Of a stretch of DNA of 64,000 nucleotides, positions 1-64,000 are shown piece after piece. How positions within the stretch are numbered: the stretch's first letter is position 1; each line of letters opens with the position of its first letter. The stretch is taken from assembly GCF_000336955.1 (NCBI RefSeq), contig NZ_AOLI01000004.1, positions 1 to 64,000 on the forward strand. Direction: 5' to 3'. A program made the translations under genes and the position numbers. Below the pieces are notes generated by a model, which was not told the origin of the DNA, did not search any database, and saw only the letters and a list, made by a program, of their open reading frames with translations. This DNA is from Haloferax larsenii JCM 13917 (GTDB taxonomy: Archaea > Halobacteriota > Halobacteria > Halobacteriales > Haloferacaceae).

Positions 1-595
1 GATAACGATCTAATTTTGATAACGAGACATCAGAAACGAGTGAGAGACAGAAATCGTAGATACGTCTCCACTTGATTTCTACCCTTTCTGTATCGTCCGT
101 ATCAAGGGAATCGGCATACCGATTCAATTCATCCTCAGTGAGTTTATCCGATCCTGTTTTTACCTCCAGAACAATAATAGAAGAGCCATCAAGGTGTGGT
201 ACATCAATTATTCCGTCAGGAATGTTGTGATCCTTCACCTGATTCTCGTTACCTATTGTCGCCCCCATTCGAGAGATACCAAGAACGTACCCCTTTTCTG
301 AAGCTGTATCAAGCGAATCGATACCCCGCTGTGTGTGAAATGTAACAGGGTCCTCTGCGGGTTGAGTCCTAAGTGTCCTCTCGTCAGGGACTTGTTGTGC
401 ACCCTCATATGCGTCATATACTGAGGGAGACATCTGAAAATCCCCAATGAATAGAGACAGGAAATCAGACAACACTCTGGGGTTAGTATCTTGCAGCAGT
501 TTCAGAAGACCTTTTGTCGTGTTGTTTTCAAGTTGCTCCGCCTTGGTCTGCCCACTGTGTTGAAAAGTGAATATAGGGTCCCACTTTTCTCGCAT
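1..595 (-). CDS. PD-(D/E)XK nuclease-like protein, 3' end beyond the window
   Basis: This minus-strand reading frame starts at an ATG at 595-593 and runs through the left edge without a stop, giving at least 198 residues. Near residues 150-165 it carries a hydrophobic strand after IPDGIID and then IIVLEVKTGSD, the D...ExK pattern of PD-(D/E)XK nucleases. The lower-GC codon use (many A/T third positions) differs from the operon to its right, suggesting separate acquisition. The role is unknown; a restriction or defence nuclease is the natural inference. The missing C-terminal part could change this view. Confidence 0.6.
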   Translation of the reverse strand, partial: MREKWDPIFTFQHSGQTKAEQLENNTTKGLLKLLQDTNPRVLSDFLSLFIGDFQMSPSVYDAYEGAQQVPDERTLRTQPAEDPVTFHTQRGIDSLDTASEKGYVLGISRMGATIGNENQVKDHNIPDGIIDVPHLDGSSIIVLEVKTGSDKLTEDELNRYADSLDTDDTERVEIKWRRIYDFCLSLVSDVSLSKLDRY

Positions 596-974
596 AGGTT
601 TCAAGATTGATTGGGTGATTATCAATCCACTAGGTCGTCAGTCATCTATGCTAGATCAGTAGCAAATATACCCTTCTTACGCCATCGTTGTTAGAGCCCA
701 TCAGGGCATTCGGATTATATTAGTGCAGAGTCACACGTTTGCGCCTGCCGCAACAGTGCGCTGTGCGCAGTATTACGACATACGCATTCCTGAAATAAAC
801 AAATGGGTTCCTCGCCGAGGAGTGGTGTGATGCACTACCAAACAGTACCCACAACTGGGGCAGTCCTGTCGCTCCCCGCCGGCACGATGCTACCAGTCGT
901 GACTGCAATCGAACTCTCGTTCCTGAGTGACGGCTCGCTAGCCGAGTGTGCCAGCTGAGGGTGGTGAGTTGAGA
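596..974. other. Intergenic region, no gene recognised
   Basis: About 380 bases lie between the divergent truncated nuclease gene and the conjugation-like operon. Reading frames here lack convincing start context and are low-complexity or antisense in character. The region presumably holds both divergent promoters; no clear TATA box could be assigned. A GGTGAG sequence about 8 nt before position 975 could be the ribosome binding site of the next gene. Confidence 0.4.
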
Positions 975-1370
975 ATGCCTGAAATCGAGATCCGGTTCAG
1001 AAACGAGACCGAGTACCACCGACTCAGAACCATCCGAGACAAGTACGGCGTGCAATGGCGCGGAATGCTGATCCAAGGTGCCAAGCGACTCGAAGGGCGC
1101 GAGACCTGGTTCACCGACCAGAAGAGGGTTGACGCTTCGACTGAAGGCCCCCGGAGCCACGTATCGGAACGGTCACACGGGCAAGAGCCGCGAAGACGAG
1201 AGAAACTCCCCGAGTCCAGTAGACATGATAGTCCAGGTGGCTCTGCTGAGGGCCACAAACCGACTTCTTCGCTGTTCGATTCCCGAGGGTCACTCCGACC
1301 GCTCGACACCGAAGCACATCACGAGCGCTCGTCCGTCGACGAGTTCAATCCAGTTGAGGTCGAGCGATGA
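975..1370 (+). CDS. Small basic protein with RGMLI..A.RLE motif, paralogue of next gene
   Basis: A 131-residue protein of unknown function. Its first 45 residues (VQWRGMLIQGAKRLEG) match the whole of the next protein, so the two are tandem paralogues sharing a short helical domain. The long hydrophilic tail of about 85 residues is Arg/Ser/Glu-rich and probably disordered. The start at 975 is preferred over 948 because the alignment with the paralogue begins there and a GGTGAG lies upstream. The stop overlaps the next ATG as ATGA, so the genes are translationally coupled. Its place at the head of a VirB4-type operon suggests an accessory or regulatory role, by inference only. Confidence 0.6.
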   Translation: MPEIEIRFRNETEYHRLRTIRDKYGVQWRGMLIQGAKRLEGRETWFTDQKRVDASTEGPRSHVSERSHGQEPRRREKLPESSRHDSPGGSAEGHKPTSSLFDSRGSLRPLDTEAHHERSSVDEFNPVEVER

Positions 1371-1543
1371 CGTCGACGAGAATCATCATCAAGGACGACG
1401 AGCAGTTCGAACAGTTAGACGCGGTTCGTGAACGACACGGCGTCAACTGGCGCGGGATGCTGATTAAGGGAGCCGAACGGCTGGAAGACGGCGGTGTGCT
1501 TCCGACGGAAGAGGAAGTCTGTGACGGCGAGGAGGTCGAGTAG
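1367..1543 (+). CDS. 58-residue paralogue with RGMLI.GAERLE motif
   Basis: This 58-residue protein starts at the ATGA overlap with the previous gene and ends in TAG directly before the next ATG. It contains VNWRGMLIKGAERLED, nearly the same as the upstream protein, followed by a short acidic tail (EEEVCDGEEVE). The arrangement resembles a small dimerising helix-turn-helix or ribbon-helix-helix fold, but I cannot assign a family. The perfect coupling on both sides and the conserved motif make it a real gene despite its size. Confidence 0.65.
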   Translation: MTSTRIIIKDDEQFEQLDAVRERHGVNWRGMLIKGAERLEDGGVLPTEEEVCDGEEVE

Positions 1544-2005
1544 ATGCCCGATCCTGTGCCCGTCGCGAGCAACCTCCTGGAGTCGAAGTTCCTCGGCTTC
1601 TCGGTGAAGCGACTCGCCGAATCCTTGGCAATCCCGTTAGCGCCGTGTGCCGTTCTCTATACGGTTGGCTTCCCACTGCTGTTCACGTTCCCGCTGTTCG
1701 TCGTCGGCATCGGAATCGGCGGGTTGATCTTCATGAAGACACCGCCCGGACAGCGTCCCCTCCGATACGCTCATGCGGTGTTTCACTTCAAGACGGGGTC
1801 GAACGTCTACGTCTGGCGTCACCCCGACCCGGAACACGGCGACCTCGGTATCGGCGTGACGCAAGACGAGTGGCTCACCCAACCGCGACCTCCAGGTTGG
1901 GGAGAGTACACTGCGAAGACTAGCGGAACGGACCTCGCCTATCAGGGCGTCCTCGACGCAACGCGCCCCGACCTCGATGGTTCGTCGACGGAGGACAGCC
2001 AATGA
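1544..2005 (+). CDS. Small membrane protein of the VirB4 operon (VirB3/PrgI-like position)
   Basis: A 153-residue protein with a hydrophobic hairpin at about residues 28-63 (an APCAVLYTVGFPLLFTF stretch, then FVVGIGIGGLIF), followed by a soluble tail with many Trp, His and Pro. In type IV secretion-like systems a small inner-membrane protein (VirB3 or PrgI) sits immediately upstream of the VirB4 region, and this gene occupies that position, starting at the base after the previous stop. I see no sequence motif that proves the assignment. Its stop overlaps the next gene by ATGA. Confidence 0.55.
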   Translation: MPDPVPVASNLLESKFLGFSVKRLAESLAIPLAPCAVLYTVGFPLLFTFPLFVVGIGIGGLIFMKTPPGQRPLRYAHAVFHFKTGSNVYVWRHPDPEHGDLGIGVTQDEWLTQPRPPGWGEYTAKTSGTDLAYQGVLDATRPDLDGSSTEDSQ

Positions 2006-3528
2006 ATCTCCAGAGTAGCGTGGGTAGTGGCGAGCAGTCGACGCTCGACCTACTCAACTTCGAGAACGTCCGAGATGGCGGCGTTATCGAGACGCCCACA
2101 GCGTACACGATGCTCGTCGAGATCGAACCCCGCGAGTGGCTGACGCTCTCCGAAGAGCGACGGACCAGCCTGTACATCTCGTACATGACGTTCCTCCGGG
2201 GTCTGCAGTTCCCGACACAGTTCCTGACGCTGACGACCCGGTTCGACGGCGACCGCTACCTCGAACGCTTCATCGGCCCGAATGCACTGGGCGCGCCAAC
2301 GGGACAACCGACAGCCATCCCGGAAGCGGACGATGTTGAGGCCCCGGACGAGGTCGTCGAGGACCCCGCCACTGACGGCGGCGTCGCTACGGCGGACGTG
2401 ACTCCGCAGACCCACATTGATCACGTCGCTGACTCGGCGCTCCTCGAATACGGACGCGTGGCTCACGCGGAGTGGCTCGACCGAACGATTGAGCTCGCGA
2501 ACGTCAGAGATCGTCGGTTCTTCGTTGCCGTCGCGGTCATGAAGGGAGAAGACGACGAGGGCGGTCGCTTCGACGCGATTGCGGATGCCCTCCCGTTCGG
2601 AGGCGGTGCGAAGAACGTCGATGAGGAAGAGCCGTATCTCGACGAGGTCTGGGCTCGCGTTCAGCGAGTCGCCTCACAGCTCCCTCGGACTCGCGTCGAA
2701 ACCACGATCCTCGATGACAGAGCGAAGGTTCTCGACGTCCTCTACCAGGTCTATCGAGGACAGGAGGCTCCGATCTCCTTCGAGCATAGCGTCTTCACCC
2801 AACCCGATGAGAAGACGCTGACCGATCCAGCGACTGGTGAGCGGTTAGATCTGGAAGCGGCGTTTGACAGCGCCGATCGAGAAGCGGCACTGCTCGAACC
2901 AGATGATGACGCGGATCCGCGTCCGGAGACGACGGGCGACCTCCCGTATGGTGGTCGGGTCCAAGAGGAGTACGTCGAACAGGTCGACAACTCACGGATT
3001 CTCGCGTGGTACGCCAGAGCCGTCGGCCCCATCGGTCGAGGGACGAACTATCACTCCCCACTGTCAGTTTACGCTGGCGTCGGACTGTTCGCTGCGAGCC
3101 TCCTGTTCGCAGTGGTCGCGCTCACGACGTTCCTCGGGAGCGGTCAACCGGGATCGGAGTCGTACTGGGTCGTCCGTGAGGCCTCGTTCGGACTTGCAGC
3201 GGGAAGCCTCCCGACCTTCCTGCTGAGTCTTGCTGTCTTGCTTCCATCGAGCCAGCGTGCGACCATCGTGGGCTTCGCTGGCGTCGGCGTGACCGCTGTG
3301 GCAGTCTACCTGTTCAGTCAAGCGTATCCCTTCCAGTGGGACAGTACGCCGACGGCGTCGACAGCGTTCGTCGTCGAGGTGTATGCAGTCGGATTGCTCC
3401 TCCTCGTCGTCGGTGTCGGCCTCGCCGTGCGCGGTCGCAGAAACGTTCTCGAACACTTCGAGGAGATGAGTGAGCCGACGGACGAGAGTCGCGACAGCGA
3501 ATCTCCGACGGAGGAGACAGATGTCTGA
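2002..3528 (+). CDS. Conjugation-associated membrane protein with four C-terminal TM segments
   Basis: A 508-residue protein. The first 270 residues are soluble and contain TAYTMLVEIEPREWLTLS and, near residue 165, a region resembling the N-terminal domain of VirB4/TraC proteins. An acidic linker follows (about 290-320), then about four membrane helices at residues 355-470 and a charged tail. A plausible reading is a membrane partner that docks the VirB4 ATPase encoded just downstream. It is coupled by ATGA to the gene before it. The family is not recognised with certainty; the operon context is the main evidence. Confidence 0.55.
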   Translation: MNLQSSVGSGEQSTLDLLNFENVRDGGVIETPTAYTMLVEIEPREWLTLSEERRTSLYISYMTFLRGLQFPTQFLTLTTRFDGDRYLERFIGPNALGAPTGQPTAIPEADDVEAPDEVVEDPATDGGVATADVTPQTHIDHVADSALLEYGRVAHAEWLDRTIELANVRDRRFFVAVAVMKGEDDEGGRFDAIADALPFGGGAKNVDEEEPYLDEVWARVQRVASQLPRTRVETTILDDRAKVLDVLYQVYRGQEAPISFEHSVFTQPDEKTLTDPATGERLDLEAAFDSADREAALLEPDDDADPRPETTGDLPYGGRVQEEYVEQVDNSRILAWYARAVGPIGRGTNYHSPLSVYAGVGLFAASLLFAVVALTTFLGSGQPGSESYWVVREASFGLAAGSLPTFLLSLAVLLPSSQRATIVGFAGVGVTAVAVYLFSQAYPFQWDSTPTASTAFVVEVYAVGLLLLVVGVGLAVRGRRNVLEHFEEMSEPTDESRDSESPTEETDV

Positions 3529-3592
3529 GCTACCCGGGCTTCATCGGGCGGCGGTTACTCTGGCTCGACCGGGGCTGGAGGTCCAGAGATGA
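3521..3592 (+). CDS. 23-residue bridging ORF between membrane protein and VirB4
   Basis: This short frame starts at an ATG inside the last codons of the upstream gene and ends with a TGA overlapping the ATG of the VirB4 gene (ATGA). Its product would be MSELPGLHRAAVTLARPGLE plus three residues. The most likely role is to keep ribosomes moving across the 60-base gap so that VirB4 stays translationally coupled. It may not make a functional peptide. Confidence 0.3.
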   Translation: MSELPGLHRAAVTLARPGLEVQR

Positions 3593-5943
3593 TCAATCGA
3601 ATCACGCAAGCGTTCAGTAACGATTCACCGGAAGACGGCGACGAACGGCTCTCGATAGATGGGCTGTCGGGCGAAGAAACACAGCACGCTCTCGACTACC
3701 TGAATCTCCTCGGTAAGGAGACGACGACGGAGAACATCGAGTGGGCAGCCTACCAGCTCCAGGCCGACGACGTCGACCTCGCGACGCCGATGGAGACGAT
3801 GAAAGAGCGCGGCGAACTCGACAAGCGACTCATCGCACCGCGAGTCGTGCAGGATTATCCGGAGTTCCAGATCCGCGACGACCGAATCTCACAGATTCTG
3901 ACGGTCACCTCGTTCCCCCGAAAGGTGGGACTGGGCTGGCTCGTCCCACTCACGCTCGCAGATGTCGATCTCCGACTCTCGTTGCACGTTCGACCACGAG
4001 CCGCGAAGGACGTTCGTCGACAACTCCAGAAACGCTACACACAGGCAGTCACGTCGGTCGCGGTGAAGCAGAAACGCGGTCGGACGGACACCTATCAGGA
4101 CGAACTCGAACGCCAAGATCTGGAACGACTTCTCCAGAATACCATTCGAGGAACGACCAAGCTCTACGACGTCTCGATCTATCTCGAACTCGTCGCGGAC
4201 ACCCAGGACGAGCTGGACGAGATGCTCGACCGTGTCGAAGCCATCCTCGCCGAGCAAGACGTCGACCTCAGTCCGGTCAAGCACCAACAGCTGGACGCGA
4301 TGGGCTCCGTCGCGCCGCTCGCGACCGACACGATCAACAACACCCATCCGATCCAGCTCGAAGCGCTGGGAACGTTCTTCAACCTGGTCGAGCCGTCCAT
4401 CTACGACCCGGAGGGCGTCCTGTTCGGGTTCGACGATACGAAGCGCCCGGTCATCCTCGACCGCTACGCGCTATCAGGACACTCGATGGCGATCTCCGGG
4501 AAGACCGGGTCGGGCAAGAGCTACTTCCGGAAGATGGAGATCTACCGTCGCTTGCTCGGAGACCCAAACGTCCAGTGTATCCTGTTCGACCCCGCCGGCG
4601 ACGACTATCCACGCTTCGCTCAGTCGCTGGGCGGCGAGGTAATCCGTTTCGGTGGGAACTACACGGTGAACCCGCTGGACATTTCGCCGCCTGCTGAGGC
4701 CGAATACGAGGGCGGAGAGGACACGTACGCGCTCACGATTCGGTCCGTCATCGAGATGCTGAACACGCACCTCGAACAGCGTGACGGGATGTCCGCCGGG
4801 GAGGAGGGCATCCTGATTCAGGCTGCCCACTACGCGTATCTCTCGAAGGGGATCATCCTCGGAGAGTTCGACACCTACGGCAACGAATCGCCAGTCATCG
4901 ACGATCTAATCCGAGGAGTGAACGTCATCGCAGCCGGCGGTATCGACGACGAAGAGGTGGAACACTTCCAAGCGCTCGGTGTGTTCGGTGACGAACTTGA
5001 TGATGAATCCAACAGCAGTGCAGCTGCGAAGGGTGTCCCGTTCTCGGACACCATCGTTTCCCCGACCGAGCATCACGTCGCGCTTGCGACCTCGCTCCAA
5101 CCTAAGTTCGAGTCGTTCAAACCCGGCGGTATCAACCACAATCTGAACGGTCAGACGAACCTCGACCTCTCTTCGCGGCTGGTTGTGATGGACATGAGTT
5201 CGTTCGCCGATACGGGCGAGATGCCGCTCATCCTCCACGCGATGCTCTCGTGGGCGTACCTCGAGGCCAAGCGCTCGCCGTACAAGGTGGACGTGACCTT
5301 CGACGAGGCGCACTACCTCCTGGGACGGCCAGCTGCACGCGACCTGATCAACCTCTACATCCGGCACGCCCGCCACTACGAGGCGGGCCTGACGCTGATG
5401 AGCCAGACAGCCCACGAGTTCGTTCGGACGCCTGAGCGCCGTGAGGTGTACGAGAACTGCGACGTGAAGTGCCTGTTCTACGCCGAATCCGTCTCCGAGG
5501 AGACCGCCGAGTACTACGGGCTGTCCGCCGACGAAATCCGATTCATCCAGACGGCCGCCCGTGGACAGGACTCCGACTACTCGGAGTGTCTGCTCGCGAC
5601 GAGTGTCCACGGTCGACGCCGTCTCGAAATTCGAAGCGGCCCGTTCGAACACACGGTTCTCGACGACGCGCTAGACCCGTGGGACTGGCTCGCCGGCGTT
5701 GAAGGTGTCGACCTCGTCGAAGGAGAGGGCCACGCTCGAAACGTCGAACTCCACGAGGACCTCGATATGACGGACCTGCCCCACGTGATGAATCGGGACA
5801 TGGACCTCCAGATGGCGATGGAGGCTGATTTCGACGACGGTCTCTCTGTCGAGATCGACGAACCATCGATAGACGCCAGCGATGTAGATCCGGATGGGCC
5901 AGCCGGGGCAAGCGGGAACGGGAACACCCCGGAGGAGGCATGA
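3589..5943 (+). CDS. VirB4/TraC-family conjugation ATPase
   Basis: A 784-residue ATPase of the VirB4/HerA superfamily that would power DNA or protein transfer through a type IV secretion-like channel. The N-terminal 260 residues are the VirB4-specific domain. Walker A is SGKTGSGKSYF at about residue 303, followed by FDPAGDDYPRF. Walker B is VDVTFDEAHYLL at about residue 568, and LTLMSQTAHEF lies in the sensor position. Its length fits the family. An acidic C-terminal tail of about 80 residues is typical of halophiles. It lies between membrane proteins and is coupled to its neighbours through tiny overlapping frames. Confidence 0.88.
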   Translation: MINRITQAFSNDSPEDGDERLSIDGLSGEETQHALDYLNLLGKETTTENIEWAAYQLQADDVDLATPMETMKERGELDKRLIAPRVVQDYPEFQIRDDRISQILTVTSFPRKVGLGWLVPLTLADVDLRLSLHVRPRAAKDVRRQLQKRYTQAVTSVAVKQKRGRTDTYQDELERQDLERLLQNTIRGTTKLYDVSIYLELVADTQDELDEMLDRVEAILAEQDVDLSPVKHQQLDAMGSVAPLATDTINNTHPIQLEALGTFFNLVEPSIYDPEGVLFGFDDTKRPVILDRYALSGHSMAISGKTGSGKSYFRKMEIYRRLLGDPNVQCILFDPAGDDYPRFAQSLGGEVIRFGGNYTVNPLDISPPAEAEYEGGEDTYALTIRSVIEMLNTHLEQRDGMSAGEEGILIQAAHYAYLSKGIILGEFDTYGNESPVIDDLIRGVNVIAAGGIDDEEVEHFQALGVFGDELDDESNSSAAAKGVPFSDTIVSPTEHHVALATSLQPKFESFKPGGINHNLNGQTNLDLSSRLVVMDMSSFADTGEMPLILHAMLSWAYLEAKRSPYKVDVTFDEAHYLLGRPAARDLINLYIRHARHYEAGLTLMSQTAHEFVRTPERREVYENCDVKCLFYAESVSEETAEYYGLSADEIRFIQTAARGQDSDYSECLLATSVHGRRRLEIRSGPFEHTVLDDALDPWDWLAGVEGVDLVEGEGHARNVELHEDLDMTDLPHVMNRDMDLQMAMEADFDDGLSVEIDEPSIDASDVDPDGPAGASGNGNTPEEA

Positions 5944-6029
5944 AATCGTTACTCTACACGCCAGGAATCACTTGCATGACACAGCCGGGCGGAAGCGTCG
6001 ACGACATTGAGGATCGGGCCGATGGGTGA
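5940..6029 (+). CDS. 29-residue bridging ORF between VirB4 and TrbL-like genes
   Basis: This frame starts at an ATG overlapping the VirB4 stop (ATGA) and ends at 6029, a few bases inside the next gene, whose ATG is at 6022. The predicted peptide begins MKSLLYTPGITCMTQPGG. Like the 3521-3592 frame, it exactly spans an otherwise untranslated gap. That makes translational coupling likely; a working peptide is possible but unsupported. Confidence 0.3.
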   Translation: MKSLLYTPGITCMTQPGGSVDDIEDRADG

Positions 6030-7989
6030 CCTCCTAGACCTCGGCTGGATTCCCGACGCTATCGCTCGGGCGCTCTTCGAGTTCATCCGCTCGATGCTCG
6101 TGAGCGCGATCAACTTCATGTTCAACTTCGGGCTGAAGCCACTGCTGAACATCGATCCAGCGATCATGACCAGTGCTCAGGTCACGACCGCCTGGGACGA
6201 CGTCTTCCGCCTCTCGATTGCATTGCTTCCCATCCTGATCGCCGCCGGACTGATCGCGATGCCGTTCAGTCAGGACCGCGAAGCCTCGCTCTGGAATATG
6301 GTGGCCCGTGTGGTCGCCGTCATTTTCTTCATCGCGATCTCGCAGCCGCTGTTCGGATTCCTCATCGAAGCCTCGAACGCCGTCACGAATGCGCTTGCGC
6401 CAGCGACGTTCGTCCTCACGTTCAACGCCGACCTCGGCGGGAGCTGGGGATCCACGCTCGGACTTGGTGTCGAGGTCGTCGCGCTCCTCGTGGCAGTGCC
6501 GTTGATGCTCATCGCGACGATCCTTGCGTCTGTCCTGCTGGTCCTCCGGCAGTTCATCGTCGTCACGGTCGCCGTGGGTGCACCCTTCTTCGCAGTCCTT
6601 TGGTACGCGAACTGGGGACCGATGAAGGCTATCAGCAACTTCGCTGCGACGTGGCTTCGGATGGGCGTGTACGCCCTGCTCGTCGGCCCGATCATTGCGC
6701 TGGTGATGCGCGTGTTCAACGTCATCGCGACCGGTGGGATCTCCGCGACCGGTGACGTTGCTGACTTCTACGTCTCGGCAGCACTGGCGTTGATTTTCCC
6801 GATCATCCTGTTCGTCGTGATCTGGAAGACCATCGGCTGGGCCGGTCAGCCGCTCGGTGTCGACGCCGCGTTCACGATGACGGTGGCCGCCGCAATCGCA
6901 GCCACCGGCGTTGGTGCAGTCGCTGTCGGCGCGGGTGCCGGTTCGGCGGCTGTCAGCAGCGCCTCCAGCTCTGGATCTGGAGCAGCAAGTGGTGGGAGCG
7001 CCGGCGGGGCAAGTAGTGGCGCAGCCGGTGCCGCCGGTAGCGGAGGGACCGCGTCGGATCCATCTGCCTCCACCGGGAACTCGACCGTCGGTGGCACGAT
7101 GCGGAGTAGTATCTCAGATGCGCTGGGAACGCGAGAATCAGCCGTCGAGGACAGTGTCGATTCAGCACCCGGGTTATTCTCAAGAGGGAAAGACTCGGCC
7201 GCTGGATTTGTTGCTGGTGCCCCGGGAGTGAACGCGGCGCGTTCACACGCAAATCGGGCTAGTTCTGCCGCGAAGAAGCTGGGTTCAAGAGCGAAGAGCG
7301 GTGGACTGGGTAGCGCTCGTAAGGCAATTGGGTCGGAGAGCATCGACAGTCATCGAAGAGCAATCAGTCAAAACCTTGCTGCCGCCGATGAGGCTGATGC
7401 GAACCGCGACTTCCTGACGGAGGCCTACCAAAATGGCGAATTCGATGTCACTGAAGCATCCAGACGAGGGATTCTGACTGGTTCTGAAGAGCCAGCAACT
7501 GGAGTCTCCACTGTAACTCCCGATGCTGAGGGCAAGGTGACCTACGAGACCGCATCTGGCGGGAGTACAACCATCGACATTAACGATAGAGCCCAGAGTT
7601 TCAGTCAGCAAGCTGTGGCGCTCAGAGATGACGCCTCCAAGTCGGCCAGGAGTGTGAAACGACTTCAGACTGCACAGAGCGCGGCGAAAGCTCCAGGTCG
7701 AGCTGCGATCACGACCGGTCGGGCCAGCAAGCAAGTCGGGAAGACGGGAGTTAAGGCTGGAAAGGCAAGCGGAATTGTCTTCGCAGGGGCAATGACGCGA
7801 AGCCCATACGCAGCGTACAATATGGGAAAGCGAGGTGGGAAACACCTCATCGGCCCTGGAAACGACGAGTTGGCTGATTCAGCAAGTGAGGCAGACATCG
7901 ACTGGGCGGCCCAAAGAGAGGGACCGAGTCAAGCCTCCGACCCTCCGTGGGAGAATGATAGTGGAGGTGAACAATCAGAGACGCTGTGA
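6022..7989 (+). CDS. TrbL/VirB6-like polytopic membrane protein
   Basis: A 655-residue protein with an amphipathic N-terminal helix followed by about six strongly hydrophobic segments in residues 60-280 (such as FRLSIALLPILIAAG and LALIFPIILFVVIW). A Gly/Ser/Ala-rich low-complexity stretch lies at about 310-350, and the C-terminal 300 residues are charged and mostly helical. This layout matches TrbL/VirB6-type channel components of conjugation systems. The ATG at 6022 (MGDLLDLGWIP) fits better than an upstream TTG at 6007. It is the last gene of the operon; 270 bases of non-coding DNA separate it from the convergent nuclease module. Confidence 0.7.
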   Translation: MGDLLDLGWIPDAIARALFEFIRSMLVSAINFMFNFGLKPLLNIDPAIMTSAQVTTAWDDVFRLSIALLPILIAAGLIAMPFSQDREASLWNMVARVVAVIFFIAISQPLFGFLIEASNAVTNALAPATFVLTFNADLGGSWGSTLGLGVEVVALLVAVPLMLIATILASVLLVLRQFIVVTVAVGAPFFAVLWYANWGPMKAISNFAATWLRMGVYALLVGPIIALVMRVFNVIATGGISATGDVADFYVSAALALIFPIILFVVIWKTIGWAGQPLGVDAAFTMTVAAAIAATGVGAVAVGAGAGSAAVSSASSSGSGAASGGSAGGASSGAAGAAGSGGTASDPSASTGNSTVGGTMRSSISDALGTRESAVEDSVDSAPGLFSRGKDSAAGFVAGAPGVNAARSHANRASSAAKKLGSRAKSGGLGSARKAIGSESIDSHRRAISQNLAAADEADANRDFLTEAYQNGEFDVTEASRRGILTGSEEPATGVSTVTPDAEGKVTYETASGGSTTIDINDRAQSFSQQAVALRDDASKSARSVKRLQTAQSAAKAPGRAAITTGRASKQVGKTGVKAGKASGIVFAGAMTRSPYAAYNMGKRGGKHLIGPGNDELADSASEADIDWAAQREGPSQASDPPWENDSGGEQSETL

Positions 7990-8260
7990 AACCACTTATG
8001 AGACTATCAGTTCGTCAACCGTGGATTGAAGAGTTCGGTAGGATGTTCATCCCAGGTACAAATTGAACAAATTTCGATCTATCAGGATTTGTGTGATGGG
8101 GATAAAGCACATTGGTAGTAGAGGAGCTTATACGACCCTATGAGTGCTGTTAGGTCCACTGCCTGAACCACTTGAAGAGCAGTGAGATCAACTACACACT
8201 ATCGGACTATTTCACCTCCCATTCGGCCGCACCGAAGCAATTCATATTCTTTTATACCAA

Positions 8261-9730
8261 CTATTCTAACAAATATCCTTCTAAGATATGCTCAATTCGT
8301 CCCTTTGTATCCACGGTGTTCTTGAAGTGGGCATCAACCATATCACCAGTAACAACGACCAGCTGTTCTCTTTCAATATATTTCTGCTCGTACTCGTCCC
8401 GCAGATGATCTGGGTAGTCTGAATTCACATCAAGGCGAGTCCGTCTCCTGTCGTCAGTCGTGAGATCTTCGTAGAATCGAGATCTACTGAAGAAGGGCCG
8501 AATAACATCTGTGAATTCTCCCTCCGCCAGTTCCAGCTCGTTTGCTGTGATTGCTGAGAAATATGCCGCTATGATATAGGCTAGAGCTTCAGACGTGAGA
8601 ACGACCATTATAGTATCAGCATCGTAGTATTGGCGCATACCGTTGTGGAACTCGATTTCCTGATGGCCGTCTACATCGAAGACAACGAAGATGTGTGCAA
8701 CAGTATGATCACGGAGCGATGGTTGACGTTGAACACGTTCAATGTACCCCTTGTGTTTCCGTTCGATTAGCTCCTTAGCAAAGTTGGCGTCCGTCCCGGA
8801 CTTGGTATCAACCAAGGCTAGAATCGGGTCGTAACCCTTCGCCTCGTCATCTGGAAGGCGGAATATATTGTCTGGAAGGGATTCACCGGAGTCGTCTTCT
8901 CCTCCCACACCTGGTAGAACAGTAGCGATATGAGAGAAAGCAGCTGAACAAATCTCTTCTAACCGGGATCCATCAGCTATCGACAATTCTCCGTTCTCCC
9001 GAAGCAACCGCATATACGCCAGTTCTGTAGCAATATAGAGAGGGTTTTTGTCCCCTTTCTTCAGGAAGCTATCTTCCTCAATTCCCCTCTTTTGTTCGAT
9101 TTGATAGGTGAGATTGCGGCTTCGTTTTGTATTGTTAACCGACTGCTTGATCGATCCAGGAGTGTCTAGGTTCTTAAAGGGAACAGGGCATACCAGAGGA
9201 CCGACTGCAAAGACCTCGGTAATCTCGAAGATTTCCTTGACCGAAGAACGAGGAGTCAAAAGAAGCGTAACTTGTTCCCTGCGAATAGCCTGATCAAAGA
9301 TCTCCTTTATTGTCTTCTCATAACGGTTCTCTGTATGTATCAGACAGATATCGATGGCTTCCGCTGTGTGGCCGATAATGTATCTTGGGAGTGTACTTCT
9401 GGATTCGACCTCTGAAAATTCCCACTCAAACGATTCACAAATACAGCTGAAGACGGTTTCATAACAGAGTTCGTACCGTATCCGTTCTTCACGGGGAATC
9501 TGTTCTATATGCTCCCGTCGTTTCTTACACTTGGTAATAAAAACGCCATCACTATCTTCTGGCTGTCCGATGATTTTGATTGGTCCATCGCATTTTGGGC
9601 ATTGATTTGGATCAGAGAGGACCTCCGTGACGAACTCAGTGTTTCCAAGTGGGGCAGGAACTTCTTCCTGTTTTAATCGGAAACCTTTCTTAAGGAACCG
9701 GTTTACCCCCTTGATTTGTTCTTCATTCAT
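8261..9730 (-). CDS. FokI-like nuclease with N-terminal zinc ribbon
   Basis: A 489-residue protein. The C-terminal half looks like a FokI-type cleavage domain: P286-D287-N-I-F, then ALVDTKSGT with D308 and K310, followed about 30-45 residues later by HIFVVFDVDG and then VVLTSEALAYII, in the same order as FokI. The N-terminal part has CPKC (residues 44-47) and further cysteines (C68, C89, C96, C98) that could bind zinc, so DNA or partner recognition may lie there. The start overlaps the stop of the upstream gene by 8 nt, so the two proteins probably act together as a restriction-like defence pair. The region is visibly A/T-richer than its flanks. No methylase is adjacent. Confidence 0.65.
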   Translation of the reverse strand: MNEEQIKGVNRFLKKGFRLKQEEVPAPLGNTEFVTEVLSDPNQCPKCDGPIKIIGQPEDSDGVFITKCKKRREHIEQIPREERIRYELCYETVFSCICESFEWEFSEVESRSTLPRYIIGHTAEAIDICLIHTENRYEKTIKEIFDQAIRREQVTLLLTPRSSVKEIFEITEVFAVGPLVCPVPFKNLDTPGSIKQSVNNTKRSRNLTYQIEQKRGIEEDSFLKKGDKNPLYIATELAYMRLLRENGELSIADGSRLEEICSAAFSHIATVLPGVGGEDDSGESLPDNIFRLPDDEAKGYDPILALVDTKSGTDANFAKELIERKHKGYIERVQRQPSLRDHTVAHIFVVFDVDGHQEIEFHNGMRQYYDADTIMVVLTSEALAYIIAAYFSAITANELELAEGEFTDVIRPFFSRSRFYEDLTTDDRRRTRLDVNSDYPDHLRDEYEQKYIEREQLVVVTGDMVDAHFKNTVDTKGRIEHILEGYLLE

Positions 9731-11006
9731 TTCTTAGTGTATCGAAGAAGAGACGGAGAGTGTCTAAGTTCTCCGTGCTCATTTTCCCATAGAGTGGCGA
9801 CCAGGTATCTCCCTGAATCCTTACCTTCTCGTCCTCGATCTCAACTACTACCTGGACATTTTCGTCATCAGCTTCCTTTAGATACGCCTCTAGACCATCG
9901 TCCATACTGTCAACCGAGTCTAAGAAGCCTGAGAAATTATCCGAGACAAGACGGAAATCGTCTGTTTGAGTATTTTGATCGTCTGAAATAATGAATCCGG
10001 CTAGACGAACCGTTTCAAGTCGCTCCTCCGCCTCTGCAACTTCGTCCTCTTCTAAATCCTCATCTTCTCGAAGATTCTCGACCAATTCCTCTCTTCGGGA
10101 ACCAAGGCTTTCCTCCACTTGTTCAACTGCGTCTTCATCGTTTTCGGCCGCTTCCTTCGCTACCGAACGGATTTCACCAGCGACTTCAGATTCTCTTCTC
10201 TCTAACCGTTGGAAGACATCTGTAATCGAGAACGTCCCCTGGAAGAACTCCTCCAAACGGGTCTTCCAACCATCAAGCGGATCTTTTGAGAACACAACTT
10301 CAACCCCCTCAGGAATTTTTCGCAATTCCAGTTGTATGGTTTTGAGCGGATATGATGGCTCATACTCGACTTCTGGATCATTCGGAGGGGTTTCAGTTCC
10401 GTCTTCTCTGAAGCTGAAACTGACGTATGGCTTTCGACCGTATTCAGAGTATAACTTGATTTGTACTCCAGATTCTTTGGGGTGTACTCGAGCACCCAAT
10501 GCGTGCCGGTGATGATTGTTCGTCTCAGAAAGATGACTCTGGACATCCTCTTCAACATCTTCCAATTCAATGTCTTCCTCCAGAATATAGACCTCTTGGC
10601 TCTTTTCCGCAAAAATGCTGGAGTAAGCAATTAGAGTAGAAAAGCCCGCAGCATCAATTTCATTGGAGTATTTCAATTCGTATAAGGTAAGAACCAGATC
10701 AAGAGTACCTTCAATTTCCTCGACGGCATCTCTGTCTAGTCCATAGTGTTCATGCAGGTGATCTTTAGCCCGATTCAAGCTAAGTCGTTCACTCCGCATT
10801 CGCTCCAGATCGATCAGAAACTCTTCGGTCTCCTCTCGGAATTCTCCGGCCAACCATTCAGCCATTCGATCCTTCGTTTCACCATCTATGGAGTCTCCAG
10901 TGAATACCTCAAGAAGGCGTCTTAGTCTCTCGTTTTTAAACTTCTGAGCCTTCAACTCCTCTTTCATTTCTTGGTTCAGTTTGTAACCAAATTCCTCCGA
11001 AGACAT
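9723..11006 (-). CDS. Acidic coiled-coil partner protein of the FokI-like nuclease
   Basis: A 427-residue protein of unknown family. Residues 1-75 are helical (EMKEELKAQKFKNERLRRLL), the centre has beta-rich segments (GVQIKLYSEYGRKPYVSFSF), residues 265-330 form a long Glu/Asp/Arg coiled coil, and the end is again mixed alpha/beta. There are no nucleotide-binding or catalytic motifs that I recognise. It is first in a two-gene operon with the FokI-like nuclease and overlaps it, so a sensor, specificity or inhibitor role is inferred from context. An A/T-rich TTAATATGCATTAA lies just upstream and is shared with a small divergent gene. Confidence 0.5.
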   Translation of the reverse strand: MSSEEFGYKLNQEMKEELKAQKFKNERLRRLLEVFTGDSIDGETKDRMAEWLAGEFREETEEFLIDLERMRSERLSLNRAKDHLHEHYGLDRDAVEEIEGTLDLVLTLYELKYSNEIDAAGFSTLIAYSSIFAEKSQEVYILEEDIELEDVEEDVQSHLSETNNHHRHALGARVHPKESGVQIKLYSEYGRKPYVSFSFREDGTETPPNDPEVEYEPSYPLKTIQLELRKIPEGVEVVFSKDPLDGWKTRLEEFFQGTFSITDVFQRLERRESEVAGEIRSVAKEAAENDEDAVEQVEESLGSRREELVENLREDEDLEEDEVAEAEERLETVRLAGFIISDDQNTQTDDFRLVSDNFSGFLDSVDSMDDGLEAYLKEADDENVQVVVEIEDEKVRIQGDTWSPLYGKMSTENLDTLRLFFDTLRNE

Positions 11007-11041
11007 TGCAGTTGCTATTAATATGCATTAACACCACTTCA

Positions 11042-11212
11042 ATGTCCGGTAGAAATGAAGAACCTGACTTAACAAACTCGACCGAAGTGAAGCCCATCAC
11101 CGGTCAACCAGTTCAGATTGCACAATCCCGAGCTCTGCACTCTACCGTTGACGAACCTCTAGGACGTTTCGATCTTGATCCCTTCCCCATGGAGCGAGAT
11201 GTTATAGCGTAG
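11042..11212 (+). CDS. Small 56-residue hypothetical protein
   Basis: A short frame beginning MSGRNEEPDLTNSTEVKPIT, divergent from the nuclease module. A TATA-like TTAATATG lies about 22-27 nt before the ATG, fitting a leaderless haloarchaeal transcript. The protein is hydrophilic with no motif. It could be a small regulator of the divergent module, but that is a guess. A longer start at 11006 is less likely because it would overlap the promoter. Confidence 0.35.
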   Translation: MSGRNEEPDLTNSTEVKPITGQPVQIAQSRALHSTVDEPLGRFDLDPFPMERDVIA

Positions 11213-11298
11213 TAACGGCATAGAGTGTGTGTAGAATCGCACGAATGCGTCGTTCAGTGACGTCCTCAGTGTACAGACCTGGAACCCCTCGTAAGCCA

Positions 11299-12861
11299 AT
11301 GAAACTCCTCAATACCGTTCTCTCCGTCATTGTCTTTCTCGGTATATTCGCCACTATCGAGTACGTGACCTACCGAGTCATTGAACGAGATCACAAGAAG
11401 CGGAGCATATACCGGCTATTCCTCGTCCTTGCTTGGTCGACGTTGGCGCTCATCCATATGTGGGTTCTCGCTCCCTGGCTCAATCTCCCACCAACCGCTG
11501 TAGTCACACTCGGGCTCGGGATTTTGATCGCCTATGTCGCAGGTGGATTCGGTCTTCCTGTGTTCAAATCCGTGGGCGTCATCGGACTTTATCCGTTCGC
11601 GCTGGTGTATGAGTTGTTCGTCGTCCTGTTGCTTTCCGCAGAGGCTGTTTCGTGGATTGCTACCCATCTTCCAGTTCCACAGTTTGGATTCTTCTCAGCA
11701 GTCGTTCCGGGCGATGTTCGGATACAGGCGGCTCTCGGAATAGTCGTTGCAGCCTCAATCGTCTCGGCGATGTACTACAATCCTCGTGGAGAAAACGGGT
11801 ACCACTACGCTACGGGCCGTCATGTGACGCCGAGCGTCGATTACGAGAAGTTCAGACAGATCCAGCAGGAAGGAGAGACAGGCCAGGATGGAGCAGACTC
11901 GTTGAATACGACTGATTCAGACGAGAGTCAGCGCCACACCCGCTCCTCCAGAGTACCAGCGAAAGCAGCTAATGACGAAGCGTTCGAGTACGGCTGGATG
12001 AGTTCAGAAATTGGCTTCGACGACGTCGGGGGCTACTACGAAGTCAAGCAGCAACTCACAGACGAGGTGCTCCAACCGACCAAGGCGGCCGCACAAGGTG
12101 ACGAACGTTTCGACCGTTTCGGAATTGAGCCATCGCGAGGGATTCTCCTCCACGGGCCACCGGGAACGGGGAAGACTCTGTTTGCGCGAGCACTGGCAGG
12201 AGAACTCGATGTCCCGTTCGTCGAGTTGGGTCCTGCAGACATCACGAGTAAATGGATCAACGAGGGCCCACAACGAGTTCGCCAGTTGTTCGAAGAAGCT
12301 GCGTCGATTGGGCCCTGCGTGATCTTCCTTGACGAGGCTGAACATCTCCTCGGCGGTCGCGATGTCGGCGCCGGCGGAGCACACGCTGAAGACCGAAAGA
12401 TTACAAGCGAACTTCTGGTCCACCTCACCGCGGACGATCGGACGGCCATCGTTGTCGGAGCCACGAATCGCCCCGAAGACATCGACCCAGCGATTCTTCG
12501 ACCAGGACGATTAGCCACACATATCGAGATCGGTCTTCCCGAAGAGGAGAGTCGTCACTCGATTTTCCAGTCGAAATTGCAGGGGGTTCCCCACGAACTT
12601 TCAGGCGATGAGTTTGCAGATCTCGCAAGGCGAAGTCGCGGTCTCAGTGGTGCAGATATCGAAGAAGTAGTCACGAAAGCGAAGCGGAATGCGGCGACGC
12701 GAGATGCCGACAGGGTTTCTCTAGAAGACTTTCCGAGCGACAAGGATCTCGATTCGACCAGTGGGTCATCCTCCGCTAAGCGAACTCCCGATGTCGGTTC
12801 TGGCGATGCCAACTGGACTGGCTCTGCATCAGACGACGATTCTGCCGTCGGGTTTCAGTGA
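11299..12861 (+). CDS. Membrane-anchored FtsH-like AAA+ ATPase lacking a protease domain
   Basis: About 520 residues. The N-terminal 170 residues hold four to six hydrophobic helices (LLNTVLSVIVFLGIFA at the start), then a linker, then one classical AAA+ module. The module has Walker A GPPGTGKT at about residue 288, Walker B VIFLDEAEHLL, sensor VVGATNRPEDID, arginine fingers in ILRPGRLA and the lid GLSGADIEEVV. FtsH proteins carry the same AAA module but end in an HExxH zinc protease, which is absent: the protein ends soon after the lid in an acidic Ser-rich tail. It may remodel membrane proteins or feed another protease. The start at 11299 places the first TM helix at the N-terminus; earlier starts at 11227 or 11245 are possible. 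Confidence 0.75.
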   Translation: MKLLNTVLSVIVFLGIFATIEYVTYRVIERDHKKRSIYRLFLVLAWSTLALIHMWVLAPWLNLPPTAVVTLGLGILIAYVAGGFGLPVFKSVGVIGLYPFALVYELFVVLLLSAEAVSWIATHLPVPQFGFFSAVVPGDVRIQAALGIVVAASIVSAMYYNPRGENGYHYATGRHVTPSVDYEKFRQIQQEGETGQDGADSLNTTDSDESQRHTRSSRVPAKAANDEAFEYGWMSSEIGFDDVGGYYEVKQQLTDEVLQPTKAAAQGDERFDRFGIEPSRGILLHGPPGTGKTLFARALAGELDVPFVELGPADITSKWINEGPQRVRQLFEEAASIGPCVIFLDEAEHLLGGRDVGAGGAHAEDRKITSELLVHLTADDRTAIVVGATNRPEDIDPAILRPGRLATHIEIGLPEEESRHSIFQSKLQGVPHELSGDEFADLARRSRGLSGADIEEVVTKAKRNAATRDADRVSLEDFPSDKDLDSTSGSSSAKRTPDVGSGDANWTGSASDDDSAVGFQ

Positions 12862-12873
12862 TTTCCAAGTTGA

Positions 12874-12916
12874 GTTACCCCACAGAAGCGGAGTATATCT
12901 TAGTTCGTGGGGTAAC
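12874..12916. repeat. Inverted repeat GTTACCCCAC-N23-GTGGGGTAAC, copy 1
   Basis: A perfect 10-bp inverted repeat (12874-12883 and 12907-12916) with a 23-nt spacer, 13 bp after the AAA gene and 90 bp before the next gene. Two more copies with the same arms occur at 13690 and 62046, so it is a dispersed element, probably an operator or RNA hairpin. Confidence 0.7.
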
Positions 12917-12970
12917 TAGGGCAGCCGATCTGCGTAATATCCTATCTCTGCCACATCGTTCAGAATTTGT

Positions 12971-12980
12971 GAATATATTT
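12971..12980 (+). promoter_or_regulatory. TATA-like box before the 13007 gene
   Basis: GAATATATTT lies with its centre about 31 nt before the ATG at 13007, the spacing expected for a haloarchaeal promoter with a very short or absent leader. Confidence 0.45.
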
Positions 12981-13006
12981 GATGATACATTGACTCAGTC
13001 TTCAGT

Positions 13007-13657
13007 ATGGCCGGCTTGAACCTCAGGCACGTATTAGATAATCTCGATCGAATCTTCCATCATGAAGCCGATTTTCAACATGCTTTGGCTTGGCATCTAC
13101 ACCAAGAATCCCCGGAAGCTCGTCTTCGGTTAGAACGGCGATTTTCTGGATCTGATTTCCCAGGGTCAACTGACGACGTATACATCGACATCTGGATCGA
13201 GATAGATGGAGAAACCATTCCAGTCGAGTTGAAGTACAAGCCTGACGCGTTGGAAGGGGAATGGGGTGACGAATTCTTTGACCTTCGCCGTCACTCAGCT
13301 CAAGACGTCTCGAGATTCGACTTCATCGACGACATCGCGAGGATTGAGACACTCGTCCAAACATCCGAGTGTGAACGTGGAGTTGTGATCCTGCTCACAA
13401 ACGACCACCTCTACTGGCAGGAGCCAACACGAGACGATGTTGTTGACTACGAGTTCCGCCTCACAGACGGGAAGACTCTGGAGGGTACGCTCACCTGGGC
13501 TGAGGATGTCGGTGCTGGAACAGTAGGAAACAAACGAGATCGCACACTCTCACTAGATGGAGCATACGAGCTTGATTGGGAAAGATACGAATACGAGATC
13601 CCATCTGACCCAGAAGGAAGTGCTGAATTTCGGTATCTGCTCTTGAATATCGAGTGA
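13007..13657 (+). CDS. Small PD-(D/E)XK nuclease-like protein
   Basis: A 216-residue protein. After an N-terminal helical region (FQHALAWHLHQESPEARLRLERRF) it has DVYIDIWIEIDGETIPVELK, a D...ExK signature on two beta strands typical of PD-(D/E)XK nucleases, then FVDFIDDIARIE-like and VVILLTNDHLYW segments that fit the rest of the fold. The function is unrecognised; nuclease activity is inferred from the motif. It stands between two copies of the GTTACCCCAC inverted repeat, which may regulate it. Confidence 0.55.
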   Translation: MAGLNLRHVLDNLDRIFHHEADFQHALAWHLHQESPEARLRLERRFSGSDFPGSTDDVYIDIWIEIDGETIPVELKYKPDALEGEWGDEFFDLRRHSAQDVSRFDFIDDIARIETLVQTSECERGVVILLTNDHLYWQEPTRDDVVDYEFRLTDGKTLEGTLTWAEDVGAGTVGNKRDRTLSLDGAYELDWERYEYEIPSDPEGSAEFRYLLLNIE

Positions 13658-13689
13658 AGGGAGGAGTCGAAGAAAGGAATTGGGTAGAA

Positions 13690-13731
13690 GTTACCCCACA
13701 GATTGATGTCAGTCGCCCCTCGTGGGGTAAC
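13690..13731. repeat. Inverted repeat GTTACCCCAC-N22-GTGGGGTAAC, copy 2
   Basis: Perfect 10-bp arms at 13690-13699 and 13722-13731 with a 22-nt spacer. The right arm ends one base before the ATG at 13733, so the hairpin would occupy the translation start or core promoter of the next gene. Confidence 0.75.
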
Positions 13732-13732
13732 T

Positions 13733-14119
13733 ATGGAGGAAGAGGAGTCAACGAAACCACCAGCGCCCGACCTCCCGAAATATCTCCGCGAGCCACTGGA
13801 GAAGCAATCGCCGGAGCGTCTCGATGAGGTCGCATCGTATGCAACTGAGCTGGCGAGGTGGAAACGACAGCAGCGCCAGGAGGAGCTGGAACGTCGACGC
13901 GCTGAAGAAGAGGTCGACGAGGAGGAACTCGAGGAGTTGGAAGAACGCGAGATCTCAACAGATCCTGAAGAGTACGACGGTGTTCCTACAAGCGGAGCCT
14001 ACATCACGGTGAAGACAACGAAGCAAACGGGAGAGAAGTCGTACCGCTACTACTATTGGCAGTGGCGAGAGGGCGATTCGTGGAAGAACGAATACATCGC
14101 ACCCGTGAACCCGAAGTAA
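13733..14119 (+). CDS. Small haloarchaeal protein, DUF6788-like C-terminus
   Basis: 128 residues: a Pro/Glu-rich N-terminus, a long highly charged helix (RQQRQEELERRRAEEEVDEE), then a C-terminal beta domain with GEKSYRYYYWQWREGDSWKN. The Tyr/Trp-rich end resembles the DUF6788 type of small haloarchaeal proteins, for which I know no function. The ATG at 13733 directly follows the inverted repeat and is preferred to a TTG at 13703 inside it. It lies next to the origin, so a replication-linked role is possible but unproven. Confidence 0.6.
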   Translation: MEEEESTKPPAPDLPKYLREPLEKQSPERLDEVASYATELARWKRQQRQEELERRRAEEEVDEEELEELEEREISTDPEEYDGVPTSGAYITVKTTKQTGEKSYRYYYWQWREGDSWKNEYIAPVNPK

Positions 14120-14154
14120 AGACGACATCGTTGGGGCCAAAACGGGGACCCTCT

Positions 14155-14176
14155 CCCCCCGTCATCGATGTGTAAA
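14155..14176 (-). repeat. Origin recognition box 1 (inverted)
   Basis: CCCCCCGTCATCGATGTGTA followed by AA; reverse orientation relative to boxes 2-4. Confidence 0.75.
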
Positions 14177-14512
14177 ACCGTGAGAAGGGGGCGGGGGGAG
14201 AAGGCGAAATTGTGGATAAACGGACGGAACAGCCGAATATACGGGGGAGGGGCCGTAGCACTCCAAAAATAACTTCTCTAGAACTTATGACTCTAGTCTG
14301 ACGAAGTTTTATGTAACCTCCGGGTTAACCAGAACCGCAATGCACCTAGAGTGAGTGTCAGGTGGAGTGATGCTCCAGCTGACCGAACGAGGTCGATCAC
14401 TCTGAATGACCGTTGTTCTACACCCTTCTTTCCTTGATATCACTGCCGTTAGCTGCTCTCTCCCTGATTGAGACTGTTCGCTCTATCGCCTCTACCCGTC
14501 CTTCATCGGCGA

Positions 14513-14540
14513 TTTACACATCGATGACGGGGGGAGGGGG
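14513..14540 (+). repeat. Origin recognition box 2
   Basis: Starts TTTACACATCGATGACGGGG and continues as a G-rich tract (GGAGGGGG). It is the best match to the consensus. Confidence 0.8.
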
Positions 14541-14721
14541 TTGCGGTATGGACTCGAGACAATCCGTGAGGACCTTCTCCCTCTCGTTTGGACGAACGCA
14601 TCTTCCAAGCTCGGTATAATTTGACAAGGGTGCTCTGCACAATTGCTATCCTGGATTCTGCGTTCACTAATACCGAACGCCTTTGCTCGGTTTCGTGGGT
14701 CAGTCACTGCATCGAAATCAG

Positions 14722-14747
14722 TTACACTTCGATGACGGGGGGAGGGG
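14722..14747 (+). repeat. Origin recognition box 3
   Basis: TTACACTTCGATGACGGGGG and then GAGGGG; one change (A to T) in the core relative to box 2. Confidence 0.75.
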
Positions 14748-14755
14748 CCAGGAAC

Positions 14756-14783
14756 TTACACATCGACGACGGGGGGTGTGTCC
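14756..14783 (+). repeat. Origin recognition box 4
   Basis: TTACACATCGACGACGGGGG and then GTGTGTCC; one core change and a shorter G-tract. It lies 9 bp after box 3, so the two may bind as a pair. Confidence 0.75.
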
Positions 14784-14812
14784 ACACTCAGACTCCGAGA
14801 AAATCGCCCACC

Positions 14813-16276
14813 TCAGCTTTGGTGGAAGTCCTTCAGCTGAGCGTTAACTACCGTCCGGAGGAGTTCCTCTTGTTCGGCAATACTCTCCAATCGAGTGTCT
14901 TCCGTGATCCGTTTCATGATCCCGGTGGGGTCACCCGTGAAGGTGAACTCCATGTACATCCCACCACCGCGACCGCGGCTCTTCCTCGACGTCGAAATCA
15001 AGCCGTACGTGGAAAGCTCCTTGACGTACTTGACGTACGTCTCCCGTGTCATCTGATCCGCATCGAGCTCGTCCGTCACCCACTGATACACTTTGAACCC
15101 AACTGGGCTCGGAACAGAGCTTCCGGAGCGCTTCGAGTAGTGGGCGACGGCGGCAGTGGCGTACAGCGAGATCTTCTTTTGCGTCGTGAGTCCCTCGACG
15201 AGCTTTAGCGACCGATCTTTGTCGATTTCCTCTTGAGACTCGCGGACGTGGTGTTCGTCGACGCCGTCATCACCACGCTCGTCGGCGAGGTCGCCGGCGC
15301 CACGGAACAGGTCGATGGCCTTCCGAGCATCCCCGTGACTCTGCGCTGCGAAGGCAGCGACGAGTGGAATCACGTCATCGGAGAGCGCATCCGGTCGGAA
15401 GGCGTCGCGACGATTCTGGAGTATCTCACGTAACTGATTGGCATCGTAGTCCGGGAAGTACACGTCCCGTGGGTTGAACGAACTCTCGGCTCGGCCGTCG
15501 ATGTCTTCCATGAACTTCGGATCGTTCGTCAGCGCCGCGACGGATACTCGTCCCTCGATCTCGTTCGTGTTACTGGCTCGCGAGAGCTGGTAGAGCAGCT
15601 TCGAGTAGGCGGGTTCGTCGTTAGCGCGCCGTCCGACCAGGAGGTCGATCTCGTCGAGGATGAAGATGACCGAGTCGTAGTGGGTGTTGATGAGTTCGTA
15701 GAGGCGTCGGTACTTGCGCTTCGTGGACACGCCTGTTTCGGGTACGCCTACCTCTGCGCCGACGTCTTTTGCGACTGTCTGGACGAGTTCGTAGACCGCC
15801 TGGTCGAGGGTATTGATCGGTTGGCAGTTGATGTCGACGACACCGAAGCTCTCTCCCTTCGATTTGCAGAGCTCGACGATCTGCTGCGTCACGGCGCCGA
15901 TGATGAGCGACTTCCCAGTACCGGCAGGCCCGTAGAGAAGCATATTCGGCGGTCGGTTTCCTTGCAGTGTCGGCTTCAGAAACGACACGACCGATTCAAG
16001 TTGGTCGTCGCGACCGACGATCCGCTCTTCGTCGATGATGGTGTCGGGCTCGACGAGGTCACGGTTGACGAAGACTGACCCGCCACCGTCCTCGTTGAGC
16101 ATATCTCGAATCGACTGCTGTGTACTTCCCTCAGCGTCGTCTTCGGAAAGACTCAGAGACGCATTGTCGGCAGCGGTATTGTCCTGAGTGGCGTCGGACG
16201 TGTCCTCTGTCTGTGATTGCGTTGCTTCATCCTCCAACGTAGATTGATCAGTGCCACCCTGATTGCTGCCGGCCAT
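14813..16276 (-). CDS. cdc6: Orc1/Cdc6 replication initiator
   Basis: A 487-residue AAA+ initiator that binds origin recognition boxes and opens the origin. The N-terminal 60 residues are an acidic Ser/Thr/Gln-rich extension. Walker A is GPAGTGKS (residues 116-123), Walker B VIFILDEIDLL (about 203-213), sensor 1 VAALTNDPKFMEDID, and the region with SHGDARKAIDLFR is sensor 2. The last 100 residues form the winged helix that reads DNA. The ATG at 16276 fits a TATA box about 29 nt upstream. Box repeats flank the gene on both sides. A longer start at 16342 would run through that promoter. Confidence 0.93.
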   Translation of the reverse strand: MAGSNQGGTDQSTLEDEATQSQTEDTSDATQDNTAADNASLSLSEDDAEGSTQQSIRDMLNEDGGGSVFVNRDLVEPDTIIDEERIVGRDDQLESVVSFLKPTLQGNRPPNMLLYGPAGTGKSLIIGAVTQQIVELCKSKGESFGVVDINCQPINTLDQAVYELVQTVAKDVGAEVGVPETGVSTKRKYRRLYELINTHYDSVIFILDEIDLLVGRRANDEPAYSKLLYQLSRASNTNEIEGRVSVAALTNDPKFMEDIDGRAESSFNPRDVYFPDYDANQLREILQNRRDAFRPDALSDDVIPLVAAFAAQSHGDARKAIDLFRGAGDLADERGDDGVDEHHVRESQEEIDKDRSLKLVEGLTTQKKISLYATAAVAHYSKRSGSSVPSPVGFKVYQWVTDELDADQMTRETYVKYVKELSTYGLISTSRKSRGRGGGMYMEFTFTGDPTGIMKRITEDTRLESIAEQEELLRTVVNAQLKDFHQS

Positions 16277-16289
16277 ACTTCTGCTGTGT

Positions 16290-16320
16290 GACGGAGGTAT
16301 TAAAAAGATTAACCTCCGTC
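16290..16320 (-). promoter_or_regulatory. Palindromic operator around the cdc6 TATA box
   Basis: GACGGAGGT (16290-16298) and ACCTCCGTC (16312-16320) form a perfect 9-bp inverted repeat around a 13-nt A/T-rich spacer, which read on the minus strand contains TTTTTAAT, a TATA-like box centred about 29 nt before the cdc6 ATG. A dimeric repressor or the initiator itself could bind here and block transcription. Confidence 0.65.
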
Positions 16321-16503
16321 GATGTATATCTCTCCGCGTCATTTGGGCTACTCCTCACATTCGCCATTCTGGGGTTTCTCGGCTCAGTACCGGTGACGAA
16401 GTACATTGTTGTGGTTCTCCCCCCGTGTTCGAAGTGTAACAGCGGGCGGTTCGGCTGGATTTGGATACGGCTGTGATATTGTCGTTCAAATAATCTGTCA
16501 GCC

Positions 16504-16528
16504 ACACCCCCCGTCATCGATGTGTAAC
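16504..16528 (-). repeat. Origin recognition box 6
   Basis: CCCCCCGTCATCGATGTGTA followed by AC; exact core match to box 1. Confidence 0.75.
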
Positions 16529-16575
16529 TCGCACATCTTCCGCAGTCCTCGATTGGAATCTCCCCACACGTACCG

Positions 16576-16600
16576 CACCCCCCGTCATCGAAGTGTAAAA
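16576..16600 (-). repeat. Origin recognition box 7
   Basis: CCCCCCGTCATCGAAGTGTA followed by AAA; the core differs from box 6 by one base. Confidence 0.75.
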
Positions 16601-16940
16601 GTCGACTCCTGCTGTCCAGGTGACGAGGAAAGCGTAGTGCAACTGGGCGCGGGATTCAATCCCCATTTGTACACTGGCAGCCAGATCAGGCCGAAAAACT
16701 GTTTCTGGACCTCTGACGTGACTTCGGTGCATAGCCCGCCTGATTAAGAAACACCCTCCACATTACCGATCCTGTTCTTCGCATCCTGTGAACTACAGGC
16801 ATTACCGAACAATGGTCCCGACGTCATCACGAAGAGATCGCCAGGGAGCAACGTCAGAACCAGAGCCAGCTTCAGGAAGACTCTCACTTAGATTATTTCA
16901 AAAGTACATTTTTTAAAAATTGAGTCAGAGGGAGTGGGTT

Positions 16941-18131
16941 CTACCGGTCGCCTTCCTGCAGAATCGTCTCTCCGTTGGATTTGAATGTGCCGCGTGCCCA
17001 CTGGCCATCTTCGATGTTCGGTGACTCATCTGCACCGAACTCTCTCCACAGCTCGTCGAGGACTGGTTCAAGACCTTCGATTACATGCTTATCGCCGATC
17101 TGCAGCGTGGCATACTCCGTGGTGTACCGGTCGGTGTCGATAGTTTTCGGAGACCTGTGGAGACTGTTGCCAAGGGCGTCCGGTGTTACCAGCTTGACTT
17201 CGCCGGCGTCAAGAAGAGATATCCATGCGAAGGCGGTGCCGGAGAAACCCATCTTCGTCAGATCTTCCATCGTCCTTCTTGCCGCCAGTACCACGGAGGC
17301 GTCCAGGCCGATACCTACGCCGTCCTGGATAAATCCTTGAAGCCATAGATCGTTGTGCTTCTCGTGGAAAGCGTCAACAGAAGCTGATTCGTACAAGCCG
17401 TCATTCTCGAGGACGGCGTAGGAGTGGTGTTCGCTGCCGGAGCCACCGCTACCATACGAAATGGTGTATTTGCCCTTGGATTCGCCGTAGGAAGTCAGTC
17501 TCTCGAAGAGGACAGATGGTTCCGGAATACTACCTGACCGAGTTGTATTCTTCGACAGTACACCGTTTGGGATAACGTGGAGTACGACAGCAGGGCCTTC
17601 GATTAGGTCGCTGGCATAGCTTTCTCGGGTCTGGATGTCGTCAAGCTGCTTTTCCAGTATTTCTTCGATTTCGTCGATGTGGTCTTGGTCCTTCTGCAGG
17701 TCGGCGTCGAAGAAATCTTCCGCCAGATCCTGGCTGTTCTGCCGGAGTTCTCCAAGAATCTCTTCCCGGTGATGGACCCGAAGTTTCCAACCGTACTCGT
17801 CCCGGATCTCGTCCTCCATATCCAATTCCTGTCTACCGGTGACATCCTGGTTAGTGACGAAAACGAAGAGATCGTAGTGCTCCCCTCGGTCTTCCTCCAG
17901 ATCCTCTACTTTCTCAGCATCGCTACGGAGCTTCTGTCTCCACGTTCCTTGGACGCTGGCGTGGGCGATACCGTTCCTGTCTCCTAATTCGATTTGTGCG
18001 TCCCATCCGCCATCACGACCTGAGCTCCCGCTCTCGTGAACGTCGTAGCCCTGCTCTCGTAGATACGCCATAGCGAAATTCTCGAAAGGGTGGCCCCGGA
18101 TATTCGCCAAGGCATACTCCAGTTCGTCCAT
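16941..18131 (-). CDS. Mrr-like PD-(D/E)XK nuclease with long C-terminal sensor region
   Basis: 396 residues from the ATG at 18131, which has CGGAG a few bases upstream; a TTG at 18173 is an alternative. The N-terminal domain reads GHPFENFAMAYLREQGYDVH, then RDGGWDAQIEL and SVQGTWRQKLRSD, matching the Mrr-type order (E, D, Q-x-x-x-K) of type IV restriction nucleases. The remaining 250 residues form an alpha/beta region (AVVLHVIPNGVLSKN, GFSGTAFAWISLL) that I do not recognise; it may sense a ligand or bind a partner. It is the last gene of an operon of small zinc-ribbon proteins and lies next to McrBC, so defence is the likely role. Confidence 0.65.
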   Translation of the reverse strand: MDELEYALANIRGHPFENFAMAYLREQGYDVHESGSSGRDGGWDAQIELGDRNGIAHASVQGTWRQKLRSDAEKVEDLEEDRGEHYDLFVFVTNQDVTGRQELDMEDEIRDEYGWKLRVHHREEILGELRQNSQDLAEDFFDADLQKDQDHIDEIEEILEKQLDDIQTRESYASDLIEGPAVVLHVIPNGVLSKNTTRSGSIPEPSVLFERLTSYGESKGKYTISYGSGGSGSEHHSYAVLENDGLYESASVDAFHEKHNDLWLQGFIQDGVGIGLDASVVLAARRTMEDLTKMGFSGTAFAWISLLDAGEVKLVTPDALGNSLHRSPKTIDTDRYTTEYATLQIGDKHVIEGLEPVLDELWREFGADESPNIEDGQWARGTFKSNGETILQEGDR

Positions 18132-18194
18132 ATACTCCGTGTTTTGCCTTCCCTGTGTCAAAATGATTTGCAACCCGTTATAAAAGATCTCCTG

Positions 18195-18440
18195 CTACAT
18201 ACCCTGCATGATCTTTAGGAATGCTATTCTTCCAATTTCGTAGTGAAACAGGCCTAAGAACAGGATTACGCCGTGGTCGTTGAGGAACGTCTGCATGTCG
18301 AACTGTAGGTACGGCACTTCACCAAGAACCCAGAATACGGCCAGCAGCACACCGAATGAGATGAACGCAACTGCTACCTCAAAGAGAAGCAGATACGTAA
18401 CCTGATTGTCCAGGAAACCCATCCAGGCCATACATATCAT
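18195..18440 (-). CDS. Small membrane protein, two TM helices
   Basis: 81 residues with two hydrophobic segments: about residues 15-42 (YLLLFEVAVAFISFGVLLAV) and about 56-75 (HGVILFLGLFHYEIGRIAFL). Its stop is 63 nt before the Mrr-like gene in the same direction. No family is recognised. A small membrane protein beside a nuclease could anchor it or act as an effector; this is inference. Confidence 0.5.
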   Translation of the reverse strand: MICMAWMGFLDNQVTYLLLFEVAVAFISFGVLLAVFWVLGEVPYLQFDMQTFLNDHGVILFLGLFHYEIGRIAFLKIMQGM

Positions 18441-18470
18441 TTACTGAATATTTTTTAAACCTGGAGACCG

Positions 18471-18725
18471 CTACCGGTTCTCCCTGTAGCACTCTTTGAA
18501 ATCCTCGGGATCAACCTCTGAGTAGCGATCGAGGCTTTGTTTCCTGCGAAAACCGCTGCTTCTGAAGACCTGCTTCACAACCCAGATATCTCTCTGAGGA
18601 CTGTAATCTGTCACCACCACCGTCTTTGGTGGATGAAGAGGAGAGTACCGTCTTCGGTATCGTAGAGCTACAATCCTTTCTCTCGTTGGATCCATTTCTT
18701 GACGACTTCTTCGGGCAACTCGCAT
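18471..18725 (-). CDS. Small basic protein of unknown function
   Basis: 84 residues, rich in Arg (MRVARRSRQEMDPTRERIVA), with VVVTDYSPQRDIWVVKQVF and a C-terminal Glu/Asp tail. A shorter start at 18695 (MDPTRERIV) would reduce the overlap with the small upstream frame at 18668-18799. It looks like a real beta-rich microprotein; no family is assigned. Confidence 0.45.
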   Translation of the reverse strand: MRVARRSRQEMDPTRERIVALRYRRRYSPLHPPKTVVVTDYSPQRDIWVVKQVFRSSGFRRKQSLDRYSEVDPEDFKECYRENR

Positions 18726-18799
18726 TCTGATTTTTCGCTGTCGTCTGGTACGTCAAAAGCGTCTTCCTCGAAATCTACGTCTGCGATACAGTGCTTCAC
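18668..18799 (-). CDS. Possible 43-residue acidic microprotein
   Basis: A GTG-initiated frame directly after an in-frame TAG. The product is acidic (IADVDFEEDAFDVPDDSEKS) and ends KKWIQREKGL, with the amino-acid bias expected of a haloarchaeal protein. It overlaps the next frame by 28-58 nt depending on that gene's start. The size and GTG start keep it uncertain. Confidence 0.3.
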   Translation of the reverse strand: MKHCIADVDFEEDAFDVPDDSEKSECELPEEVVKKWIQREKGL

Positions 18800-18852
18800 C
18801 TACAACGTAGGATGGTTATCGAGTATTTTGAAACCTCGGAGGACTTCACAGG

Positions 18853-19005
18853 TCAGAGTTCGTACTTAGATATATCTTCGCTGCAGCAGCTGGGACACTC
18901 CTCGGCTTCCTTCTCCAAAGTATAGCCACAGTTCCGACACTCATACAAAACGGAGTCTGAAGGCCTCAGAAACCGCTTCACTTCCTCGAGCAGGTATGGA
19001 CTCAT
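18853..19005 (-). CDS. 50-residue zinc-ribbon protein
   Basis: Begins MSPYLLEEVKRFLRP and contains YECRNCGYTLEKEAEECPSC, a rubredoxin-like four-cysteine zinc ribbon (CxxC...CxxC). The start at 19005 overlaps the stop of the previous gene as ATGA. Proteins of this kind are common in haloarchaea and usually bind nucleic acid or protein partners. Its co-transcription with another zinc ribbon and an Mrr-like nuclease suggests a shared complex. Confidence 0.65.
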   Translation of the reverse strand: MSPYLLEEVKRFLRPSDSVLYECRNCGYTLEKEAEECPSCCSEDISKYEL

Positions 19006-19157
19006 TCTGGGTGTACCACTTCGCCGCAGCCTGGACACTCCGTCCAGGCTTCCTCTTGTCCTGAGGAGGTTTCGTACCTGATGAGGATGTGACGTTGGTG
19101 GATCTCTTCGTGGCAGGATGGGCAGACACCGAAACGAGGTGGTTCCTGAGCAGCCAT
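19002..19157 (-). CDS. 51-residue zinc-ribbon protein, first gene of its operon
   Basis: Starts MAAQEPPRFGVCPSCHEEIH, with a second pair in WTECPGCGEVVHPE: two CxxC knuckles form one zinc site. A strong ribosome binding site AGGAGG lies 8 nt before the ATG (19162-19172 region on the minus strand), unusual in this mostly leaderless genome and good evidence for the start. Its stop overlaps the next ATG. It heads the minus-strand operon that ends with the Mrr-like gene and diverges from mcrB. Confidence 0.7.
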   Translation of the reverse strand: MAAQEPPRFGVCPSCHEEIHQRHILIRYETSSGQEEAWTECPGCGEVVHPE

Positions 19158-19419
19158 ATGATTAACCTCCTGGAAAGCAGGGGTACGGGGGTTGGGGGGA
19201 GCGTGTGACTGAGGGCCTGGAAATCTGCCCTCTATCAGAGAGTGTGGCTGGGAGGCTCATATAGGTCAGCCAACCACAGTGAAAGTAGAGACGCTAATCT
19301 TCCTCGATCTCCCCAGATGCTGAGCAAGACTTCTGGCAGATACAGGACGTTTCAGACCCTATCTCAAGGAGATCTCCCCACTGTTTCATCTTGCTTTCAC
19401 CATTTTCGCTACAAGTGCA

Positions 19420-19425
19420 TTTATT
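19420..19425 (+). promoter_or_regulatory. TATA-like box of mcrB
   Basis: TTTATT is centred about 30 nt before the mcrB ATG at 19453, suggesting a leaderless or nearly leaderless transcript. Confidence 0.45.
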
Positions 19426-19452
19426 CCGCACCCCTGTGTTGACCAACGGTAA

Positions 19453-21978
19453 ATGTCTGGAAGTCTGTCCTCCAGGGACGTCAGAGAAAAGATTCTGGAG
19501 CTTCTCCATGATCGAATCATATCGCACAGCAGCATTGAGGAACAACCGTTCAATGTCGAGTTCAAAGATCCTCTGCCGAACAAGGTATCCTTCTACGTGT
19601 ACGGCCTAGGAGAAGCGGATGACGAGCACGGGCACACGGTAAACGTCCGTCTCGACAAGACAAATGACGAAGGCCATATAATCACGGACCCTCCCGATGA
19701 CCATCTGGCGATATTGGGTGGCTACAATGCGGATTACGACGTATTCGTATTCTGGGACGATGATCTATACTACGACTACGGACCTGAGGAGAGTCAACCC
19801 TACACGCCATACGTAAAAGAAGAGACAATCGAAGAGGCAGCCAGTACAGGCCTGTCTACACAGAGGCGAGATCATAGGGAACGAGGCGAGGGTGGTGAGA
19901 CTGTTATCGCAGTAGATGAGGAGCACCTCGTTGATGCAATACTGATGCGGGAAAGACTCTTCAAAATCCGCCGGATTCTACATGATGTCCTTCCTGAAGG
20001 GTGGCGTGACAGCAGCGCAAGAGGCCAGATTATTGAACGGGTTGTGGATGTCTTTCTCGAAGATACTGAGAGAGACAGACCTACGGAGGAGAGGAGAGAA
20101 GCCGCCCAAGAGCGCGTTAGGGAGGACAGAGGGGACAATCTCGATACAATCCAGAATAAGTTCCGGGGAGAGCTCTGGGAGCATCGAGATCGGCCCGGTG
20201 GGGGTTATCAACAGGAGTATCTCGACCCAGCTTTGGAGAAGATCGAATCGATCTGGAGAGACGATATAGACATCGAGGTCGAAGAATTACTCGACCAGGA
20301 AGATGGGCCTCAGCACCCACTCATTTCGCACATCCACGAGAACAGGCCCTCAATCTCCATATACTCGTTCTCTGCTTCTCCGGATCACTGGCTGACCTCC
20401 GTTCGTTATAACGCACTCCCATTTTCGGAGGGGGACAGTGACCTCTACGATGAACTATCGACTGGTGATATTGTCTTCTTCTACTCAGAAAGAGAAACAG
20501 AGAACGAGGAACTGCCTAAGCAACCAGCAGGTCTCATCGGTGCTGCCCAGATCGGTGAAAAATATGAAAAAGAAGACGACTGGTGGTATGCCGAAAGCGA
20601 AGACGGTGAGAACTACCCGCTGATTGTGGCATTCGACCGCGTTTTCTACACGGGCTCAATCGATGACCTTGGCTTCGACCTTCAGGAGACGGTTACAGAT
20701 AAAGACGAAGCAGATCTCGAGGATGAGATAGCATTGCTGACTGCAGATCTTCTCGATATTTCCACAGCACACAGCATCTGCCATGCCGCATTCGATGAAG
20801 GGATGCCTGTTGAGGACACCTTAGCTCGGTTCAGGGACATCAAGGGTTCAACTGATATCGTCCGTCCAATTGCGCTGATCGCAGAGATGGCTTCCCGACT
20901 TCGGGAAGCACCGCCAGTCAACATCCACACCAAATTCTCAGGATCGCTCGACGACGACCTACTGGACGGCCTTCATTTCCCCGATGGTGAGCAGGAGATA
21001 CTTGACCAGATACATGCAGCTCTCCACGCTGGAAAGCACGTCATCCTTACAGGGCCGCCAGGCACTGGGAAAACAGAGATAGCCCGGCGTGTAACCAACA
21101 AAATCGCCCGAGAGTTTCCCTGGCTATACTCGGGCTCTCAGATGACGACTGCCACTTCCGACTGGTCAACTTTCGACACCGTCGGCGGCTATATGCCCGA
21201 AGAAGACGAAGAAACCGACGGAGACCTATCCTTCTCCCCGGGTATCGTCCTCAACCGGTTCAGAGACCGAGAAACCGAGACTCCACGGAACGAGCCGCTT
21301 GTAATAGACGAGTTAAACCGCGCTGACATCGACAAGGCCTTCGGACAACTGTTCACCGTCCTTTCAGGCCAATCCGTTCAACTGCCATATACCAAGAATC
21401 GGAAAGAGGTAGAAGTTGCAACTGCTGACCTGCTTGACGGGCTACCGAGGCCTCATCAGTACGCCGTCCCCGAGTCTTGGGTTATCTTTGCCACGATGAA
21501 TACCTACGACAAGACCTCGCTGTATGAGATGAGTTACGCCTTCATGCGGCGGTTCTCTTTCATCCCTATCGATGTGCCGGAGCTCCCAGAGAAAGACGAC
21601 TCTGACGAAGAGGATACACTTCGAGAGATTATGTCGGGGTATGAATCCACTTGGGGTGAGATAGACGCGAGTTCAGAGGAACTGCTGGCAGTTGGCCGGG
21701 TCTGGAGAAACGCCAATAATGAGGTTGACGGTTGGGCGATCGGTCCTGCCATCGTACAGGATATCCTCGCTACGATAACACAGTACCCCCGGTCGGACAT
21801 TGATATAGAGCCACGCCTCACGAACGCGGTGATCAGCTACGTCTTCCCGCAGTTAGAAGGTGTCCCGGAACGGAAGCAAATTGTCAACGGCATCAAGGAC
21901 TCGCCGGAAGTCAACGAGGAGAAGATTACAGAATCGGCCAGAGACATACTTCAGGTATCCTTCGAAGAAGATGAATAG
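19453..21978 (+). CDS. mcrB: McrB-family AAA+ GTPase with EVE-type modified-base reader
   Basis: 841 residues; the motor subunit of a type IV, modification-dependent restriction complex with McrC. The N-terminal 120 residues include HTVNVRLDKTNDEGH and DYDVFVFWDDD, resembling an MspJI-type DNA-binding fold. Residues about 297-420 (SISIYSFSASPDHW, LSTGDIVFFYSERE, AGLIGAAQIGEKYE) look like an EVE/PUA domain, which reads modified cytosines in related proteins. The AAA+ module has Walker A GPPGTGKT (about 537), Walker B LVIDELNRAD and the McrB-type ATMNTYDK motif. It overlaps mcrC by 8 nt. Two reader domains in one McrB are unusual. Confidence 0.85.
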   Translation: MSGSLSSRDVREKILELLHDRIISHSSIEEQPFNVEFKDPLPNKVSFYVYGLGEADDEHGHTVNVRLDKTNDEGHIITDPPDDHLAILGGYNADYDVFVFWDDDLYYDYGPEESQPYTPYVKEETIEEAASTGLSTQRRDHRERGEGGETVIAVDEEHLVDAILMRERLFKIRRILHDVLPEGWRDSSARGQIIERVVDVFLEDTERDRPTEERREAAQERVREDRGDNLDTIQNKFRGELWEHRDRPGGGYQQEYLDPALEKIESIWRDDIDIEVEELLDQEDGPQHPLISHIHENRPSISIYSFSASPDHWLTSVRYNALPFSEGDSDLYDELSTGDIVFFYSERETENEELPKQPAGLIGAAQIGEKYEKEDDWWYAESEDGENYPLIVAFDRVFYTGSIDDLGFDLQETVTDKDEADLEDEIALLTADLLDISTAHSICHAAFDEGMPVEDTLARFRDIKGSTDIVRPIALIAEMASRLREAPPVNIHTKFSGSLDDDLLDGLHFPDGEQEILDQIHAALHAGKHVILTGPPGTGKTEIARRVTNKIAREFPWLYSGSQMTTATSDWSTFDTVGGYMPEEDEETDGDLSFSPGIVLNRFRDRETETPRNEPLVIDELNRADIDKAFGQLFTVLSGQSVQLPYTKNRKEVEVATADLLDGLPRPHQYAVPESWVIFATMNTYDKTSLYEMSYAFMRRFSFIPIDVPELPEKDDSDEEDTLREIMSGYESTWGEIDASSEELLAVGRVWRNANNEVDGWAIGPAIVQDILATITQYPRSDIDIEPRLTNAVISYVFPQLEGVPERKQIVNGIKDSPEVNEEKITESARDILQVSFEEDE

Positions 21979-23335
21979 AGAATCGATCATCGACCAGCTC
22001 AGCCAAGACATTGTCTCCTACGTGATGGCTGGGTCTTTCGAAAAGCACCAGATCGCCCGCGAGATCAAACCTGAGGATCTCGATGAGCGGTTCGATGACT
22101 ACCGCCTGCTTCTAAATCTTCACTTCATCCTGAAAGACGATGTCGTGAAGTTCGTAAGGAAGCTCCCGAAGCGGCTGAGGAGCATTAGTACCGAGACAAA
22201 GACCGTTTCACGGACTCGGAGAGGCACCGTCGACGGCCAGATCAACTGGGGAGCAACGGTGAAGAAACGGTACTCCCAGAACCCTTCGGACAGTTCCTTG
22301 TTCGTCTGTGACAACAGATCCGAGGACTACGACACCCCAGAGAACCTCGTATTGAAACGCCTGATATCGATTATTTACGAGACCATTGAGCAAGCAGAGG
22401 AGTACATCAAGCAGCAGTATTCCTGGGCGAAGGATACATGGCGAGGAGAGGAAGAGCTCATCGACGAGCTCAAACGGATAGTAGAACGAAATGTCCACGT
22501 CCGAAGGATCCGTTCTCCTGAAAACTACGAACCAACGGAAAGAATGCTCATAGCAGCGGAGAACTCTCGTAAACCGATTTATCAAGAAGCGGCTGACCTT
22601 CTCCGTACTCACGACAGCTTGGTAGCTGGAGACCGGGGAGAGATCAAGGATCTATTGAACAACACAGCGATAACGCCCGACGATGACGAGACTCTGTTCG
22701 AGCTATACGTCCTATTCAGATTTGTGTCCGTCTTGGAGTCTGTCCGTAGCCAGCAGGCTCAGTTCAAGCCGATCAGAGCGGGGAGGAAGGAAGTCGCCAC
22801 GTTTGCAGGCGATCCTGAACTGGTTCTGTACTACGATCAGGCAGGCACAGATCGGGATCTCTCCTTCGTCACTGAAGAAGACATCTCGGAGCGCTCTCTG
22901 TCCCGCAGCGAGAAGGTCCAGGAGGTGGCTCACGACATCTCGAACCTGTACTTCGATAAAGAGTTTCAAAACTACACCAACCGGCCTGACGTTATAGTCC
23001 TCGAAATCCGTGATCCCGACTCTAAGACCTACGAATACCTCATCACCGAGGTAAAAAACAGTACGAGAACCAGCACTATCAGAACCGGGATCAAGGAAGC
23101 TCTCGAATATCTCGCCTTCCTCAGAGTCGATGAAGAGTTTGTCTTCGATGGAGAGGACAGCGAAGAGGACTATTTCGGAAGTGGATGGAATGGCCTTCTC
23201 GTCGTCCAAGATCTCGACAGGGAAACTGCTTCACTTGAGGAGCAGTCAGATTCGGAAATCAAGATCTTGCAGGCCTCAGAGCTGGAAGGTGGACTTGAGA
23301 GAGTGCTTGAAAAAGTCGACTTGAACGTGGAATAG
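21971..23335 (+). CDS. mcrC: McrC-like nuclease subunit
   Basis: 454 residues starting at the ATG that overlaps the mcrB stop. The long helical N-terminal part would contact the McrB ring. The C-terminal domain has YTNRPDVIVLEIRDPDSK followed by YLITEVKNST, the D...ExK active site of PD-(D/E)XK nucleases, and then IKEALEYLAFLR. This order and the pairing with McrB identify it as the cleavage subunit. It ends 13 bp before the convergent end of the methylase gene. Confidence 0.82.
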   Translation: MNRESIIDQLSQDIVSYVMAGSFEKHQIAREIKPEDLDERFDDYRLLLNLHFILKDDVVKFVRKLPKRLRSISTETKTVSRTRRGTVDGQINWGATVKKRYSQNPSDSSLFVCDNRSEDYDTPENLVLKRLISIIYETIEQAEEYIKQQYSWAKDTWRGEEELIDELKRIVERNVHVRRIRSPENYEPTERMLIAAENSRKPIYQEAADLLRTHDSLVAGDRGEIKDLLNNTAITPDDDETLFELYVLFRFVSVLESVRSQQAQFKPIRAGRKEVATFAGDPELVLYYDQAGTDRDLSFVTEEDISERSLSRSEKVQEVAHDISNLYFDKEFQNYTNRPDVIVLEIRDPDSKTYEYLITEVKNSTRTSTIRTGIKEALEYLAFLRVDEEFVFDGEDSEEDYFGSGWNGLLVVQDLDRETASLEEQSDSEIKILQASELEGGLERVLEKVDLNVE

Positions 23336-23347
23336 AGATATCGGGGT

Positions 23348-24202
23348 TTACTCGTCGTCGTTGAGGCCGTCCAGCGTGGTCTGCTGGGTATCGTCGGTTT
23401 CGAATTTCCCGGCTTCGTCAAGGTCGTAGTTGAGGATGAGACGTTCCGTGACCTCTGTTGAACGGGTCTCGTCGTCGTGCTGCTTGTTCATGAACTGGGA
23501 ACGTCCTTTCTCCACGATGATGTAGTCCTGTAGGCCTTCAGGGACTCGCTGGTAGGAGACTGCCCACTTGCCCTCGGTTTCGGTCAGAGTATCGACGAAC
23601 CGTTTGTGGTCAAAGTCGCCCTCGTGGCGGTACAGAGCGTCTCCTTCATCAAGGTACGGTGGGTCGCAGTAGAAGAACGTATCCTCGCTGTCGTACCGGT
23701 CGATAACTTCGGCGTAATCGAGATTCTCGATTTGAACGTTCTTGAACCGGTCAGCGAACTCGTGGAGTTTCTCCGTGGCGTTCCTCAGTTTCCGGGCCTT
23801 GTTTCGCTGATGTGCTCCTGCGAACCCGGAAGCTGTCCGGTACTTTGCCGCGTATTGGGAGTACCGGAGGTAGAAGAATCGGCCTGCTCGTTCGATCGGG
23901 TCGTCAGGCCTTTCACCGGAGTAGAAAGCCTGTTTCCATTCTTGGTGCTGCTCTCTTGCGTACGGAGTCAGGTCCAACCACTCGACGAGCTCGTCTTCCC
24001 GCTCGCGCAGTATCTCGAAGAACTGGACCAGGTCGCCGTCTAGGTCATTGTAGACCTCGGTGTGGCTTTCGGGCTTGTTGACCAGTACTGCTCCGCTTCC
24101 GCCGAAGACCTCAACGTAGCACTTGTGCGCAGGGAAATGTTCGATGATCCAGGGGGCCAGATATGATTTGCCTCCTGGGAAGGGAAATACAGACTCTGTC
24201 AC
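23348..24202 (-). CDS. dam: Dam-type DNA N6-adenine methyltransferase
   Basis: 284 residues of the D12 class (alpha group). The order is FPFPGGKSYLAPWIIEHF (AdoMet-binding start), YVEVFGGSGAVLVN (motif I), VYNDLDGDLV and YCDPPYLDE (catalytic DPPY, about residue 180). The length fits the family. It lies between McrBC and the BREX-like genes on the minus strand, separated from the next gene upstream by about 120 bases with a hairpin. It may methylate host DNA so that the neighbouring systems spare it; its target is not visible from the sequence. Confidence 0.88.
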   Translation of the reverse strand: MTESVFPFPGGKSYLAPWIIEHFPAHKCYVEVFGGSGAVLVNKPESHTEVYNDLDGDLVQFFEILREREDELVEWLDLTPYAREQHQEWKQAFYSGERPDDPIERAGRFFYLRYSQYAAKYRTASGFAGAHQRNKARKLRNATEKLHEFADRFKNVQIENLDYAEVIDRYDSEDTFFYCDPPYLDEGDALYRHEGDFDHKRFVDTLTETEGKWAVSYQRVPEGLQDYIIVEKGRSQFMNKQHDDETRSTEVTERLILNYDLDEAGKFETDDTQQTTLDGLNDDE

Positions 24203-24281
24203 GACCGGAGCGTAGACGACGATTGACTATAATACTTCCTTCCTAGCGGTTTCCCAGGCAGATTACCTAAACAATCGTAGG

Positions 24282-24303
24282 GTGGCGGCAGCGAAACCGC
24301 CAC
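24282..24303. terminator. Hairpin between the small unknown gene and dam
   Basis: GTGGCGG (24282-24288) and CCGCCAC (24297-24303) form a perfect 7-bp stem with an 8-nt loop. It sits just after the end of the 24323 gene and could terminate or attenuate the minus-strand operon, separating dam from it. Confidence 0.4.
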
Positions 24304-24322
24304 AGACCGCGGAGGCCTATTT

Positions 24323-24721
24323 CTATGAAGTCACGTTCAGGTTGCTGGAATACCATCCCGGTCCCATCTGCTCAAGGCTTCCTCGGAAGATCGTATTCAG
24401 TTCGATTCTCTTGTCGCCGTCAGGCAGCACAGGTTCATCCCAGTACTCCACGTTGTCGACCACAAACTGCACCCGGGGATTATTCGCCAGCAGAAAGTTC
24501 ACGCGCTCGGAGAGGATGTCGTGGATGAACTCGCTGAGTTCTTCTGGATCTTCCGCTCCTCGAAGATAGCTGTCGAGACCGACTACCGCGATATCGTAAG
24601 GAAGCTCATCCATATCGTCGACACGGCGAAGAAACTCGACCACACTCATACGCTCATCAAACTCATCACCGTCGTCTAAGGCCTCCTCACCGACGACGTG
24701 ATAGCCGATATCAAAGTTCAT
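24323..24721 (-). CDS. Small protein of the BREX/Pgl-like operon, function unknown
   Basis: 132 acidic residues starting MNFDIGYHVVGEEALDDGDE, with YDIAVVGLDSYLRG and VQFVVDNVEYWDEPVL. It reads as an alpha/beta protein without catalytic motifs I can name. It follows the DUF1156 methylase in the same direction after 77 bases and is the last gene of that operon. Accessory proteins of this size are typical of BREX and DUF499/DUF1156 loci. Confidence 0.5.
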   Translation of the reverse strand: MNFDIGYHVVGEEALDDGDEFDERMSVVEFLRRVDDMDELPYDIAVVGLDSYLRGAEDPEELSEFIHDILSERVNFLLANNPRVQFVVDNVEYWDEPVLPDGDKRIELNTIFRGSLEQMGPGWYSSNLNVTS

Positions 24722-24798
24722 CAGATTCTAGCTGCTCGTAATCTGGCAAATGGTATAAAAGTAAGCGGAAATCAAGGCATTTGCTGGCCGATGTTTCT

Positions 24799-27435
24799 TC
24801 AGCTGAAGTCCTCGATCTCCAGCTGGGTATCCGATTGCTCCTTCACGTACTCAGCGATATCATCGTAGTCATCGTCTCCTTCAATTTCGGAGAGCCTTCG
24901 GAGAGCGTTGATCGCTCCTTCATCAGTCCATTTACCGAACTTCTTCGCTAACTGGTCGGTCTCGAATAGGTAATACAGGTAGTGGGCCTTGTCGATAGAC
25001 AGTGGGTTGTTCTTGTTTTCCAGGCGCTCAGCTCGTTCAAGCGGACTCAGGATGACAAGGTCGTCTCCCTGCTGTTCCAGCAGATCTTCGTGAACCAGTT
25101 CGGCCACGTCGACCCCTCTCTGCCGGAGATCCTTGTTCAAGGCGTTGAACGAGAGCTCTTCTCCACGACCCAGTATATGGGTCAGGTAGACTGCGCTGAG
25201 AGGGTCCATTTCCTCGCTGAGGATTTGGAACCGTTCTTCGAGCAGTTGCTCGTCGACGATTTCTTTGATGGCGTCGACGGCCTCGACGACGTCCATCTGT
25301 TCTCCGTCACGGGTGACGTTCGGGTAGTGTTTCGAGAAGATTTCCAGGCACTTACCCATCGCAACCACGAAGATATCGCCGCCGGTCAAACGGCGACCTG
25401 CTTGCTCCAGTCGGTCGATCTCATCTTCTGCCCGGAAGTAGATATCGTCCTCAAGTGACTTCCAGGAGACTTCCTCAGGGTCTTCTTGGCGTTTCCTGCA
25501 GACGATGATGGTGTCGTAGTCGACGGTTGCTCTGCCGTGTCTGGTACCTCCACGGGTCTCGCTGTTCACAGGGTAAAGAGCGCTGATATAGAAGTCGGCG
25601 TCGAGAACGGATTGAAGCGTTGAACCCCAGGCCTCAGTCTCCTTGTGGTGGAAGGTGAAGGCCATGATACCGTCGTCGGTCAGCTTCCGATGGGATTCGT
25701 TGAAGACGTTGGTCAGGGTCTCGATGTAGTGCTCCTCGGTTCTCTTGTCTTCGACGTCTTTTGCAGGGTCGACAACAGCCTCGCTCTTCTTCGGAGTGCG
25801 TTCTCCCTGGAAGTGCTCATAGGTGTCGCTGAGAACCTCGTGGAGCCAAACGTAGTAGAAGTCCGAGAGCTCGGCGTACATCTCGTTGTCGTAGTACGGA
25901 GGATCCGTGATGATCGCATCCACTGATTCGTCTTCGATAGGCAGGTATTCAGAGGTACCACAGCGGAGGAAGGCATTCCCCTCTTCTCCAAGGTCGGAGG
26001 CATCGTCCACAAGTAAGCCCTCTACCGGCGTCTGCATCTGTTTGTCTTGCGAATTGCCGTCCTCGTCGATGTATTTCTCGACTGGGCTCTGACACCACTC
26101 CTTCGCAGCCTTCGTCTTATCGAACATTCCCTTGAAGGTGCCACGGCCATAGTCGCTTCCCCAGATATTGCCTTCAACAGGTGTGTGACGGGCGATAATC
26201 GTGTTGTAGTTGTATATGGGTTCAAGCTTGTTCGCCACCCGGTTGTACATGCAGAACATGTTGTTCGACTCCAGCATGGCGGAGAACGTGGTGAGCAGGA
26301 ACTCCTTCACGTTCTGATCCTCGATGTCGTCTATCTCGTCAAGGAGTCGGCTCAGCAGGAGCAGCTGCCGATCGTTGAACATCTGGTGGTACTTGTGGTA
26401 GCCGTGGTTCCAAGCCCGGTCACTGCTGCCCTGGTACCTGTCCTGCTCGGGGATCGGAAGCTCGTCCCATTCTTCCTCTAATTCTTGACTGGCCTTTTCG
26501 TACAGCTCTAAGTCGTGATCAGTGGGATCTTTGTATCCTTTCTCGTCGCAGGAGCTGCAGTAGTACTCGACCGCGTAAATCTGGGAGTCCGGTTTTCCGA
26601 AGCGTTTCGTGGCGTCGATGATCTTGCTCCGGACACCGCAGTCAGGACAGGTGTAGTTCTGACCTGAGGCGGTTCCCTCCTTGGGCATGAACTTGTTACC
26701 GCAGTCGTCGTTCACGCATTTCGTCTCAGTGCTGTGGTCGTCAGTTTGCTGGACGGTCCAGCAGTCTGGGCAGAGAACGTTCTTGTAGCTATCTTTGGAG
26801 GAACGGGAGTCTGCGAAGTAGTAGCCCTTGAACAGGGGGACATCGTGGCCGCAGTTCAGGCACTCGATCTCTTTCACCCAGAAATAGTACATCGCATCCG
26901 CCATGTCGTCGCAGTCCGGACACGGTGTCTGGTAGTACTCAAGAATCTCTTCTCCGACTGATTCATAGATCTCGTCGTAGGCCTCCTGCAGATCATCAAT
27001 GTCCACGGATTCAATCTCTTTCTTCACCGTGAACCAGGCGACAGGATTCAGGTCACTGCCGATGACGTTGCAGCCCATCCGCAGGGCCTCGACGATGGTG
27101 GTTCCGCCGCCCATGAAGGGGTCGAGAACTGTTTTTCCGTCGAAGTCGACGTCTTCCAGGTAGTAGTCCCACAAGGCCTCAGGGTTGTCCCAGTCGATGT
27201 CCGGCAGTTCCTCGAAGCTCTCCTGACCGTTCTCCTTGATATGGATTTCATCCTCTGCAAGGGAATACAGGAGCATGGTGCGGAAGACTGAGCCCAGCCT
27301 CCTGGCCCAGTACTTGTGCATCGTATACACTGGCCGGTAGTACCGCTTGGCGTGGCCTTCCTTCGATGCGATTTCGTTGACTTCCTCGATCGGGAACGAG
27401 ATCTCGATAGGTCGACGACTATTGTCCTTACTCAT
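24799..27435 (-). CDS. DUF1156 adenine-specific DNA methyltransferase with zinc ribbons (COG1743 type)
   Basis: 878 residues. The N-terminal part (YYRPVYTMHKYWARR) is the DUF1156 signature. Motif I is LDPFMGGGTTIVEALRMG (residues 104-121) and the catalytic motif IV is IITDPPYYDNEMY (about residue 510). Between them is a large insertion with several CxxC pairs (CPDCDD, CLNCG, CPDCW, CVNDDCG, CPDCG, CSSCD), likely two or three zinc ribbons for DNA recognition. This family is found beside DUF499 ATPases and PglZ proteins, as here, where it replaces PglX of classical BREX. It is separated by 6 bases from the PglZ gene. Confidence 0.88.
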   Translation of the reverse strand: MSKDNSRRPIEISFPIEEVNEIASKEGHAKRYYRPVYTMHKYWARRLGSVFRTMLLYSLAEDEIHIKENGQESFEELPDIDWDNPEALWDYYLEDVDFDGKTVLDPFMGGGTTIVEALRMGCNVIGSDLNPVAWFTVKKEIESVDIDDLQEAYDEIYESVGEEILEYYQTPCPDCDDMADAMYYFWVKEIECLNCGHDVPLFKGYYFADSRSSKDSYKNVLCPDCWTVQQTDDHSTETKCVNDDCGNKFMPKEGTASGQNYTCPDCGVRSKIIDATKRFGKPDSQIYAVEYYCSSCDEKGYKDPTDHDLELYEKASQELEEEWDELPIPEQDRYQGSSDRAWNHGYHKYHQMFNDRQLLLLSRLLDEIDDIEDQNVKEFLLTTFSAMLESNNMFCMYNRVANKLEPIYNYNTIIARHTPVEGNIWGSDYGRGTFKGMFDKTKAAKEWCQSPVEKYIDEDGNSQDKQMQTPVEGLLVDDASDLGEEGNAFLRCGTSEYLPIEDESVDAIITDPPYYDNEMYAELSDFYYVWLHEVLSDTYEHFQGERTPKKSEAVVDPAKDVEDKRTEEHYIETLTNVFNESHRKLTDDGIMAFTFHHKETEAWGSTLQSVLDADFYISALYPVNSETRGGTRHGRATVDYDTIIVCRKRQEDPEEVSWKSLEDDIYFRAEDEIDRLEQAGRRLTGGDIFVVAMGKCLEIFSKHYPNVTRDGEQMDVVEAVDAIKEIVDEQLLEERFQILSEEMDPLSAVYLTHILGRGEELSFNALNKDLRQRGVDVAELVHEDLLEQQGDDLVILSPLERAERLENKNNPLSIDKAHYLYYLFETDQLAKKFGKWTDEGAINALRRLSEIEGDDDYDDIAEYVKEQSDTQLEIEDFS

Positions 27436-27441
27436 GATTTG

Positions 27442-28332
27442 TTAGAGGCTGACATTGATTCGCGGTGTAACGCATTCAGAGACGCTAAGACCTCCATGCT
27501 GGAAATTCGAATACTTCCCTCCTGCAGGCCAAGTGTACCTTCCGAGAGGCATGTAGTATCCATCTGCCTCCACGACAAGGCCTTCTTCTACGAGGTCGTC
27601 GGCGTTGACCTCTCCGACGCTTTCGAACCTTCCACTGAAAGTTGCTTGCAGCCGGTTTTTCTGCCGGTCTGAAATCTGGAAGGTGTGACCGGAGTCCAAC
27701 CGGGCGTACCCGTGGTCCGAGGTAATCACCAACGAATCCGTTTCAAGCTGGTCGATGATGTTACGGAGTGCATTCTCTGACTTCTCGTACATCTCCTCGA
27801 TCGAGGACAATTTGGTCTTCCCTTCCTGGATATTCTCGAGGAGTGCGTCAGGGTAACGGCACCAGATGATCCGTTCGTCACCATCCAGAGACGGTTCTTG
27901 GCTCTGCACGCTCGCAGTTTTGTAATCCTTCTTCAGGTCGGAGTACCCGACTCGGTTCCGGAAAGGCATCGTCTCCGAAGGAACGGTGGAATACGAGTAA
28001 CCGATCGACAGCTCACTGGCTTCGTCCTCCAAGAGCTGTACGAAGAGGGAGGCCTCTCGGACACTCATCGAGTCCATCATCACCAGTGCTCCATCCTCGG
28101 GAACGGTCATGGAGGCCTGGTTCACACACCGATCCGTCAGGATCTCAGTATAGAACTCGCTGTAGACGTCGAGCAGCAGGCGTTCATACTCAACCATTTG
28201 CGACTCTCGACTGTAGTGCGAGGCGATATCGTCTCCGGCAGGAGCCCAGATGTTCCAGACTGCCTCCCAGACCGAGTCGACGGGATCTTCGGCGTCGACC
28301 AGGTTGGTGAGGACCTCAGTCTTGAACTTCAC
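27442..28332 (-). CDS. pglZ: PglZ-family alkaline-phosphatase-like protein
   Basis: 296 residues. Metal-site motifs of the alkaline phosphatase superfamily are visible: ALVMMDSMSVREA (first metal/nucleophile region, about 92-105), LVITSDHGYARL (about 210) and FQHGGLSVSECVTP (about 275), the last being characteristic of PglZ. It is short compared with BREX PglZ proteins (often over 800 residues), so it is close to a minimal phosphatase-like core. It overlaps the DUF499 gene by 17 nt, which argues for a stoichiometric complex. Confidence 0.82.
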   Translation of the reverse strand: MKFKTEVLTNLVDAEDPVDSVWEAVWNIWAPAGDDIASHYSRESQMVEYERLLLDVYSEFYTEILTDRCVNQASMTVPEDGALVMMDSMSVREASLFVQLLEDEASELSIGYSYSTVPSETMPFRNRVGYSDLKKDYKTASVQSQEPSLDGDERIIWCRYPDALLENIQEGKTKLSSIEEMYEKSENALRNIIDQLETDSLVITSDHGYARLDSGHTFQISDRQKNRLQATFSGRFESVGEVNADDLVEEGLVVEADGYYMPLGRYTWPAGGKYSNFQHGGLSVSECVTPRINVSL

Positions 28333-30820
28333 TCTCGATCACCACCTGTGCGTTGATATGAGTCGCACTTGGCAGCTGCTCCAAGAACTCGATTAACTCC
28401 TCCTTCGACAAATCATCTAAATCGTAGGAGAGATCGATATGTGTGGCAGTGTCCGAGTCTCCGTTAACCCGAGACTCAGCTACACTTCGGAGAACACGGG
28501 CGCTGTTACCCTCTAACTGCACCGTCTTTGTCTCCGTCTGTTTACTGACGGTTTCTCCTTCCTCCCCTGTCCCTGACTCGGTACGCCCGACAGTGGTCGT
28601 GGTTCCGTCTCCGGCACCGATACTGCTTCCATTCGTAACCCCTGGTGACCCCGTAGCTCCGGGGTCGGGCTCAGGCTCTGGCTCCGTCTCCGTGTAAACC
28701 GACTCATCCAGGTTGTCCGGGTGGTGGATAGTCAGGTCATCGTTGAGATCTGGCAGCGGATCTCCCTTCTGAGTCGCGTAGAACTTCGCCCGGTCACTCT
28801 CCAAGATGATCTTCGCATCTCGGTAAAGCTGGCCGAGAGCAGAGTAAAACGCACTGTCCTCCAGGATCACCGGCATCCGCCGGAACTGCCTGAAGTCGTT
28901 GAGCATCGAGGCCACGTTAACCCCGTTCTCAGCATCTCGCACCTCCTCGACGATCTTTTCCCCTATGTAGGTCTTGTCACGGCCTACCTTGCTCTTCACG
29001 TCCTCCACGTCGGGACTGACAGACTTCTTCCTCATCCGCAGACCGCCGTCCGAGTCAGTCCACTTGACCCAGCTACCATAGTTATCCTCAAGCTCGTTCC
29101 GGAGCTCCCGGCGTTCGTCCCGGATGATCTTCTCCAATTCCCCTTGTTCGTCGTCGACTTTCCCTCTCAGGTTCTCTGCTCCCAGCACGCGGGCTGCCTT
29201 ACTGATCAGGTCGTCGTCCTGCCGGATCTTCTGGTTGGCTGTGACGAAGAGAACCGTGTTCTGGTAGGTGCGGCCCTCATAGAAATCGTTCAGCTTCTTT
29301 TCCAAGGCCCCGTTCGACAGGTAATCCAGCATCACCACGACCGAGATATCCCGTGAGTCCGAGACTTCGTCTTCAGGGTAGACAACTACATCTCCGCTCC
29401 AAACATCATCGCGCACCACTTCTGCCAGCTTTTCTTCGATAGCATCTCTTTCGCCCTCTAACACTCGTTCCTGTTCTCGGGTTACGAGAGCGGTGAGCTT
29501 CGGATCCTCAGTGATGTAGTAATTGTCTTTCTGGCCGTCCCGGTCCAGGTAGTGGGCGGTGCCGTACAGGTTCTGGAGCGACATATCCAGCTTGGACACC
29601 GAGTTTTTCCCTGGTTTGTACGTACCCAGCAGGCACTGGGTGACGGAGGCCATCTGAGACCGCTCGTCCAGAGTGTATAGCAGGATGGTCTTCAGCAGTT
29701 CCTCCCCGTAGTCGATTTTCTCGACTGAGTCAAGGTCGGAGACGTACCGGTTGAACAGTGTCTGGTTGATCCCTCGGAACGCAGCTGCTTGGATATCGCT
29801 CGTGATGATGAGATCTGTCGCCTGGTACAGTCTGCGGACCGTGTCAGCGAGGACGTTCATCGCACCCCGGACGTTCTGCCGTTCCTTCCCACCTTCATAC
29901 AGATTGTCGAGCAGATCTAGGAGCTCAGGATGGAACGGGTAGGTCTCCACCATCCGGTTTTCGTACCGTTTCTCCTCTTCGATCTCGATAGGGTAGTTGT
30001 AGTTGTCGACGTAATCCTCGACGATATCCCGGACCATGTTTTCGTCCAGGTCCTTTCGCCGGGTCTCGAAGAGGCGGTGGAGAATAATCCGCTCTCGGTC
30101 GCCTGTGGCGTTCAGGTCGACGGCGTAGGGGTTCGTCCTGTTGAGGATTCGTTTGAAGTCGTCGCTCTTGTCCAGGAGCGTGATGAAGACAAACAGGTCC
30201 TCGTCCGGGTCATTTGCTACTTCCAGCAGGTTCTGGATGAAGAACTCGTTGCGTTCCACCAGTTCCTCATCTTCCGAGTCGCTGAATGACTCCCACCACG
30301 TCTCTATTTCGTCGAAAAAGATAGCAACGGGTTTCTCAGCGCAGAGATCTTCGATGTGGTCCGTCGTGACGTAGCGCTTCACGTCTTCAGAGATATCTTC
30401 CCGACCTAGGTCTTCGAAGATAGGCTCCCAGATGTGGTCTGCATCTGTCTCACTGGTGGAAAGGATGGTCGCATCCGCGGAGTCGGGGAGATCAAGGCCA
30501 AGCTCCCAGTCATCGAGCCATTCCTGACCCATCTCTGGGCTGTTGAAGAGGTGGTAGAGGGTCAGCAGGCCGTGCGACTTACCGGCTCCGTATGGTCCTG
30601 TGAGCGTGATCCCTCCCTGACTATCTCTGGCTCTGAGTTTATTGTCGACGTAGTCGAACGCAGTCTCCAGGGCGTTCGACGGGTATGTCATGGAAAGCAG
30701 GCGAGAAGGATCGTTTTCAAGCCGATCCTCTGACCCACCGACCTTGTGGGCTTGGAGAACCCCCTGAAATCTGCCTTCTCGAACTTCCTTGCGGGGAGTC
30801 AGAAGCTCTGAAATTGTCAT
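28316..30820 (-). CDS. DUF499-type BrxC/PglY-like ATPase (COG1483 type)
   Basis: 834 residues from the ATG at 30820 (MTISELLTPRKEVREG), where family similarity seems to begin; a longer start at 30931 has little support. Walker A is GPYGAGKSH (residues 75-83), a Walker B-like AIFFDEIETWWESF follows at about 165, and EDLFVFITLLDKSDDF is the sensor region. A Pro/Glu/Gly-rich linker (PEPEPDPGATG) separates the last 90 residues. DUF499 ATPases are the large P-loop partners of PglZ and DUF1156 methylases. It is the first gene of the operon. Confidence 0.85.
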   Translation of the reverse strand: MTISELLTPRKEVREGRFQGVLQAHKVGGSEDRLENDPSRLLSMTYPSNALETAFDYVDNKLRARDSQGGITLTGPYGAGKSHGLLTLYHLFNSPEMGQEWLDDWELGLDLPDSADATILSTSETDADHIWEPIFEDLGREDISEDVKRYVTTDHIEDLCAEKPVAIFFDEIETWWESFSDSEDEELVERNEFFIQNLLEVANDPDEDLFVFITLLDKSDDFKRILNRTNPYAVDLNATGDRERIILHRLFETRRKDLDENMVRDIVEDYVDNYNYPIEIEEEKRYENRMVETYPFHPELLDLLDNLYEGGKERQNVRGAMNVLADTVRRLYQATDLIITSDIQAAAFRGINQTLFNRYVSDLDSVEKIDYGEELLKTILLYTLDERSQMASVTQCLLGTYKPGKNSVSKLDMSLQNLYGTAHYLDRDGQKDNYYITEDPKLTALVTREQERVLEGERDAIEEKLAEVVRDDVWSGDVVVYPEDEVSDSRDISVVVMLDYLSNGALEKKLNDFYEGRTYQNTVLFVTANQKIRQDDDLISKAARVLGAENLRGKVDDEQGELEKIIRDERRELRNELEDNYGSWVKWTDSDGGLRMRKKSVSPDVEDVKSKVGRDKTYIGEKIVEEVRDAENGVNVASMLNDFRQFRRMPVILEDSAFYSALGQLYRDAKIILESDRAKFYATQKGDPLPDLNDDLTIHHPDNLDESVYTETEPEPEPDPGATGSPGVTNGSSIGAGDGTTTTVGRTESGTGEEGETVSKQTETKTVQLEGNSARVLRSVAESRVNGDSDTATHIDLSYDLDDLSKEELIEFLEQLPSATHINAQVVIESEVQD

Positions 30821-31035
30821 GCTCTTATGTTCTAACCGTGGCCTACTTGATGGTTTTCCAAAGGACGTAGATGGACGTTTGCCTGAATACTTCGCAGATT
30901 CCTGATTTTCAACTCGAATTATATATGACAATAATACTAGTGGTTTGGCCAGATCTTCCGGTCCTCTACCTCGCTAAGATCACACTGCAATACTCGAAAT
31001 CTAATACTATCCCTTCGGAGTGGCTCATCTCACGG

Positions 31036-32742
31036 TTAGCAGATGAGGAGGAACAGCCAGTAGGGAATGTAACAGAGGTTGACGCCATCCCGCTCCACAA
31101 CGAGTGAACCCGACTGCGTCACTTCCTTTGGCAGGCTATCCGCAATGATGAACCTGTAGGGTGCTTCGTAATCGAGGTCGAGAAGCTCCTCTCCGCCGGG
31201 TATTGGATGCTTCCCAACAGTCGGATCGAATTCAGCTGCAATCGTATCCGCATTTCCTGCGTGTGGATGATAGGAGAGAACGAACGGGACAACTACTCCA
31301 TCCTCATTGTGAAGGATGTAGTCGACAGTCCCCGACTCAGTCTCGAAGTATTCGACCTGCGGATCCTCGTCACCCGAGCCACCAACCCTCCATGCCAGTC
31401 TTTTTGCATGGTCAAATGCGACGGTTCGAGCTAGCTTGTACTCGAACTCGTGATTGAGCGATCCAGTCTTTTCGTATGTTTCGAATCCGTGGTGTTCCTG
31501 ACGCTGGGACAGAAGTACAACATGGCGTGGGTTCCGAAGGTAGAGTCGTGTACGGCGGTGGCGTTGAAGTGAGAAGTCGTGGGATTCCGAAACGGAGAGT
31601 CCGTCATCCAGCACGGACAGGTACGAATCGACAGTCCGCCGATCGACTTCCAGCTGGTCACTGATGTCGGTATATCGAAGCTCATTCCCAGCTTGGCTCG
31701 CAGCTAATGAAGCGATTCGATGGAGGTTCTCAGGTCGTTGAATCGATTCATACTCTGCGAGTTCCTTATAGAGATACAGGAGGAGATGAGATCGGATGAG
31801 TTCGTTTTTGACCGGGGTTTCCGTAGCGCGTAGGAAAATTCCACCTTTCTGCAGGTACTCACGAGCGGCCTCATACAGGCCATCTCGCTCAACGTCCGAG
31901 AAGGCTTCAAAGTAAAGCTGATTCAACGACGAGACCGCGTCGTCCAAGTTTTCCGATTCAGACAAATTACTCCGGACATCCTTTATCAGGGCCTCACCGT
32001 CCATACTCCTCGTTTGATGGGATTCCACACGAAGAGCAAAATCAGGGTCTGTCTCGAGTAACGCAGAGTCATCATATGCCCCTTGCTTGATGGTGTCGAT
32101 GAACTTCATCGGCAGCATCGCACGAGGATACTTGATTTTGGGCTCGCTCGAGGTCGAGATCCCACTCAAGTCGACCTGGGATTCTACAATGCCGGTCAGC
32201 AGTAGATAGGTATCATCATCTACGAGATCTAGAAGAGCGCTCTGTTCATCTTCATCGAGTCGCAGAGCCCCGATATCGTCGAGGATGATGTACTTACGAC
32301 CTCGACGTGGAGCGACGTGAGAACGGAAATAGTCGATAACGTTTTCGAGTTTTTCCACAGCACTGCTTGAAGGTTCGAGATGGTAGAGAGAATCCTCAAG
32401 AGGGACATAGAGGATCTGGCGTGGATCAACGGAGCCGACGATATCTAAATCACGATGGCTGGGAGAGAAGTCAACGGTGTCTGAATCAAGGATTGCAGCG
32501 ATGAATTGCTGAAGAAGCGTTGTTTTGCCGATTCCGGTCGGTCCGTAAATGGGATACACGAGACTCTCAGTACCGTCTTCTCTCTCGTCATCAATGGACT
32601 GCAGTACTTTGAGTAAGTCGGATCGTGGGTCTAGAGAAGCGGTTTGCTCTAAATCAGATAGTGAACCATTGCCCGTATCCCACCATTCGTTATGCCATTC
32701 AGCGTCTGCGATGAAATCAGAACCGTCAGATGGGTCCGTCAT
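31036..32742 (-). CDS. AAA ATPase with winged helix and C-terminal nuclease-like domain (DUF4143-like layout)
   Basis: 568 residues from the ATG at 32742, which is 27 nt from a good TATA box and therefore a leaderless start. Walker A is YGPTGIGKTTLL (about 66-77), Walker B KYIILDDIGAL (150-160), followed by LLLTGIVESQ. A winged helix (LRYTDISDQLEVDRRTVDSY) lies at about 370 and a C-terminal VDYILHNEDGVVVPF region resembles the degenerate PD-(D/E)XK fold of COG1373-type ATPases. It diverges from the AddB-like gene, with about 240 bases between them, and could be a regulator or an independent defence ATPase. Confidence 0.7.
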   Translation of the reverse strand: MTDPSDGSDFIADAEWHNEWWDTGNGSLSDLEQTASLDPRSDLLKVLQSIDDEREDGTESLVYPIYGPTGIGKTTLLQQFIAAILDSDTVDFSPSHRDLDIVGSVDPRQILYVPLEDSLYHLEPSSSAVEKLENVIDYFRSHVAPRRGRKYIILDDIGALRLDEDEQSALLDLVDDDTYLLLTGIVESQVDLSGISTSSEPKIKYPRAMLPMKFIDTIKQGAYDDSALLETDPDFALRVESHQTRSMDGEALIKDVRSNLSESENLDDAVSSLNQLYFEAFSDVERDGLYEAAREYLQKGGIFLRATETPVKNELIRSHLLLYLYKELAEYESIQRPENLHRIASLAASQAGNELRYTDISDQLEVDRRTVDSYLSVLDDGLSVSESHDFSLQRHRRTRLYLRNPRHVVLLSQRQEHHGFETYEKTGSLNHEFEYKLARTVAFDHAKRLAWRVGGSGDEDPQVEYFETESGTVDYILHNEDGVVVPFVLSYHPHAGNADTIAAEFDPTVGKHPIPGGEELLDLDYEAPYRFIIADSLPKEVTQSGSLVVERDGVNLCYIPYWLFLLIC

Positions 32743-32765
32743 AGAGGAACTTGACCCCGGCATAG

Positions 32766-32773
32766 TATAAATA
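32766..32773 (-). promoter_or_regulatory. TATA box of the AAA ATPase gene
   Basis: On the minus strand this reads TATTTATA, centred 27 nt before the ATG at 32742, the canonical distance for a leaderless haloarchaeal promoter. It decides the start against two upstream in-frame ATGs. Confidence 0.6.
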
Positions 32774-32984
32774 TGTAGCATCCTGATGAGGCAAATTTCA
32801 GTTTTAGCGTAGCACCAACGTTCTTGTAGGTGGGCTGTGAGGACCCTCAATATGATATGTCCCCATTTGGCTAGATTCGCTTTCGACTTACCCTGCAAAT
32901 CAGTAGCAGGCTCTCAGTCAAGGAAATTCTGGGCCAACCTCCGATCCACGAAGGAACAACTGGTGGTTGCGGGGGACGATAAGC

Positions 32985-35048
32985 GTGTCTGAGGTCCAGC
33001 ATTTCGATGGGACGCTCATTACTGTTCCATTCGGGACTGGAGAGCCCAGATCAACAGTTATTGAGCAATATCAGGCCCTTCTCAAGGAATATAATCCAGA
33101 AGACATCCTCGTCATCACTGGATCTCCGACGAGCATGGAGACGTTTCGGGAGGAACTCAAAGACATAGCACCCGGATCAGCTGTCCCACGTGTAACGTCC
33201 TTAGTCGTTCAAGCGACCGATGTCGTGAATCAGACCGATAACCGAGCGATTCTCTCAGACGCAATGCGGCGCGAGCTCGTCCATCGGTTCCTTGAAGAGC
33301 AAGAGTGGGACAGTGAGCATTTCCAGCGTGCAGCCGAACAACCCTCCTTCGTGAGTGATGTCGCCCAGCTCATGGAAACTGCCACGTGGCAGGATGTCTC
33401 CTTCGAGAAGACACCAGAGCTAGTTGAAGTTGCGGAACTCGTCGAAGCGTTCCACGAATGGCTCGACGAGCATAACCACCTAGAACGGGGCCAGCTAATC
33501 ACCGAGGCGAATGCTGCGCTGTCGGAGACCGAGGAACGGGACGACGTCGTCGATGCCGAGGCAGTCCTCGCCGTCGAGTTTGAGGAGTTCCTCCCGCTTG
33601 ACCGTCGCTATCTTGCCACTGTGGCGGATGGGTTGGAACTCGTATGTGTAGCAGAAGAGAACGCGAGTGTTCGGCGGACATGGATCGAGCCGGGACCAAT
33701 TACTGACTACGTCTCATTTTCGAGGATAGAGTCTACTGCAAGGACAGCACCCCCATCTCGACCGGCTGCGACGGGTGCGTACCTGGCGACTGAAACCGTT
33801 CACGAAGATCCCGAGGTGGGGGAGGTGAACGTCATTCAGACAGAGACCGCCGACGAACAGATCAAGAAAGTCGCCGATGAAATCGAGCGGCTTCGAGATA
33901 GAGAGAACTGGGATTACGAGGATTTCGCCGTCGCACTGAAGCAGAGCGGTTCCGCAGTAATCGAGACGCTTCGTGCCTTCCAGCAAACAGGGGTTCCGAC
34001 AGAGTCCACGACTGTCACGGGGTTCGGCGATGATCCCGCTATTCGAGAGCTACTGCAGGTTGTTCGTTATCTGGCAGCCGATGATGACGATGCTCAAACA
34101 GAGCTGCTGGAAGCCTCGGTTTTAGACGAATCGATTCTGGCCTCTATCGAGCAGATGAAGGGCCTCTCAAGTCCGCTCCGACGGTGGGCGACCGAGTCGA
34201 ACATGAAGGTTCGAATCGCTGAGGAGACGTCTCCACTGAACGTTCGTGCCCAGTTCGGGAACGTTCAGCGGGCGTTCGCGATGGCGGAGTTCGTAGAAGA
34301 CACGCCGTTCATCGAAACGACCTGGGAGTCGTTCGCGACGATGCTTGAACGCGCCCACGAGTATGCTCCTCAACAGAACCAAACAAGTTCGACCGAACTT
34401 GACGGAGGTGTCCGAGTCGATCACTTACAGGCGATCAAAAACGGGTCCTTCCGAGCAGTCTTCTTGCTGGACATCGTCGACGAAGAGTACCCTGGATCAC
34501 CTTCCCTGACTCGGTTGTTCCCCCAAGAACGCCTCTCAGAGATGCCGGACTATCCGGGCGTAACACAGGTCGACGCAGAAGATGTCACCAACACCTTCCC
34601 GACCTCCTCGACAGCGTCAAGCCGCCCGTTCCGACGATACCATGCAGAGCATGCACGGCGGCGGCTCGCCATCGGAGCAACTGCTGCTGGCGATCGCCTG
34701 TACTTCTGTCTGTACAATCACAAAGACACCGCACTGGAAGAACGTGCTCAGCCGTCGCGGTTTCTCACGGACGCTTATCGGCACTTGCCGTGGGTTAAAG
34801 AGGCGACAGAATCAGAGATCAGGAGCGAGCGAAGAGCGGAAGAATATCTGCTCTCTCGGGTCGACAACGCTCTCGCTGACGTTCGTCGCTCTCACAGCCA
34901 AGACGTGACGGTCTCTCTCGACGAGGTCGAAGCCGAGCTTTCGGAGATTCAGCACCTCCTCAGTGAAAGCGGGAGCCGTGGCGAGCAGCTTCGTGATGCA
35001 CTGCAAGCACGTGTCGAATTTGCTGCCGGAGGGGTTCGACGTGACTGA
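32985..35048 (+). CDS. AddB/RecC-like inactivated-helicase protein
   Basis: About 687 residues starting at GTG 32985 (SEVQHFDGTLITVPFGTG). N-terminal features (DILVITGSPTSMETFREEL) and the later FRAVFLLDIVDEEYPGSP at about residue 488 match the degenerate helicase module of AddB, where a RecC-like loop replaces functional motifs. The usual C-terminal nuclease domain is missing from this chain and is encoded by the next gene, overlapping by 8 nt. It would act with AddA in end resection or degradation of foreign DNA. The upstream TTG at 32967 is an alternative start. Confidence 0.65.
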   Translation: MSEVQHFDGTLITVPFGTGEPRSTVIEQYQALLKEYNPEDILVITGSPTSMETFREELKDIAPGSAVPRVTSLVVQATDVVNQTDNRAILSDAMRRELVHRFLEEQEWDSEHFQRAAEQPSFVSDVAQLMETATWQDVSFEKTPELVEVAELVEAFHEWLDEHNHLERGQLITEANAALSETEERDDVVDAEAVLAVEFEEFLPLDRRYLATVADGLELVCVAEENASVRRTWIEPGPITDYVSFSRIESTARTAPPSRPAATGAYLATETVHEDPEVGEVNVIQTETADEQIKKVADEIERLRDRENWDYEDFAVALKQSGSAVIETLRAFQQTGVPTESTTVTGFGDDPAIRELLQVVRYLAADDDDAQTELLEASVLDESILASIEQMKGLSSPLRRWATESNMKVRIAEETSPLNVRAQFGNVQRAFAMAEFVEDTPFIETTWESFATMLERAHEYAPQQNQTSSTELDGGVRVDHLQAIKNGSFRAVFLLDIVDEEYPGSPSLTRLFPQERLSEMPDYPGVTQVDAEDVTNTFPTSSTASSRPFRRYHAEHARRRLAIGATAAGDRLYFCLYNHKDTALEERAQPSRFLTDAYRHLPWVKEATESEIRSERRAEEYLLSRVDNALADVRRSHSQDVTVSLDEVEAELSEIQHLLSESGSRGEQLRDALQARVEFAAGGVRRD

Positions 35049-35949
35049 CGTTACCTTCCTATCGCCGTCGCGTCTTGCGACCTACGCGGACTGCCAGCGG
35101 AAGTTCGATTATGAGTACGTACAGAAGGTCAACGTCCCAGAAAAGACACGGTTGTACCTGAATCAGGGGCGTGCCTATCACGGAACGATCGAGGTAGTCT
35201 GTGAAGCAACTAGCCCAGAAGATGACGCGCAGCTCATCTACGACCGGGCAGTAGACGCATTCCCAGAGCAATGGAGAGAGCATATCGAACCGGACGAGTA
35301 CGCGTCAAACGCTCACCAGGAATACCAGCGCCTCGAAAATCTAGAGGCAATCAAGACCTTCTTTGACCCTGATGGTGGCCACGGCATCGATCACGCTCGT
35401 CAATCCGTCGAGACGGAGAAGTGGCTCGAATGCGTCGAGAACGGCATCGGACTGCATGGGAGGGCCGATAATATTCTCCGGACGGATGAAGGAATTCACG
35501 TCATTGATTACAAACGGAAGCTCAGGGACGTAATTACGTTCAACACTGCTAGCGTCCTTGAAGACCACTTAGACGGAACGGATCACGACCCGAAGAGAGT
35601 CAAGAACGCGTTTCAGACGGCCACATACATCGAGGGCGTCAAACAGTCCGACCTCTACGAAGAGGGAATGTCCGTTCAGTTCAGTTTCTACGGCCTCCTA
35701 AACCGGACATCATTCGAGAGTACACCCGACGGATACCAGATCTCTGTTCGCGGGTACCCACGTGAGACGACGGACATCTATGAAGAGTATTATGACACGA
35801 TATGGAATCTCATGCAACGTGCACACGAAGGAATTACGAGCAGCTCTCACATCCCAGACCCGTTCCCACTCATTCACGATGAAGCATGTCCTGACTGCGA
35901 CTTCCGGGAGATGTGTGCAGATTATCTCGCAGAGGGGGTGCAGCGATGA
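35041..35949 (+). CDS. RecB/Cas4-type nuclease with Fe-S cluster signature (detached AddB nuclease domain)
   Basis: 302 residues, GTG start overlapping the previous stop. It begins FLSPSRLATYADCQRKFDYE, as AddB C-terminal nuclease domains do. The active site is GLHGRADNILRTDEGIHVID followed by YKRK (D...DYK). The first cysteine at about residue 16 and the C-terminal CPDCDFREMC would bind an iron-sulfur cluster as in AddB and Cas4. Splitting AddB into helicase-like and nuclease polypeptides is the odd feature. It overlaps the AddA-like gene by ATGA. Confidence 0.78.
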   Translation: MTDVTFLSPSRLATYADCQRKFDYEYVQKVNVPEKTRLYLNQGRAYHGTIEVVCEATSPEDDAQLIYDRAVDAFPEQWREHIEPDEYASNAHQEYQRLENLEAIKTFFDPDGGHGIDHARQSVETEKWLECVENGIGLHGRADNILRTDEGIHVIDYKRKLRDVITFNTASVLEDHLDGTDHDPKRVKNAFQTATYIEGVKQSDLYEEGMSVQFSFYGLLNRTSFESTPDGYQISVRGYPRETTDIYEEYYDTIWNLMQRAHEGITSSSHIPDPFPLIHDEACPDCDFREMCADYLAEGVQR

Positions 35950-38900
35950 GCGACGAAGTACCTGACTGGCTCCCAACCATCGAGGACGATGAGGATCCGA
36001 AGCCACAGCAGCGGACGATTATCGAGTCGGAGCGATATCCCATGCGGGTACTCGCGGGTGCAGGCACTGGAAAGACGTTCACGATGGTCCGGAAAATCGA
36101 GAATCTCATCGATGAACACGGGGTCTCTCCGGATCGGATTCTCGCGTTGACCTTCACCAACAATGCCGCTGATTCGATGCGTGAGAAACTCAACGCAAAA
36201 CTCGGACCCGCAGGGTATGACGTCGACGCATATACGTACCACTCTATCTGCAACGAGATACTGACGGACTATGCCTATGACGCGGGATTAGATCCAGACT
36301 TCGAGATCGCAACGGATGCTGAAAAGTACGTCATCGTGCTCGACGTCCTCGACGAAATCGACTACCGTGCCGTCAAACCCAACGTCTACGGCCCAGATTC
36401 ATACGCTAACGGCGTCGCAACGAAACTCCTCTCGTTTATCGGGTCGATGAAGCGAAGTGGGATTTCGCCCACAGAGATCGAGGAGTATCTCGGATCACCA
36501 GAACAAGTCTATGAACTCGATGCTGTGCCAGACCGTGTTGAGGAGATTGCAAGTGACCATCTTGGTGGTCGTTCAGTTTCGACCGTCCTCGACGGCATTC
36601 CGGATACACGAACCGACCTCGTCGCAGAACGGGATGCCCTCGGAGATGAAGGATTAGAGGCGAGCATCAAAGACTTCCTCGACCGACTCGTTGACCTCTG
36701 TGATGCACTCGAAGTAGCGTTTGAGGAGCATGAGGCTGGTGAGCGGTCGCTTCCCGAGGATGCACACAAGCTGCCGAAATATCTGCTTGGAGGGTACAGT
36801 AGCGCTCCGAGCGGGATTCCAAACGACCTGAAGCTCGAACTGACAGACTACCTCCGAAACGCTCTCGACGAGTGCAAAACGGCCCTGGATTTGAACACAG
36901 GGTATGAGGCATACGAGCGAGAGCTCGACCGTCGAAATCTGCTTGACTTCGATGGTCTCGTGGTCAAGACAGTAGAGCTGCTCGAGACTGACGTCGGAGA
37001 GAGACTGGGCGACCGATGGGACTACGTTTTCTGTGACGAGTTCCAGGACACTGATCGCCTCCAGTTCGACCTCATTACGTCCCTCGTCTCTGAGGATCGC
37101 ATATTCGTCGTGGGAGACGACGACCAAGCGATCTACGAATGGCGCGGAGCGAACGTCTCGAACATCACTGACGAACTCGACGACGTCTTCGGCCCCGATC
37201 TCGAAGACGAACCGCTAGAACAGAACTTCCGGTCACGTCAACCGATTCTAGACCTCGCAAATGATGCACTAGAGCGGTTAGCGGATCGGCGGAGCACCAA
37301 AACGCTCACGCGTGTCGACGAACCCGACTTCGACGGAGACACGGTCGCAGTCGTGGAGGAAGCCGACGACGAAGGCGACCGAGCTGAACAGTTAGTGACT
37401 GTCACCCGGAACCTTCTGAGTGGCGATGCAGAAGCACTCAACCGGGCGTACGACCCAGGGGAGATAGCACTCCTCGTTCGGAATAACGACCACGCAACCC
37501 CAATTCTCGAAAGGTTCGACGAGGCTGGAATACCCTATCAGGTTGCGGGAGACCTCTCCACGGAATCAATCGGGGTTGGCACCGTCGTCGCCTATCTCAA
37601 GGCGTTGGCTCGTCCCGAAGAAGACGACGTAAGCTGGAATCGGGTACTGACGATGCGTTACCGTCTCACTGATGCTGATCTACGTCGTGTCAATAGCCAC
37701 GAGGACGGTGCATATGCTGGGATATGTAACCAACCCCTCGAAGTATTCGATGAGCCCGACCGTCTTCAGGAAGTACGAGAACACATTTCCCGCCTCCTCA
37801 AACTACGTGAAACAGTCTCTCTCAGCCACCTTTACCGGGAACTCAAACGCCTGACCAACATCGATTGGTATCTCAGCGAGCAAGAGCGTCGTGACCTGGC
37901 GCAGCTGGACGAGATAATTGACCAGTATGGAAACGACGCTGTACAGCCCCCACTCACGCCGCAATTCATCGACTCGCTGCAGCATTATGACTCGCTCCTC
38001 GAGGAGAGCGGGTCGGCACCGACAAGTCAGCCAGAACTGGCCGACGACGCGGTCAACGTCATGACCATTCACAAGAGTAAGGGACTCGACTTTCCCGTGG
38101 TTCTGATGCCCAGGTTGACCGCTGACGAGTGGGAACCCGGGTCACGAACCTACGATACATTCGAGTCAGCACTGTCTGAAGGTCCAGAATCAGTGTTCGA
38201 CAAAGATCTCGTCGCTCAAGATGCCAACGAGGCCCGCAGAATACTTCACGTGGGGATCACTCGTGCCGAAGAGATACTCGTACTCCACGGAAGCATAGAG
38301 GAAGACGACACAGACGACGAAAGGCCCGTACACGATGCTGTCGAGAGCATCCTTCCAGAATCCGTTCCCTGGCGGCCAAGCAACGGTCACCTCCCGATCT
38401 GGCGCGATTTACAGGAGTGTCTTCCATCGAACCATGCTGATTGGACTGCCTCTCTCGCGAGCACAGTAGTTGGAGACGTCTCTGGACAAGTGACGTACGG
38501 CTCTGAGAACCTCTCAGCATCAGACGGACGAGACCGCGTGATCACATTCGGAAACAAGCTCATAGAAGGCTCAATAGAGAGAGAACCTGAGAACCGACGA
38601 TTTTCAATTGACGCCTTGACTGGGCCAATGACCCCAAACCCGGCACTCCAGCACAGTTACACCTCACTTGAGGCCTACGAGGAGTGCCCCCGACAGCACT
38701 TCCTGGACTACGTCGTCAACGGGTTCTCCGACTACCGTGAGAACGGCTATGGCGGAGATGGTATCTCACAGCGGATAGTCGGGCTTCTGTTTCACGATAC
38801 CGCAGAAATCGCTGCGAAGGAACAGGCAGCAGAGCGAGCAGAATGGTACGCTATTTGTGAGCGGCTGGCCGGACAACGGCGTGCCACGGATGAATTACCG

Positions 38901-39380
38901 GTCGCGAAGGAATGCATCGACCGGTATTTCGACCTCGATCTAAGCGGCTGGGAAATCGTCGATGCTGAACGAGAGTTCCAGCTAGAAGTGGATGGCCACG
39001 AACTCGTCGGGTTTATCGACGCCGTCTACCGGACCCCGGACGGTGAGTTGGTCGTCATCGACTACAAAGCCACCGAGCGTCACCGAGACATTGACGAGAA
39101 CAAGCAGCTGCCACTGTACCTGCTCGCCTGTCGTGACCTCTACGAGGAACCGATTACCAGCGCGGGATACGCCTATGTCGGCGATATCGGTCCAAAAGTC
39201 GAGGCCCGTTCGTTCGATGAGGGTGAACTGGATTCAGTACGAGCAGCGGTGTCGACGACGATGGATCGAATCAAGGAGACATCGTTCCGCGGGTACGAGA
39301 CTGGGGAGCACTGTCGGTGGTGCCAGCACAGTTCCCTTCCTTGTGGGGAAGAATGGCGTCAAGAAGACGGAGGCCGCTAG
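35946..39380 (+). CDS. AddA-like UvrD/RecB helicase-nuclease
   Basis: 1144 residues of superfamily 1A. Motifs in order: AGAGTGKTFTMV (I, about 36), ALTFTNNAADSM (Ia), FCDEFQDTDRLQFD (II, about 362), GDDDQAIYEWRGA (III), QNFRSRQ (IV), VMTIHKSKGLDFPVV (V, about 705) and HVGITRAEEILVL (VI). The C-terminal RecB-like nuclease has GFIDAVYRTPDGELVVIDYK at about 1020-1040 and a Cys cluster (HCRWCQHSSLPC) for an Fe-S site. It is therefore a complete AddA-type translocase. It forms one operon with the split AddB genes. Confidence 0.87.
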   Translation: MSDEVPDWLPTIEDDEDPKPQQRTIIESERYPMRVLAGAGTGKTFTMVRKIENLIDEHGVSPDRILALTFTNNAADSMREKLNAKLGPAGYDVDAYTYHSICNEILTDYAYDAGLDPDFEIATDAEKYVIVLDVLDEIDYRAVKPNVYGPDSYANGVATKLLSFIGSMKRSGISPTEIEEYLGSPEQVYELDAVPDRVEEIASDHLGGRSVSTVLDGIPDTRTDLVAERDALGDEGLEASIKDFLDRLVDLCDALEVAFEEHEAGERSLPEDAHKLPKYLLGGYSSAPSGIPNDLKLELTDYLRNALDECKTALDLNTGYEAYERELDRRNLLDFDGLVVKTVELLETDVGERLGDRWDYVFCDEFQDTDRLQFDLITSLVSEDRIFVVGDDDQAIYEWRGANVSNITDELDDVFGPDLEDEPLEQNFRSRQPILDLANDALERLADRRSTKTLTRVDEPDFDGDTVAVVEEADDEGDRAEQLVTVTRNLLSGDAEALNRAYDPGEIALLVRNNDHATPILERFDEAGIPYQVAGDLSTESIGVGTVVAYLKALARPEEDDVSWNRVLTMRYRLTDADLRRVNSHEDGAYAGICNQPLEVFDEPDRLQEVREHISRLLKLRETVSLSHLYRELKRLTNIDWYLSEQERRDLAQLDEIIDQYGNDAVQPPLTPQFIDSLQHYDSLLEESGSAPTSQPELADDAVNVMTIHKSKGLDFPVVLMPRLTADEWEPGSRTYDTFESALSEGPESVFDKDLVAQDANEARRILHVGITRAEEILVLHGSIEEDDTDDERPVHDAVESILPESVPWRPSNGHLPIWRDLQECLPSNHADWTASLASTVVGDVSGQVTYGSENLSASDGRDRVITFGNKLIEGSIEREPENRRFSIDALTGPMTPNPALQHSYTSLEAYEECPRQHFLDYVVNGFSDYRENGYGGDGISQRIVGLLFHDTAEIAAKEQAAERAEWYAICERLAGQRRATDELPVAKECIDRYFDLDLSGWEIVDAEREFQLEVDGHELVGFIDAVYRTPDGELVVIDYKATERHRDIDENKQLPLYLLACRDLYEEPITSAGYAYVGDIGPKVEARSFDEGELDSVRAAVSTTMDRIKETSFRGYETGEHCRWCQHSSLPCGEEWRQEDGGR

Positions 39381-40504
39381 TAGGTCATCGGGAAGGCCGG
39401 TTGACCCGTCGACCGCTTATCGTCAGCTATTGCGAACAAGGGATGGATATCTGCGAGCGTATAGGTTTCGAGACACGCGTACAGGTTTGAGGCTCGGGTA
39501 TCCTCTCCTGCTGCGCTAGCCTCTAGCCACGCCTCACCGAAGTATGGAACGTCGCTGTTGAATACGGTGGGATCCCCAATATCATCAGACGGAGGGTCGC
39601 GGTCTTCCTCTCGCATGATCTCCCACTGACTCTCGCGCCACGTCTGTGGTTCAAGCTCAGTTTCGTAATCCGTCCAGAGCGTCTTCGGTGCGGGCGATCC
39701 AACATATTCAGCCATATCCTCGAGTGAACCCTCCCCCAGGACCCGATTCTTTGCCGACGCGAGGTCGGCATGATAGTAGGACTCGAGTGCTGTACGTACA
39801 CTCTCTGCTCGTCCAGGGTCACCGATTTCCGCAGCGGCCCGTTCCGCACGACCCACCAAGACTGGGAGGTCGAACCACGCGCCCCCGAAGGTGATGAGAA
39901 CATCGACTTCCCTCGCATCGAGCCAGTTCACAACCGCCTCAATAGCGTCAAGTTCTGCAGAAGCCGTCTCGTCATCACGGAAGAGGACCTCAGCCTCAAT
40001 CTCCTCGCTCGGACTGCCTCGGTATCCAACGCCGGTACAGAGTAGTTCCTGATGGTCTGGATTCGGTGGTTCGAGTTCTCGCTCGGAAACAGTCGTAATC
40101 GTCTCGATGTCGAGTGCTGCAATGGCATCGGCTGCACCGAGTCGACGAACGGTGTCAGTCGTGTCTGAAGGGGACATCTCTGGACGGTCAGATAGCTGGC
40201 GGACCTGCCGATCCCACTTTGCTTTGATACCGATAGTTCCCTGGTACACGTCGGGGTTGACGTCGTCGAATTCGTACCAGGAGCCTTCTTCGAAGGAGTA
40301 GTCGACGAGATCGCAGTCGTCATCGTCGAAAACTGTGAGCTTCACGTGCGTCCCCAGCAAATCTGAACAGTGGACAAGTTGGGCCCACCAGTCGTGGTCT
40401 GGAGTTCGTTCGACCTTGTCGATCCGCAACGGCACTGTAAGCCCGTACTTACCATCTCGTTCCGCTGCGACGAGATTGCTCGCGGTCAGGGTGTCTGTTG
40501 CCAT
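39377..40504 (-). CDS. OB-fold plus DnaQ/PolB-type 3'-5' exonuclease
   Basis: 375 residues. The N-terminal 105 residues read like an OB fold (LTVPLRIDKVERTPDHDWWA, GTHVKLTVFDDDD, WYEFDDVNPDVYQG), suitable for single-stranded DNA. The C-terminal part is an RNase H-like exonuclease: ALDIETITT (D132, E134), LITFGGAWFDLPVL and YTLADIHPLF as the third motif. It runs opposite to the AddAB-like genes, overlapping addA by 4 nt at the 3' end. A TATA-like GTTATACC lies about 26 nt before the ATG. Confidence 0.7.
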   Translation of the reverse strand: MATDTLTASNLVAAERDGKYGLTVPLRIDKVERTPDHDWWAQLVHCSDLLGTHVKLTVFDDDDCDLVDYSFEEGSWYEFDDVNPDVYQGTIGIKAKWDRQVRQLSDRPEMSPSDTTDTVRRLGAADAIAALDIETITTVSERELEPPNPDHQELLCTGVGYRGSPSEEIEAEVLFRDDETASAELDAIEAVVNWLDAREVDVLITFGGAWFDLPVLVGRAERAAAEIGDPGRAESVRTALESYYHADLASAKNRVLGEGSLEDMAEYVGSPAPKTLWTDYETELEPQTWRESQWEIMREEDRDPPSDDIGDPTVFNSDVPYFGEAWLEASAAGEDTRASNLYACLETYTLADIHPLFAIADDKRSTGQPAFPMTY

Positions 40505-40627
40505 AATAGTCCCACCGAACCAGAGGTATAACTACTTTTTGATGGTGGTATTTTCATACTACCGCATCTGGAATGCTTTTATTCGTAACGCTTATTTCGT
40601 GACAGAGTATTTGTGGCCTCAAAGAGA

Positions 40628-40783
40628 ATGACATCTGAACACACGAGTCGGCCTTCATCCGACAAACGAGCTGAGATTACAGCTGGATGGAGCGAACCTA
40701 CAGATTGTCGTACGGAAGGTGGCCATACCGAATCTCGGTCGGATTACACCCAAATGATGAAGAGCCAATTTCGAATCCAATGA
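40628..40783 (+). CDS. Possible 51-residue leader protein upstream of the PLD-ATPase gene
   Basis: Starts MTSEHTSRPSSDKRAEITAG and ends with a TGA overlapping the ATG at 40780 (ATGA). Hydrophilic and probably disordered. If real, it couples translation to the PLD gene; if not, the PLD gene starts earlier, at 40687, in a different frame. The ATGA overlap and haloarchaeal amino-acid bias favour it moderately. Confidence 0.35.
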   Translation: MTSEHTSRPSSDKRAEITAGWSEPTDCRTEGGHTESRSDYTQMMKSQFRIQ

Positions 40784-42927
40784 AGTTCGACGTTCCTCTC
40801 GATACCGGAACCAGTGATCACAGCCACGTCGAGATTTTCAAGAGCTGGCGGTCATTCTCCGACGTATTCGATGGCGCAAAACGAATGCGTGTCGTCACCT
40901 ACTGTGACTCCCCCGAGTTTATTCTGGATCTCTTCGAAGACCTCGACGACTTGGAGTCCTTAGAGGTGGTCGTCGGGGACGTCTCCGACTACCGCGAGCG
41001 CCTCATCGACAAGCCCGACCTCGCAGATCGGCTTGAACAGCTCAGGAGTGAAGGCAAACTCGTAATCTACCTTTGTGAGAACAAGGAAGTTCACTCCAAG
41101 CTGTATCTCGTCGAGTACAACGACTCAGTCTTAGAAGAAGCGGATGAGAACGGCGATGAGGATCAGATGACCCTTGGCGGAGAGGCTACGGTTGAAACCG
41201 AACCCGAGGACACCGATGACGGTACACCGGCGAAGGTCATTGTTGGCTCCCCGAATCTCTCTCGAAATGCATGGTCGAATCAGACGAACATGGGCGTCGT
41301 CTACGATACGAAGACGGACAGTGAGCTCTACGAGGAGTTTGAGGAGCTTTATCGCGATCACCGGGACTCGTACAACAGTGGTGGACCCTTCTTGGAAGAT
41401 CTCTCCGAACAACTCGAACTCTCGGACGATGACCGAGAAGAGGTAATCAAACTGTACACCGAAGGGCGTGTGGGTACACAAGACGAACTAGGGGAGATTC
41501 ACGGTCGTCTCGCAGACCATATCGATGCAGAAGTTGAGGCGGTGGATCTCGCGCTCGATGGAGGCACGGATACCGTCGCAGAGCAGGAGACAGAGGAGCC
41601 AGAGCTCGATACAGAAGACGAATCTGTCGAGAATGATCCAGATTTGGAAGATGCGCCACAGGACCGCATCACTTTGTCTCTACGCGGGTACGAAGAATCG
41701 ACAGTTGATACGTTGTCGCAGATGACTGACTTCGATGCGACCGTGTCGAATGATACGTTGACGACGACCCCAGATGCGTTCCAGCGGTATGCACAACAGG
41801 TGTTCGATGTCCCGACAATGCACCTGAACGAGTCCAAAGACGAGCTGAAGTTCCATTACGACGGCACGGTCTATCGTGTCACGCAGCCACCGTCTAACCC
41901 AGAGCGTGTCGACGAAGCGCTGGCCGAGATTGAGGACTACTTTGCGACAGTGGACAACTATGGGAATTCCAACAACCAAACTGCAGTCAAGGCCCACATG
42001 TATGAAGCACTACTCTGGTTCTTCTGGGCGCCGTTCGCCAATCGACAGGCTCAGTTCTATCGTGAGCACGGGATTAACCTCGACAAGGCTCTTCCGTACC
42101 TCTACGTCTTTGGCGAGTCAAACGGAGGAAAAGGGACATTCTGTCGATTTGCCCTATCACTGATTAGTGGAAACCGTGTCGAAGCACCCGTCGACGCAGA
42201 CGAAATTGGGAAGCGAAAAGTCCGGAATCTGCGTTCAGCACACACGTCGTTCCCTGTCGTCGTCGACGACATCACCAAGCAGAAGGTGAACTCGCTGGAT
42301 ACGCTTCGAAACTATTGGAGTGGATGGACCGGCGAAACGGCCTATCCGATGTTCGCCTTCATCTCGAACGATAAACGCCCTGGAGAGTGGTTCCGTAACC
42401 GTGCTAAGATCCTCCGATTCGACGTGAATTTCATGACCTCACATCAGGGGGAAGCTGAAGTAAACCGTCTAATCGACACGGAGAACCCGATTTTCCAGTG
42501 GTTTGGGTACGAGTATCTCAACCGCGATCTCGAGCTGGGAACTGACTCTGACGCACTTCGGGAAGTGAGGGCGGCCATGCAGGACCTCTATGAGCATGCC
42601 GACCGTCCACTGCCAGACTACTTCCCAACCGAACCGGCTGAGCAAGCTTATGACACTGGCAGAGAGCGCTGGCGAAACCTCATCGACCGAGAGGACGTCG
42701 AAATTGCTAAAGACAGTGATACTCTACAGGTGACCTTCCCGGAGTCGATGAACTTCGAACTCCACGAGTACAAGCGCGACCCTCCGATGACGGTTCGAAT
42801 TGAAAAGCGGGGCCTCGATTTGATCATTAAGACGCCGGACGAGTTCTTCGACTGGCTTGGGGAGACGACTAACGGCGATCCGCGAGAAGGATTCCTCTCA
42901 CGCGCTCGTAGCCTTCTGAAGCGGTAA
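40780..42927 (+). CDS. Phospholipase D-like nuclease fused to an SF3-like ATPase
   Basis: 715 residues from ATG 40780 (an in-frame start at 40687 would add 31). The N-terminal 190 residues are a PLDc_2-type domain: VHSKLYLVEYND (H-x-K, about 105) and VGSPNLSRNAWSNQTNMGVV (about 155-175). A long acidic linker (235-300) leads to a P-loop domain with YVFGESNGGKGTFCRFAL (about 444), VVVDDITK as Walker B and FISNDKRPGEWFRNRAKILR, which resembles SF3/D5 helicases of viruses and plasmids. PLD and ATPase modules in one chain suggest a motor-driven nuclease. It lies 240 bases before the ubiquitin-like operon. Confidence 0.72.
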   Translation: MKFDVPLDTGTSDHSHVEIFKSWRSFSDVFDGAKRMRVVTYCDSPEFILDLFEDLDDLESLEVVVGDVSDYRERLIDKPDLADRLEQLRSEGKLVIYLCENKEVHSKLYLVEYNDSVLEEADENGDEDQMTLGGEATVETEPEDTDDGTPAKVIVGSPNLSRNAWSNQTNMGVVYDTKTDSELYEEFEELYRDHRDSYNSGGPFLEDLSEQLELSDDDREEVIKLYTEGRVGTQDELGEIHGRLADHIDAEVEAVDLALDGGTDTVAEQETEEPELDTEDESVENDPDLEDAPQDRITLSLRGYEESTVDTLSQMTDFDATVSNDTLTTTPDAFQRYAQQVFDVPTMHLNESKDELKFHYDGTVYRVTQPPSNPERVDEALAEIEDYFATVDNYGNSNNQTAVKAHMYEALLWFFWAPFANRQAQFYREHGINLDKALPYLYVFGESNGGKGTFCRFALSLISGNRVEAPVDADEIGKRKVRNLRSAHTSFPVVVDDITKQKVNSLDTLRNYWSGWTGETAYPMFAFISNDKRPGEWFRNRAKILRFDVNFMTSHQGEAEVNRLIDTENPIFQWFGYEYLNRDLELGTDSDALREVRAAMQDLYEHADRPLPDYFPTEPAEQAYDTGRERWRNLIDREDVEIAKDSDTLQVTFPESMNFELHEYKRDPPMTVRIEKRGLDLIIKTPDEFFDWLGETTNGDPREGFLSRARSLLKR

Positions 42928-43121
42928 CTAGGAAACTTGCGTAGATCGGCGGACGCGATGTGACCTTCTCGTGGGACTCAACACTGCTGAATACACTCTT
43001 TAGATTGTCGTTTGGCCCTCGGGCTGGCGGATTTCGTACACTGGGGAGTCAAATCCGATTGATCTACACCATAGTATCTCCCAACGGAGAGGTACAATCC
43101 CCAATTTAGCGTGTTTCGAAT

Positions 43122-43143
43122 GTTACTAGTGGCAAGATATAAG
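43122..43143 (+). promoter_or_regulatory. Promoter of the ubiquitin-like operon with GTTACTAGT element
   Basis: GTTACTAGT at 43122-43130 is followed by a TATA box (TATAAG, ending 43143) and then 24 bases to the ATG at 43168. The promoter at 48339-48360 has the same element and exactly the same spacing. Confidence 0.65.
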
Positions 43144-43167
43144 TCATCACAGAATAGATGTAGTGGT

Positions 43168-43440
43168 ATGGGAGCTGAAGACCAAGGGGAGGGGAACCGG
43201 ACGTACCCGATCCACATCGGGAATACGACGATTCGGTTCGACGACCCCGTTCAGACCGCAGAGACGATTATGATCGACGCAGGAACGGACGAGGATAAAA
43301 CCGACCAGAAGTGGCTCTACGCTCTGGAAGGAAAGAACAAGCCCAAAGACACTCAGTTCGAGGACTCCGACACCGTCGACCTCAGTGACGAGAATCGGAA
43401 GTTCTTCCGAATTGTCCCGAAGGGGAGCGGTCGGTCGTGA
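43168..43440 (+). CDS. Ubiquitin-like protein (multiubiquitin family, single domain)
   Basis: 90 residues from the leaderless ATG at 43168. After a short acidic tail it has RTYPIHIGNTTIRFDDPVQT, KWLYALEGKNKPKD and DTVDLSDENRKFFRIVPKG, the pattern of the Multi_ubiq beta-grasp domain found in bacterial ubiquitin-like operons. The C-terminus is KGSGRS, so no diglycine is exposed and none is present to be exposed by simple trimming. It overlaps the E2-like gene by 4 nt (GTGA). It is the presumed modifier of this system. Confidence 0.75.
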   Translation: MGAEDQGEGNRTYPIHIGNTTIRFDDPVQTAETIMIDAGTDEDKTDQKWLYALEGKNKPKDTQFEDSDTVDLSDENRKFFRIVPKGSGRS

Positions 43441-43928
43441 GTGAAGGCGAAACGTCGACGGGCGAGATGGATGGACCTTCCCCACCAGCCAGGCTCGCAG
43501 AAGAGAATCTGAAACCTTCGTTTCAGAAGGCGCTCTCTGCCCTCCGAGAAAGACACACACCAGCAATCCCGGTCGGAAGACACGACGGGGAAATCGCAGT
43601 CTGGCTTGGTGAGTTCGATTTCACTGTGTATCAACACCCCTACACACCAGAGCAAGCGGAGGTGTACATTTTCCTCCCTGAGAATTTCGTCAACAGCGAT
43701 CCTCACTGGGTTGTGACTGTCCCGCCAGTCGAACGCGCCGATCGGGAGGGGTGGGAAGACAACAATCCTGACCGTCGTGACCAAGACAAGTATCTTCAGA
43801 ACGACTTGGGAGTCGATCAGGGAATCACCTTCAGCCTCCGGTGGTCACATTTGAATTTTAAGCCAGAAAAGCCGGAGCACGCTGTGCGTGCAATCGAAGT
43901 GATCGACGCAGGCTTCGAAACGGGATAG
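43437..43928 (+). CDS. E2-like protein (prokaryotic E2 family E type) without cysteine
   Basis: 163 residues, GTG start. The order VWLGEFDFTVYQHPY, EVYIFLPENFVNSDPHWVVT and ITFSLRWSHLNFKPEKPEHA follows the prokaryotic family-E E2-like proteins that partner Multi_ubiq, ThiF and JAB genes. The entire chain has no cysteine, so it cannot form a classical thioester. It may be a scaffold like UEV proteins or use another nucleophile. It ends one base before the JAB-E1 gene. Confidence 0.65.
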   Translation: MSEGETSTGEMDGPSPPARLAEENLKPSFQKALSALRERHTPAIPVGRHDGEIAVWLGEFDFTVYQHPYTPEQAEVYIFLPENFVNSDPHWVVTVPPVERADREGWEDNNPDRRDQDKYLQNDLGVDQGITFSLRWSHLNFKPEKPEHAVRAIEVIDAGFETG

Positions 43929-43929
43929 C

Positions 43930-45696
43930 ATGACAGGAGCGTACCGTGCCCGTGCAGTTGGTGAGAGGTCGCCACCCAGTCAGGCGGCAGAATTCCAGTT
44001 TGCGCTCAGTGAAGGGACGTGGCTGACACTTGATGGATACCTGAAGCCGCCCGAAGGTCACCACCTACATGGTTTACCCGAGCGAGGAGCAATCGGAATC
44101 ATCACCCCGAGCACGGGAGACAGAAGGACGACGTACCTGTTACAGAAGGTCGTTGATCCGAGCCCGGGAGACGTCTACTTCGACGGCCAGCTAAAGTTCC
44201 ACCCAGACTATACGCTGCGGGCAATCAACGAGGCTGCAGAAGTGCCAGGAGCAGGCCTGATCTTCATCCACACCCATCCGGGAAGCGGTGCGACTCCGTC
44301 AGGCCCCGACAAAATAGCTGACAAAGAAGAACTGTACGACATCGGTCTGAACCTCGGCTCAGAAGTCCCGCTCGCAGCGGGTATCGTGACAGATCGTCCT
44401 AACCCCGAGACTGGCCAACGCGAATGGTCGGTTCGGGCGTATGAGTTCGTCTACCCGAACTCATCACAGGCTGAAGGGGCAAGCCGTACCGGAGAGGAAA
44501 CGGGTGAGTTCACGCACGCAACGGCGGTCCGAGTTGTAGGTGAACGAATCAAAAAGCTCCCAACGATCAGGGATGCTGCTGGGCCGGCTGGTACGGGCGG
44601 GGCGATCGACTCAGAAGCCCAGGATTCAACGGTAGAACTCTGGGGGGAACGCGGTCAACAGACGCTTGCTGGCTTCCGCGTTGGAGTCGTAGGCCTCGGA
44701 GGCGTCGGTTCGCTCCTCGCAGAACAATTAGCGCGTCTCGGCGTTGAAGAAACGGTCTTCGTCGACTTCGACTACCTCGAACGTGCGAACCTCAATCGGT
44801 CTTACGGCGCTGCAGCTGATGATGTCGGTAAGCCGAAAGTCGAGGTGGCAAAGAAAGTCGCGGAGCGGTCGGCGACGAACCCGCGATTCACCGCACAGGC
44901 AGAATACGGAAGCGTAGTCGAGGAAGACGAGGAGCACGCTTGCCTTCCACAACTGCTCGACTGCGATGTCATCATCAACGCTGCTGACACGCACTGGGTT
45001 CGATTCCTCCTCGACGAGGTCTCACATGCCCACCTCATTCCCGTTCTCGACGGGGGTACCGAGCTCATCCCGAATGACGAAAAAGATGAACTCGATATCG
45101 GGTCTAGATCACTCATCTCCGCTACGGGACCAGGACATCCATGTCTTGAGTGCACTGGCCACTGGTTCCACGGAGATGAGGAAGAGGGCGTGATTCACGA
45201 CAGAGAGCCAGATGTCGCTCGTGGAGCGGGATACGTCCAAGGCCTGGATGGGGGTGAAGCACTGGCAGATGACGTCGATGGTGATGAACGGGCGCCTTCC
45301 GTGGCCACGAACAACGGTCTCGTGGCATCACTCCTGGCCCTTCGTTTCCAAGCGCTTGCAGTCGGCATCACCTCACAAGCCCTCGTTGGCAGTCAAGAGT
45401 ACGATGCTCTCTTTGGTACTCTTGACTGGCAAGAAGATAGCAATAATGAAAAACGGATCTCGTGCAAGGGGGACTGCGACCGGAAAGAAGCGCTCGCACG
45501 GGGCGACCACTACGAGTTGCCGACTGAGCCCGATCCGACGTTCCGGAAGGTCCTCGAAGAACACAGAGAGGGCGATCAGCAACGAGAGACCGCCGAACTG
45601 GATGCTGAAGAGCAAACAGAGAGGGGAGTCTTTCAGCGCATTACTGCGTATGTCGCTCGTCTCGTGAACCGAAGCTCGAAGGAACCGTCTCAGTAG
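43930..45696 (+). CDS. JAB peptidase fused to ThiF/E1-like adenylyltransferase
   Basis: 588 residues. The N-terminal 180 form a JAB/JAMM metalloprotease: E51 in LPERGAIGII, then IHTHPGSGATPSGPD with H114, H116 and D127. Residues about 245-480 are a ThiF/E1 domain: VVGLGGVGS (ATP loop 253-261), FVDFDYLERANLNRS with R290, and DVIINAADTHWVR. CLEC (405-408) and CKGDC (512-516) look like the structural zinc site. No free cysteine is present in the usual catalytic loop between them; the only others are C338 and C345. The JAB part could trim the modifier or remove it from targets. Confidence 0.82.
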   Translation: MTGAYRARAVGERSPPSQAAEFQFALSEGTWLTLDGYLKPPEGHHLHGLPERGAIGIITPSTGDRRTTYLLQKVVDPSPGDVYFDGQLKFHPDYTLRAINEAAEVPGAGLIFIHTHPGSGATPSGPDKIADKEELYDIGLNLGSEVPLAAGIVTDRPNPETGQREWSVRAYEFVYPNSSQAEGASRTGEETGEFTHATAVRVVGERIKKLPTIRDAAGPAGTGGAIDSEAQDSTVELWGERGQQTLAGFRVGVVGLGGVGSLLAEQLARLGVEETVFVDFDYLERANLNRSYGAAADDVGKPKVEVAKKVAERSATNPRFTAQAEYGSVVEEDEEHACLPQLLDCDVIINAADTHWVRFLLDEVSHAHLIPVLDGGTELIPNDEKDELDIGSRSLISATGPGHPCLECTGHWFHGDEEEGVIHDREPDVARGAGYVQGLDGGEALADDVDGDERAPSVATNNGLVASLLALRFQALAVGITSQALVGSQEYDALFGTLDWQEDSNNEKRISCKGDCDRKEALARGDHYELPTEPDPTFRKVLEEHREGDQQRETAELDAEEQTERGVFQRITAYVARLVNRSSKEPSQ

Positions 45697-45729
45697 AGCG
45701 AAAAATAGACAATCACAACACACGATCAC

Positions 45730-48207
45730 GTGAATCGAGAATCGTCCGTGGAGAAGACAATCGAGTGGCTAAGAAACCGACCCTACTACGAGGGGCAAAT
45801 TACCCATCAAGAGCGAACGCCAGGGTCCTCGGCCGAAACCTCACCAATCGACCTTGATCACCGGTTAGCGAGGGCACTCTCTCGTCGCGATATCAACGAA
45901 CTCTTCCAACATCAAGCGGACGCAATCGAAGTCGTCCGAGACGGAGACAATGTCGTACTCGCCACTCCGACGGCTAGCGGCAAGAGTCTCGCCTATACGG
46001 TTCCAGCACTCGAACGCGCTCTTGATCACCACGGTAAGACGCTCTATATTGCGCCGATGAACGCTCTGATTAACGATCAAAGGGACACCATTTCTAAGAT
46101 TGCTGCAGATCTTGAGGGGAGTCAGAGCGTCGACGTTGCGACATATACAGGACTCCTGACCGACCCCGAGAAACGCGAAGTTTGGGCCCGCCAACCAGAT
46201 GTTCTCTTGACCACCCCAGATATGATCCATAAAAGTTTGCTCCCCTTCTCTAAATCGCCAAAACACTGGAAGTGGCTCTTCCAACAGCTCGAAACGGTCG
46301 TCGTCGACGAAGTACACGAGTTTCGAGGGATATTCGGAAGTCACGTTTCACTAATTTTCCGTCGTCTCTCGCGTTTGGCAGAGTACTACGATTCTACTCC
46401 CCAGTACATCTGCTGCTCTGCAACTATCGGGAATCCAATCGAACATGCAGCAGCAGTCACTGGACAACAACCTAGCCAGTTCTCACTAATCAACGACGAT
46501 GCCAGTTCGACAGGCCCTCGTCAGTGGGTATTCTGGAATCCACCGTTAAGAGAAGCCGAGGAACTTGAGGCAGAATTGGAGACAGCCGACGGACCATCTT
46601 CAAATGCAGAAGGCAGCTCTGAAGCGAGTCCACCACCATCGAGCCCGGTTGAAGTACCCCACCACAACGAGATTATAGGCGGAGAGCGCCGTTCCCATCA
46701 CCCAGAGACGGTGCGGTTGTTCTGCGATTTTGTTCAACGAGGGTATCAGACGCTCGTCTTCACACGGGCTAGGCAGGGAACCGAGCAGTACGCCAACTGG
46801 TGCGATAGTAAGCTTCGAAAGCGTGGTGAACACGAGCTCGCGGACCAGGTTACTGCATACCACTCAGCACTCCAGGACGAGCGTCGGACCACCATCGAGG
46901 CAGGGCTCCGCGATGGATCCATTCGAGGTGTATGGAGTACGAATGCACTCGAGCTCGGCATCGACGTCGGCAGTCTTGACGTCGTCCTTCTCGACGGGCA
47001 CCCAGGAACGAGCATGAGCACATTCCAGCGCGCGGGGCGGGCAGGACGTGGAGAAAATCCGAGCCTCGTTGTCCTCGTAGCAAGCCCGAATCCGTTAGAC
47101 CAGTACTGTATGGCGAATCCGGATCTCCTGTTCGACGGCGACCCTGAACAAGCAGCAGTCAACCCCGCAAACACCCAAATACTAGATGACCACGTCTGCT
47201 GTGCGGCTCAAGAGCTGTTCCTGCGCACCAGTGACGACACCTACTTTGGCGCTGAATATCCGGCGACTGTTGCGTCTCTTGATGACGCGGACCAACTAGA
47301 GCGATTTAGCTCTCGAACCGGTCCCCGGTGGAAGTACATCGGAGAGGACAGCCCGCAACACACGATGGACATCCGCTCTATCGATGATCGGCAAATCGAA
47401 CTTTATGATCGACTGCGTGATCGGACACTTACCTCGCTTCCGTTTGGCGATGCGCTTCGTGATGCACACCCCGGTGCAATCTATCATCATCAAAAGGAGT
47501 CGTATCGTGTGACGGAGGCAGAATTCGATGCTGACCGTGTACTCTTGAAGTCAGTGAACACGATGGGGTATACCCGTCCACTCACTGAGAAACGAATTAC
47601 TATTGAAGAGGAGCTCAAGACGGGCGGTCTCGCCTCACAGGAGACTGTCTCTGTCGGATTTGCAGATCTCACGGTTGCAGAAGAGGTGACGGGATACATG
47701 CTCTATGACCACCCATCAGATGAGGACGGCGTCGAGCGGGCTTTCGACGAGCCGCTTCCTGAGCGGACAATTCGCACCCGTGGGCTCTATTTCACAATTC
47801 CACCGCAGATCGAGCAGGACATCAAAGCTGCGAGTGAGGAAGAGGACGGATTTCTCGCGAGTATTCACGCTCTGGAGCACGCACTGATCTCTTTGTTCCC
47901 ACTCGAGATACTCTGTGCTCGTCGCGACGTCGGTGGGCTCTCGACCGAGTATCATCCCCACACTGGATGGAGCACGATTTTCGTCCACGATGGTCATCCG
48001 GGTGGGGTAGGGCTTACTCGAGAAGCGTTCGGGAAGCTGGAGACCATGCTTGAGCGCACGTTGGAAATGCTCTCTAGCTGTCCCTGTGAAGACGGGTGTC
48101 CATCGTGCGTTCACTCCCCACAGTGTGGGAATGCGAATCGGACGCTAAACAAGCAGCTCGCAATCCGGCTTCTGAAGCAACTGTTAGAGGTTCCTGTTCA
48201 GCCGTAG
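45730..48207 (+). CDS. DUF1998 superfamily 2 helicase, MrfA/YprA-like (first copy)
   Basis: 825 residues from GTG 45730. Motifs: LATPTASGKSLAYTVPALE (I, about 78), VVVDEVHEFRGIFGSH (DEVH box, about 192), CCSATIGNP (III), LVFTRARQGTEQY (IV) and FQRAGRAGRGENP (VI). The C-terminal DUF1998 region has CPCEDGCPSCVHSPQCGN, a four-cysteine zinc site. Bacillus MrfA, the best-known relative, repairs mitomycin-damaged DNA with the exonuclease MrfB; related helicases also belong to DISARM. It follows the JAB-E1 gene by 33 bases and is probably in the same operon. Confidence 0.82.
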   Translation: MNRESSVEKTIEWLRNRPYYEGQITHQERTPGSSAETSPIDLDHRLARALSRRDINELFQHQADAIEVVRDGDNVVLATPTASGKSLAYTVPALERALDHHGKTLYIAPMNALINDQRDTISKIAADLEGSQSVDVATYTGLLTDPEKREVWARQPDVLLTTPDMIHKSLLPFSKSPKHWKWLFQQLETVVVDEVHEFRGIFGSHVSLIFRRLSRLAEYYDSTPQYICCSATIGNPIEHAAAVTGQQPSQFSLINDDASSTGPRQWVFWNPPLREAEELEAELETADGPSSNAEGSSEASPPPSSPVEVPHHNEIIGGERRSHHPETVRLFCDFVQRGYQTLVFTRARQGTEQYANWCDSKLRKRGEHELADQVTAYHSALQDERRTTIEAGLRDGSIRGVWSTNALELGIDVGSLDVVLLDGHPGTSMSTFQRAGRAGRGENPSLVVLVASPNPLDQYCMANPDLLFDGDPEQAAVNPANTQILDDHVCCAAQELFLRTSDDTYFGAEYPATVASLDDADQLERFSSRTGPRWKYIGEDSPQHTMDIRSIDDRQIELYDRLRDRTLTSLPFGDALRDAHPGAIYHHQKESYRVTEAEFDADRVLLKSVNTMGYTRPLTEKRITIEEELKTGGLASQETVSVGFADLTVAEEVTGYMLYDHPSDEDGVERAFDEPLPERTIRTRGLYFTIPPQIEQDIKAASEEEDGFLASIHALEHALISLFPLEILCARRDVGGLSTEYHPHTGWSTIFVHDGHPGGVGLTREAFGKLETMLERTLEMLSSCPCEDGCPSCVHSPQCGNANRTLNKQLAIRLLKQLLEVPVQP

Positions 48208-48338
48208 GGAAGACGATAGTCAGGCATTTCAGTGCTCTATCGACCCACTGGCCGGTGAGAGTACAGAGATTGACAGCTACCCAGACTCAGAAGAGCAACT
48301 ATTGAATTCGCCTAAATCTCAGATAGAAACATCGCAGA

Positions 48339-48360
48339 GTTACTAGTCAGAAAGTATAAG
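48339..48360 (+). promoter_or_regulatory. Promoter of the MrfB/MrfA-like operon with GTTACTAGT element
   Basis: GTTACTAGT (48339-48347), then TATAAG ending at 48360, then 24 bases to the ATG at 48385. Element, TATA box and spacing are the same as at 43122-43168. Confidence 0.65.
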
Positions 48361-48384
48361 CCAGAGGGTTACGATAGTGAGTGT

Positions 48385-48453
48385 ATGACCAACACGCGAA
48401 ACGAGGGACAACCTGCTGATAGCCAACCGGGGCAGGGAACAACTACCCACTGA
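48385..48453 (+). CDS. 22-residue leader peptide ORF before the MrfB-like gene
   Basis: Begins at the predicted transcription start and encodes MTNTRNEGQPADSQPGQGTT plus two residues, ending 3 bases before the exonuclease ATG. As a leaderless first ORF it would load ribosomes for the next gene; a role in regulation or as a tiny protein is possible. Confidence 0.35.
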   Translation: MTNTRNEGQPADSQPGQGTTTH

Positions 48454-48456
48454 GAC

Positions 48457-49914
48457 ATGGCGGGCGACCTTGGAGTACGTCTGCTTGCTCTCCGGTGTGA
48501 TGCGCTAGTCGACGCTACGACGACCGCCATCGAAGATCTCGTCGATTACTTCGATGCGGATCTCATCTACATTGTCGAAGAAAAGTTGGATATGCGAACC
48601 GTAAGCACTGTCGAGCGTACCGCCTCGTGCCCGGTAATTTACACTCGGGGAAGCGCGGTTCACACTGAGACGGTGGACGGGATTACCGTGTCCATCGTCA
48701 GGTCACTCGACTTCATCGGTGGGGCCTCTACCGCCAGCGGGCAAGGGATTCCAGACGGCGTCGACTACGTCATCTGTGATGAGATACAGACGAGCGCCGA
48801 CTCGGTCAATTTAGATGTCTCGCTCGATGGCCTCGAACACCTCGCTCGCTTCCAACACCGAACCGACCGAGAAGCGACGTTCCTCACCGGAGCCATGGAG
48901 GCAAGTTACGATTTCGTGTGGAAGGCCGACGTCGACGACGAGAGCGTTCGCCTTCCCGTCCGCGGGCTTGCTCCAACCCGTCGGCAAGGGGCACCCGAAC
49001 TCGCCTGCCTTTCGCTTGATTCGGGTGGCCGCATCGCTTTGTCCACGACACCGGCGGATAAATTCGGCCTCCGAGCGCTCTCGGGTGTGGGCAAGGGAAC
49101 CGCCCCGAAGCTCTCTCGGAATGGGTATGAGACGCGTGACGACGTCGCAGCCGCGACGGAACGCGATCTTCGTGAGGTTCGAGGTATCGGCGAGTCGAAA
49201 GCGCAGAGCATCCGCCAGAGCGCCCACGCGTTGTCCGAAGGATGCGTGATCCGTCTCACAGACGAAACTGTCCCCGCAGCAGACTACAGTCCGCTATTCA
49301 TTGATATCGAGACTGACGGCCTCAACCCGAGTATCATCTGGCTCATCGGGGTCTACGACCCTGAAACAGACGAGTACGTGGACTTCATCGATACGGAACC
49401 GTCACGAGACAACCCAGGGAAAGCCACTCGAGAGTTTGTTGCGTGGCTAGCCAGCGAGTACGATCGCACGTCCCTCATCGCGTGGAACGGCCACAACTTC
49501 GACTTCAAACACCTCAGCCGATTCATCCGAGGACACGCACCGGAGTACGCAGACTACTGGTCGGACTCCGTGTTCGAGTACGACCTGTTCGACTGGGCCG
49601 TGCGAAAAGACAACGCCATCCTCCCCGGTCGGACGAACCGAGTCGAAGACGTCGCTGAAGCGCTCGGACATGGTCGCGACTCGGCTGCTGCCGCCGTGGA
49701 TGGGAAATCACTGGCGAAGACCATCCAGCGGCTTCTCGTATCTCCAGAGCGCGCTCGAGACGTAGACTGGGAGACCGCTCGGGCATACTGTGAGGCAGAC
49801 GTCCGTGAGCTGGCTGCAGTCTACGAATCGATTGCTGAGGCGACACCTGGCCACAAGCGTGCCAGCGTTCCTGCTGATGAAAACACCACGCAGACCGGAC
49901 TCATGGACTTCTAA
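48457..49914 (+). CDS. MrfB/YprB-like RNase H-fold exonuclease with HhH motifs
   Basis: 485 residues. Residues about 205-265 hold helix-hairpin-helix motifs (LRALSGVGKGTAPKL, LREVRGIGESKAQSIRQ). The C-terminal domain has LFIDIETDGLNPSIIWLIGV (D and E at about 283-285), IAWNGHNFDFKHL (about 341) and YCEADVRELAAVY, the DEDD exonuclease pattern of YprB/MrfB. The N-terminal 190 residues are unassigned; LIYIVEEKLDMRTVS and YVICDEIQ suggest an alpha/beta fold. Two bases separate it from a second DUF1998 helicase, the same pairing as in mrfAB. Confidence 0.8.
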   Translation: MAGDLGVRLLALRCDALVDATTTAIEDLVDYFDADLIYIVEEKLDMRTVSTVERTASCPVIYTRGSAVHTETVDGITVSIVRSLDFIGGASTASGQGIPDGVDYVICDEIQTSADSVNLDVSLDGLEHLARFQHRTDREATFLTGAMEASYDFVWKADVDDESVRLPVRGLAPTRRQGAPELACLSLDSGGRIALSTTPADKFGLRALSGVGKGTAPKLSRNGYETRDDVAAATERDLREVRGIGESKAQSIRQSAHALSEGCVIRLTDETVPAADYSPLFIDIETDGLNPSIIWLIGVYDPETDEYVDFIDTEPSRDNPGKATREFVAWLASEYDRTSLIAWNGHNFDFKHLSRFIRGHAPEYADYWSDSVFEYDLFDWAVRKDNAILPGRTNRVEDVAEALGHGRDSAAAAVDGKSLAKTIQRLLVSPERARDVDWETARAYCEADVRELAAVYESIAEATPGHKRASVPADENTTQTGLMDF

Positions 49915-49916
49915 CA

Positions 49917-52484
49917 ATGCACGACGACCACGATACCGACCACAGCCAGACAGACCTCACGACCAATCCGGAGGACAACACCAACAACGGTGACATCGAT
50001 ATCGAGACGGACATCCTCCAACTCACCGGCGAGGAGCTCGAGAGTACCTACCCGAATAACCGCTACTTCGGGCAGGTTCACGAAAACTTCGAGATTCCCG
50101 CTCGTGAGGAACAGACTGTTCCAGCAGGGGACGTGCTTCCGCCCAAGATCGCTCGAAACCTCGAATTCGACCCGTGGAGCCACCAAGCAGAGGCTCTCCA
50201 GGTACTCGACCGCGGTGACAACGTGTGTGTGGCAACTAGTACATCCTCGGGGAAGACGCTAGTCTATGGTCTTCACATCGCTCGTCAATACCTTGAGGAT
50301 CCGGAGACGCGGTCGCTTATCGTCTATCCGACGAAGGCACTCAGTCGCGACCAGGAGCAAGAACTCAACGAGTTCCTTCGTAACACGCTTGGACTGGATA
50401 TCAGTGTCGGCGTCTACGACGGTGACACGAAGAGCGAGGAAAAGTCTCGCATCCGCGATGAGTGCAACGTCGTAATCACGAACTTCGTCGGGCTGAATCA
50501 GTATCTGGAGAGTCACCACCTGTGGGCAGACTTCCACTCGAACTGCTCGCTAGTCGTTATCGACGAAGCCCACATGTGGACTGGCCTCGGCGGGATGCAC
50601 GTCGCTTGGATCCTCCGACGCGCCCAACGGATCATCGATTACTACGGCGGCGATCCGCAGTACGTTCTCACGACGGCGACGATCGGCAATCCCACAGAAC
50701 ACGCTCTCGCACTCACTGGTGAGCCCGCGGCAGTCGTCGACGAAGACGGATCACCGCGAGGCATCCGTCACCTCGTGTTCTGGGACCCCCCGATGAGTGG
50801 TGACGACGGTCTCACTGACGACATCGACTCTCCGGCGCTTTCGAAGCGTCCGGCGACGGTCGAAGCCCCAGAAGTGTGGGCGCATATGTGCCAGAAGAAC
50901 GTCCAGTCGCTCCTGTTCTGTGACTCGCGGAAGCTCACCGAACTGTCTGTCAACCGTGCGAAACGGTTCATCAGCGACCCGGAGAACCGATATCAGGGAA
51001 GACCGGACCTCGCATCCTACCATGCTGGACACGGTAAACAGTCCCGTCGGGGGACAGAGTACCAGCTCAAGGAAGGACACCTCGACGGCGTCTCGACGAC
51101 GAGTGCCCTGGAAGTCGGTATCAATATCGGCGGCGTCGATGGGACCGTCCTCATGGGCTATCCGGGGTCGCGCCAGTCGTTCTGGCAACGGATCGGTCGA
51201 TCGGGCAGAGGAACGCGAGATGCGCTCTCAGTGTTCGTTCCGAGCCACTCCACGCTCGACCAGTACATTCTCCAGCACCCGGAGTACGTCCTCGAAGAAG
51301 ACCACGAGAGCGCCGTCGTTGACCTCGACAACAATCCCGTGTACCTCCAGCAACTCAACTGCGCCGCGCAGGAACTCCCCCTCTCACGCGATGATGCAGA
51401 GGATTTCGGAGGCGAGGAACGACTGGAACGTGCCGTCGAGTACGGCCGACGTAAGGGCGACCTCGAAGGATCACTCGACAGCGGCGTGATGTACGCCCAT
51501 CGCGACCGCCCACAGGATGCGATCAGCCTGTACTCCTCCGGCGGAAACACCTTCGACGTCCGACTAGCTGGCAATGGATCGGTTGACCACCAACCGATCG
51601 GCCGTGACCGGGCCTACAGAGACTACCACGAAGGTGCAACTGTTCTACACCAAGGCGAGCAGTATCAGGTCGTCGAACTCCGAGAGGACATCCCACAGCC
51701 GTACATCTCGCTCGAAAAAGCGAATGTGAGCTATTACACACAGTCTCAAGGCCAGGTTAACATCTACGACACGGTCGTCGAGGACTCGCGCGAGGTCGGG
51801 CCGTTCACGCTCAACTGGGGGTATGGAACGGTATCTGTCCACTATAGCACGTACCTCAAGCGAGAAATCGGAACTGGGGACGTACTTGAGCTGGGCAATG
51901 AAACTGGTGTGCCTCCGTTAGAGATGCGAACCCAGCTGTGTTGGGCCGAGACTCCCAACGACATAGAGCGCGCGATGCTCAACAAGCACTCGGAGTACCA
52001 CAATCCTGAATGCATCAACCTCCCACCGCGGCTGCACGGGTACCTCGGTGGGATTCACGCCGTCGAGCACGCGATGATTGCCGTCTCGCCACTCGAGCTG
52101 AAAGTCGATGGCGGTGACATCGGTGGCCTAGCAACGAATCGGCTTCCTGGAAATCCCGAGAAGAGTGGTTGGTTCATCTACGACGGTATCGAGGGCGGTC
52201 TCGGGTTTTCGCGGTCGATCTACGAACATTTCGAGGATGTTGCCCAGCGGGCCCACGACCTCATCGTTGACTGCTCATGCGGTCGCGATGAGGGGTGCCC
52301 TGCCTGTACGATGGACGACCGTTGTGGAAACGACAACCGTCCGTTGTATTCTCCCGCAGCGACGGACGTTCTGCAGCACTTATTGGGAGAGTTGGACGAC
52401 GACGATCTTTCAGAGAATCTCCCTGATACAGAAAGTGAGGTGTCTCCCGTGGATGAACAACGACCACCCGCGTCGATTTCGTAA
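49917..52484 (+). CDS. DUF1998 superfamily 2 helicase, MrfA/YprA-like (second copy)
   Basis: 855 residues. Motifs: VATSTSSGKTLVYGLHIA (I, about 104), LVVIDEAHMWTGLGG (DEAH, about 216), TTATIGNP (III), LLFCDSRKLTELSV (IV), FWQRIGRSGRGTRD (VI) and a C-terminal zinc site CSCGRDEGCPACTMDDRC (about 785). The acidic N-terminal 60 residues are extra. It is clearly related to the 45730 helicase but diverged (DEAH rather than DEVH box). Directly coupled to the MrfB-like exonuclease, it is the better mrfA counterpart; the first copy may be specialised for the ubiquitin-like system. Confidence 0.84.
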   Translation: MHDDHDTDHSQTDLTTNPEDNTNNGDIDIETDILQLTGEELESTYPNNRYFGQVHENFEIPAREEQTVPAGDVLPPKIARNLEFDPWSHQAEALQVLDRGDNVCVATSTSSGKTLVYGLHIARQYLEDPETRSLIVYPTKALSRDQEQELNEFLRNTLGLDISVGVYDGDTKSEEKSRIRDECNVVITNFVGLNQYLESHHLWADFHSNCSLVVIDEAHMWTGLGGMHVAWILRRAQRIIDYYGGDPQYVLTTATIGNPTEHALALTGEPAAVVDEDGSPRGIRHLVFWDPPMSGDDGLTDDIDSPALSKRPATVEAPEVWAHMCQKNVQSLLFCDSRKLTELSVNRAKRFISDPENRYQGRPDLASYHAGHGKQSRRGTEYQLKEGHLDGVSTTSALEVGINIGGVDGTVLMGYPGSRQSFWQRIGRSGRGTRDALSVFVPSHSTLDQYILQHPEYVLEEDHESAVVDLDNNPVYLQQLNCAAQELPLSRDDAEDFGGEERLERAVEYGRRKGDLEGSLDSGVMYAHRDRPQDAISLYSSGGNTFDVRLAGNGSVDHQPIGRDRAYRDYHEGATVLHQGEQYQVVELREDIPQPYISLEKANVSYYTQSQGQVNIYDTVVEDSREVGPFTLNWGYGTVSVHYSTYLKREIGTGDVLELGNETGVPPLEMRTQLCWAETPNDIERAMLNKHSEYHNPECINLPPRLHGYLGGIHAVEHAMIAVSPLELKVDGGDIGGLATNRLPGNPEKSGWFIYDGIEGGLGFSRSIYEHFEDVAQRAHDLIVDCSCGRDEGCPACTMDDRCGNDNRPLYSPAATDVLQHLLGELDDDDLSENLPDTESEVSPVDEQRPPASIS

Positions 52485-52507
52485 CTCTGGATTTAAGTCT
52501 ATAAGCT

Positions 52508-53011
52508 CTATTCCGAATCGCTCATCCCCAACTCTTCTCGGACGATTTCCCGATTCTGCAGCACTGCTCTGAAGAGAGCTGTGTAGAAGTCCCAGTGCTT
52601 GTCGAGTTCGTCTCCGAACTCCTGTGAGAACTCGTAGTCCAACTGCTTGTAGAAGGCGTTTACCTCCTTCTTCACTTCGGGAGGCACGTAGACGTTGAAA
52701 TTCTCGTAGGTGTCGATCAGCGACCCCAGCTCCTTGTCCGGGTTCGGGTAGACGTGATCGTCAAGACCGCCTGGTTCTGGTTCATTTTCGTCTTCTGTCT
52801 CTACCGTTTCTTGCGTTTCTAACGTTTCTGATGTTGCTGACGCTTCTGCTGTTTCCACTTCGTCACTCTCGGCTTCATCGTCCTGCTCGTCGGCCACTTC
52901 CTCCTCGCCTTCTTCGACTAACTCAGACGGATCCGTCGTCTGACCCCCACTCACACCGAGTGCCTTTGCCCGCTCGGCCGTCTCTTCCATTTCTTGTTCG
53001 AGATCGCTCAT
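52508..53011 (-). CDS. ParA partner protein (putative centromere-binding or adaptor)
   Basis: 167 residues coupled by ATGA to parA. The N-terminal 90 residues are acidic and low-complexity (SATSETLETQETVETEDENE); the C-terminal half is helical (VPPEVKKEVNAFYKQLDYEF) and could bind DNA. Position suggests the SegB/ParB role. The DNA coding for the low-complexity part itself repeats the CGTTTCTAACGTTTCT motif of the partition repeats, so it may double as a binding site. Confidence 0.6.
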   Translation of the reverse strand: MSDLEQEMEETAERAKALGVSGGQTTDPSELVEEGEEEVADEQDDEAESDEVETAEASATSETLETQETVETEDENEPEPGGLDDHVYPNPDKELGSLIDTYENFNVYVPPEVKKEVNAFYKQLDYEFSQEFGDELDKHWDFYTALFRAVLQNREIVREELGMSDSE

Positions 53012-53892
53012 GCTTCAGGAGCCTCCTTGATGCGGTCCCGGAGTTCTTCCGTGCTCATGTTCCGTGCGTATTCAAGGTCGACGTCGTGGTCCGGAGGTGA
53101 CGTCTGCTCGAGGACAAGCTGTACGACTTGGTCGAACACGGGGAACTGGTCGTTCTTGACAGCCTCACTGTGCGTGTAGATCGACGCTTGGTTCCATTTC
53201 GCTCGGTCGAAGGCTGCCCGGTCGTCGACGAGGACGCCTTTCTCGTCGAACGTGTCCTCGAACCAGTCGATGACCTTCCGCTTCTCCTTGGTGAGCTTCG
53301 TCGAGTCGTAGGTCATCGTGAACGCGAGATATTCGATTTCGAGGCTGTGCATCATCCCCAGCGTCTCGTAGTGGTCAAACAGAAGGTTCGCCGAGTGAAT
53401 CATCTCTGAACGCGGCTGCATCGGGACGATGACGTTCTCGCCGGCCGTAACCGCATTCTTAGAGTATGCAGAGAGATCAGGGGGGCAGTCACAGACGATG
53501 AAATGGTAATCGTGGTCGATCTGCTCGATGACCTTGCCGAGGCGATTCTCACCGGCATCAGCCGAATCGAGTGGCGTCTTGTTCCCGTTGAACGTCGTGT
53601 TCGACGGGATGAGATCGAACTCCTCGTGATCGGTGAGGATGATCTCGTTGATCTGAGACCACTTGTTCACGTCCAGGAGAACGTTGTCCAGTGACAGCTG
53701 GTCGATGTCCTCGTAGACTTCCCTCTTGCCAAGGTTTGCCGTGAGCGAGCCCTGGGGATCGAGGTCAACAAGGAGGACATCGAATCCGCGTGCTGCGAGG
53801 CCACCCGCGAGGTTGAGTGCGGTGAAGGTCTTTCCTGTTCCGCCTTTCTGGAACGATACTGCGATTACCTCTGGTGGGGTGGTTTCCGACAT
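53008..53892 (-). CDS. parA: ParA/SegA-family partition ATPase
   Basis: 294 residues of the deviant Walker family. VSFQKGGTGKTFTALNLAGG carries the deviant P-loop (KGGTGKT, residues 16-22), LLVDLDPQGSLTANLGK is motif A' and FIVCDCPPDLSAYSKNA the Walker B region. It would move plasmid copies apart using DNA-bound partner proteins. Upstream (53891-54140) are many copies of a TTTCTAACG motif, consistent with a centromere and with autoregulation. Confidence 0.88.
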   Translation of the reverse strand: MSETTPPEVIAVSFQKGGTGKTFTALNLAGGLAARGFDVLLVDLDPQGSLTANLGKREVYEDIDQLSLDNVLLDVNKWSQINEIILTDHEEFDLIPSNTTFNGNKTPLDSADAGENRLGKVIEQIDHDYHFIVCDCPPDLSAYSKNAVTAGENVIVPMQPRSEMIHSANLLFDHYETLGMMHSLEIEYLAFTMTYDSTKLTKEKRKVIDWFEDTFDEKGVLVDDRAAFDRAKWNQASIYTHSEAVKNDQFPVFDQVVQLVLEQTSPPDHDVDLEYARNMSTEELRDRIKEAPEA

Positions 53893-54140
53893 TTCTAATG
53901 CTCTATCCGTTTCGACTGTTTCTAACGCTAAAAACGTTGGTCAGCCGGATGTCTGACGGTTCTAATATTAATAGCGTTTCTAACGCTAATAGCGTATCTA
54001 ATGCTATTGATGCTAAAACCGTCTCTAACCGTGTAGGATGCGTGATTCCATCGAGGATGGTTTTGTGGGTCTAATGTTATGGATGTTAGAACCAGGTTCA
54101 ACGTTAATAGCGTTATTAGCGTTTCTAACGTTATTGGTGC
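53891..54140. repeat. Centromere-like cluster of GTTTCTAACGTTA repeats
   Basis: About nine degenerate copies of GTTTCTAACG[CT]TA occur directly upstream of parA, for example at 53918, 53976 and 54121 (exact GTTTCTAACG) with variants at 53891, 53959, 53994, 54021, 54067 and 54096, several followed by AATAGCG or TTATTAGCG. The stretch has no other gene. This is the expected layout of a parS site and parA operator. Confidence 0.7.
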
Positions 54141-54158
54141 TGCAAATCCGGATAAGGG

Positions 54159-54620
54159 CTACACACGTGAGATGTCGACCGACGTAAGTGGTGTGTCTTC
54201 CAGATGGGGTCCAATCTCTCTTCGAGCTAGCCGTTCTGCCTCTTCGCCGGACTCCGCTTGGACCTCAAGAGTCACCAGGAGGCCGACGAGAGCGGTCTTC
54301 GAGACCAATAGCAGGGCATCTGTCCTGCTGTTACAGCCGTTGCACCCCAAGCTCTGGACATTGATATTGCAGTTTCTCGTTCGATCACTGGCGGCGGTGA
54401 TGCGCTTACCGACTTCGCTAACCGCGATATTGATCGCATCCTGCCCCGTCTCTGCCCCACGGACGATCCACGGAACCGAGAACGTCACACTGTACCAGCC
54501 TTCTCTGGTGGCAGAACCGTGGCTCCCATCTTGACGGGATTGTCTCGGAGTGGAATCGTTCTCGACTGCGTAGGGACCATCGTTAGTGGCCGTGTGAGAT
54601 TGCGATTGTCTTTCGGCCAT
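54159..54620 (-). CDS. Hypothetical protein with CNGC motif
   Basis: 153 residues starting MAERQSQSHTATNDGPYAVE. A central alpha/beta part (GWYSVTFSVPWIVRGAETGQ, DAINIAVSEVGKRI) precedes NCNINVQSLGCNGCNSR and a hydrophobic strand (TALVGLLVTLEVQAES). No family is recognised. It lies between the partition repeats and the FilR1-like regulator, in the same direction as both. Confidence 0.45.
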   Translation of the reverse strand: MAERQSQSHTATNDGPYAVENDSTPRQSRQDGSHGSATREGWYSVTFSVPWIVRGAETGQDAINIAVSEVGKRITAASDRTRNCNINVQSLGCNGCNSRTDALLLVSKTALVGLLVTLEVQAESGEEAERLARREIGPHLEDTPLTSVDISRV

Positions 54621-54699
54621 GAAGGTTCAGACGCGAGCAACGCTAAATAGGGCAACTCCACAGACAGTGTAACGAGTTGTGGAACATTCCCCCAGCAGT

Positions 54700-55905
54700 T
54701 CATCTGGCCTTCGTCTGAGGTATCGAAGATCGAAGCGGGTGTTCGTGACCCAATCCATCTTCGACGATACTAGCTGCTTGTTCCTGAAATACGCGACTGG
54801 GGGGCCGAGCCTCTTCGAGGTGTTCGTTGAAGAGGTTCAGTGCCCATTCTACGATACAGGAGTCGGTTGATTCGAGAGCTGTTGACTCGGCCTCTGCAAC
54901 TCCAGTCGAGGGAGCCGGTGCCATGATCACTCTTGAATCGTCGTATATCGCCAGATGAAGCGGGATTGGCCCGGAAACGAATAGCAGTCGTGCATCCGGT
55001 CTGATGCAGCCATCATTGAGGTACGCAGAGTAATCGACCTGAGCAGCATAGTCGACGAATCGATGGTCGGCGTGGAACTGGAAGAGGACCTCGTCAGTGA
55101 ACACGACCGTGACACTAGGAGTGTGCTTCATGACCGGTCGATATGCCTGATCGAGCGCTGGACTCCGAATCGCACCCATACCCCGGAACGCTTCTAAATC
55201 GATTCCAGCCCCGCTGACGAACGCGTTCAGGACGTTGTGTGGTTGATCTGGAGTATTGTGGATCAGTGCGGAATTCTCGATGGCTTCGAGTGGGAGTGAC
55301 CCAAGTTCAGCAGGCAGCCAGCGGACGAAGCTCTGGTATTCAATGGCTCCTGCGGCGATATCGCGCAGTTGTTCGAAGGAGTCCTGGAGCGACTCACCGG
55401 CCTCTGATAGCTCGTAGCTGCCTGACCGGATATTGACGTAGCCGTCTTCCTGCAGGCGTGTAATCATTCGGTGAATCGTCGTTCGAGAGGGGCCACCCTC
55501 ATTTCGGCCACGCTCGACGAGTGTACACTTTCTCATCGCCTCTTCTCCGAGGACTCGGAGCAGCCACTGTTGGTGTGGTGAGCGTGCGAGGCGGGCGAGC
55601 GAGCCGACTGTAACCTCCTCGTCGAGCTGGGAATATGCCTGCAGAATCCTCGATCCCGAGCAGGTCAGCGTGAAGCAGTCGTTCCGTTCGCGAACGAGAC
55701 CCGCTTCGTCGAGTGGAGCAACAGCTCGATAGGCCGTTTGACGGGTCACCTCTGACATCTCTGCGAGATCAGGGATGCACAGGCTCCCCCGTTGGAGTGC
55801 TTGTAGGACCCGAATACGTGTCGGATGTCGACCCCGATTGGAGGGTTTAGCACTTGCTTGCACCCGGGAGTCGAGGAGGGATTGAAGGAGTTTTTCGGGG
55901 GTCAT
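54700..55905 (-). CDS. Winged-helix regulator, FilR1-like
   Basis: 401 residues. The first winged helix spans about residues 25-95 (CIPDLAEMSEVTRQTAYRAV), a second about 105-170 (GGPSRTTIHRMITRLQEDGY), and the C-terminal part (PVMKHTPSVTVVFTDEVLFQ, LLFVSGPIPLHLAIYDDSRV) resembles the ligand-sensing FilR1 domain of archaeal regulators. Two DNA-reading domains are unusual. It may control the adjacent integrase or partition genes; the targets are not visible. Confidence 0.65.
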   Translation of the reverse strand: MTPEKLLQSLLDSRVQASAKPSNRGRHPTRIRVLQALQRGSLCIPDLAEMSEVTRQTAYRAVAPLDEAGLVRERNDCFTLTCSGSRILQAYSQLDEEVTVGSLARLARSPHQQWLLRVLGEEAMRKCTLVERGRNEGGPSRTTIHRMITRLQEDGYVNIRSGSYELSEAGESLQDSFEQLRDIAAGAIEYQSFVRWLPAELGSLPLEAIENSALIHNTPDQPHNVLNAFVSGAGIDLEAFRGMGAIRSPALDQAYRPVMKHTPSVTVVFTDEVLFQFHADHRFVDYAAQVDYSAYLNDGCIRPDARLLFVSGPIPLHLAIYDDSRVIMAPAPSTGVAEAESTALESTDSCIVEWALNLFNEHLEEARPPSRVFQEQAASIVEDGLGHEHPLRSSIPQTKAR

Positions 55906-56345
55906 AGTGCGATTACCGCATATCTAATGGTTGTTAGATAGAATGAATGTTTGCATGCCAGATACTCTGGATAGTAATTGTACTCGTCGATGACTGGCTC
56001 TCGACTATTCCTCAAAGTCGGCTCTCAGGGGCGGCCGCGAAATAGTATAGCGGCATGAAGTTTATAAAATTGATAAATGCTGAATTTCCGTGTATAGAGG
56101 CCACAAGACACTGGAATAGAAGCCAAATAGCGAAACTCTAGTTGGTCTTGATTACACTGGTAATCACGACCACTTTGAAGTACCCCGACGTCGTCCGGTA
56201 AGCACGAATGCTGCAATCGGCTCAGAACGGCGCTTCCCCCAGGGTAGAGCCGCCGATACCGGCCTTCGAGGTTTTTGTGGTTCCGCTCAGCTACGTCGAA
56301 GAACAAGCGGAATCCAGCAGTTCGATATAGGACGAATGCCCACAA
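55906..56345. other. Intergenic region without a recognised gene
   Basis: About 440 bases between the FilR1-like regulator and the integrase operon. An A/T-rich block lies at 55920-56110. A minus-strand frame crosses the region and the next gene but has an atypical composition, so I do not call it. An attachment site or divergent promoter could be here; none can be defined by eye. Confidence 0.35.
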
Positions 56346-56354
56346 TCTATATGG
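56346..56354 (+). promoter_or_regulatory. TATA box of the integrase operon
   Basis: TCTATATGG is centred about 28 nt before the ATG at 56378, giving a leaderless start for the winged-helix gene and ruling against the in-frame start at 56336. Confidence 0.55.
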
Positions 56355-56377
56355 AGATAGAGTGTGAACGGTACCGT

Positions 56378-56917
56378 ATGACCGAAGACGAATCGAACTC
56401 CAAGGGGCTGATGGAGCGCCAGACCACGGGTGAAGATCGAGTGAGGATGGCCGCCCGGCAGCTATCGGAGCCCCGGACGGCCAACTGGATCGCCTCCGAA
56501 GCGGGCTGGTCACACGAGCCGACCAAGCGCGTCCTCGAACGACTCGTCGACGACGGTATCCTCCACCGTGACGAGAGCGGGACGCACACGACGTACTACC
56601 CCGATTACCGCCGCCAGGCGATGCAGGAAGCGATGCGCCTCCGGGATAGCGGGCACACTGTCGAGGAACTCACGGACCGGCTCGCCGATATGAAGGCGCA
56701 GATCCGCGACTGGGAGGACGAATTCGACGTCGAGTCGCCGAATCAGCTTCGCGGAACGCTCGCCGAGGAGGGTCTCGACGCCGACGAAGAAGACCGTCGG
56801 CGTGAGATCGCCCGCGAGTGGGAACATCTCCAGCGGCGCATCGACATCGTCGGCTTCGCCATCCGCGAATGGGACTTCCTCACTCCGACGAACGAGCCTG
56901 CCGAGGCCAGTAGCTGA
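56378..56917 (+). CDS. Winged-helix protein of the integrase operon (DUF7342-like)
   Basis: 179 residues. A winged helix at about residues 25-80 (TANWIASEAGWSHEPTKRVL, then LVDDGILHRDESG) is followed by long charged helices (LTDRLADMKAQIRDWEDEFD) and a helical end. Small regulators of this form are frequent in haloarchaeal mobile elements and would repress or control the integrase operon. It is followed after 3 bases by the next gene. Confidence 0.65.
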   Translation: MTEDESNSKGLMERQTTGEDRVRMAARQLSEPRTANWIASEAGWSHEPTKRVLERLVDDGILHRDESGTHTTYYPDYRRQAMQEAMRLRDSGHTVEELTDRLADMKAQIRDWEDEFDVESPNQLRGTLAEEGLDADEEDRRREIAREWEHLQRRIDIVGFAIREWDFLTPTNEPAEASS

Positions 56918-56920
56918 CGG

Positions 56921-57379
56921 ATGTCGGTCCCGCATCCCGGTGGCGACCCGAACGCAAACCTCTACGCCCAGCTGAAGCGGGACATCCTCGACCGCGTACC
57001 ACAGATCACGACAGTCGAGTTCGTTCCCGATGATATCGAGGCCAAGCAGCTGCGGGCCCGTTTTGATCCGGCCCGCCTTTCTCCTTCGACAGGGCCTGAG
57101 TCGCCGGAACTGTCCATCAAGTGGTATCGACAGGACCCACACGATTGGTTCCGTATCAACTACACCGACCCGAACACGGGATTTCACGCTGGCTGGCACC
57201 AGGACGAAGACCATCCCGATCTCGGACGAACGCATTTCCAGTACTCAGCCGACGATGAGGAAGATCGCTGGGGAATCACGTTCGACCACGAGACCCCCTC
57301 GCTGGTCCTCTGGGAGATCATCGAAGCGCTCCTCGAGGATGTCCGTCCGACCTACCAGTACGGGAACGAGGACTCATGA
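56921..57379 (+). CDS. Conserved-looking hypothetical protein between regulator and integrase
   Basis: 152 residues: MSVPHPGGDPNANLYAQLKR, then a beta-rich centre (LSIKWYRQDPHDWFRINYTD, GFHAGWHQDEDHPDLGRTHF) and a helical C-terminus (LVLWEIIEALLEDV). No motif that I recognise. The winged-helix gene before it and ATGA coupling to the integrase suggest it regulates, inhibits or accompanies recombination. The first-two-gene layout could also be a toxin-antitoxin pair. Confidence 0.55.
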   Translation: MSVPHPGGDPNANLYAQLKRDILDRVPQITTVEFVPDDIEAKQLRARFDPARLSPSTGPESPELSIKWYRQDPHDWFRINYTDPNTGFHAGWHQDEDHPDLGRTHFQYSADDEEDRWGITFDHETPSLVLWEIIEALLEDVRPTYQYGNEDS

Positions 57380-58629
57380 CACCACGAGAACGCACTGATC
57401 GGTCGCTCGCGAGCTCCTTCGAACGGTATCTCCAGGACAAGGGGAAGGGTCGTGGTGGCGACGGCGGGAACTATCGACGGAACGCAGCGCGTGAGCTGGA
57501 GCGGTTTGCCGAGTGGGCCGCCGGCGACCGTGGTGACGACGACTGGACCGGGATCGTTCCCGACGATGTCGACCGGGAGCCCGCTTTCGAGGACCTCGAC
57601 GAACGAGTCTTCCGGGAGTACGCCCGGCATCTCAGTGGTGATCGCGGACTCAAGCAGAATACCGTACAAACCTACTACCGCTATATCTCCGCGTGGTGCG
57701 GCTGGTGTGTCAACGAGGGCTATCTCGAAGCACACTACGCGCAGCGGGCGAGCGCGATGGCGCCGCTACCCGAAGACGACGGTCGTAAACCCGGCGACCA
57801 GCAGGCTTGGACGTCCGAACAGCGCCACGCTCTCACCCGACACGTCGACGAGCGAGCCCGTGACGCTATCGAGACGTACACGACACTCCCGGAGGACACT
57901 GACCCCCTCGACAAGCAGCGAGCGCACTACGCGGCGCTGAAGGTGACTCGCGACCGTGCTCTGGTGTTCGTCCTTGCGTACACCGCCGTTCGCGTCGGTG
58001 AGCTTCTCCGTGACCCGAACGACCCACGCCGGCGCGGTGTCCGCTGGGAGGACCTCTCCCTCGACGACGGGAGTATGGACGTCTACCGGAAGAAACAGCA
58101 GTGGGACGCTGCCAGTCTCCCCGACCCGGTGATCTCACCGCTTCGAAGCTATCGCAAGCTGATGGACCCACCGACGGAGCGCTGGCCGGTGTTTCCGACG
58201 TTTGACCAACGGACGCTCGCAGGACTCATCCAGGATGAGCTAGCTGATCGGGGGAACCGTCTTGGGGAGATTACTGACTGTCGTGAGGCGTACGCTCGTG
58301 ACCTCCTGCTGGCGCTCGATGAGGATATTCAGCCGCCGTCGATCACGACGGACGGCGCACGGTCGATTCTTCAGCGACTCTCGGAAGCTGCGAACATCGA
58401 CATCGACCACCCGAAACACGATTACCTTGCTCCACACGGTGGCCGACGAGGGATGGGTGAGGTGCTTGTCCGCGCGTTTGGATATACCGTCGCTGCTCGA
58501 TACTTGGATAACTCCGAAGAGATGGTTCGCGAGCGGTACTCTCACATCGAGGCCGGGGAACTCGGGGATGTGGCGACCGAGGCACTCGACGAAGTTGATT
58601 CGATTCCCAGAGAGGGCGACAAGATTTAG
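57376..58629 (+). CDS. Tyrosine recombinase (phage-type integrase)
   Basis: 417 residues. The N-terminal SAM-like core-binding domain includes SFERYLQDKGKGRGGDGGNY and RVFREYARHLSGDRGLKQNT. The catalytic domain has AYTAVRVGELLRDPN (first Arg), PHGGRRGMGEVLVRAFGY (H-x-x-R) and NSEEMVRERYSHI with the nucleophilic Tyr. It would integrate, excise or resolve the element. No tRNA gene is visible nearby, so its attachment site may be elsewhere or it may resolve multimers. Confidence 0.85.
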   Translation: MTPRERTDRSLASSFERYLQDKGKGRGGDGGNYRRNAARELERFAEWAAGDRGDDDWTGIVPDDVDREPAFEDLDERVFREYARHLSGDRGLKQNTVQTYYRYISAWCGWCVNEGYLEAHYAQRASAMAPLPEDDGRKPGDQQAWTSEQRHALTRHVDERARDAIETYTTLPEDTDPLDKQRAHYAALKVTRDRALVFVLAYTAVRVGELLRDPNDPRRRGVRWEDLSLDDGSMDVYRKKQQWDAASLPDPVISPLRSYRKLMDPPTERWPVFPTFDQRTLAGLIQDELADRGNRLGEITDCREAYARDLLLALDEDIQPPSITTDGARSILQRLSEAANIDIDHPKHDYLAPHGGRRGMGEVLVRAFGYTVAARYLDNSEEMVRERYSHIEAGELGDVATEALDEVDSIPREGDKI

Positions 58630-58663
58630 CGGAGTGATACACTACTTCTTGATAGTCTAGAAT

Positions 58664-59782
58664 ATGCCGTTCCTGGCCTATCGAAACGAGATGAGTGATC
58701 AAGGCAAGGAGCTGGTCGTTCCTGAGGAGGTTGCAGATTCTGAGGATGTGGAATGTCCGTCATGTGGTGGACGAATGCGGCCGAGGGGCGGAGGACCAGA
58801 TCAACGAGCCCGCCATTTCTTCCATGTGAGGAGTACAGGGGGGACAAGCCAATGCTCTGGTGCGGGTAACAACATTGCAGAGTCAGAGCGACACCGAGTA
58901 ATGAAATCGCTTGCTGTGTCAGGCCTAAGACGTCGTTTTTCAGGAGTAGAATCCATTGATCAGTGCTCTACCGAAATACCAATTGATGTCTCTGGTAGTC
59001 AAGGGCGGAGTGCTGGGAGACGGGCGGACGCTCTCGTGGAATTCGCGTCTCGAAATCGGTTCTTCGGAGAAGGCGTGATTGTAGAGGTTCAGCATGCGAA
59101 TGAGTCGAAGAATATCCCGCAGGTGACTGCCGATTACCTGGATGCGGGTTACAGTGTGATGTGGGCCGATGAATCCTGCTTTTCCAAGGATGAGTTTCTA
59201 CTTCAGCGATTCAATTCTGCATTTAATGAGGATGGTGGGCGTGCGTTTTCCCCCTATCGACATTCCCCTCAAAGAATCTGGTCTGAGTTCGAGCCTTCAG
59301 AGTGGTTTTCAACGCCTGATGGCTGGCAATTCGAGGATCCAAATCCTGATTGCAGCCACGAGTTCCAGCGCGACAGGGGAGACGCGAAATGTCTTCTCTG
59401 TGGCACTCAATACCAACTCCATTCAGAGAGCCAATTCCCGATGTTCTCACCGGGAGATCGATCTCAAATGCATATCGCGAACATCACCTACGTGAGAGGT
59501 GCCGATGATGCATTAGAACCTGATGGAACTCCCCATGTACACATCTGGAGTCCCGAGAACCGAGGGGAAAGATCGACGGTATCAACGTGTTCTCGCTGTC
59601 GGGCAAAGAAAATCTCCTCTAAGTCAGAGACAGTGATTGATTACAACGCGCATTCGTTCGAGCAGTTAGAGACGCCAGAAATGCAACACTGCGACCACGA
59701 ATGGAGAAGAACGGGCAGCGGTGAAGAATGCTGGAAATGCGGAAAGCCAAAAGGCGACGACGGGATGGGAATGTACTTCTGA
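58664..59782 (+). CDS. CoiA-like protein with zinc ribbons
   Basis: 372 residues. The start of the chain has CPSCGGRMRPRGG and RHFFHV followed by E and H, then RADALVEFASRNRFFG and VIVEVQHANESKNI, which is the pattern (zinc finger, D...ExQ nuclease core) of CoiA-like competence proteins. Three further zinc pairs follow (CLLCG, CSRC, CWKCG). CoiA supports DNA uptake and recombination in bacteria; here it lies beside an integrase. Starts at 58664 or 58691 are possible. The low-GC codon use differs from the integrase, suggesting separate origin. Confidence 0.65.
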   Translation: MPFLAYRNEMSDQGKELVVPEEVADSEDVECPSCGGRMRPRGGGPDQRARHFFHVRSTGGTSQCSGAGNNIAESERHRVMKSLAVSGLRRRFSGVESIDQCSTEIPIDVSGSQGRSAGRRADALVEFASRNRFFGEGVIVEVQHANESKNIPQVTADYLDAGYSVMWADESCFSKDEFLLQRFNSAFNEDGGRAFSPYRHSPQRIWSEFEPSEWFSTPDGWQFEDPNPDCSHEFQRDRGDAKCLLCGTQYQLHSESQFPMFSPGDRSQMHIANITYVRGADDALEPDGTPHVHIWSPENRGERSTVSTCSRCRAKKISSKSETVIDYNAHSFEQLETPEMQHCDHEWRRTGSGEECWKCGKPKGDDGMGMYF

Positions 59783-59871
59783 CGAAAGAGGATTCGAGCC
59801 AGTTCGCAAGATGTCTCCCATGAATCTCTCCACCAGCAAAGCCTCAGTATCTATGACTCGTAGCTCACGGT

Positions 59872-60384
59872 ATGCCCTACTGCCCGAATTGCGGGAGCCG
59901 GGTCAAAGCGGTTCATCATTACTGTGGCTCTTGTGGACAGGCATTATCGGAGATCGCTGAATCGGAGAGTGATCCACCGATGGCAGTCGATAGAGATGGC
60001 TTCCTCTCACTGCGTTCGCTTTCGTACGTCAATGAGCTACTGAACGGAGAACGAGAGCTCGACCGTGATTCAGTCTCGTACACGCAGTTATCTCGAGAGG
60101 TGAGCGCTGCCTTTGCAGACTTCGCCCGACTCGCGATGGTCAACGACCTCGACCTTCTCCTCCTCTGGGCGGCGGGCTCAAACACAGATGCACTGAGTAT
60201 GTCTGTCGACGATATGAACAGCAATCAGTTCCGTGACTGGCTCGCCGCGATTGGACTGGGGCGTACTCTTCGAATGTACGATGACGCGCTCCACACTGAG
60301 TTCGAGGACGAGTTCAACGACCGACTGCAGAAACTGATCGAGTTCGCCAACGAAGAACTGGACGACGAGGAGATCTCCGAGTAA
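59872..60384 (+). CDS. Zinc-ribbon protein, function unknown
   Basis: 170 residues with an N-terminal double-CxxC ribbon (YCPNCGSRVKAVHHYCGSCG, C4, C7, C18, C21), then an all-helical acidic body (FADFARLAMVNDLDLLLLWA). Such N-terminal zinc ribbons with helical tails are common in haloarchaea and usually unassigned. It is convergent with the SWIM gene, with 5 bases between the ends. Confidence 0.6.
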   Translation: MPYCPNCGSRVKAVHHYCGSCGQALSEIAESESDPPMAVDRDGFLSLRSLSYVNELLNGERELDRDSVSYTQLSREVSAAFADFARLAMVNDLDLLLLWAAGSNTDALSMSVDDMNSNQFRDWLAAIGLGRTLRMYDDALHTEFEDEFNDRLQKLIEFANEELDDEEISE

Positions 60385-60389
60385 GAGTC

Positions 60390-60911
60390 TTACAGTTGAC
60401 TTGCTGGCCCGTATTCATCGGACAACGCTGTTTTCAGATCGAAGTCATCCCCTTCTGAGATTTCCTCGATGACATCGTACACGAACTGGAGAGCCTGTAC
60501 CTCTGCATCCAGATGAGCGAGCTCCTTCTCTCGGCGCTGGATTTTCGAGAGGAGATGTGATTTGAACCGCACCTCGGAGTCCCTGGGTATGGGTTCAGAT
60601 TGTCTACCGTCACTTCGCTGCGGAAGGCGTCCATCTGGACGCGGAATACGACCGCCCTCTAATTCTAACTCAACCCGCCTGACGTGCTTGCATGGGCTTG
60701 GAGTAGACGGGTTTTCCCCGTCGGGACAGTTGCACTGTCTGTCCAGGAGGTCGACTTCGTATCGTGCGCCTGATTCCGACTGGACTTCGTAGAGGCCACC
60801 CTGCCGGAGCAGCGCTACGTCCATGTGTTCTTCACGAGCCCGCCGATCGCGGTCATCGACTATCGGACTCTGTTCTCCTTCTTGGATTGAGGATGAGTCT
60901 GTGACTGCCAT
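60390..60911 (-). CDS. SWIM zinc-finger protein
   Basis: 173 residues from the ATG at 60911 (MAVTDSSSIQEGEQS). The SWIM motif CNCPDGENPSTPSPCKHV (C-x-C-x(n)-C-x-H) follows YEVQSESGARYEVDLLDRQ. The C-terminal 50 residues are a coiled coil (FKSHLLSKIQRREKELAHLD). SWIM domains bind DNA or proteins; this one probably acts in DNA binding on the element. A longer start at 61007 is less likely. Confidence 0.65.
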   Translation of the reverse strand: MAVTDSSSIQEGEQSPIVDDRDRRAREEHMDVALLRQGGLYEVQSESGARYEVDLLDRQCNCPDGENPSTPSPCKHVRRVELELEGGRIPRPDGRLPQRSDGRQSEPIPRDSEVRFKSHLLSKIQRREKELAHLDAEVQALQFVYDVIEEISEGDDFDLKTALSDEYGPASQL

Positions 60912-61015
60912 GTGGTGTGAGGTGAGAGAACGAATGCAACCGTTCGCTCCTCCACGCTCTTCAGAGCGATAAAATTTAGAGGCTGATGATATCCACAACA
61001 GCAGCAACGGTAGCA

Positions 61016-61080
61016 GTGTTAATAACGTTAGAAATGCTGGGTAACCCTGTCTGTGTTGAGATTAGAAACGTTAGAAACGA
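61016..61080. repeat. Second cluster of partition-like TTTCTAACGTT motifs
   Basis: On the minus strand this contains GCATTTCTAACGTTATTAAC and TCGTTTCTAACGTTTCTAAT, matching the repeats before parA (16 identical bases CGTTTCTAACGTTTCT with the copy in the 52508 gene). It lies in the 225-base gap before the SWIM gene and could be another binding site for the ParA partner. Confidence 0.6.
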
Positions 61081-61136
61081 AGTCCCACACCGGACCCGAG
61101 ACCGCATGCTGACCTCCCAATACCTGGGTGCAGGAG

Positions 61137-61688
61137 TTACTCTGGCTCAGTGAGCAACTTCTCACGAGCAGCGTTGATATTCGACCGGACTGCATCTTCG
61201 GTCACATCTCGGATATCGGCCCACTGGGGAACGGTGTATCGCTCTGCTTCCTCGACGACGATCCAGTCGACAGCCTCGTGAAGCGAGAGTTCCCCGGCGA
61301 TGAGTTCTGTGACTCGTTCGAGGAAGTCTTGGTCGTCCCATGCGAGATCGACCTCTTCGAACCGGTGGTTATCAGGGTCGTACGAGGCGACCATCTGGAT
61401 GGCACCGTTCTGTTCGAGTTCTGCTCGAACGTGAGCAGGCAGGGAATCCAGTGCAGTCTCTGGTAACGGGTACGCTGGGACATCGTGGAGTGAGGCAACG
61501 TCGAAGGGTGTGAGACTGCGGTGTGACTCGTCTCCGAATTTCATTAGGTAGCTCGTTTCCGCGGTAAGCTGTGTCCGTCCCTCGAGAAGTAGATCGGCGA
61601 GTTCGGGATACTCGCTTCGATCGACTGAGCCGGTCTTGAAGATTGTGACGAAGTCGCGACCACTGCCAGTTCCAGGTTGAGCTGCCAT
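61137..61688 (-). CDS. Hypothetical protein with C-terminal helix-turn-helix
   Basis: 183 residues beginning MAAQPGTGSGRDFVTIFKTG. The middle is alpha/beta (LTPFDVASLHDVPAYPLPET); the end (YTVPQWADIRDVTEDAVRSN) looks like a helix-turn-helix of the sigma-4 type. It may be a small transcription regulator. No family assigned. Confidence 0.5.
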   Translation of the reverse strand: MAAQPGTGSGRDFVTIFKTGSVDRSEYPELADLLLEGRTQLTAETSYLMKFGDESHRSLTPFDVASLHDVPAYPLPETALDSLPAHVRAELEQNGAIQMVASYDPDNHRFEEVDLAWDDQDFLERVTELIAGELSLHEAVDWIVVEEAERYTVPQWADIRDVTEDAVRSNINAAREKLLTEPE

Positions 61689-61748
61689 TGAAATCCTCCG
61701 TTGTATGACTCAGATTCGTCGGGGAGGAATATCAGTCTGCCTACAGTC

Positions 61749-61985
61749 TCAGTCTTCAGTCTCTGGCTCTATTTCCAACTCACGTAGCGTCGCTGCTTGC
61801 TCTGCGAGCATTCTGAGAACCCAGCGTCGTCTTTCATGCTGATTCTCGTAAGCCACGTACTGCTGGACGGTTGGGATATCGTGCATGCAAGCGATTCCCC
61901 CTCGTATCAGCCCTAGCTGGCTGGTCTCCAGAAGTTTCTCTGGAGGCAGCGCTTCCGCAATCCGCGTGGGTGCTAGCTGTTTCAT
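61749..61985 (-). CDS. 78-residue hypothetical protein preceded by the inverted repeat
   Basis: From ATG 61985 the protein reads MKQLAPTRIAEALPPEKLLE and then VQQYVAYENQHERRRWVLRM, a short helical protein. A TTG start at 62042, three bases after the third GTTACCCCAC inverted repeat, would add 19 residues and reproduce the repeat-then-start layout seen at 13733. Which start is used is open. Function unknown. Confidence 0.5.
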   Translation of the reverse strand: MKQLAPTRIAEALPPEKLLETSQLGLIRGGIACMHDIPTVQQYVAYENQHERRRWVLRMLAEQAATLRELEIEPETED

Positions 61986-62045
61986 TGGCCTCTCTCGCGG
62001 AGGTAGTGACACCAATTGGTCCCGAAAGGAACTCCTCCGCAACGG

Positions 62046-62086
62046 GTTACCCCACGAATTGCATTCTTCTGACTACGTGGGGTAAC
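62046..62086. repeat. Inverted repeat GTTACCCCAC-N21-GTGGGGTAAC, copy 3
   Basis: Perfect 10-bp arms at 62046-62055 and 62077-62086, spacer 21 nt, just upstream of the 61749 gene on the minus strand. The arms are identical to the copies 48-49 kb away, with unrelated spacers. Confidence 0.75.
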
Positions 62087-62121
62087 TCCGGCAGCGTGTA
62101 CTAAGAGAATGAGCGATGGCC

Positions 62122-62496
62122 TCATACGGACGATTCTCCTTCACCGTCCGTAATGGACGAGCCGAAAAGAGGCTGAATTGCCGCTAGCCGTCCGTCCAGT
62201 GTACGCTGATCACGGCTTGTCGTTGCGAAGAGGGCCGTCTGATTACCCTCGGTGACGTCGCTACTGCTCTCAATTGGTCTCTCATCGACGAAGCCTCGGC
62301 AGCGAGGTATATCGATACGACTTGGTCGAGACGGTACGAGTTCGATTCCGTGATCTGAGAGGGTTGATTCGACCGGGCTCTCGTCGACGGCGATTCCACC
62401 GTTACCGAACACTGCCTGCCGAGAGACTGTTCGCTTCAGTGTCGACCGCCTGTCCGCTCGAACTGATTCGTTCTGAGTTTCTTCTTCGGTTGCCAT
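62122..62496 (-). CDS. Hypothetical hydrophilic protein
   Basis: 124 residues from ATG 62496 (MATEEETQNESVRADRRSTL); a start at 62535 would add 13. Contains VFGNGGIAVDESPVESTLSD and a Ser/Asp-rich end. No motif or family. The composition is haloarchaeal, but evidence is limited to the open frame and its position between two other minus-strand genes. Confidence 0.35.
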   Translation of the reverse strand: MATEEETQNESVRADRRSTLKRTVSRQAVFGNGGIAVDESPVESTLSDHGIELVPSRPSRIDIPRCRGFVDERPIESSSDVTEGNQTALFATTSRDQRTLDGRLAAIQPLFGSSITDGEGESSV

Positions 62497-62600
62497 GACT
62501 TTGTGGAGAAGCCAGATCCTGTCCGACTCCTCCACTCTGTTTGGATCGATAAACCAGCGCAGATCCGAGCCTTGATCCGGTCATTTGGTCTCCAGTCGAA

Positions 62601-63368
62601 TCAGAATTCCTGGCGGGTATAGGCACCACCACGAGGTCCATCGCCTCGTATGAATTGTCCCTCGAGATGGACCTCCAGCGCGTCAGGACGTCCACCGTCG
62701 AAGCGGCCTGTGACTGAGAACGGTGCGAGCCACGGACCTCGTCCAGCTTTGTTCTCATTCGTGCGGCAAGCATCGTTCGCGACGGGTTCGAGATAGATCT
62801 CTCCCACCCGGCCGTTCACGAAGACGTGTTTCAGGCCGAACGTATCGCACTCCCACTCGAGATGGGCATTTCCTTCGAGAGTGAATTGATCGCCAGCTAC
62901 TGTCAGTGCTAATACGTCGTCCTCGACCTGGAGGTAATCACGAATCCACTCTGAGCCCATGTGTACAGTGACGTCGGCCAACCGGAGATCATCCTCGGGA
63001 TCGTCTATCCAGGGATGCTCATTCGTTGCCGGACTATCGACGGGTCCATCAACAATGTCACCCCCAAGAGGTGTGTCCGGTGGCCCAGATGCACCACCGC
63101 TCTCTGACTCGGACTGAGGTTCTTCCCCATTATCTCCTGAGCTAGCTATCTCGCCTCTCCTTGACTCTCGATTCGAGGACGTACCTGTCTCTGGGTCAGT
63201 GGATGCATCCTGCCCAGATGGGTTGATGAAGTTGAGACAGCCGGAGAGCGCCGAAAGTACAGTGACTGTGCCAGCAGAGAGAACTCGACGCCGACGCCAA
63301 CTGTCTATCTGATGAGAAGGGGCCGGACGAGATCCGTCATCTTGAGACCGACTATCGAGGACTGGCAT
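62601..63368 (-). CDS. Tat-exported lipoprotein of unknown function
   Basis: 255 residues from ATG 63368. The signal has a twin-arginine stretch SWRRRRVLSAGTVTVLSALS followed by GCLNF: a Tat signal with lipobox, so a lipid-anchored extracellular protein. A disordered Ser/Gly/Glu/Pro linker (residues about 60-120) leads to a beta-rich domain (ADVTVHMGSEWIRDYLQVED, HVFVNGRVGEIYLEPV). The domain function is not recognised; such proteins are typical haloarchaeal cell-surface products. Confidence 0.7.
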   Translation of the reverse strand: MPVLDSRSQDDGSRPAPSHQIDSWRRRRVLSAGTVTVLSALSGCLNFINPSGQDASTDPETGTSSNRESRRGEIASSGDNGEEPQSESESGGASGPPDTPLGGDIVDGPVDSPATNEHPWIDDPEDDLRLADVTVHMGSEWIRDYLQVEDDVLALTVAGDQFTLEGNAHLEWECDTFGLKHVFVNGRVGEIYLEPVANDACRTNENKAGRGPWLAPFSVTGRFDGGRPDALEVHLEGQFIRGDGPRGGAYTRQEF

Positions 63369-63505
63369 AGCGATAATCGAAGGAAGGGACGTTAGCGGGC
63401 AGGAAATAGCTTCAGTAGTTGCGGGATACGCAACTGTGCGCTCACTTCTGGTGAACTGCAAAGTTCCCCAAAAGTACAATCAAGTCTTGAATCATATTCT
63501 CCAGT

Positions 63506-64000
63506 ATGACTGATGGAGTTCTAAATTCGAAGGGGCGCAAGAAAGTCGCATTGATTGCAAATAGAGTATTCCATGGTGAGGATTCAGACTTTGAACCTGA
63601 GAATTCTGAACCAGATCAAATTGAGGCCGAATTACATGAAATGGTCGAAAATGAGGGGTTTGAGACCGTTATCCCTGAGGAAGCACCATCTGGGACGGCT
63701 CGAAAGCCATATTTGATCCCTTCTTATCTGCTGTCAACGGATGGCGAATATGTTGTAAAATTTGCCAGATACAAGCGTGGTGGTACGAGTGGTCCTCAAA
63801 AGGGTCGGATTCAGAATGAATGTGAGATTCAGATTTGGGAATCATTGAACGCTGATCAGCAGAAATTCTTCATTCCGATTCGAGATTATGACGAGTGCTA
63901 CTTTTGGTTAGTAATGGATCGTGCGGATGTCTTTAGTGATGACAATCCAGAAGATGCGTATTGTATTGGGGATTTATCACTGACCTATGGGCCTGAAGAG
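63506..64000 (+). CDS. Kinase-like protein, 3' end beyond the window
   Basis: At least 165 residues from the ATG at 63506; it runs off the right edge. YVVKFARYKRGG (possible beta-3 lysine), NECEIQIWESL (possible helix-C glutamate) and CYFWLVMDRAD (hinge-like) are in the order of a protein-kinase or aminoglycoside-phosphotransferase N-lobe. The DNA is A/T-rich compared with its neighbours, which suggests transfer. The catalytic loop would lie beyond the window, so the assignment is tentative. Confidence 0.45.
   Translation, partial: MTDGVLNSKGRKKVALIANRVFHGEDSDFEPENSEPDQIEAELHEMVENEGFETVIPEEAPSGTARKPYLIPSYLLSTDGEYVVKFARYKRGGTSGPQKGRIQNECEIQIWESLNADQQKFFIPIRDYDECYFWLVMDRADVFSDDNPEDAYCIGDLSLTYGPEE

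What the first reader, a model, noticed from the sequence alone, without database searches (positions are those of the whole stretch)
43122..48385. Twin promoters with an identical GTTACTAGT element and spacing
GTTACTAGT at 43122 and at 48339 is in both cases followed 7 bases later by TATAAG and, 24 bases after that, by the first ATG of a leaderless operon; element-to-ATG distance is 46 in both. The rest of the promoter sequence is dissimilar, so this is not simply recent duplication. It implies that the ubiquitin-like operon and the MrfB/MrfA-like operon are controlled by the same regulator, supporting one functional system.
Basis: seen in the sequence. Interest (0 to 1): 0.72.

Follow-up and report, generated by a model that had tools for sequence, protein, structure and literature searches.

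The report
Shared promoter element of plasmid defence module
The two look-alike promoters are real, and they are two of at least five kinds of operon on salt-loving archaeal plasmids, including Argonaute defence genes, that carry one conserved switch-like DNA element just upstream of the basal promoter.

Summary
GTTACTAGT-N7-TATAAG-N24-ATG occurs at 43122 and 48339 and nowhere else in the 3.70 Mb genome, even with two mismatches. The 9-mer itself is not what is conserved: relatives read GTYRCTAGT or similar. The constant part is CTAGT, fixed directly upstream of BRE/TATA: 13 of 14 P2 and 9 of 9 P1 promoters keep it, while flanking DNA has diverged. A third, decayed copy (P0, 40579) lies upstream of the PLD gene, an AgaP homologue. 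The mrfB promoter keeps the element on plasmids with no ubiquitin-like operon, so it belongs to a larger plasmid module. A matrix trained only on P0/P1/P2 found the element 44 bp upstream of pAgo (Piwi) genes on four plasmids and 42 bp upstream of divergent MBL-fold genes, with 0 such hits in 881,616 control positions. One of these is the experimentally studied ago-agaP operon of Natrinema pellirubrum. Best reading: a module-specific upstream regulatory site shared by operon heads. The regulator is unknown; a co-occurring AAA/DUF4143 ATPase is a weak candidate. The second 'first ATG' opens a 22-codon mini-ORF, not mrfB.

The parts
43102..43130 (+). P1 element: extended site, core CTAGT at 43126-43130, upstream of the ubl operon
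   Evidence: core 5/5 invariant in 9 loci against 2/30 positions at -60..-30
43131..43143 (+). P1 basal promoter: BRE-like GGCAAGA and TATAAG
   Evidence: BRE CGAAA and TATA TTWT for haloarchaea from passages of PMC4983044
43168..43440 (+). small ubiquitin-like candidate (90 aa), leaderless start; no Pfam match
43437..43928 (+). E2-like candidate by position (163 aa), no cysteine at all; no Pfam match
43930..45696 (+). JAB-E1 (ThiF) fusion protein
   Evidence: ThiF 111 bits; Prok-JAB 21.4 bits, under its cut-off of 25
45730..48207 (+). YprA/MrfA-like helicase 1 (DEAD, MZB, WHD_HRQ1)
48319..48347 (+). P2 element: core CTAGT at 48343-48347, upstream of mrfB-helicase 2
   Evidence: core 5/5 and TATAAG 6/6 invariant in 13 loci against 0/30 upstream; lost in a 14th (L082)
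48355..48360 (+). P2 TATA box TATAAG
48385..48453 (+). 22-codon mini-ORF at the predicted P2 transcript start, in frame with mrfB, ended by TGA
   Evidence: 22 codons in 12 of 13 loci; protein-level constraint not shown
48457..49914 (+). MrfB-like exonuclease (RNase_H_2, HHH)
49917..52484 (+). YprA/MrfA-like helicase 2
40555..40583 (+). P0 element, decayed in this genome (TTATT at 40579-40583 where 6 of 9 loci read CTAGT)
40780..42927 (+). PLD-family protein, AgaP homologue; start set by homology (ORF caller begins at 40687)
   Evidence: 82% identity to the PLD protein next to Piwi in Halomontanus; 80% to the Natrinema pellirubrum one
39377..40504 (-). divergent hypothetical gene whose upstream region holds P0; weak DNA_pol_B_exo1 match under cut-off
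31036..32742 (-). AAA/DUF4143 ATPase that co-occurs with the module; weak candidate regulator

Best explanation
The element is a module-specific upstream regulatory site, about 24 bp ending in CTAGT, placed directly upstream of BRE and TATA. It heads the operons of a plasmid-borne DNA-processing and defence module: agaP/PLD (P0), ubl-E2-JAB/E1-helicase 1 (P1), mrfB-helicase 2 (P2), and in relatives ago-agaP and an MBL-fold operon. A DNA-binding factor that travels with, or recognises, the module would bind there, next to TFB and TBP, and switch these operons together. Shown: the position, the selective constraint, the specificity, and its prediction of new module promoters. Inferred: that a protein binds it, that one factor serves all copies, and whether it activates or represses.
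For: P2 core and TATA are invariant in 13 loci, while 0 of 30 positions at -60..-30 are (pairwise identity 0.46); mrfB third positions are 29% invariant in 12 loci. P1 core is invariant in 9 loci, against 2 of 30 upstream. Unique in the own genome with up to 2 mismatches. In 392 genomes: 9 of 9 matches of GTYRCTAGT-N7-TATAAG are P1/P2; 7 of 7 matches of the P1-type pattern are P1 or MBL promoters, control 0; 4 of 6 matches of a looser P0/P1 pattern are module promoters, the other two lie over coding sequence. The matrix scan of 14 loci gave 32 hits of at least 30 bits, 31 of them training sites and the other 44 bp upstream of a Piwi gene; next best 8.7. On 7 further Piwi plasmids, 5 of the 6 hits above 13 lie 42-44 bp upstream of a Piwi or MBL start codon. 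Control loci: 0 hits of at least 13 in 881,616 positions. mrfB homologues at 50-62% identity elsewhere have no CTAG next to their TATA box. The Halorarius ubl operon (E1 37% identical) also starts behind this element.
Against: P2's 24-base extension is only weakly like that of P0/P1 (p 0.002-0.26), so one factor for all copies rests mainly on CTAGT and its fixed place. P0 has lost CTAGT in 3 of 9 loci, the window included. P2 lost it in L082 although mrfB there is 92% identical. 3 of 7 Piwi plasmids (L094, L095, L098) show no hit, and L096's hit is 255 bp upstream of Piwi. P0/P1 similarity can come from shared descent. No binding, expression or transcript-start data exist here.
Confidence: 0.7

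Rival explanations
1. Promoter shuffling: P0, P1, Piwi and MBL promoters are copies of one ancestral promoter carried along when cassettes were inserted, with no dedicated regulator; the element is only a strong basal promoter variant (TFB/TBP preference).
For: P0 and P1 predict each other's 24-base extension, and the ubl cassette sits between agaP and helicase 1, which adjoin in L046 and L047. The ago-agaP operon with 300 bp of upstream DNA is transcribed in the heterologous host Haloarcula hispanica (PMC11442185, passages read).
Against: P2 shares the core and its place but hardly the extension. The constrained bases reach about 20 bp upstream of the BRE, beyond the basal elements, and CTAGT is far more conserved than its flanks.
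Confidence: 0.2
2. CTAG methylation switch: the core is the target of the haloarchaeal orphan m4C methyltransferase (Zim), and its methylation state at these promoters gates the module, for example after plasmid transfer.
For: CTAG is kept in 9/9 P1 and 13/14 P2 sites although the tetramer is under-represented in the window (71 seen, 106 expected). The own genome has an orphan 375-aa N4/N6 methyltransferase ORF with an SPPY motif on contig C33. Conservation of a CTAG orphan methylase in Halobacteria is from passages of PMC6471742 and PMC5867850.
Against: Three P0 sites and three Piwi/MBL sites read TTAGT, CTAAT, TTATT or CTATC; the positions around CTAG are constrained too; the methyltransferase's target was not shown (name no CTAG enzyme).
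Confidence: 0.06
3. Chance: two unrelated promoters that happen to share nine bases and standard leaderless spacing.
For: The spacing is generic, and there are many promoter pairs to choose from in the window (inference).
Against: Conserved in 9 and 13 loci, lineage-specific, and predictive of other promoters.
Confidence: 0.02

Closest known systems
Upstream activator sequence of the haloarchaeal bop gene (Bat regulon)
   Same: A regulatory site upstream of a haloarchaeal promoter that recurs at co-regulated genes (PMC1447603 passages; PMC3184054 passages).
   Different: The bop consensus, recalled as containing ACTAG, could not be checked (paper not held). No Bat-type regulator was linked to this module here.
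APAP system: long-A pAgo with PLD protein AgaP, haloarchaea (PMC11442185)
   Same: The window's PLD protein is 80% identical to the N. pellirubrum AgaP, and the N. pellirubrum operon carries this element 44 bp upstream of Piwi. The tested construct held 300 bp of upstream DNA, which would span the element.
   Different: The window module has no pAgo beside agaP; instead it has ubl-E2-E1/JAB and two YprA helicases. The text read describes no promoter element (section 6 and search passages, not the whole text).
MrfAB/YprA helicases (PMC12458937)
   Same: DEAD, MZB and WHD_HRQ1 domains, and an MrfB-like exonuclease next to helicase 2.
   Different: Here two YprA paralogues sit on plasmids with ubl and PLD genes; 'ubiquitin' occurs 0 times in that paper's main text.
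Prokaryotic E1-E2-JAB ubiquitin-like operons (PMC1779556, search listing only)
   Same: ThiF and JAB-like domains in one protein behind two small genes.
   Different: The E2-position protein has no cysteine, and neither small protein matches Pfam.

Membership tests
Haloarchaeal upstream activator site promoter | Conserved site directly upstream of BRE and TATA | tested here: met
   CTAGT lies at -42..-38 from the ATG in P1 and P2
Haloarchaeal upstream activator site promoter | Shared by several co-regulated operons | tested here: inconclusive
   site sharing met; co-expression not testable with these tools
Haloarchaeal upstream activator site promoter | Bound by a known regulator | not testable with these tools
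   no binding data
APAP (pAgo-PLD) system | AgaP-type PLD protein | tested here: met
   82% and 80% identity to PLD proteins beside Piwi
APAP (pAgo-PLD) system | Long pAgo gene in the same operon | tested here: not met
   no pAgo among the ORFs read next to agaP in the window, and no ago remnant between P0 and agaP; present in L044, L092, L093, L097
E1-E2-JAB ubiquitin-like conjugation operon | E1 (ThiF) domain | tested here: met
   111 bits
E1-E2-JAB ubiquitin-like conjugation operon | JAB/JAMM domain | tested here: inconclusive
   21.4 bits, cut-off 25; HTH-x7-S-x2-D motif visible in the sequence, motif recalled
E1-E2-JAB ubiquitin-like conjugation operon | E2 with catalytic cysteine | tested here: not met
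   0 cysteines in 163 aa
E1-E2-JAB ubiquitin-like conjugation operon | beta-grasp ubiquitin-like protein | tested here: inconclusive
   no Pfam match; structure job not finished
MrfAB | Helicase with MZB domain beside an exonuclease | tested here: met

The most novel reading that the evidence does not exclude
One plasmid-encoded factor, possibly the AAA/DUF4143 ATPase found in 13 of 13 genomes with the module and 0 of 12 control genomes, gates a whole immune array through this element: Argonaute-PLD, ubiquitin-like conjugation, and two YprA helicases with an exonuclease. Different plasmids would swap effector cassettes behind the same switch, so the promoter element defines the immune system better than any of its genes.
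Probability: 0.3. Interest if true: 0.8.

Novelty: new member of a known kind. Interest (0 to 1): 0.6.

Why it matters
If right, a short promoter element lists the parts of a modular archaeal plasmid defence system, and ties a ubiquitin-like operon and YprA/MrfAB helicases to the experimentally tested Argonaute-PLD immunity. It would explain how the AgaP nuclease, toxic on its own, and the other effectors are kept in step, and it makes the co-regulation directly testable in a genetic model (Haloarcula hispanica) already used for the APAP operon.

Tried and rejected
Tried without result: viral contigs for mrfB (none) and for the P1-type pattern (4 contigs; matrix scores 6.9-12.8, no gene of note at the expected distance, taken as chance). 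Searched for an ago remnant between P0 and agaP: nothing significant. The structure of the ubl candidate was requested and had not finished, so its fold is untested. The bop UAS consensus could not be read.

Considered and rejected: a ubl-specific regulator (P2 keeps the element without the ubl operon); an inverted repeat around CTAG as the general feature (seen by eye in some P1 and P0 sites, not in P2); a coding role for the mini-ORF as proven (23 synonymous against 35 non-synonymous codon differences in 11 loci: not the pattern of a constrained protein, although its length is kept); the AAA ATPase as an established regulator (3 of 4 further AAA plasmids, L116, L117, L119, show no site of 13 bits or more). 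Literature: searches showed no title or abstract describing this element; full texts were read only in passages, apart from section 6 of PMC11442185.
Full report
WHAT WAS CLAIMED AND FOUND. GTTACTAGT lies at 43122 and 48339, each followed by N7-TATAAG and, 24 bases on, by an ATG. Chance in the window: 2 matches against 0.09 expected. In the 3.70 Mb genome the 9-mer occurs 6 times, reversed control 2; in none of the other four (L005-L008) is it followed by the TATA arrangement. With N7-TATAAG only the two sites exist, also with up to two mismatches in 15 letters, control 1.

WHAT THE PROMOTERS DRIVE. P1 precedes a 90-aa protein, a 163-aa protein, a JAB-ThiF (E1-like) fusion and a YprA/MrfA-like helicase. 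P2 precedes an MrfB-like exonuclease and a second YprA/MrfA-like helicase. The two small proteins match no Pfam family, and the E2-position protein has no cysteine, so 'ubiquitin-like operon' rests on the E1/JAB protein. The ATG at 48385 opens a 22-codon ORF whose TGA is followed one codon on by the mrfB ATG, in the same frame.

RELATIVES. A search of 293 genomes of the order with the E1-JAB protein found three further loci at 95-96% identity and eight matches at 40-46% in seven genomes. The plasmid collection added more: the complete gene set (PLD, ubl operon, both helicases, mrfB) in Haloarcula litorea, Haloplanus and, in the unannotated record, Natribaculum longum; Salinirubellus without helicase 1; Halorarius with a different ubl operon (E1 37%) and no agaP; Natronosalvus and Natrarchaeobaculum without any ubl operon. 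Genome contigs gave Halosimplex (mrfB-helicase 2 only, within the 21 kb held) and Natronolimnohabitans (no ubl operon). The loci of the diverged E1-JAB proteins (L024-L031) show no match to the window's helicases and no such promoter element.

CONSERVATION. The window's 9-mer is found in no other locus: relatives read GTTGCTAGT, GTCGCTAGT, GTAACTAGT, GGCACTAGT, GTGACTAGT and others. CTAGT is kept in 9 of 9 P1 and 13 of 14 P2 promoters; the loss is L082 (mrfB 92% identical, on a different contig from the AAA gene). TATAAG is exact in 13 of 13 P2 and 6 of 9 P1 sites. In P2, core 5/5 and TATA 6/6 are invariant, against 0/30 at -60..-30 with pairwise identity 0.46; in P1, 5/5 against 2/30; mrfB third positions are 29% invariant. 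mrfB homologues of 50-62% identity: none of the 20 upstream stretches shown (L062-L081) has CTAG next to a TATA box; two of them, L080 and L081, start inside the gene and say nothing.

A THIRD COPY. P0 lies between a divergent gene and the PLD gene. Of 9 loci, 6 read CTAGT, L043 TTAGT, L046 CTAAT, and the window TTATT. P0 and P1 share the 24 bases upstream of the core (each predicts the other; p<=0.0001 for 9 of 9 P1 and 8 of 9 P0 sites, the ninth p=0.0034), whereas P2's extension is only weakly similar (p 0.002-0.26). In Halorarius, which lacks agaP, the P0-like promoter drives its own ubl operon; I counted that site with P1. P0 is therefore probably ancestral to the backbone, and P1 came in with or near the ubl cassette (inference).

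SPECIFICITY AND PREDICTION. In 392 genomes, GTYRCTAGT-N7-TATAAG gives 9 matches in 4 genomes, all P1 or P2; two of the three in G084 lie at the two ends of one contig and are probably the same site. The reversed control gives 5 matches in 5 genomes. A P0/P1 pattern gives 6 matches, 4 of the module and 2 over coding sequence, control 0. A P1-type pattern gives 7 matches: 5 P1 and 2 in front of an MBL-fold gene, control 0. A weight matrix from 31 P0/P1/P2 sites, run over the 14 loci, gives 32 hits of at least 30 bits; the one not used in training lies 44 bp upstream of the Salinirubellus Piwi gene that heads Piwi-hydrolase-agaP; the next hit is 8.7. Seven further Piwi plasmids were then taken from a tblastn list of 14 records and scanned: six hits exceed 13, five of them 42-44 bp upstream of a Piwi start (L092, L093, L097) or of a divergent MBL-fold start (L092, L093); the sixth, in L096, is 255 bp upstream of Piwi; L094, L095 and L098 have none. 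In 19 control loci, 881,616 positions, none reaches 13; three of those 19 are the Piwi plasmids without a hit, and three are AAA plasmids. I chose the control loci from those already fetched.

LINK TO A TESTED SYSTEM. L093 is plasmid pNATPE02 of Natrinema pellirubrum, the strain whose ago-agaP operon was shown to be co-transcribed, to restrict plasmids and a virus in Haloarcula hispanica, and to be expressed there with 300 bp of upstream DNA; AgaP without pAgo was toxic (PMC11442185, section 6 and passages). The element sits 44 bp upstream of that Piwi start as given by homology; the record's own annotation begins later. The window's PLD protein is 80-82% identical to these proteins but has no pAgo beside it.

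CANDIDATE REGULATOR. An AAA/DUF4143 ATPase (31036-32742, -) has 56-66% orthologues next to the Piwi loci. It occurs in 13 of 13 genomes with the module and in 0 of 12 controls that I chose because they carry only a diverged mrfB or E1-JAB. Against it: three AAA-bearing plasmids show no site, and the ago promoter works in H. hispanica, where I did not search for the ATPase beyond the plasmid list, which shows no H. hispanica record. It may equally be another component of the module.

MECHANISM. Haloarchaeal BRE and TATA are given as CGAAA and TTWT (PMC4983044 passages), so the AA eight and nine bases after the C of CTAGT and the TATA box are taken as basal. The specific part is T-19 to CTAGT, from about -61 to -38 relative to the ATG, where an activator would meet TFB, or a repressor would block it. 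Sign and factor remain unknown.

VERDICT. Co-regulation is likely but not shown.

Noticed in passing
window 48385-48453 and the same place in 12 other loci: A 22-codon mini-ORF at the predicted P2 transcript start, in frame with mrfB and ending just before it, keeps its length in 12 of 13 loci (even in L082 with another sequence and TAA); it is gone in L047. Coupling of translation is one possibility.
   Followed up: partly
window 43437-43928: The protein at the E2 position has no cysteine, nor have the Halorarius and L025 counterparts; the small ubl candidate does not end in Gly-Gly.
   Followed up: partly
L096 9746: A 25.8-bit element lies 255 bp upstream of Piwi, with no annotated gene at the usual distance.
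   Followed up: no
L022 5940-6815: In the G074 plasmid only the C-terminal part of agaP was matched (residues 455-746) and no P0 site was found.
   Followed up: no
window 24799-30931 (-): A DUF1156 methyltransferase and a DUF499 ATPase flank a protein with a sub-threshold PglZ match: probably another defence cluster on the same plasmid.
   Followed up: no
L104 (reverse strand reading) 1253-1540: Beside the MBL promoter of the N. pellirubrum plasmid lies a 95-aa ORF resembling the start of the window gene 39377-40504, as if that divergent gene had been replaced (by eye).
   Followed up: no
G000 contig C33 75711-76439 (-), locus L089: A single orphan N4/N6 DNA methyltransferase ORF with an SPPY motif, a possible CTAG methylase; target not shown.
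   Followed up: partly

Follow-up and report, generated by a model that had tools for sequence, protein, structure and literature searches.

The closest described relatives of the locus analysed here are the Bub (bacterial ubiquitination-like) operons, reportedly described by Ye et al. (2026) and Gong et al. (2025), the former of whom are said to have found oxyester-type intermediates. Structures of the Citrobacter BubA, BubB and BubCD proteins have been deposited in the PDB (9ea4, 9ea5, 9ea8, 9eae and 9eav). Bil- and Cap2-type operons are associated with defence, and their E1 and E2 proteins carry catalytic cysteines. In haloarchaea, SAMP conjugation runs without an E2, and haloarchaea are not known to conjugate ubiquitin-like modifiers (Ubls) other than by this E2-less SAMPylation. 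In the scheme of Iyer et al. (2006), operon type 6e consists of a polyUbl, a Cys-less E2/RWD-like protein and a JAB-E1; it was reported from proteobacteria, cyanobacteria and actinobacteria and its E2s were judged inactive (PMC1779556). By 2010, no archaeal E2-like protein had been detected (Makarova and Koonin, 2010; PMC2948915).

The window, a 64,000-nucleotide stretch of Haloferax larsenii DNA, carries three genes on the forward strand, on which all operon features given below are also located. A Ubl (BubA/Multi_ubiq-like beta-grasp modifier; 43168..43440, ATG start, 90 aa, ending in KGSG/RS) is followed by an E2-like protein (BubB/Prok-E2_E-like; 43437..43928, GTG start, 163 aa) and a JAB-E1 fusion (BubCD-like; 43930..45696, ATG start, 588 aa). 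The Ubl stop codon is overlapped by the GTG start of the E2 gene and all three reading frames are open, confirming the operon of three coupled genes that an earlier sequence-only reading of this DNA had proposed. About 29 nt 5' of the Ubl ATG we noted by eye a TATA-like element (GATATAAG; 43136..43143), which is a possible candidate for a leaderless promoter. Between close copies, dN/dS was 0.02–0.22 for the E2, 0.12–0.15 for the E1 and 0.13–0.26 for the Ubl (few changes), showing that all three genes are under purifying selection, with ratios well below 1. The E2-like protein indeed has no cysteine among its 163 residues. A frameshift that hides a Cys, an objection raised beforehand against this observation, was ruled out: the E2 is collinear in 21 loci, all of which have Ser at the site discussed below, and its dN/dS is low.

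Homologues were drawn from plasmids, haloarchaeal genomes and GTDB genomes. The class was represented by 391 genomes, 16 of which encode the E2. The clade of the window (c1) comprises 21 loci, all in the order Ubl-E2-(JAB)E1, and its deepest branch is a Thermoplasmata MAG (L049) with a full c1 operon and an E1 that is 39% identical. A scan of IMG/VR yielded no viral copy. In the E1 tree, c1 formed one clade (100/96) that was sister to actinobacterial Bub E1s (99/96) inside the Bub-type set, and a second haloarchaeal clade, c2 (L009, L010, L011, L012, L013 and L027), was set apart (100/99). With Pfam, the window E1 matched ThiF (6.7e-32) and, under the curated cut-off, Prok-JAB (2.4e-4); its best match in the PDB was Citrobacter BubCD (5.9e-14). 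Neither the Ubl nor the E2 of the window had a credible match in Pfam, PADLOC or NCBIfam, and their proposed identities come from comparing profiles and folds, Pfam being blind to both.

The haloarchaeal Ubl profile matched bacterial Multi_ubiq (88%, hhalign), and the window Ubl itself matched BubA weakly (E 0.26). AlphaFold2 modelled the window Ubl, which has one domain, as a beta-grasp fold (pLDDT 80), and the best nine fold matches of this model in the PDB were all Multi_ubiq proteins, including BubA (9ea8_B, TMt 0.80). Translation bears out that the protein ends in KGSGRS and not in GG, which had been presented as an anomaly. Comparison with relatives removes the anomaly. The C-terminus of the Ubls examined from c1 and c2 is Gly plus 0–5 residues (tails KGSG/RS, MARGGG/NS, TAGGGG/FS, KGDG/ENYV and NVFG; those of c2 end in VFG plus 0–2 residues), and all haloarchaeal Ubls examined and most bacterial ones either have a Gly followed by just a short tail or terminate exactly in Gly. 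In the Citrobacter PDB entries, the fusion protein is split into its BubA and BubB chains at NNG/EE. Given these tails and this split, KGSGRS reads as the unprocessed form of the Ubl, which we infer to be cleaved by JAB; Gly88 (codon 43429..43431) is the proposed mature C-terminal residue once JAB has removed Arg-Ser. Two further types of Ubl were seen. In six c1 Ubls (L015, L016, L018, L020, L039 and L051), ~190–230 aa in length, the Ubl domain is preceded by a long N-terminal extension that is acidic and probably helical. In two bacterial Bub loci whose E1 has no JAB signature (L055 and L070), the Ubls end in DDNS and have no Gly close to the C-terminus, for which a different tail chemistry or processing is one reading.

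The E2 was placed through intermediates. Pfam Prok-E2_E was not reached by the window E2, and neither phmmer with this protein alone nor a haloarchaeal-only E2 profile found a match in the PDB. The haloarchaeal profile matched bacterial family-E E2s (78%, hhalign), and a mixed haloarchaeal/bacterial profile reached BubB at 1.5e-9 with Ser133 aligned to the conserved Ser of BubB. A profile built from bacterial and c2 E2s found BubB at 2.5e-32 and also reached canonical E2s (UBE2L6, 7e-5, N-terminal half). With the AlphaFold2 model (pLDDT 78), BubB (9eae_C) was the top match in the PDB, a weak one (E 0.26, TM 0.48/0.58). These profile and model comparisons place the haloarchaeal E2 with BubB, more weakly than the Ubl is placed with BubA.

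Ser133 (codon 43833..43835), the proposed acyl-accepting nucleophile, was the only invariant column among the 15 non-redundant c1 E2s (under 85% identity). Across 25 diverse family-E E2s its position was the only one besides the initiator that was conserved in at least 90%, with a single exception that has Cys. The conserved Ser of bacterial E2s stands in WSRH, FSWH or LSRR. In the sister clade c2, all six E2s have Cys at this position, in the motif K[YW]CI[HE], and a Chloroflexota E2 (L075) also has Cys there (WFCAH); mapped on the E1 tree, the Ser/Cys difference amounts to two changes. Direct alignment of c1-type with c2 E2s by hhalign was weak (2.6%), and the equivalence of Ser133 and the c2 Cys is proposed from motif context and from alignments through bacterial E2s, not from superposition. 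In canonical E2s the catalytic Cys lies ~9 residues before a Trp. In family E the Ser or Cys lies ~6–7 residues before the conserved Trp, and because of this difference in spacing family-E and canonical sites can be equated by motif and not by superposition.

Exchange between Ser and Cys is what nucleophile positions show, and Ser133 therefore likely marks the nucleophile position of the E2. The same pattern argues against a purely inert E2. The E2 could instead be a non-catalytic, RWD/UEV-like scaffold with a structural Ser133, the Ubl passing from the E1 adenylate directly to the target amine. Canonical E2s whose Cys is mutated to Ser form stable oxyesters and transfer poorly, so a serine E2 would need special activation. 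A scaffold would agree with the lack of Cys in the E2 and at the catalytic place in the E1, with the inactive E2s proposed for the family in 2006 (PMC1779556), and with the haloarchaeal precedent of SAMP conjugation without an E2; as of 2010, archaea had no known E2 (PMC2948915). However, a structural Ser explains poorly why Ser133 is the single invariant residue and is Cys in two separate lineages, and we regard the scaffold as unlikely.

The window E1 has an intact JAB motif and intact adenylation residues. The JAB metalloprotease signature (44080..44310; Glu51, His114-x-His116-Pro117, Ser124 and Asp127) is conserved in c1 except that His116 is replaced by Gln in L020. The ThiF/E1 adenylation domain (44632..45423) contains GxGGxG (255–260), D279, D281, R290, K303 and D353. 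The cysteines are exactly the six listed previously (C338, C345, C405, C408, C512 and C516). C405-x-x-C408 (45142..45153) and C512/C516 (45463–45477) are the first and second halves of a Zn-type site and form such a set in the alignment, in line with the zinc site suggested for them. C338 is Cys solely in near-identical copies. The invariance of C345 in c1 and its frequent occurrence elsewhere would speak for a thioester on this residue. However, C345 is located in a Rossmann strand eight residues before Asp353, outside the crossover loop, and many bacterial relatives have Ala, Ser, Met, Val or Tyr at its position, the BubCD homologue of the Citrobacter plasmid having Ala. A thioester on C345 is thus barely credible. 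Alignment rejects both C338 and C345 as the catalytic E1 Cys: neither sits at the catalytic position, the placement that had been named as an argument against the sequence-only reading.

No conserved-position Cys was found in the crossover loop of the 47 Bub-type E1s compared. With no Cys there or in the E2, the residues that define a canonical thioester cascade are both missing, and a classical Cys-Cys relay, which had been judged impossible or strongly altered, is excluded. Even the E1s of systems with a Cys-type E2 (c2 and L075) have no Cys at a conserved crossover position. The supposed strangeness of this one locus did not survive: Cys-less E2s in operons with a polyUbl and a JAB-E1 have been known since 2006 (PMC1779556) and all 47 Bub-type E1s are alike in lacking such a Cys. 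The Cys-less state is a rule of the operon type 6e family, now called Bub, for which Citrobacter structures have been solved, and not a single-locus anomaly.

The crossover loop contains a Tyr that is invariant in 47/47 Bub-type E1s (Tyr435; codon 45232..45234). In the E1 chain of 9eav the equivalent Tyr is Phe (YITG to FITG), differing from the other BubCD chains, and the depositors evidently mutated it. When UbaA was aligned into the Bub E1s, its Cys was not placed on Tyr435, in a crossover loop that is not alignable. Ser457 of the RAPS motif (codon 45298..45300) is invariant in c1, Ala or Ser in bacteria and Ala in c2. The invariance of Tyr435 and the change of the same residue in 9eav would fit an E1 that bears the acyl intermediate by itself, at either Tyr435 or Ser457, with the E2 only positioning the target. 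Against this, c2 and several bacteria have Ala in place of Ser457, Tyr435 could gate the adenylate instead, and the invariance of Ser133 and its exchange with Cys would be left unexplained; we consider an E1 acting alone quite improbable. Of the ways around a thioester that had been offered, an oxyester fits the conservation best, through Ser or Tyr where Ser or Thr had been named.

In the mechanism that we propose, JAB or another protease would trim two residues from the C-terminus of the Ubl, exposing Gly88 for adenylation by the E1. For want of a catalytic Cys, the acyl group would then move onto oxygen and form an oxyester with Ser133 of the E2, coming straight from the adenylate or by way of Tyr435 of the E1. 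The resulting E2~Ubl would modify a target amine, and JAB would reverse the conjugation. In c2 systems, in which the E2 site is Cys, the equivalent step would be a thioester. We hold such an archaeal Bub pathway, with Gly88 adenylation, a Ser133 oxyester, amine modification and JAB reversal, to be moderately likely. Going by the PDB titles of solved structures, Multi_ubiq proteins assemble into filaments, and the Ubl might serve as an oligomer or an adenylated signal without conjugation, or the locus might be decaying. The window Ubl, however, has a single domain and retains a Gly near its C-terminus, adenylation and JAB motifs are intact, and dN/dS is below 1 in all three genes, making the lack of conjugation very improbable.

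The neighbours of the operon include HmaB-like and HmaC-like genes, a UvrD/PD-(D/E)XK helicase-nuclease and MrfA-like helicases. At 24799–30931, a DUF1156/N6_N4 methylase (HmaB-like) and a DUF499 ATPase (HmaC-like) are probably Hma-type defence genes. Downstream (45730–52484), two MrfA-like helicases with an MZB domain flank a protein (48457–49914) with helix-hairpin-helix and RNase H-like domains, a set that resembles the MrfA/MrfB repair genes. Upstream (40687–42927) lies a gene whose 746-aa product carries a PLD nuclease domain at its N-terminus and, further on, a Walker A-like motif (GESNGGKGT). The downstream MrfA-like helicase and the upstream PLD protein were rejected as components of the system, being missing from the more distant c1 loci inspected.

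In Halorarius halobius, flanks ~90–91% identical to window positions 35515–40544 and 48323–52369 enclose a different Bub operon with an E1 that is only 37% identical. The slots between the conserved flanks (40545–48322 in the window, 5037–8712 in L017) have been exchanged: that of the window holds the PLD protein, the Bub operon and a helicase, and that of L017 a divergent Bub operon and an unrelated 825-bp gene (TraB-like by eye). Such an exchange resembles the turnover of defence islands. Taken together, the Hma-like neighbours and the exchangeable slot provide a context for a defence role, and the operon is probably a defence or stress accessory system. For Bub operons, no protection against phages had been shown either (PMC13373217).

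In the literature covered, which is incomplete, we found no published account of a haloarchaeal Bub operon. To what is known, this analysis adds a haloarchaeal clade, Ubl and E2 families that Pfam misses, the Ser/Cys exchange in the E2 and the invariant Tyr of the E1. Tentatively, we suggest that haloarchaeal E1-E2 cascades may run through oxygen esters on Tyr435 and Ser133, with the E2 nucleophile switched between Ser and Cys in c2 and the active loop of the E1 still free of Cys. If true, this would be a natural exchange of oxyester and thioester inside one enzyme family. The locus itself extends Bub pathways to archaea, a lineage without a detected E2 as of 2010 (PMC2948915). The question of how a Cys-less cascade works becomes a test of two residues, the invariant Ser of the E2 (Cys in c2) and the invariant Tyr of the E1.

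Gene set, E1 match and tree, and the profiles and folds of the Ubl and E2 identify the locus, by sequence and model comparison, as an archaeal Bub operon of type 6e. The E1 has a ThiF fold with an N-terminal JAB and branches within Bub; a Multi_ubiq Ubl, recognized by fold and profile, Pfam Multi_ubiq itself not being reached, is encoded just upstream; and the Cys-less protein is assigned to Prok-E2_E by the mixed profile, hhalign and a weak top fold match. Like SAMP/UbaA, the operon would have its Ubl activated by a ThiF-type E1, and the same genome carries a UbaA-like E1 (L001) at a separate locus. In UbaA, unlike the window E1, the crossover loop contains a Cys, and neither a JAB fusion nor an E2 accompanies it, a combination that the window operon does not show. 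As in Bil- and Cap2-type systems, E1, E2, Ubl (or Ubl-like target) and JAB are encoded in one operon; the catalytic cysteines of their E1 and E2 are absent from the window proteins, and the E1-E2 models of PADLOC match only the shared ThiF core. With operon type 6e the locus shares gene set, gene order and a Cys-less E2; that E2 was judged inactive in 2006, whereas the invariant Ser and its exchange with Cys suggest activity here. The likeness to Citrobacter Bub covers the Ubl fold, the JAB-E1 fusion, the crossover Tyr without Cys, an E2 with Ser, and not Cys, conserved at the site, and a Ubl with Gly before a removable tail. In contrast to Citrobacter, the window operon is archaeal, its Ubl and E2 are below Pfam detection, a single Ubl has its own gene where Citrobacter has two Ubl domains fused to the E2, and the Zn-type cysteines are kept in the E1, of which 405/408 are lost in the Citrobacter plasmid homologue.
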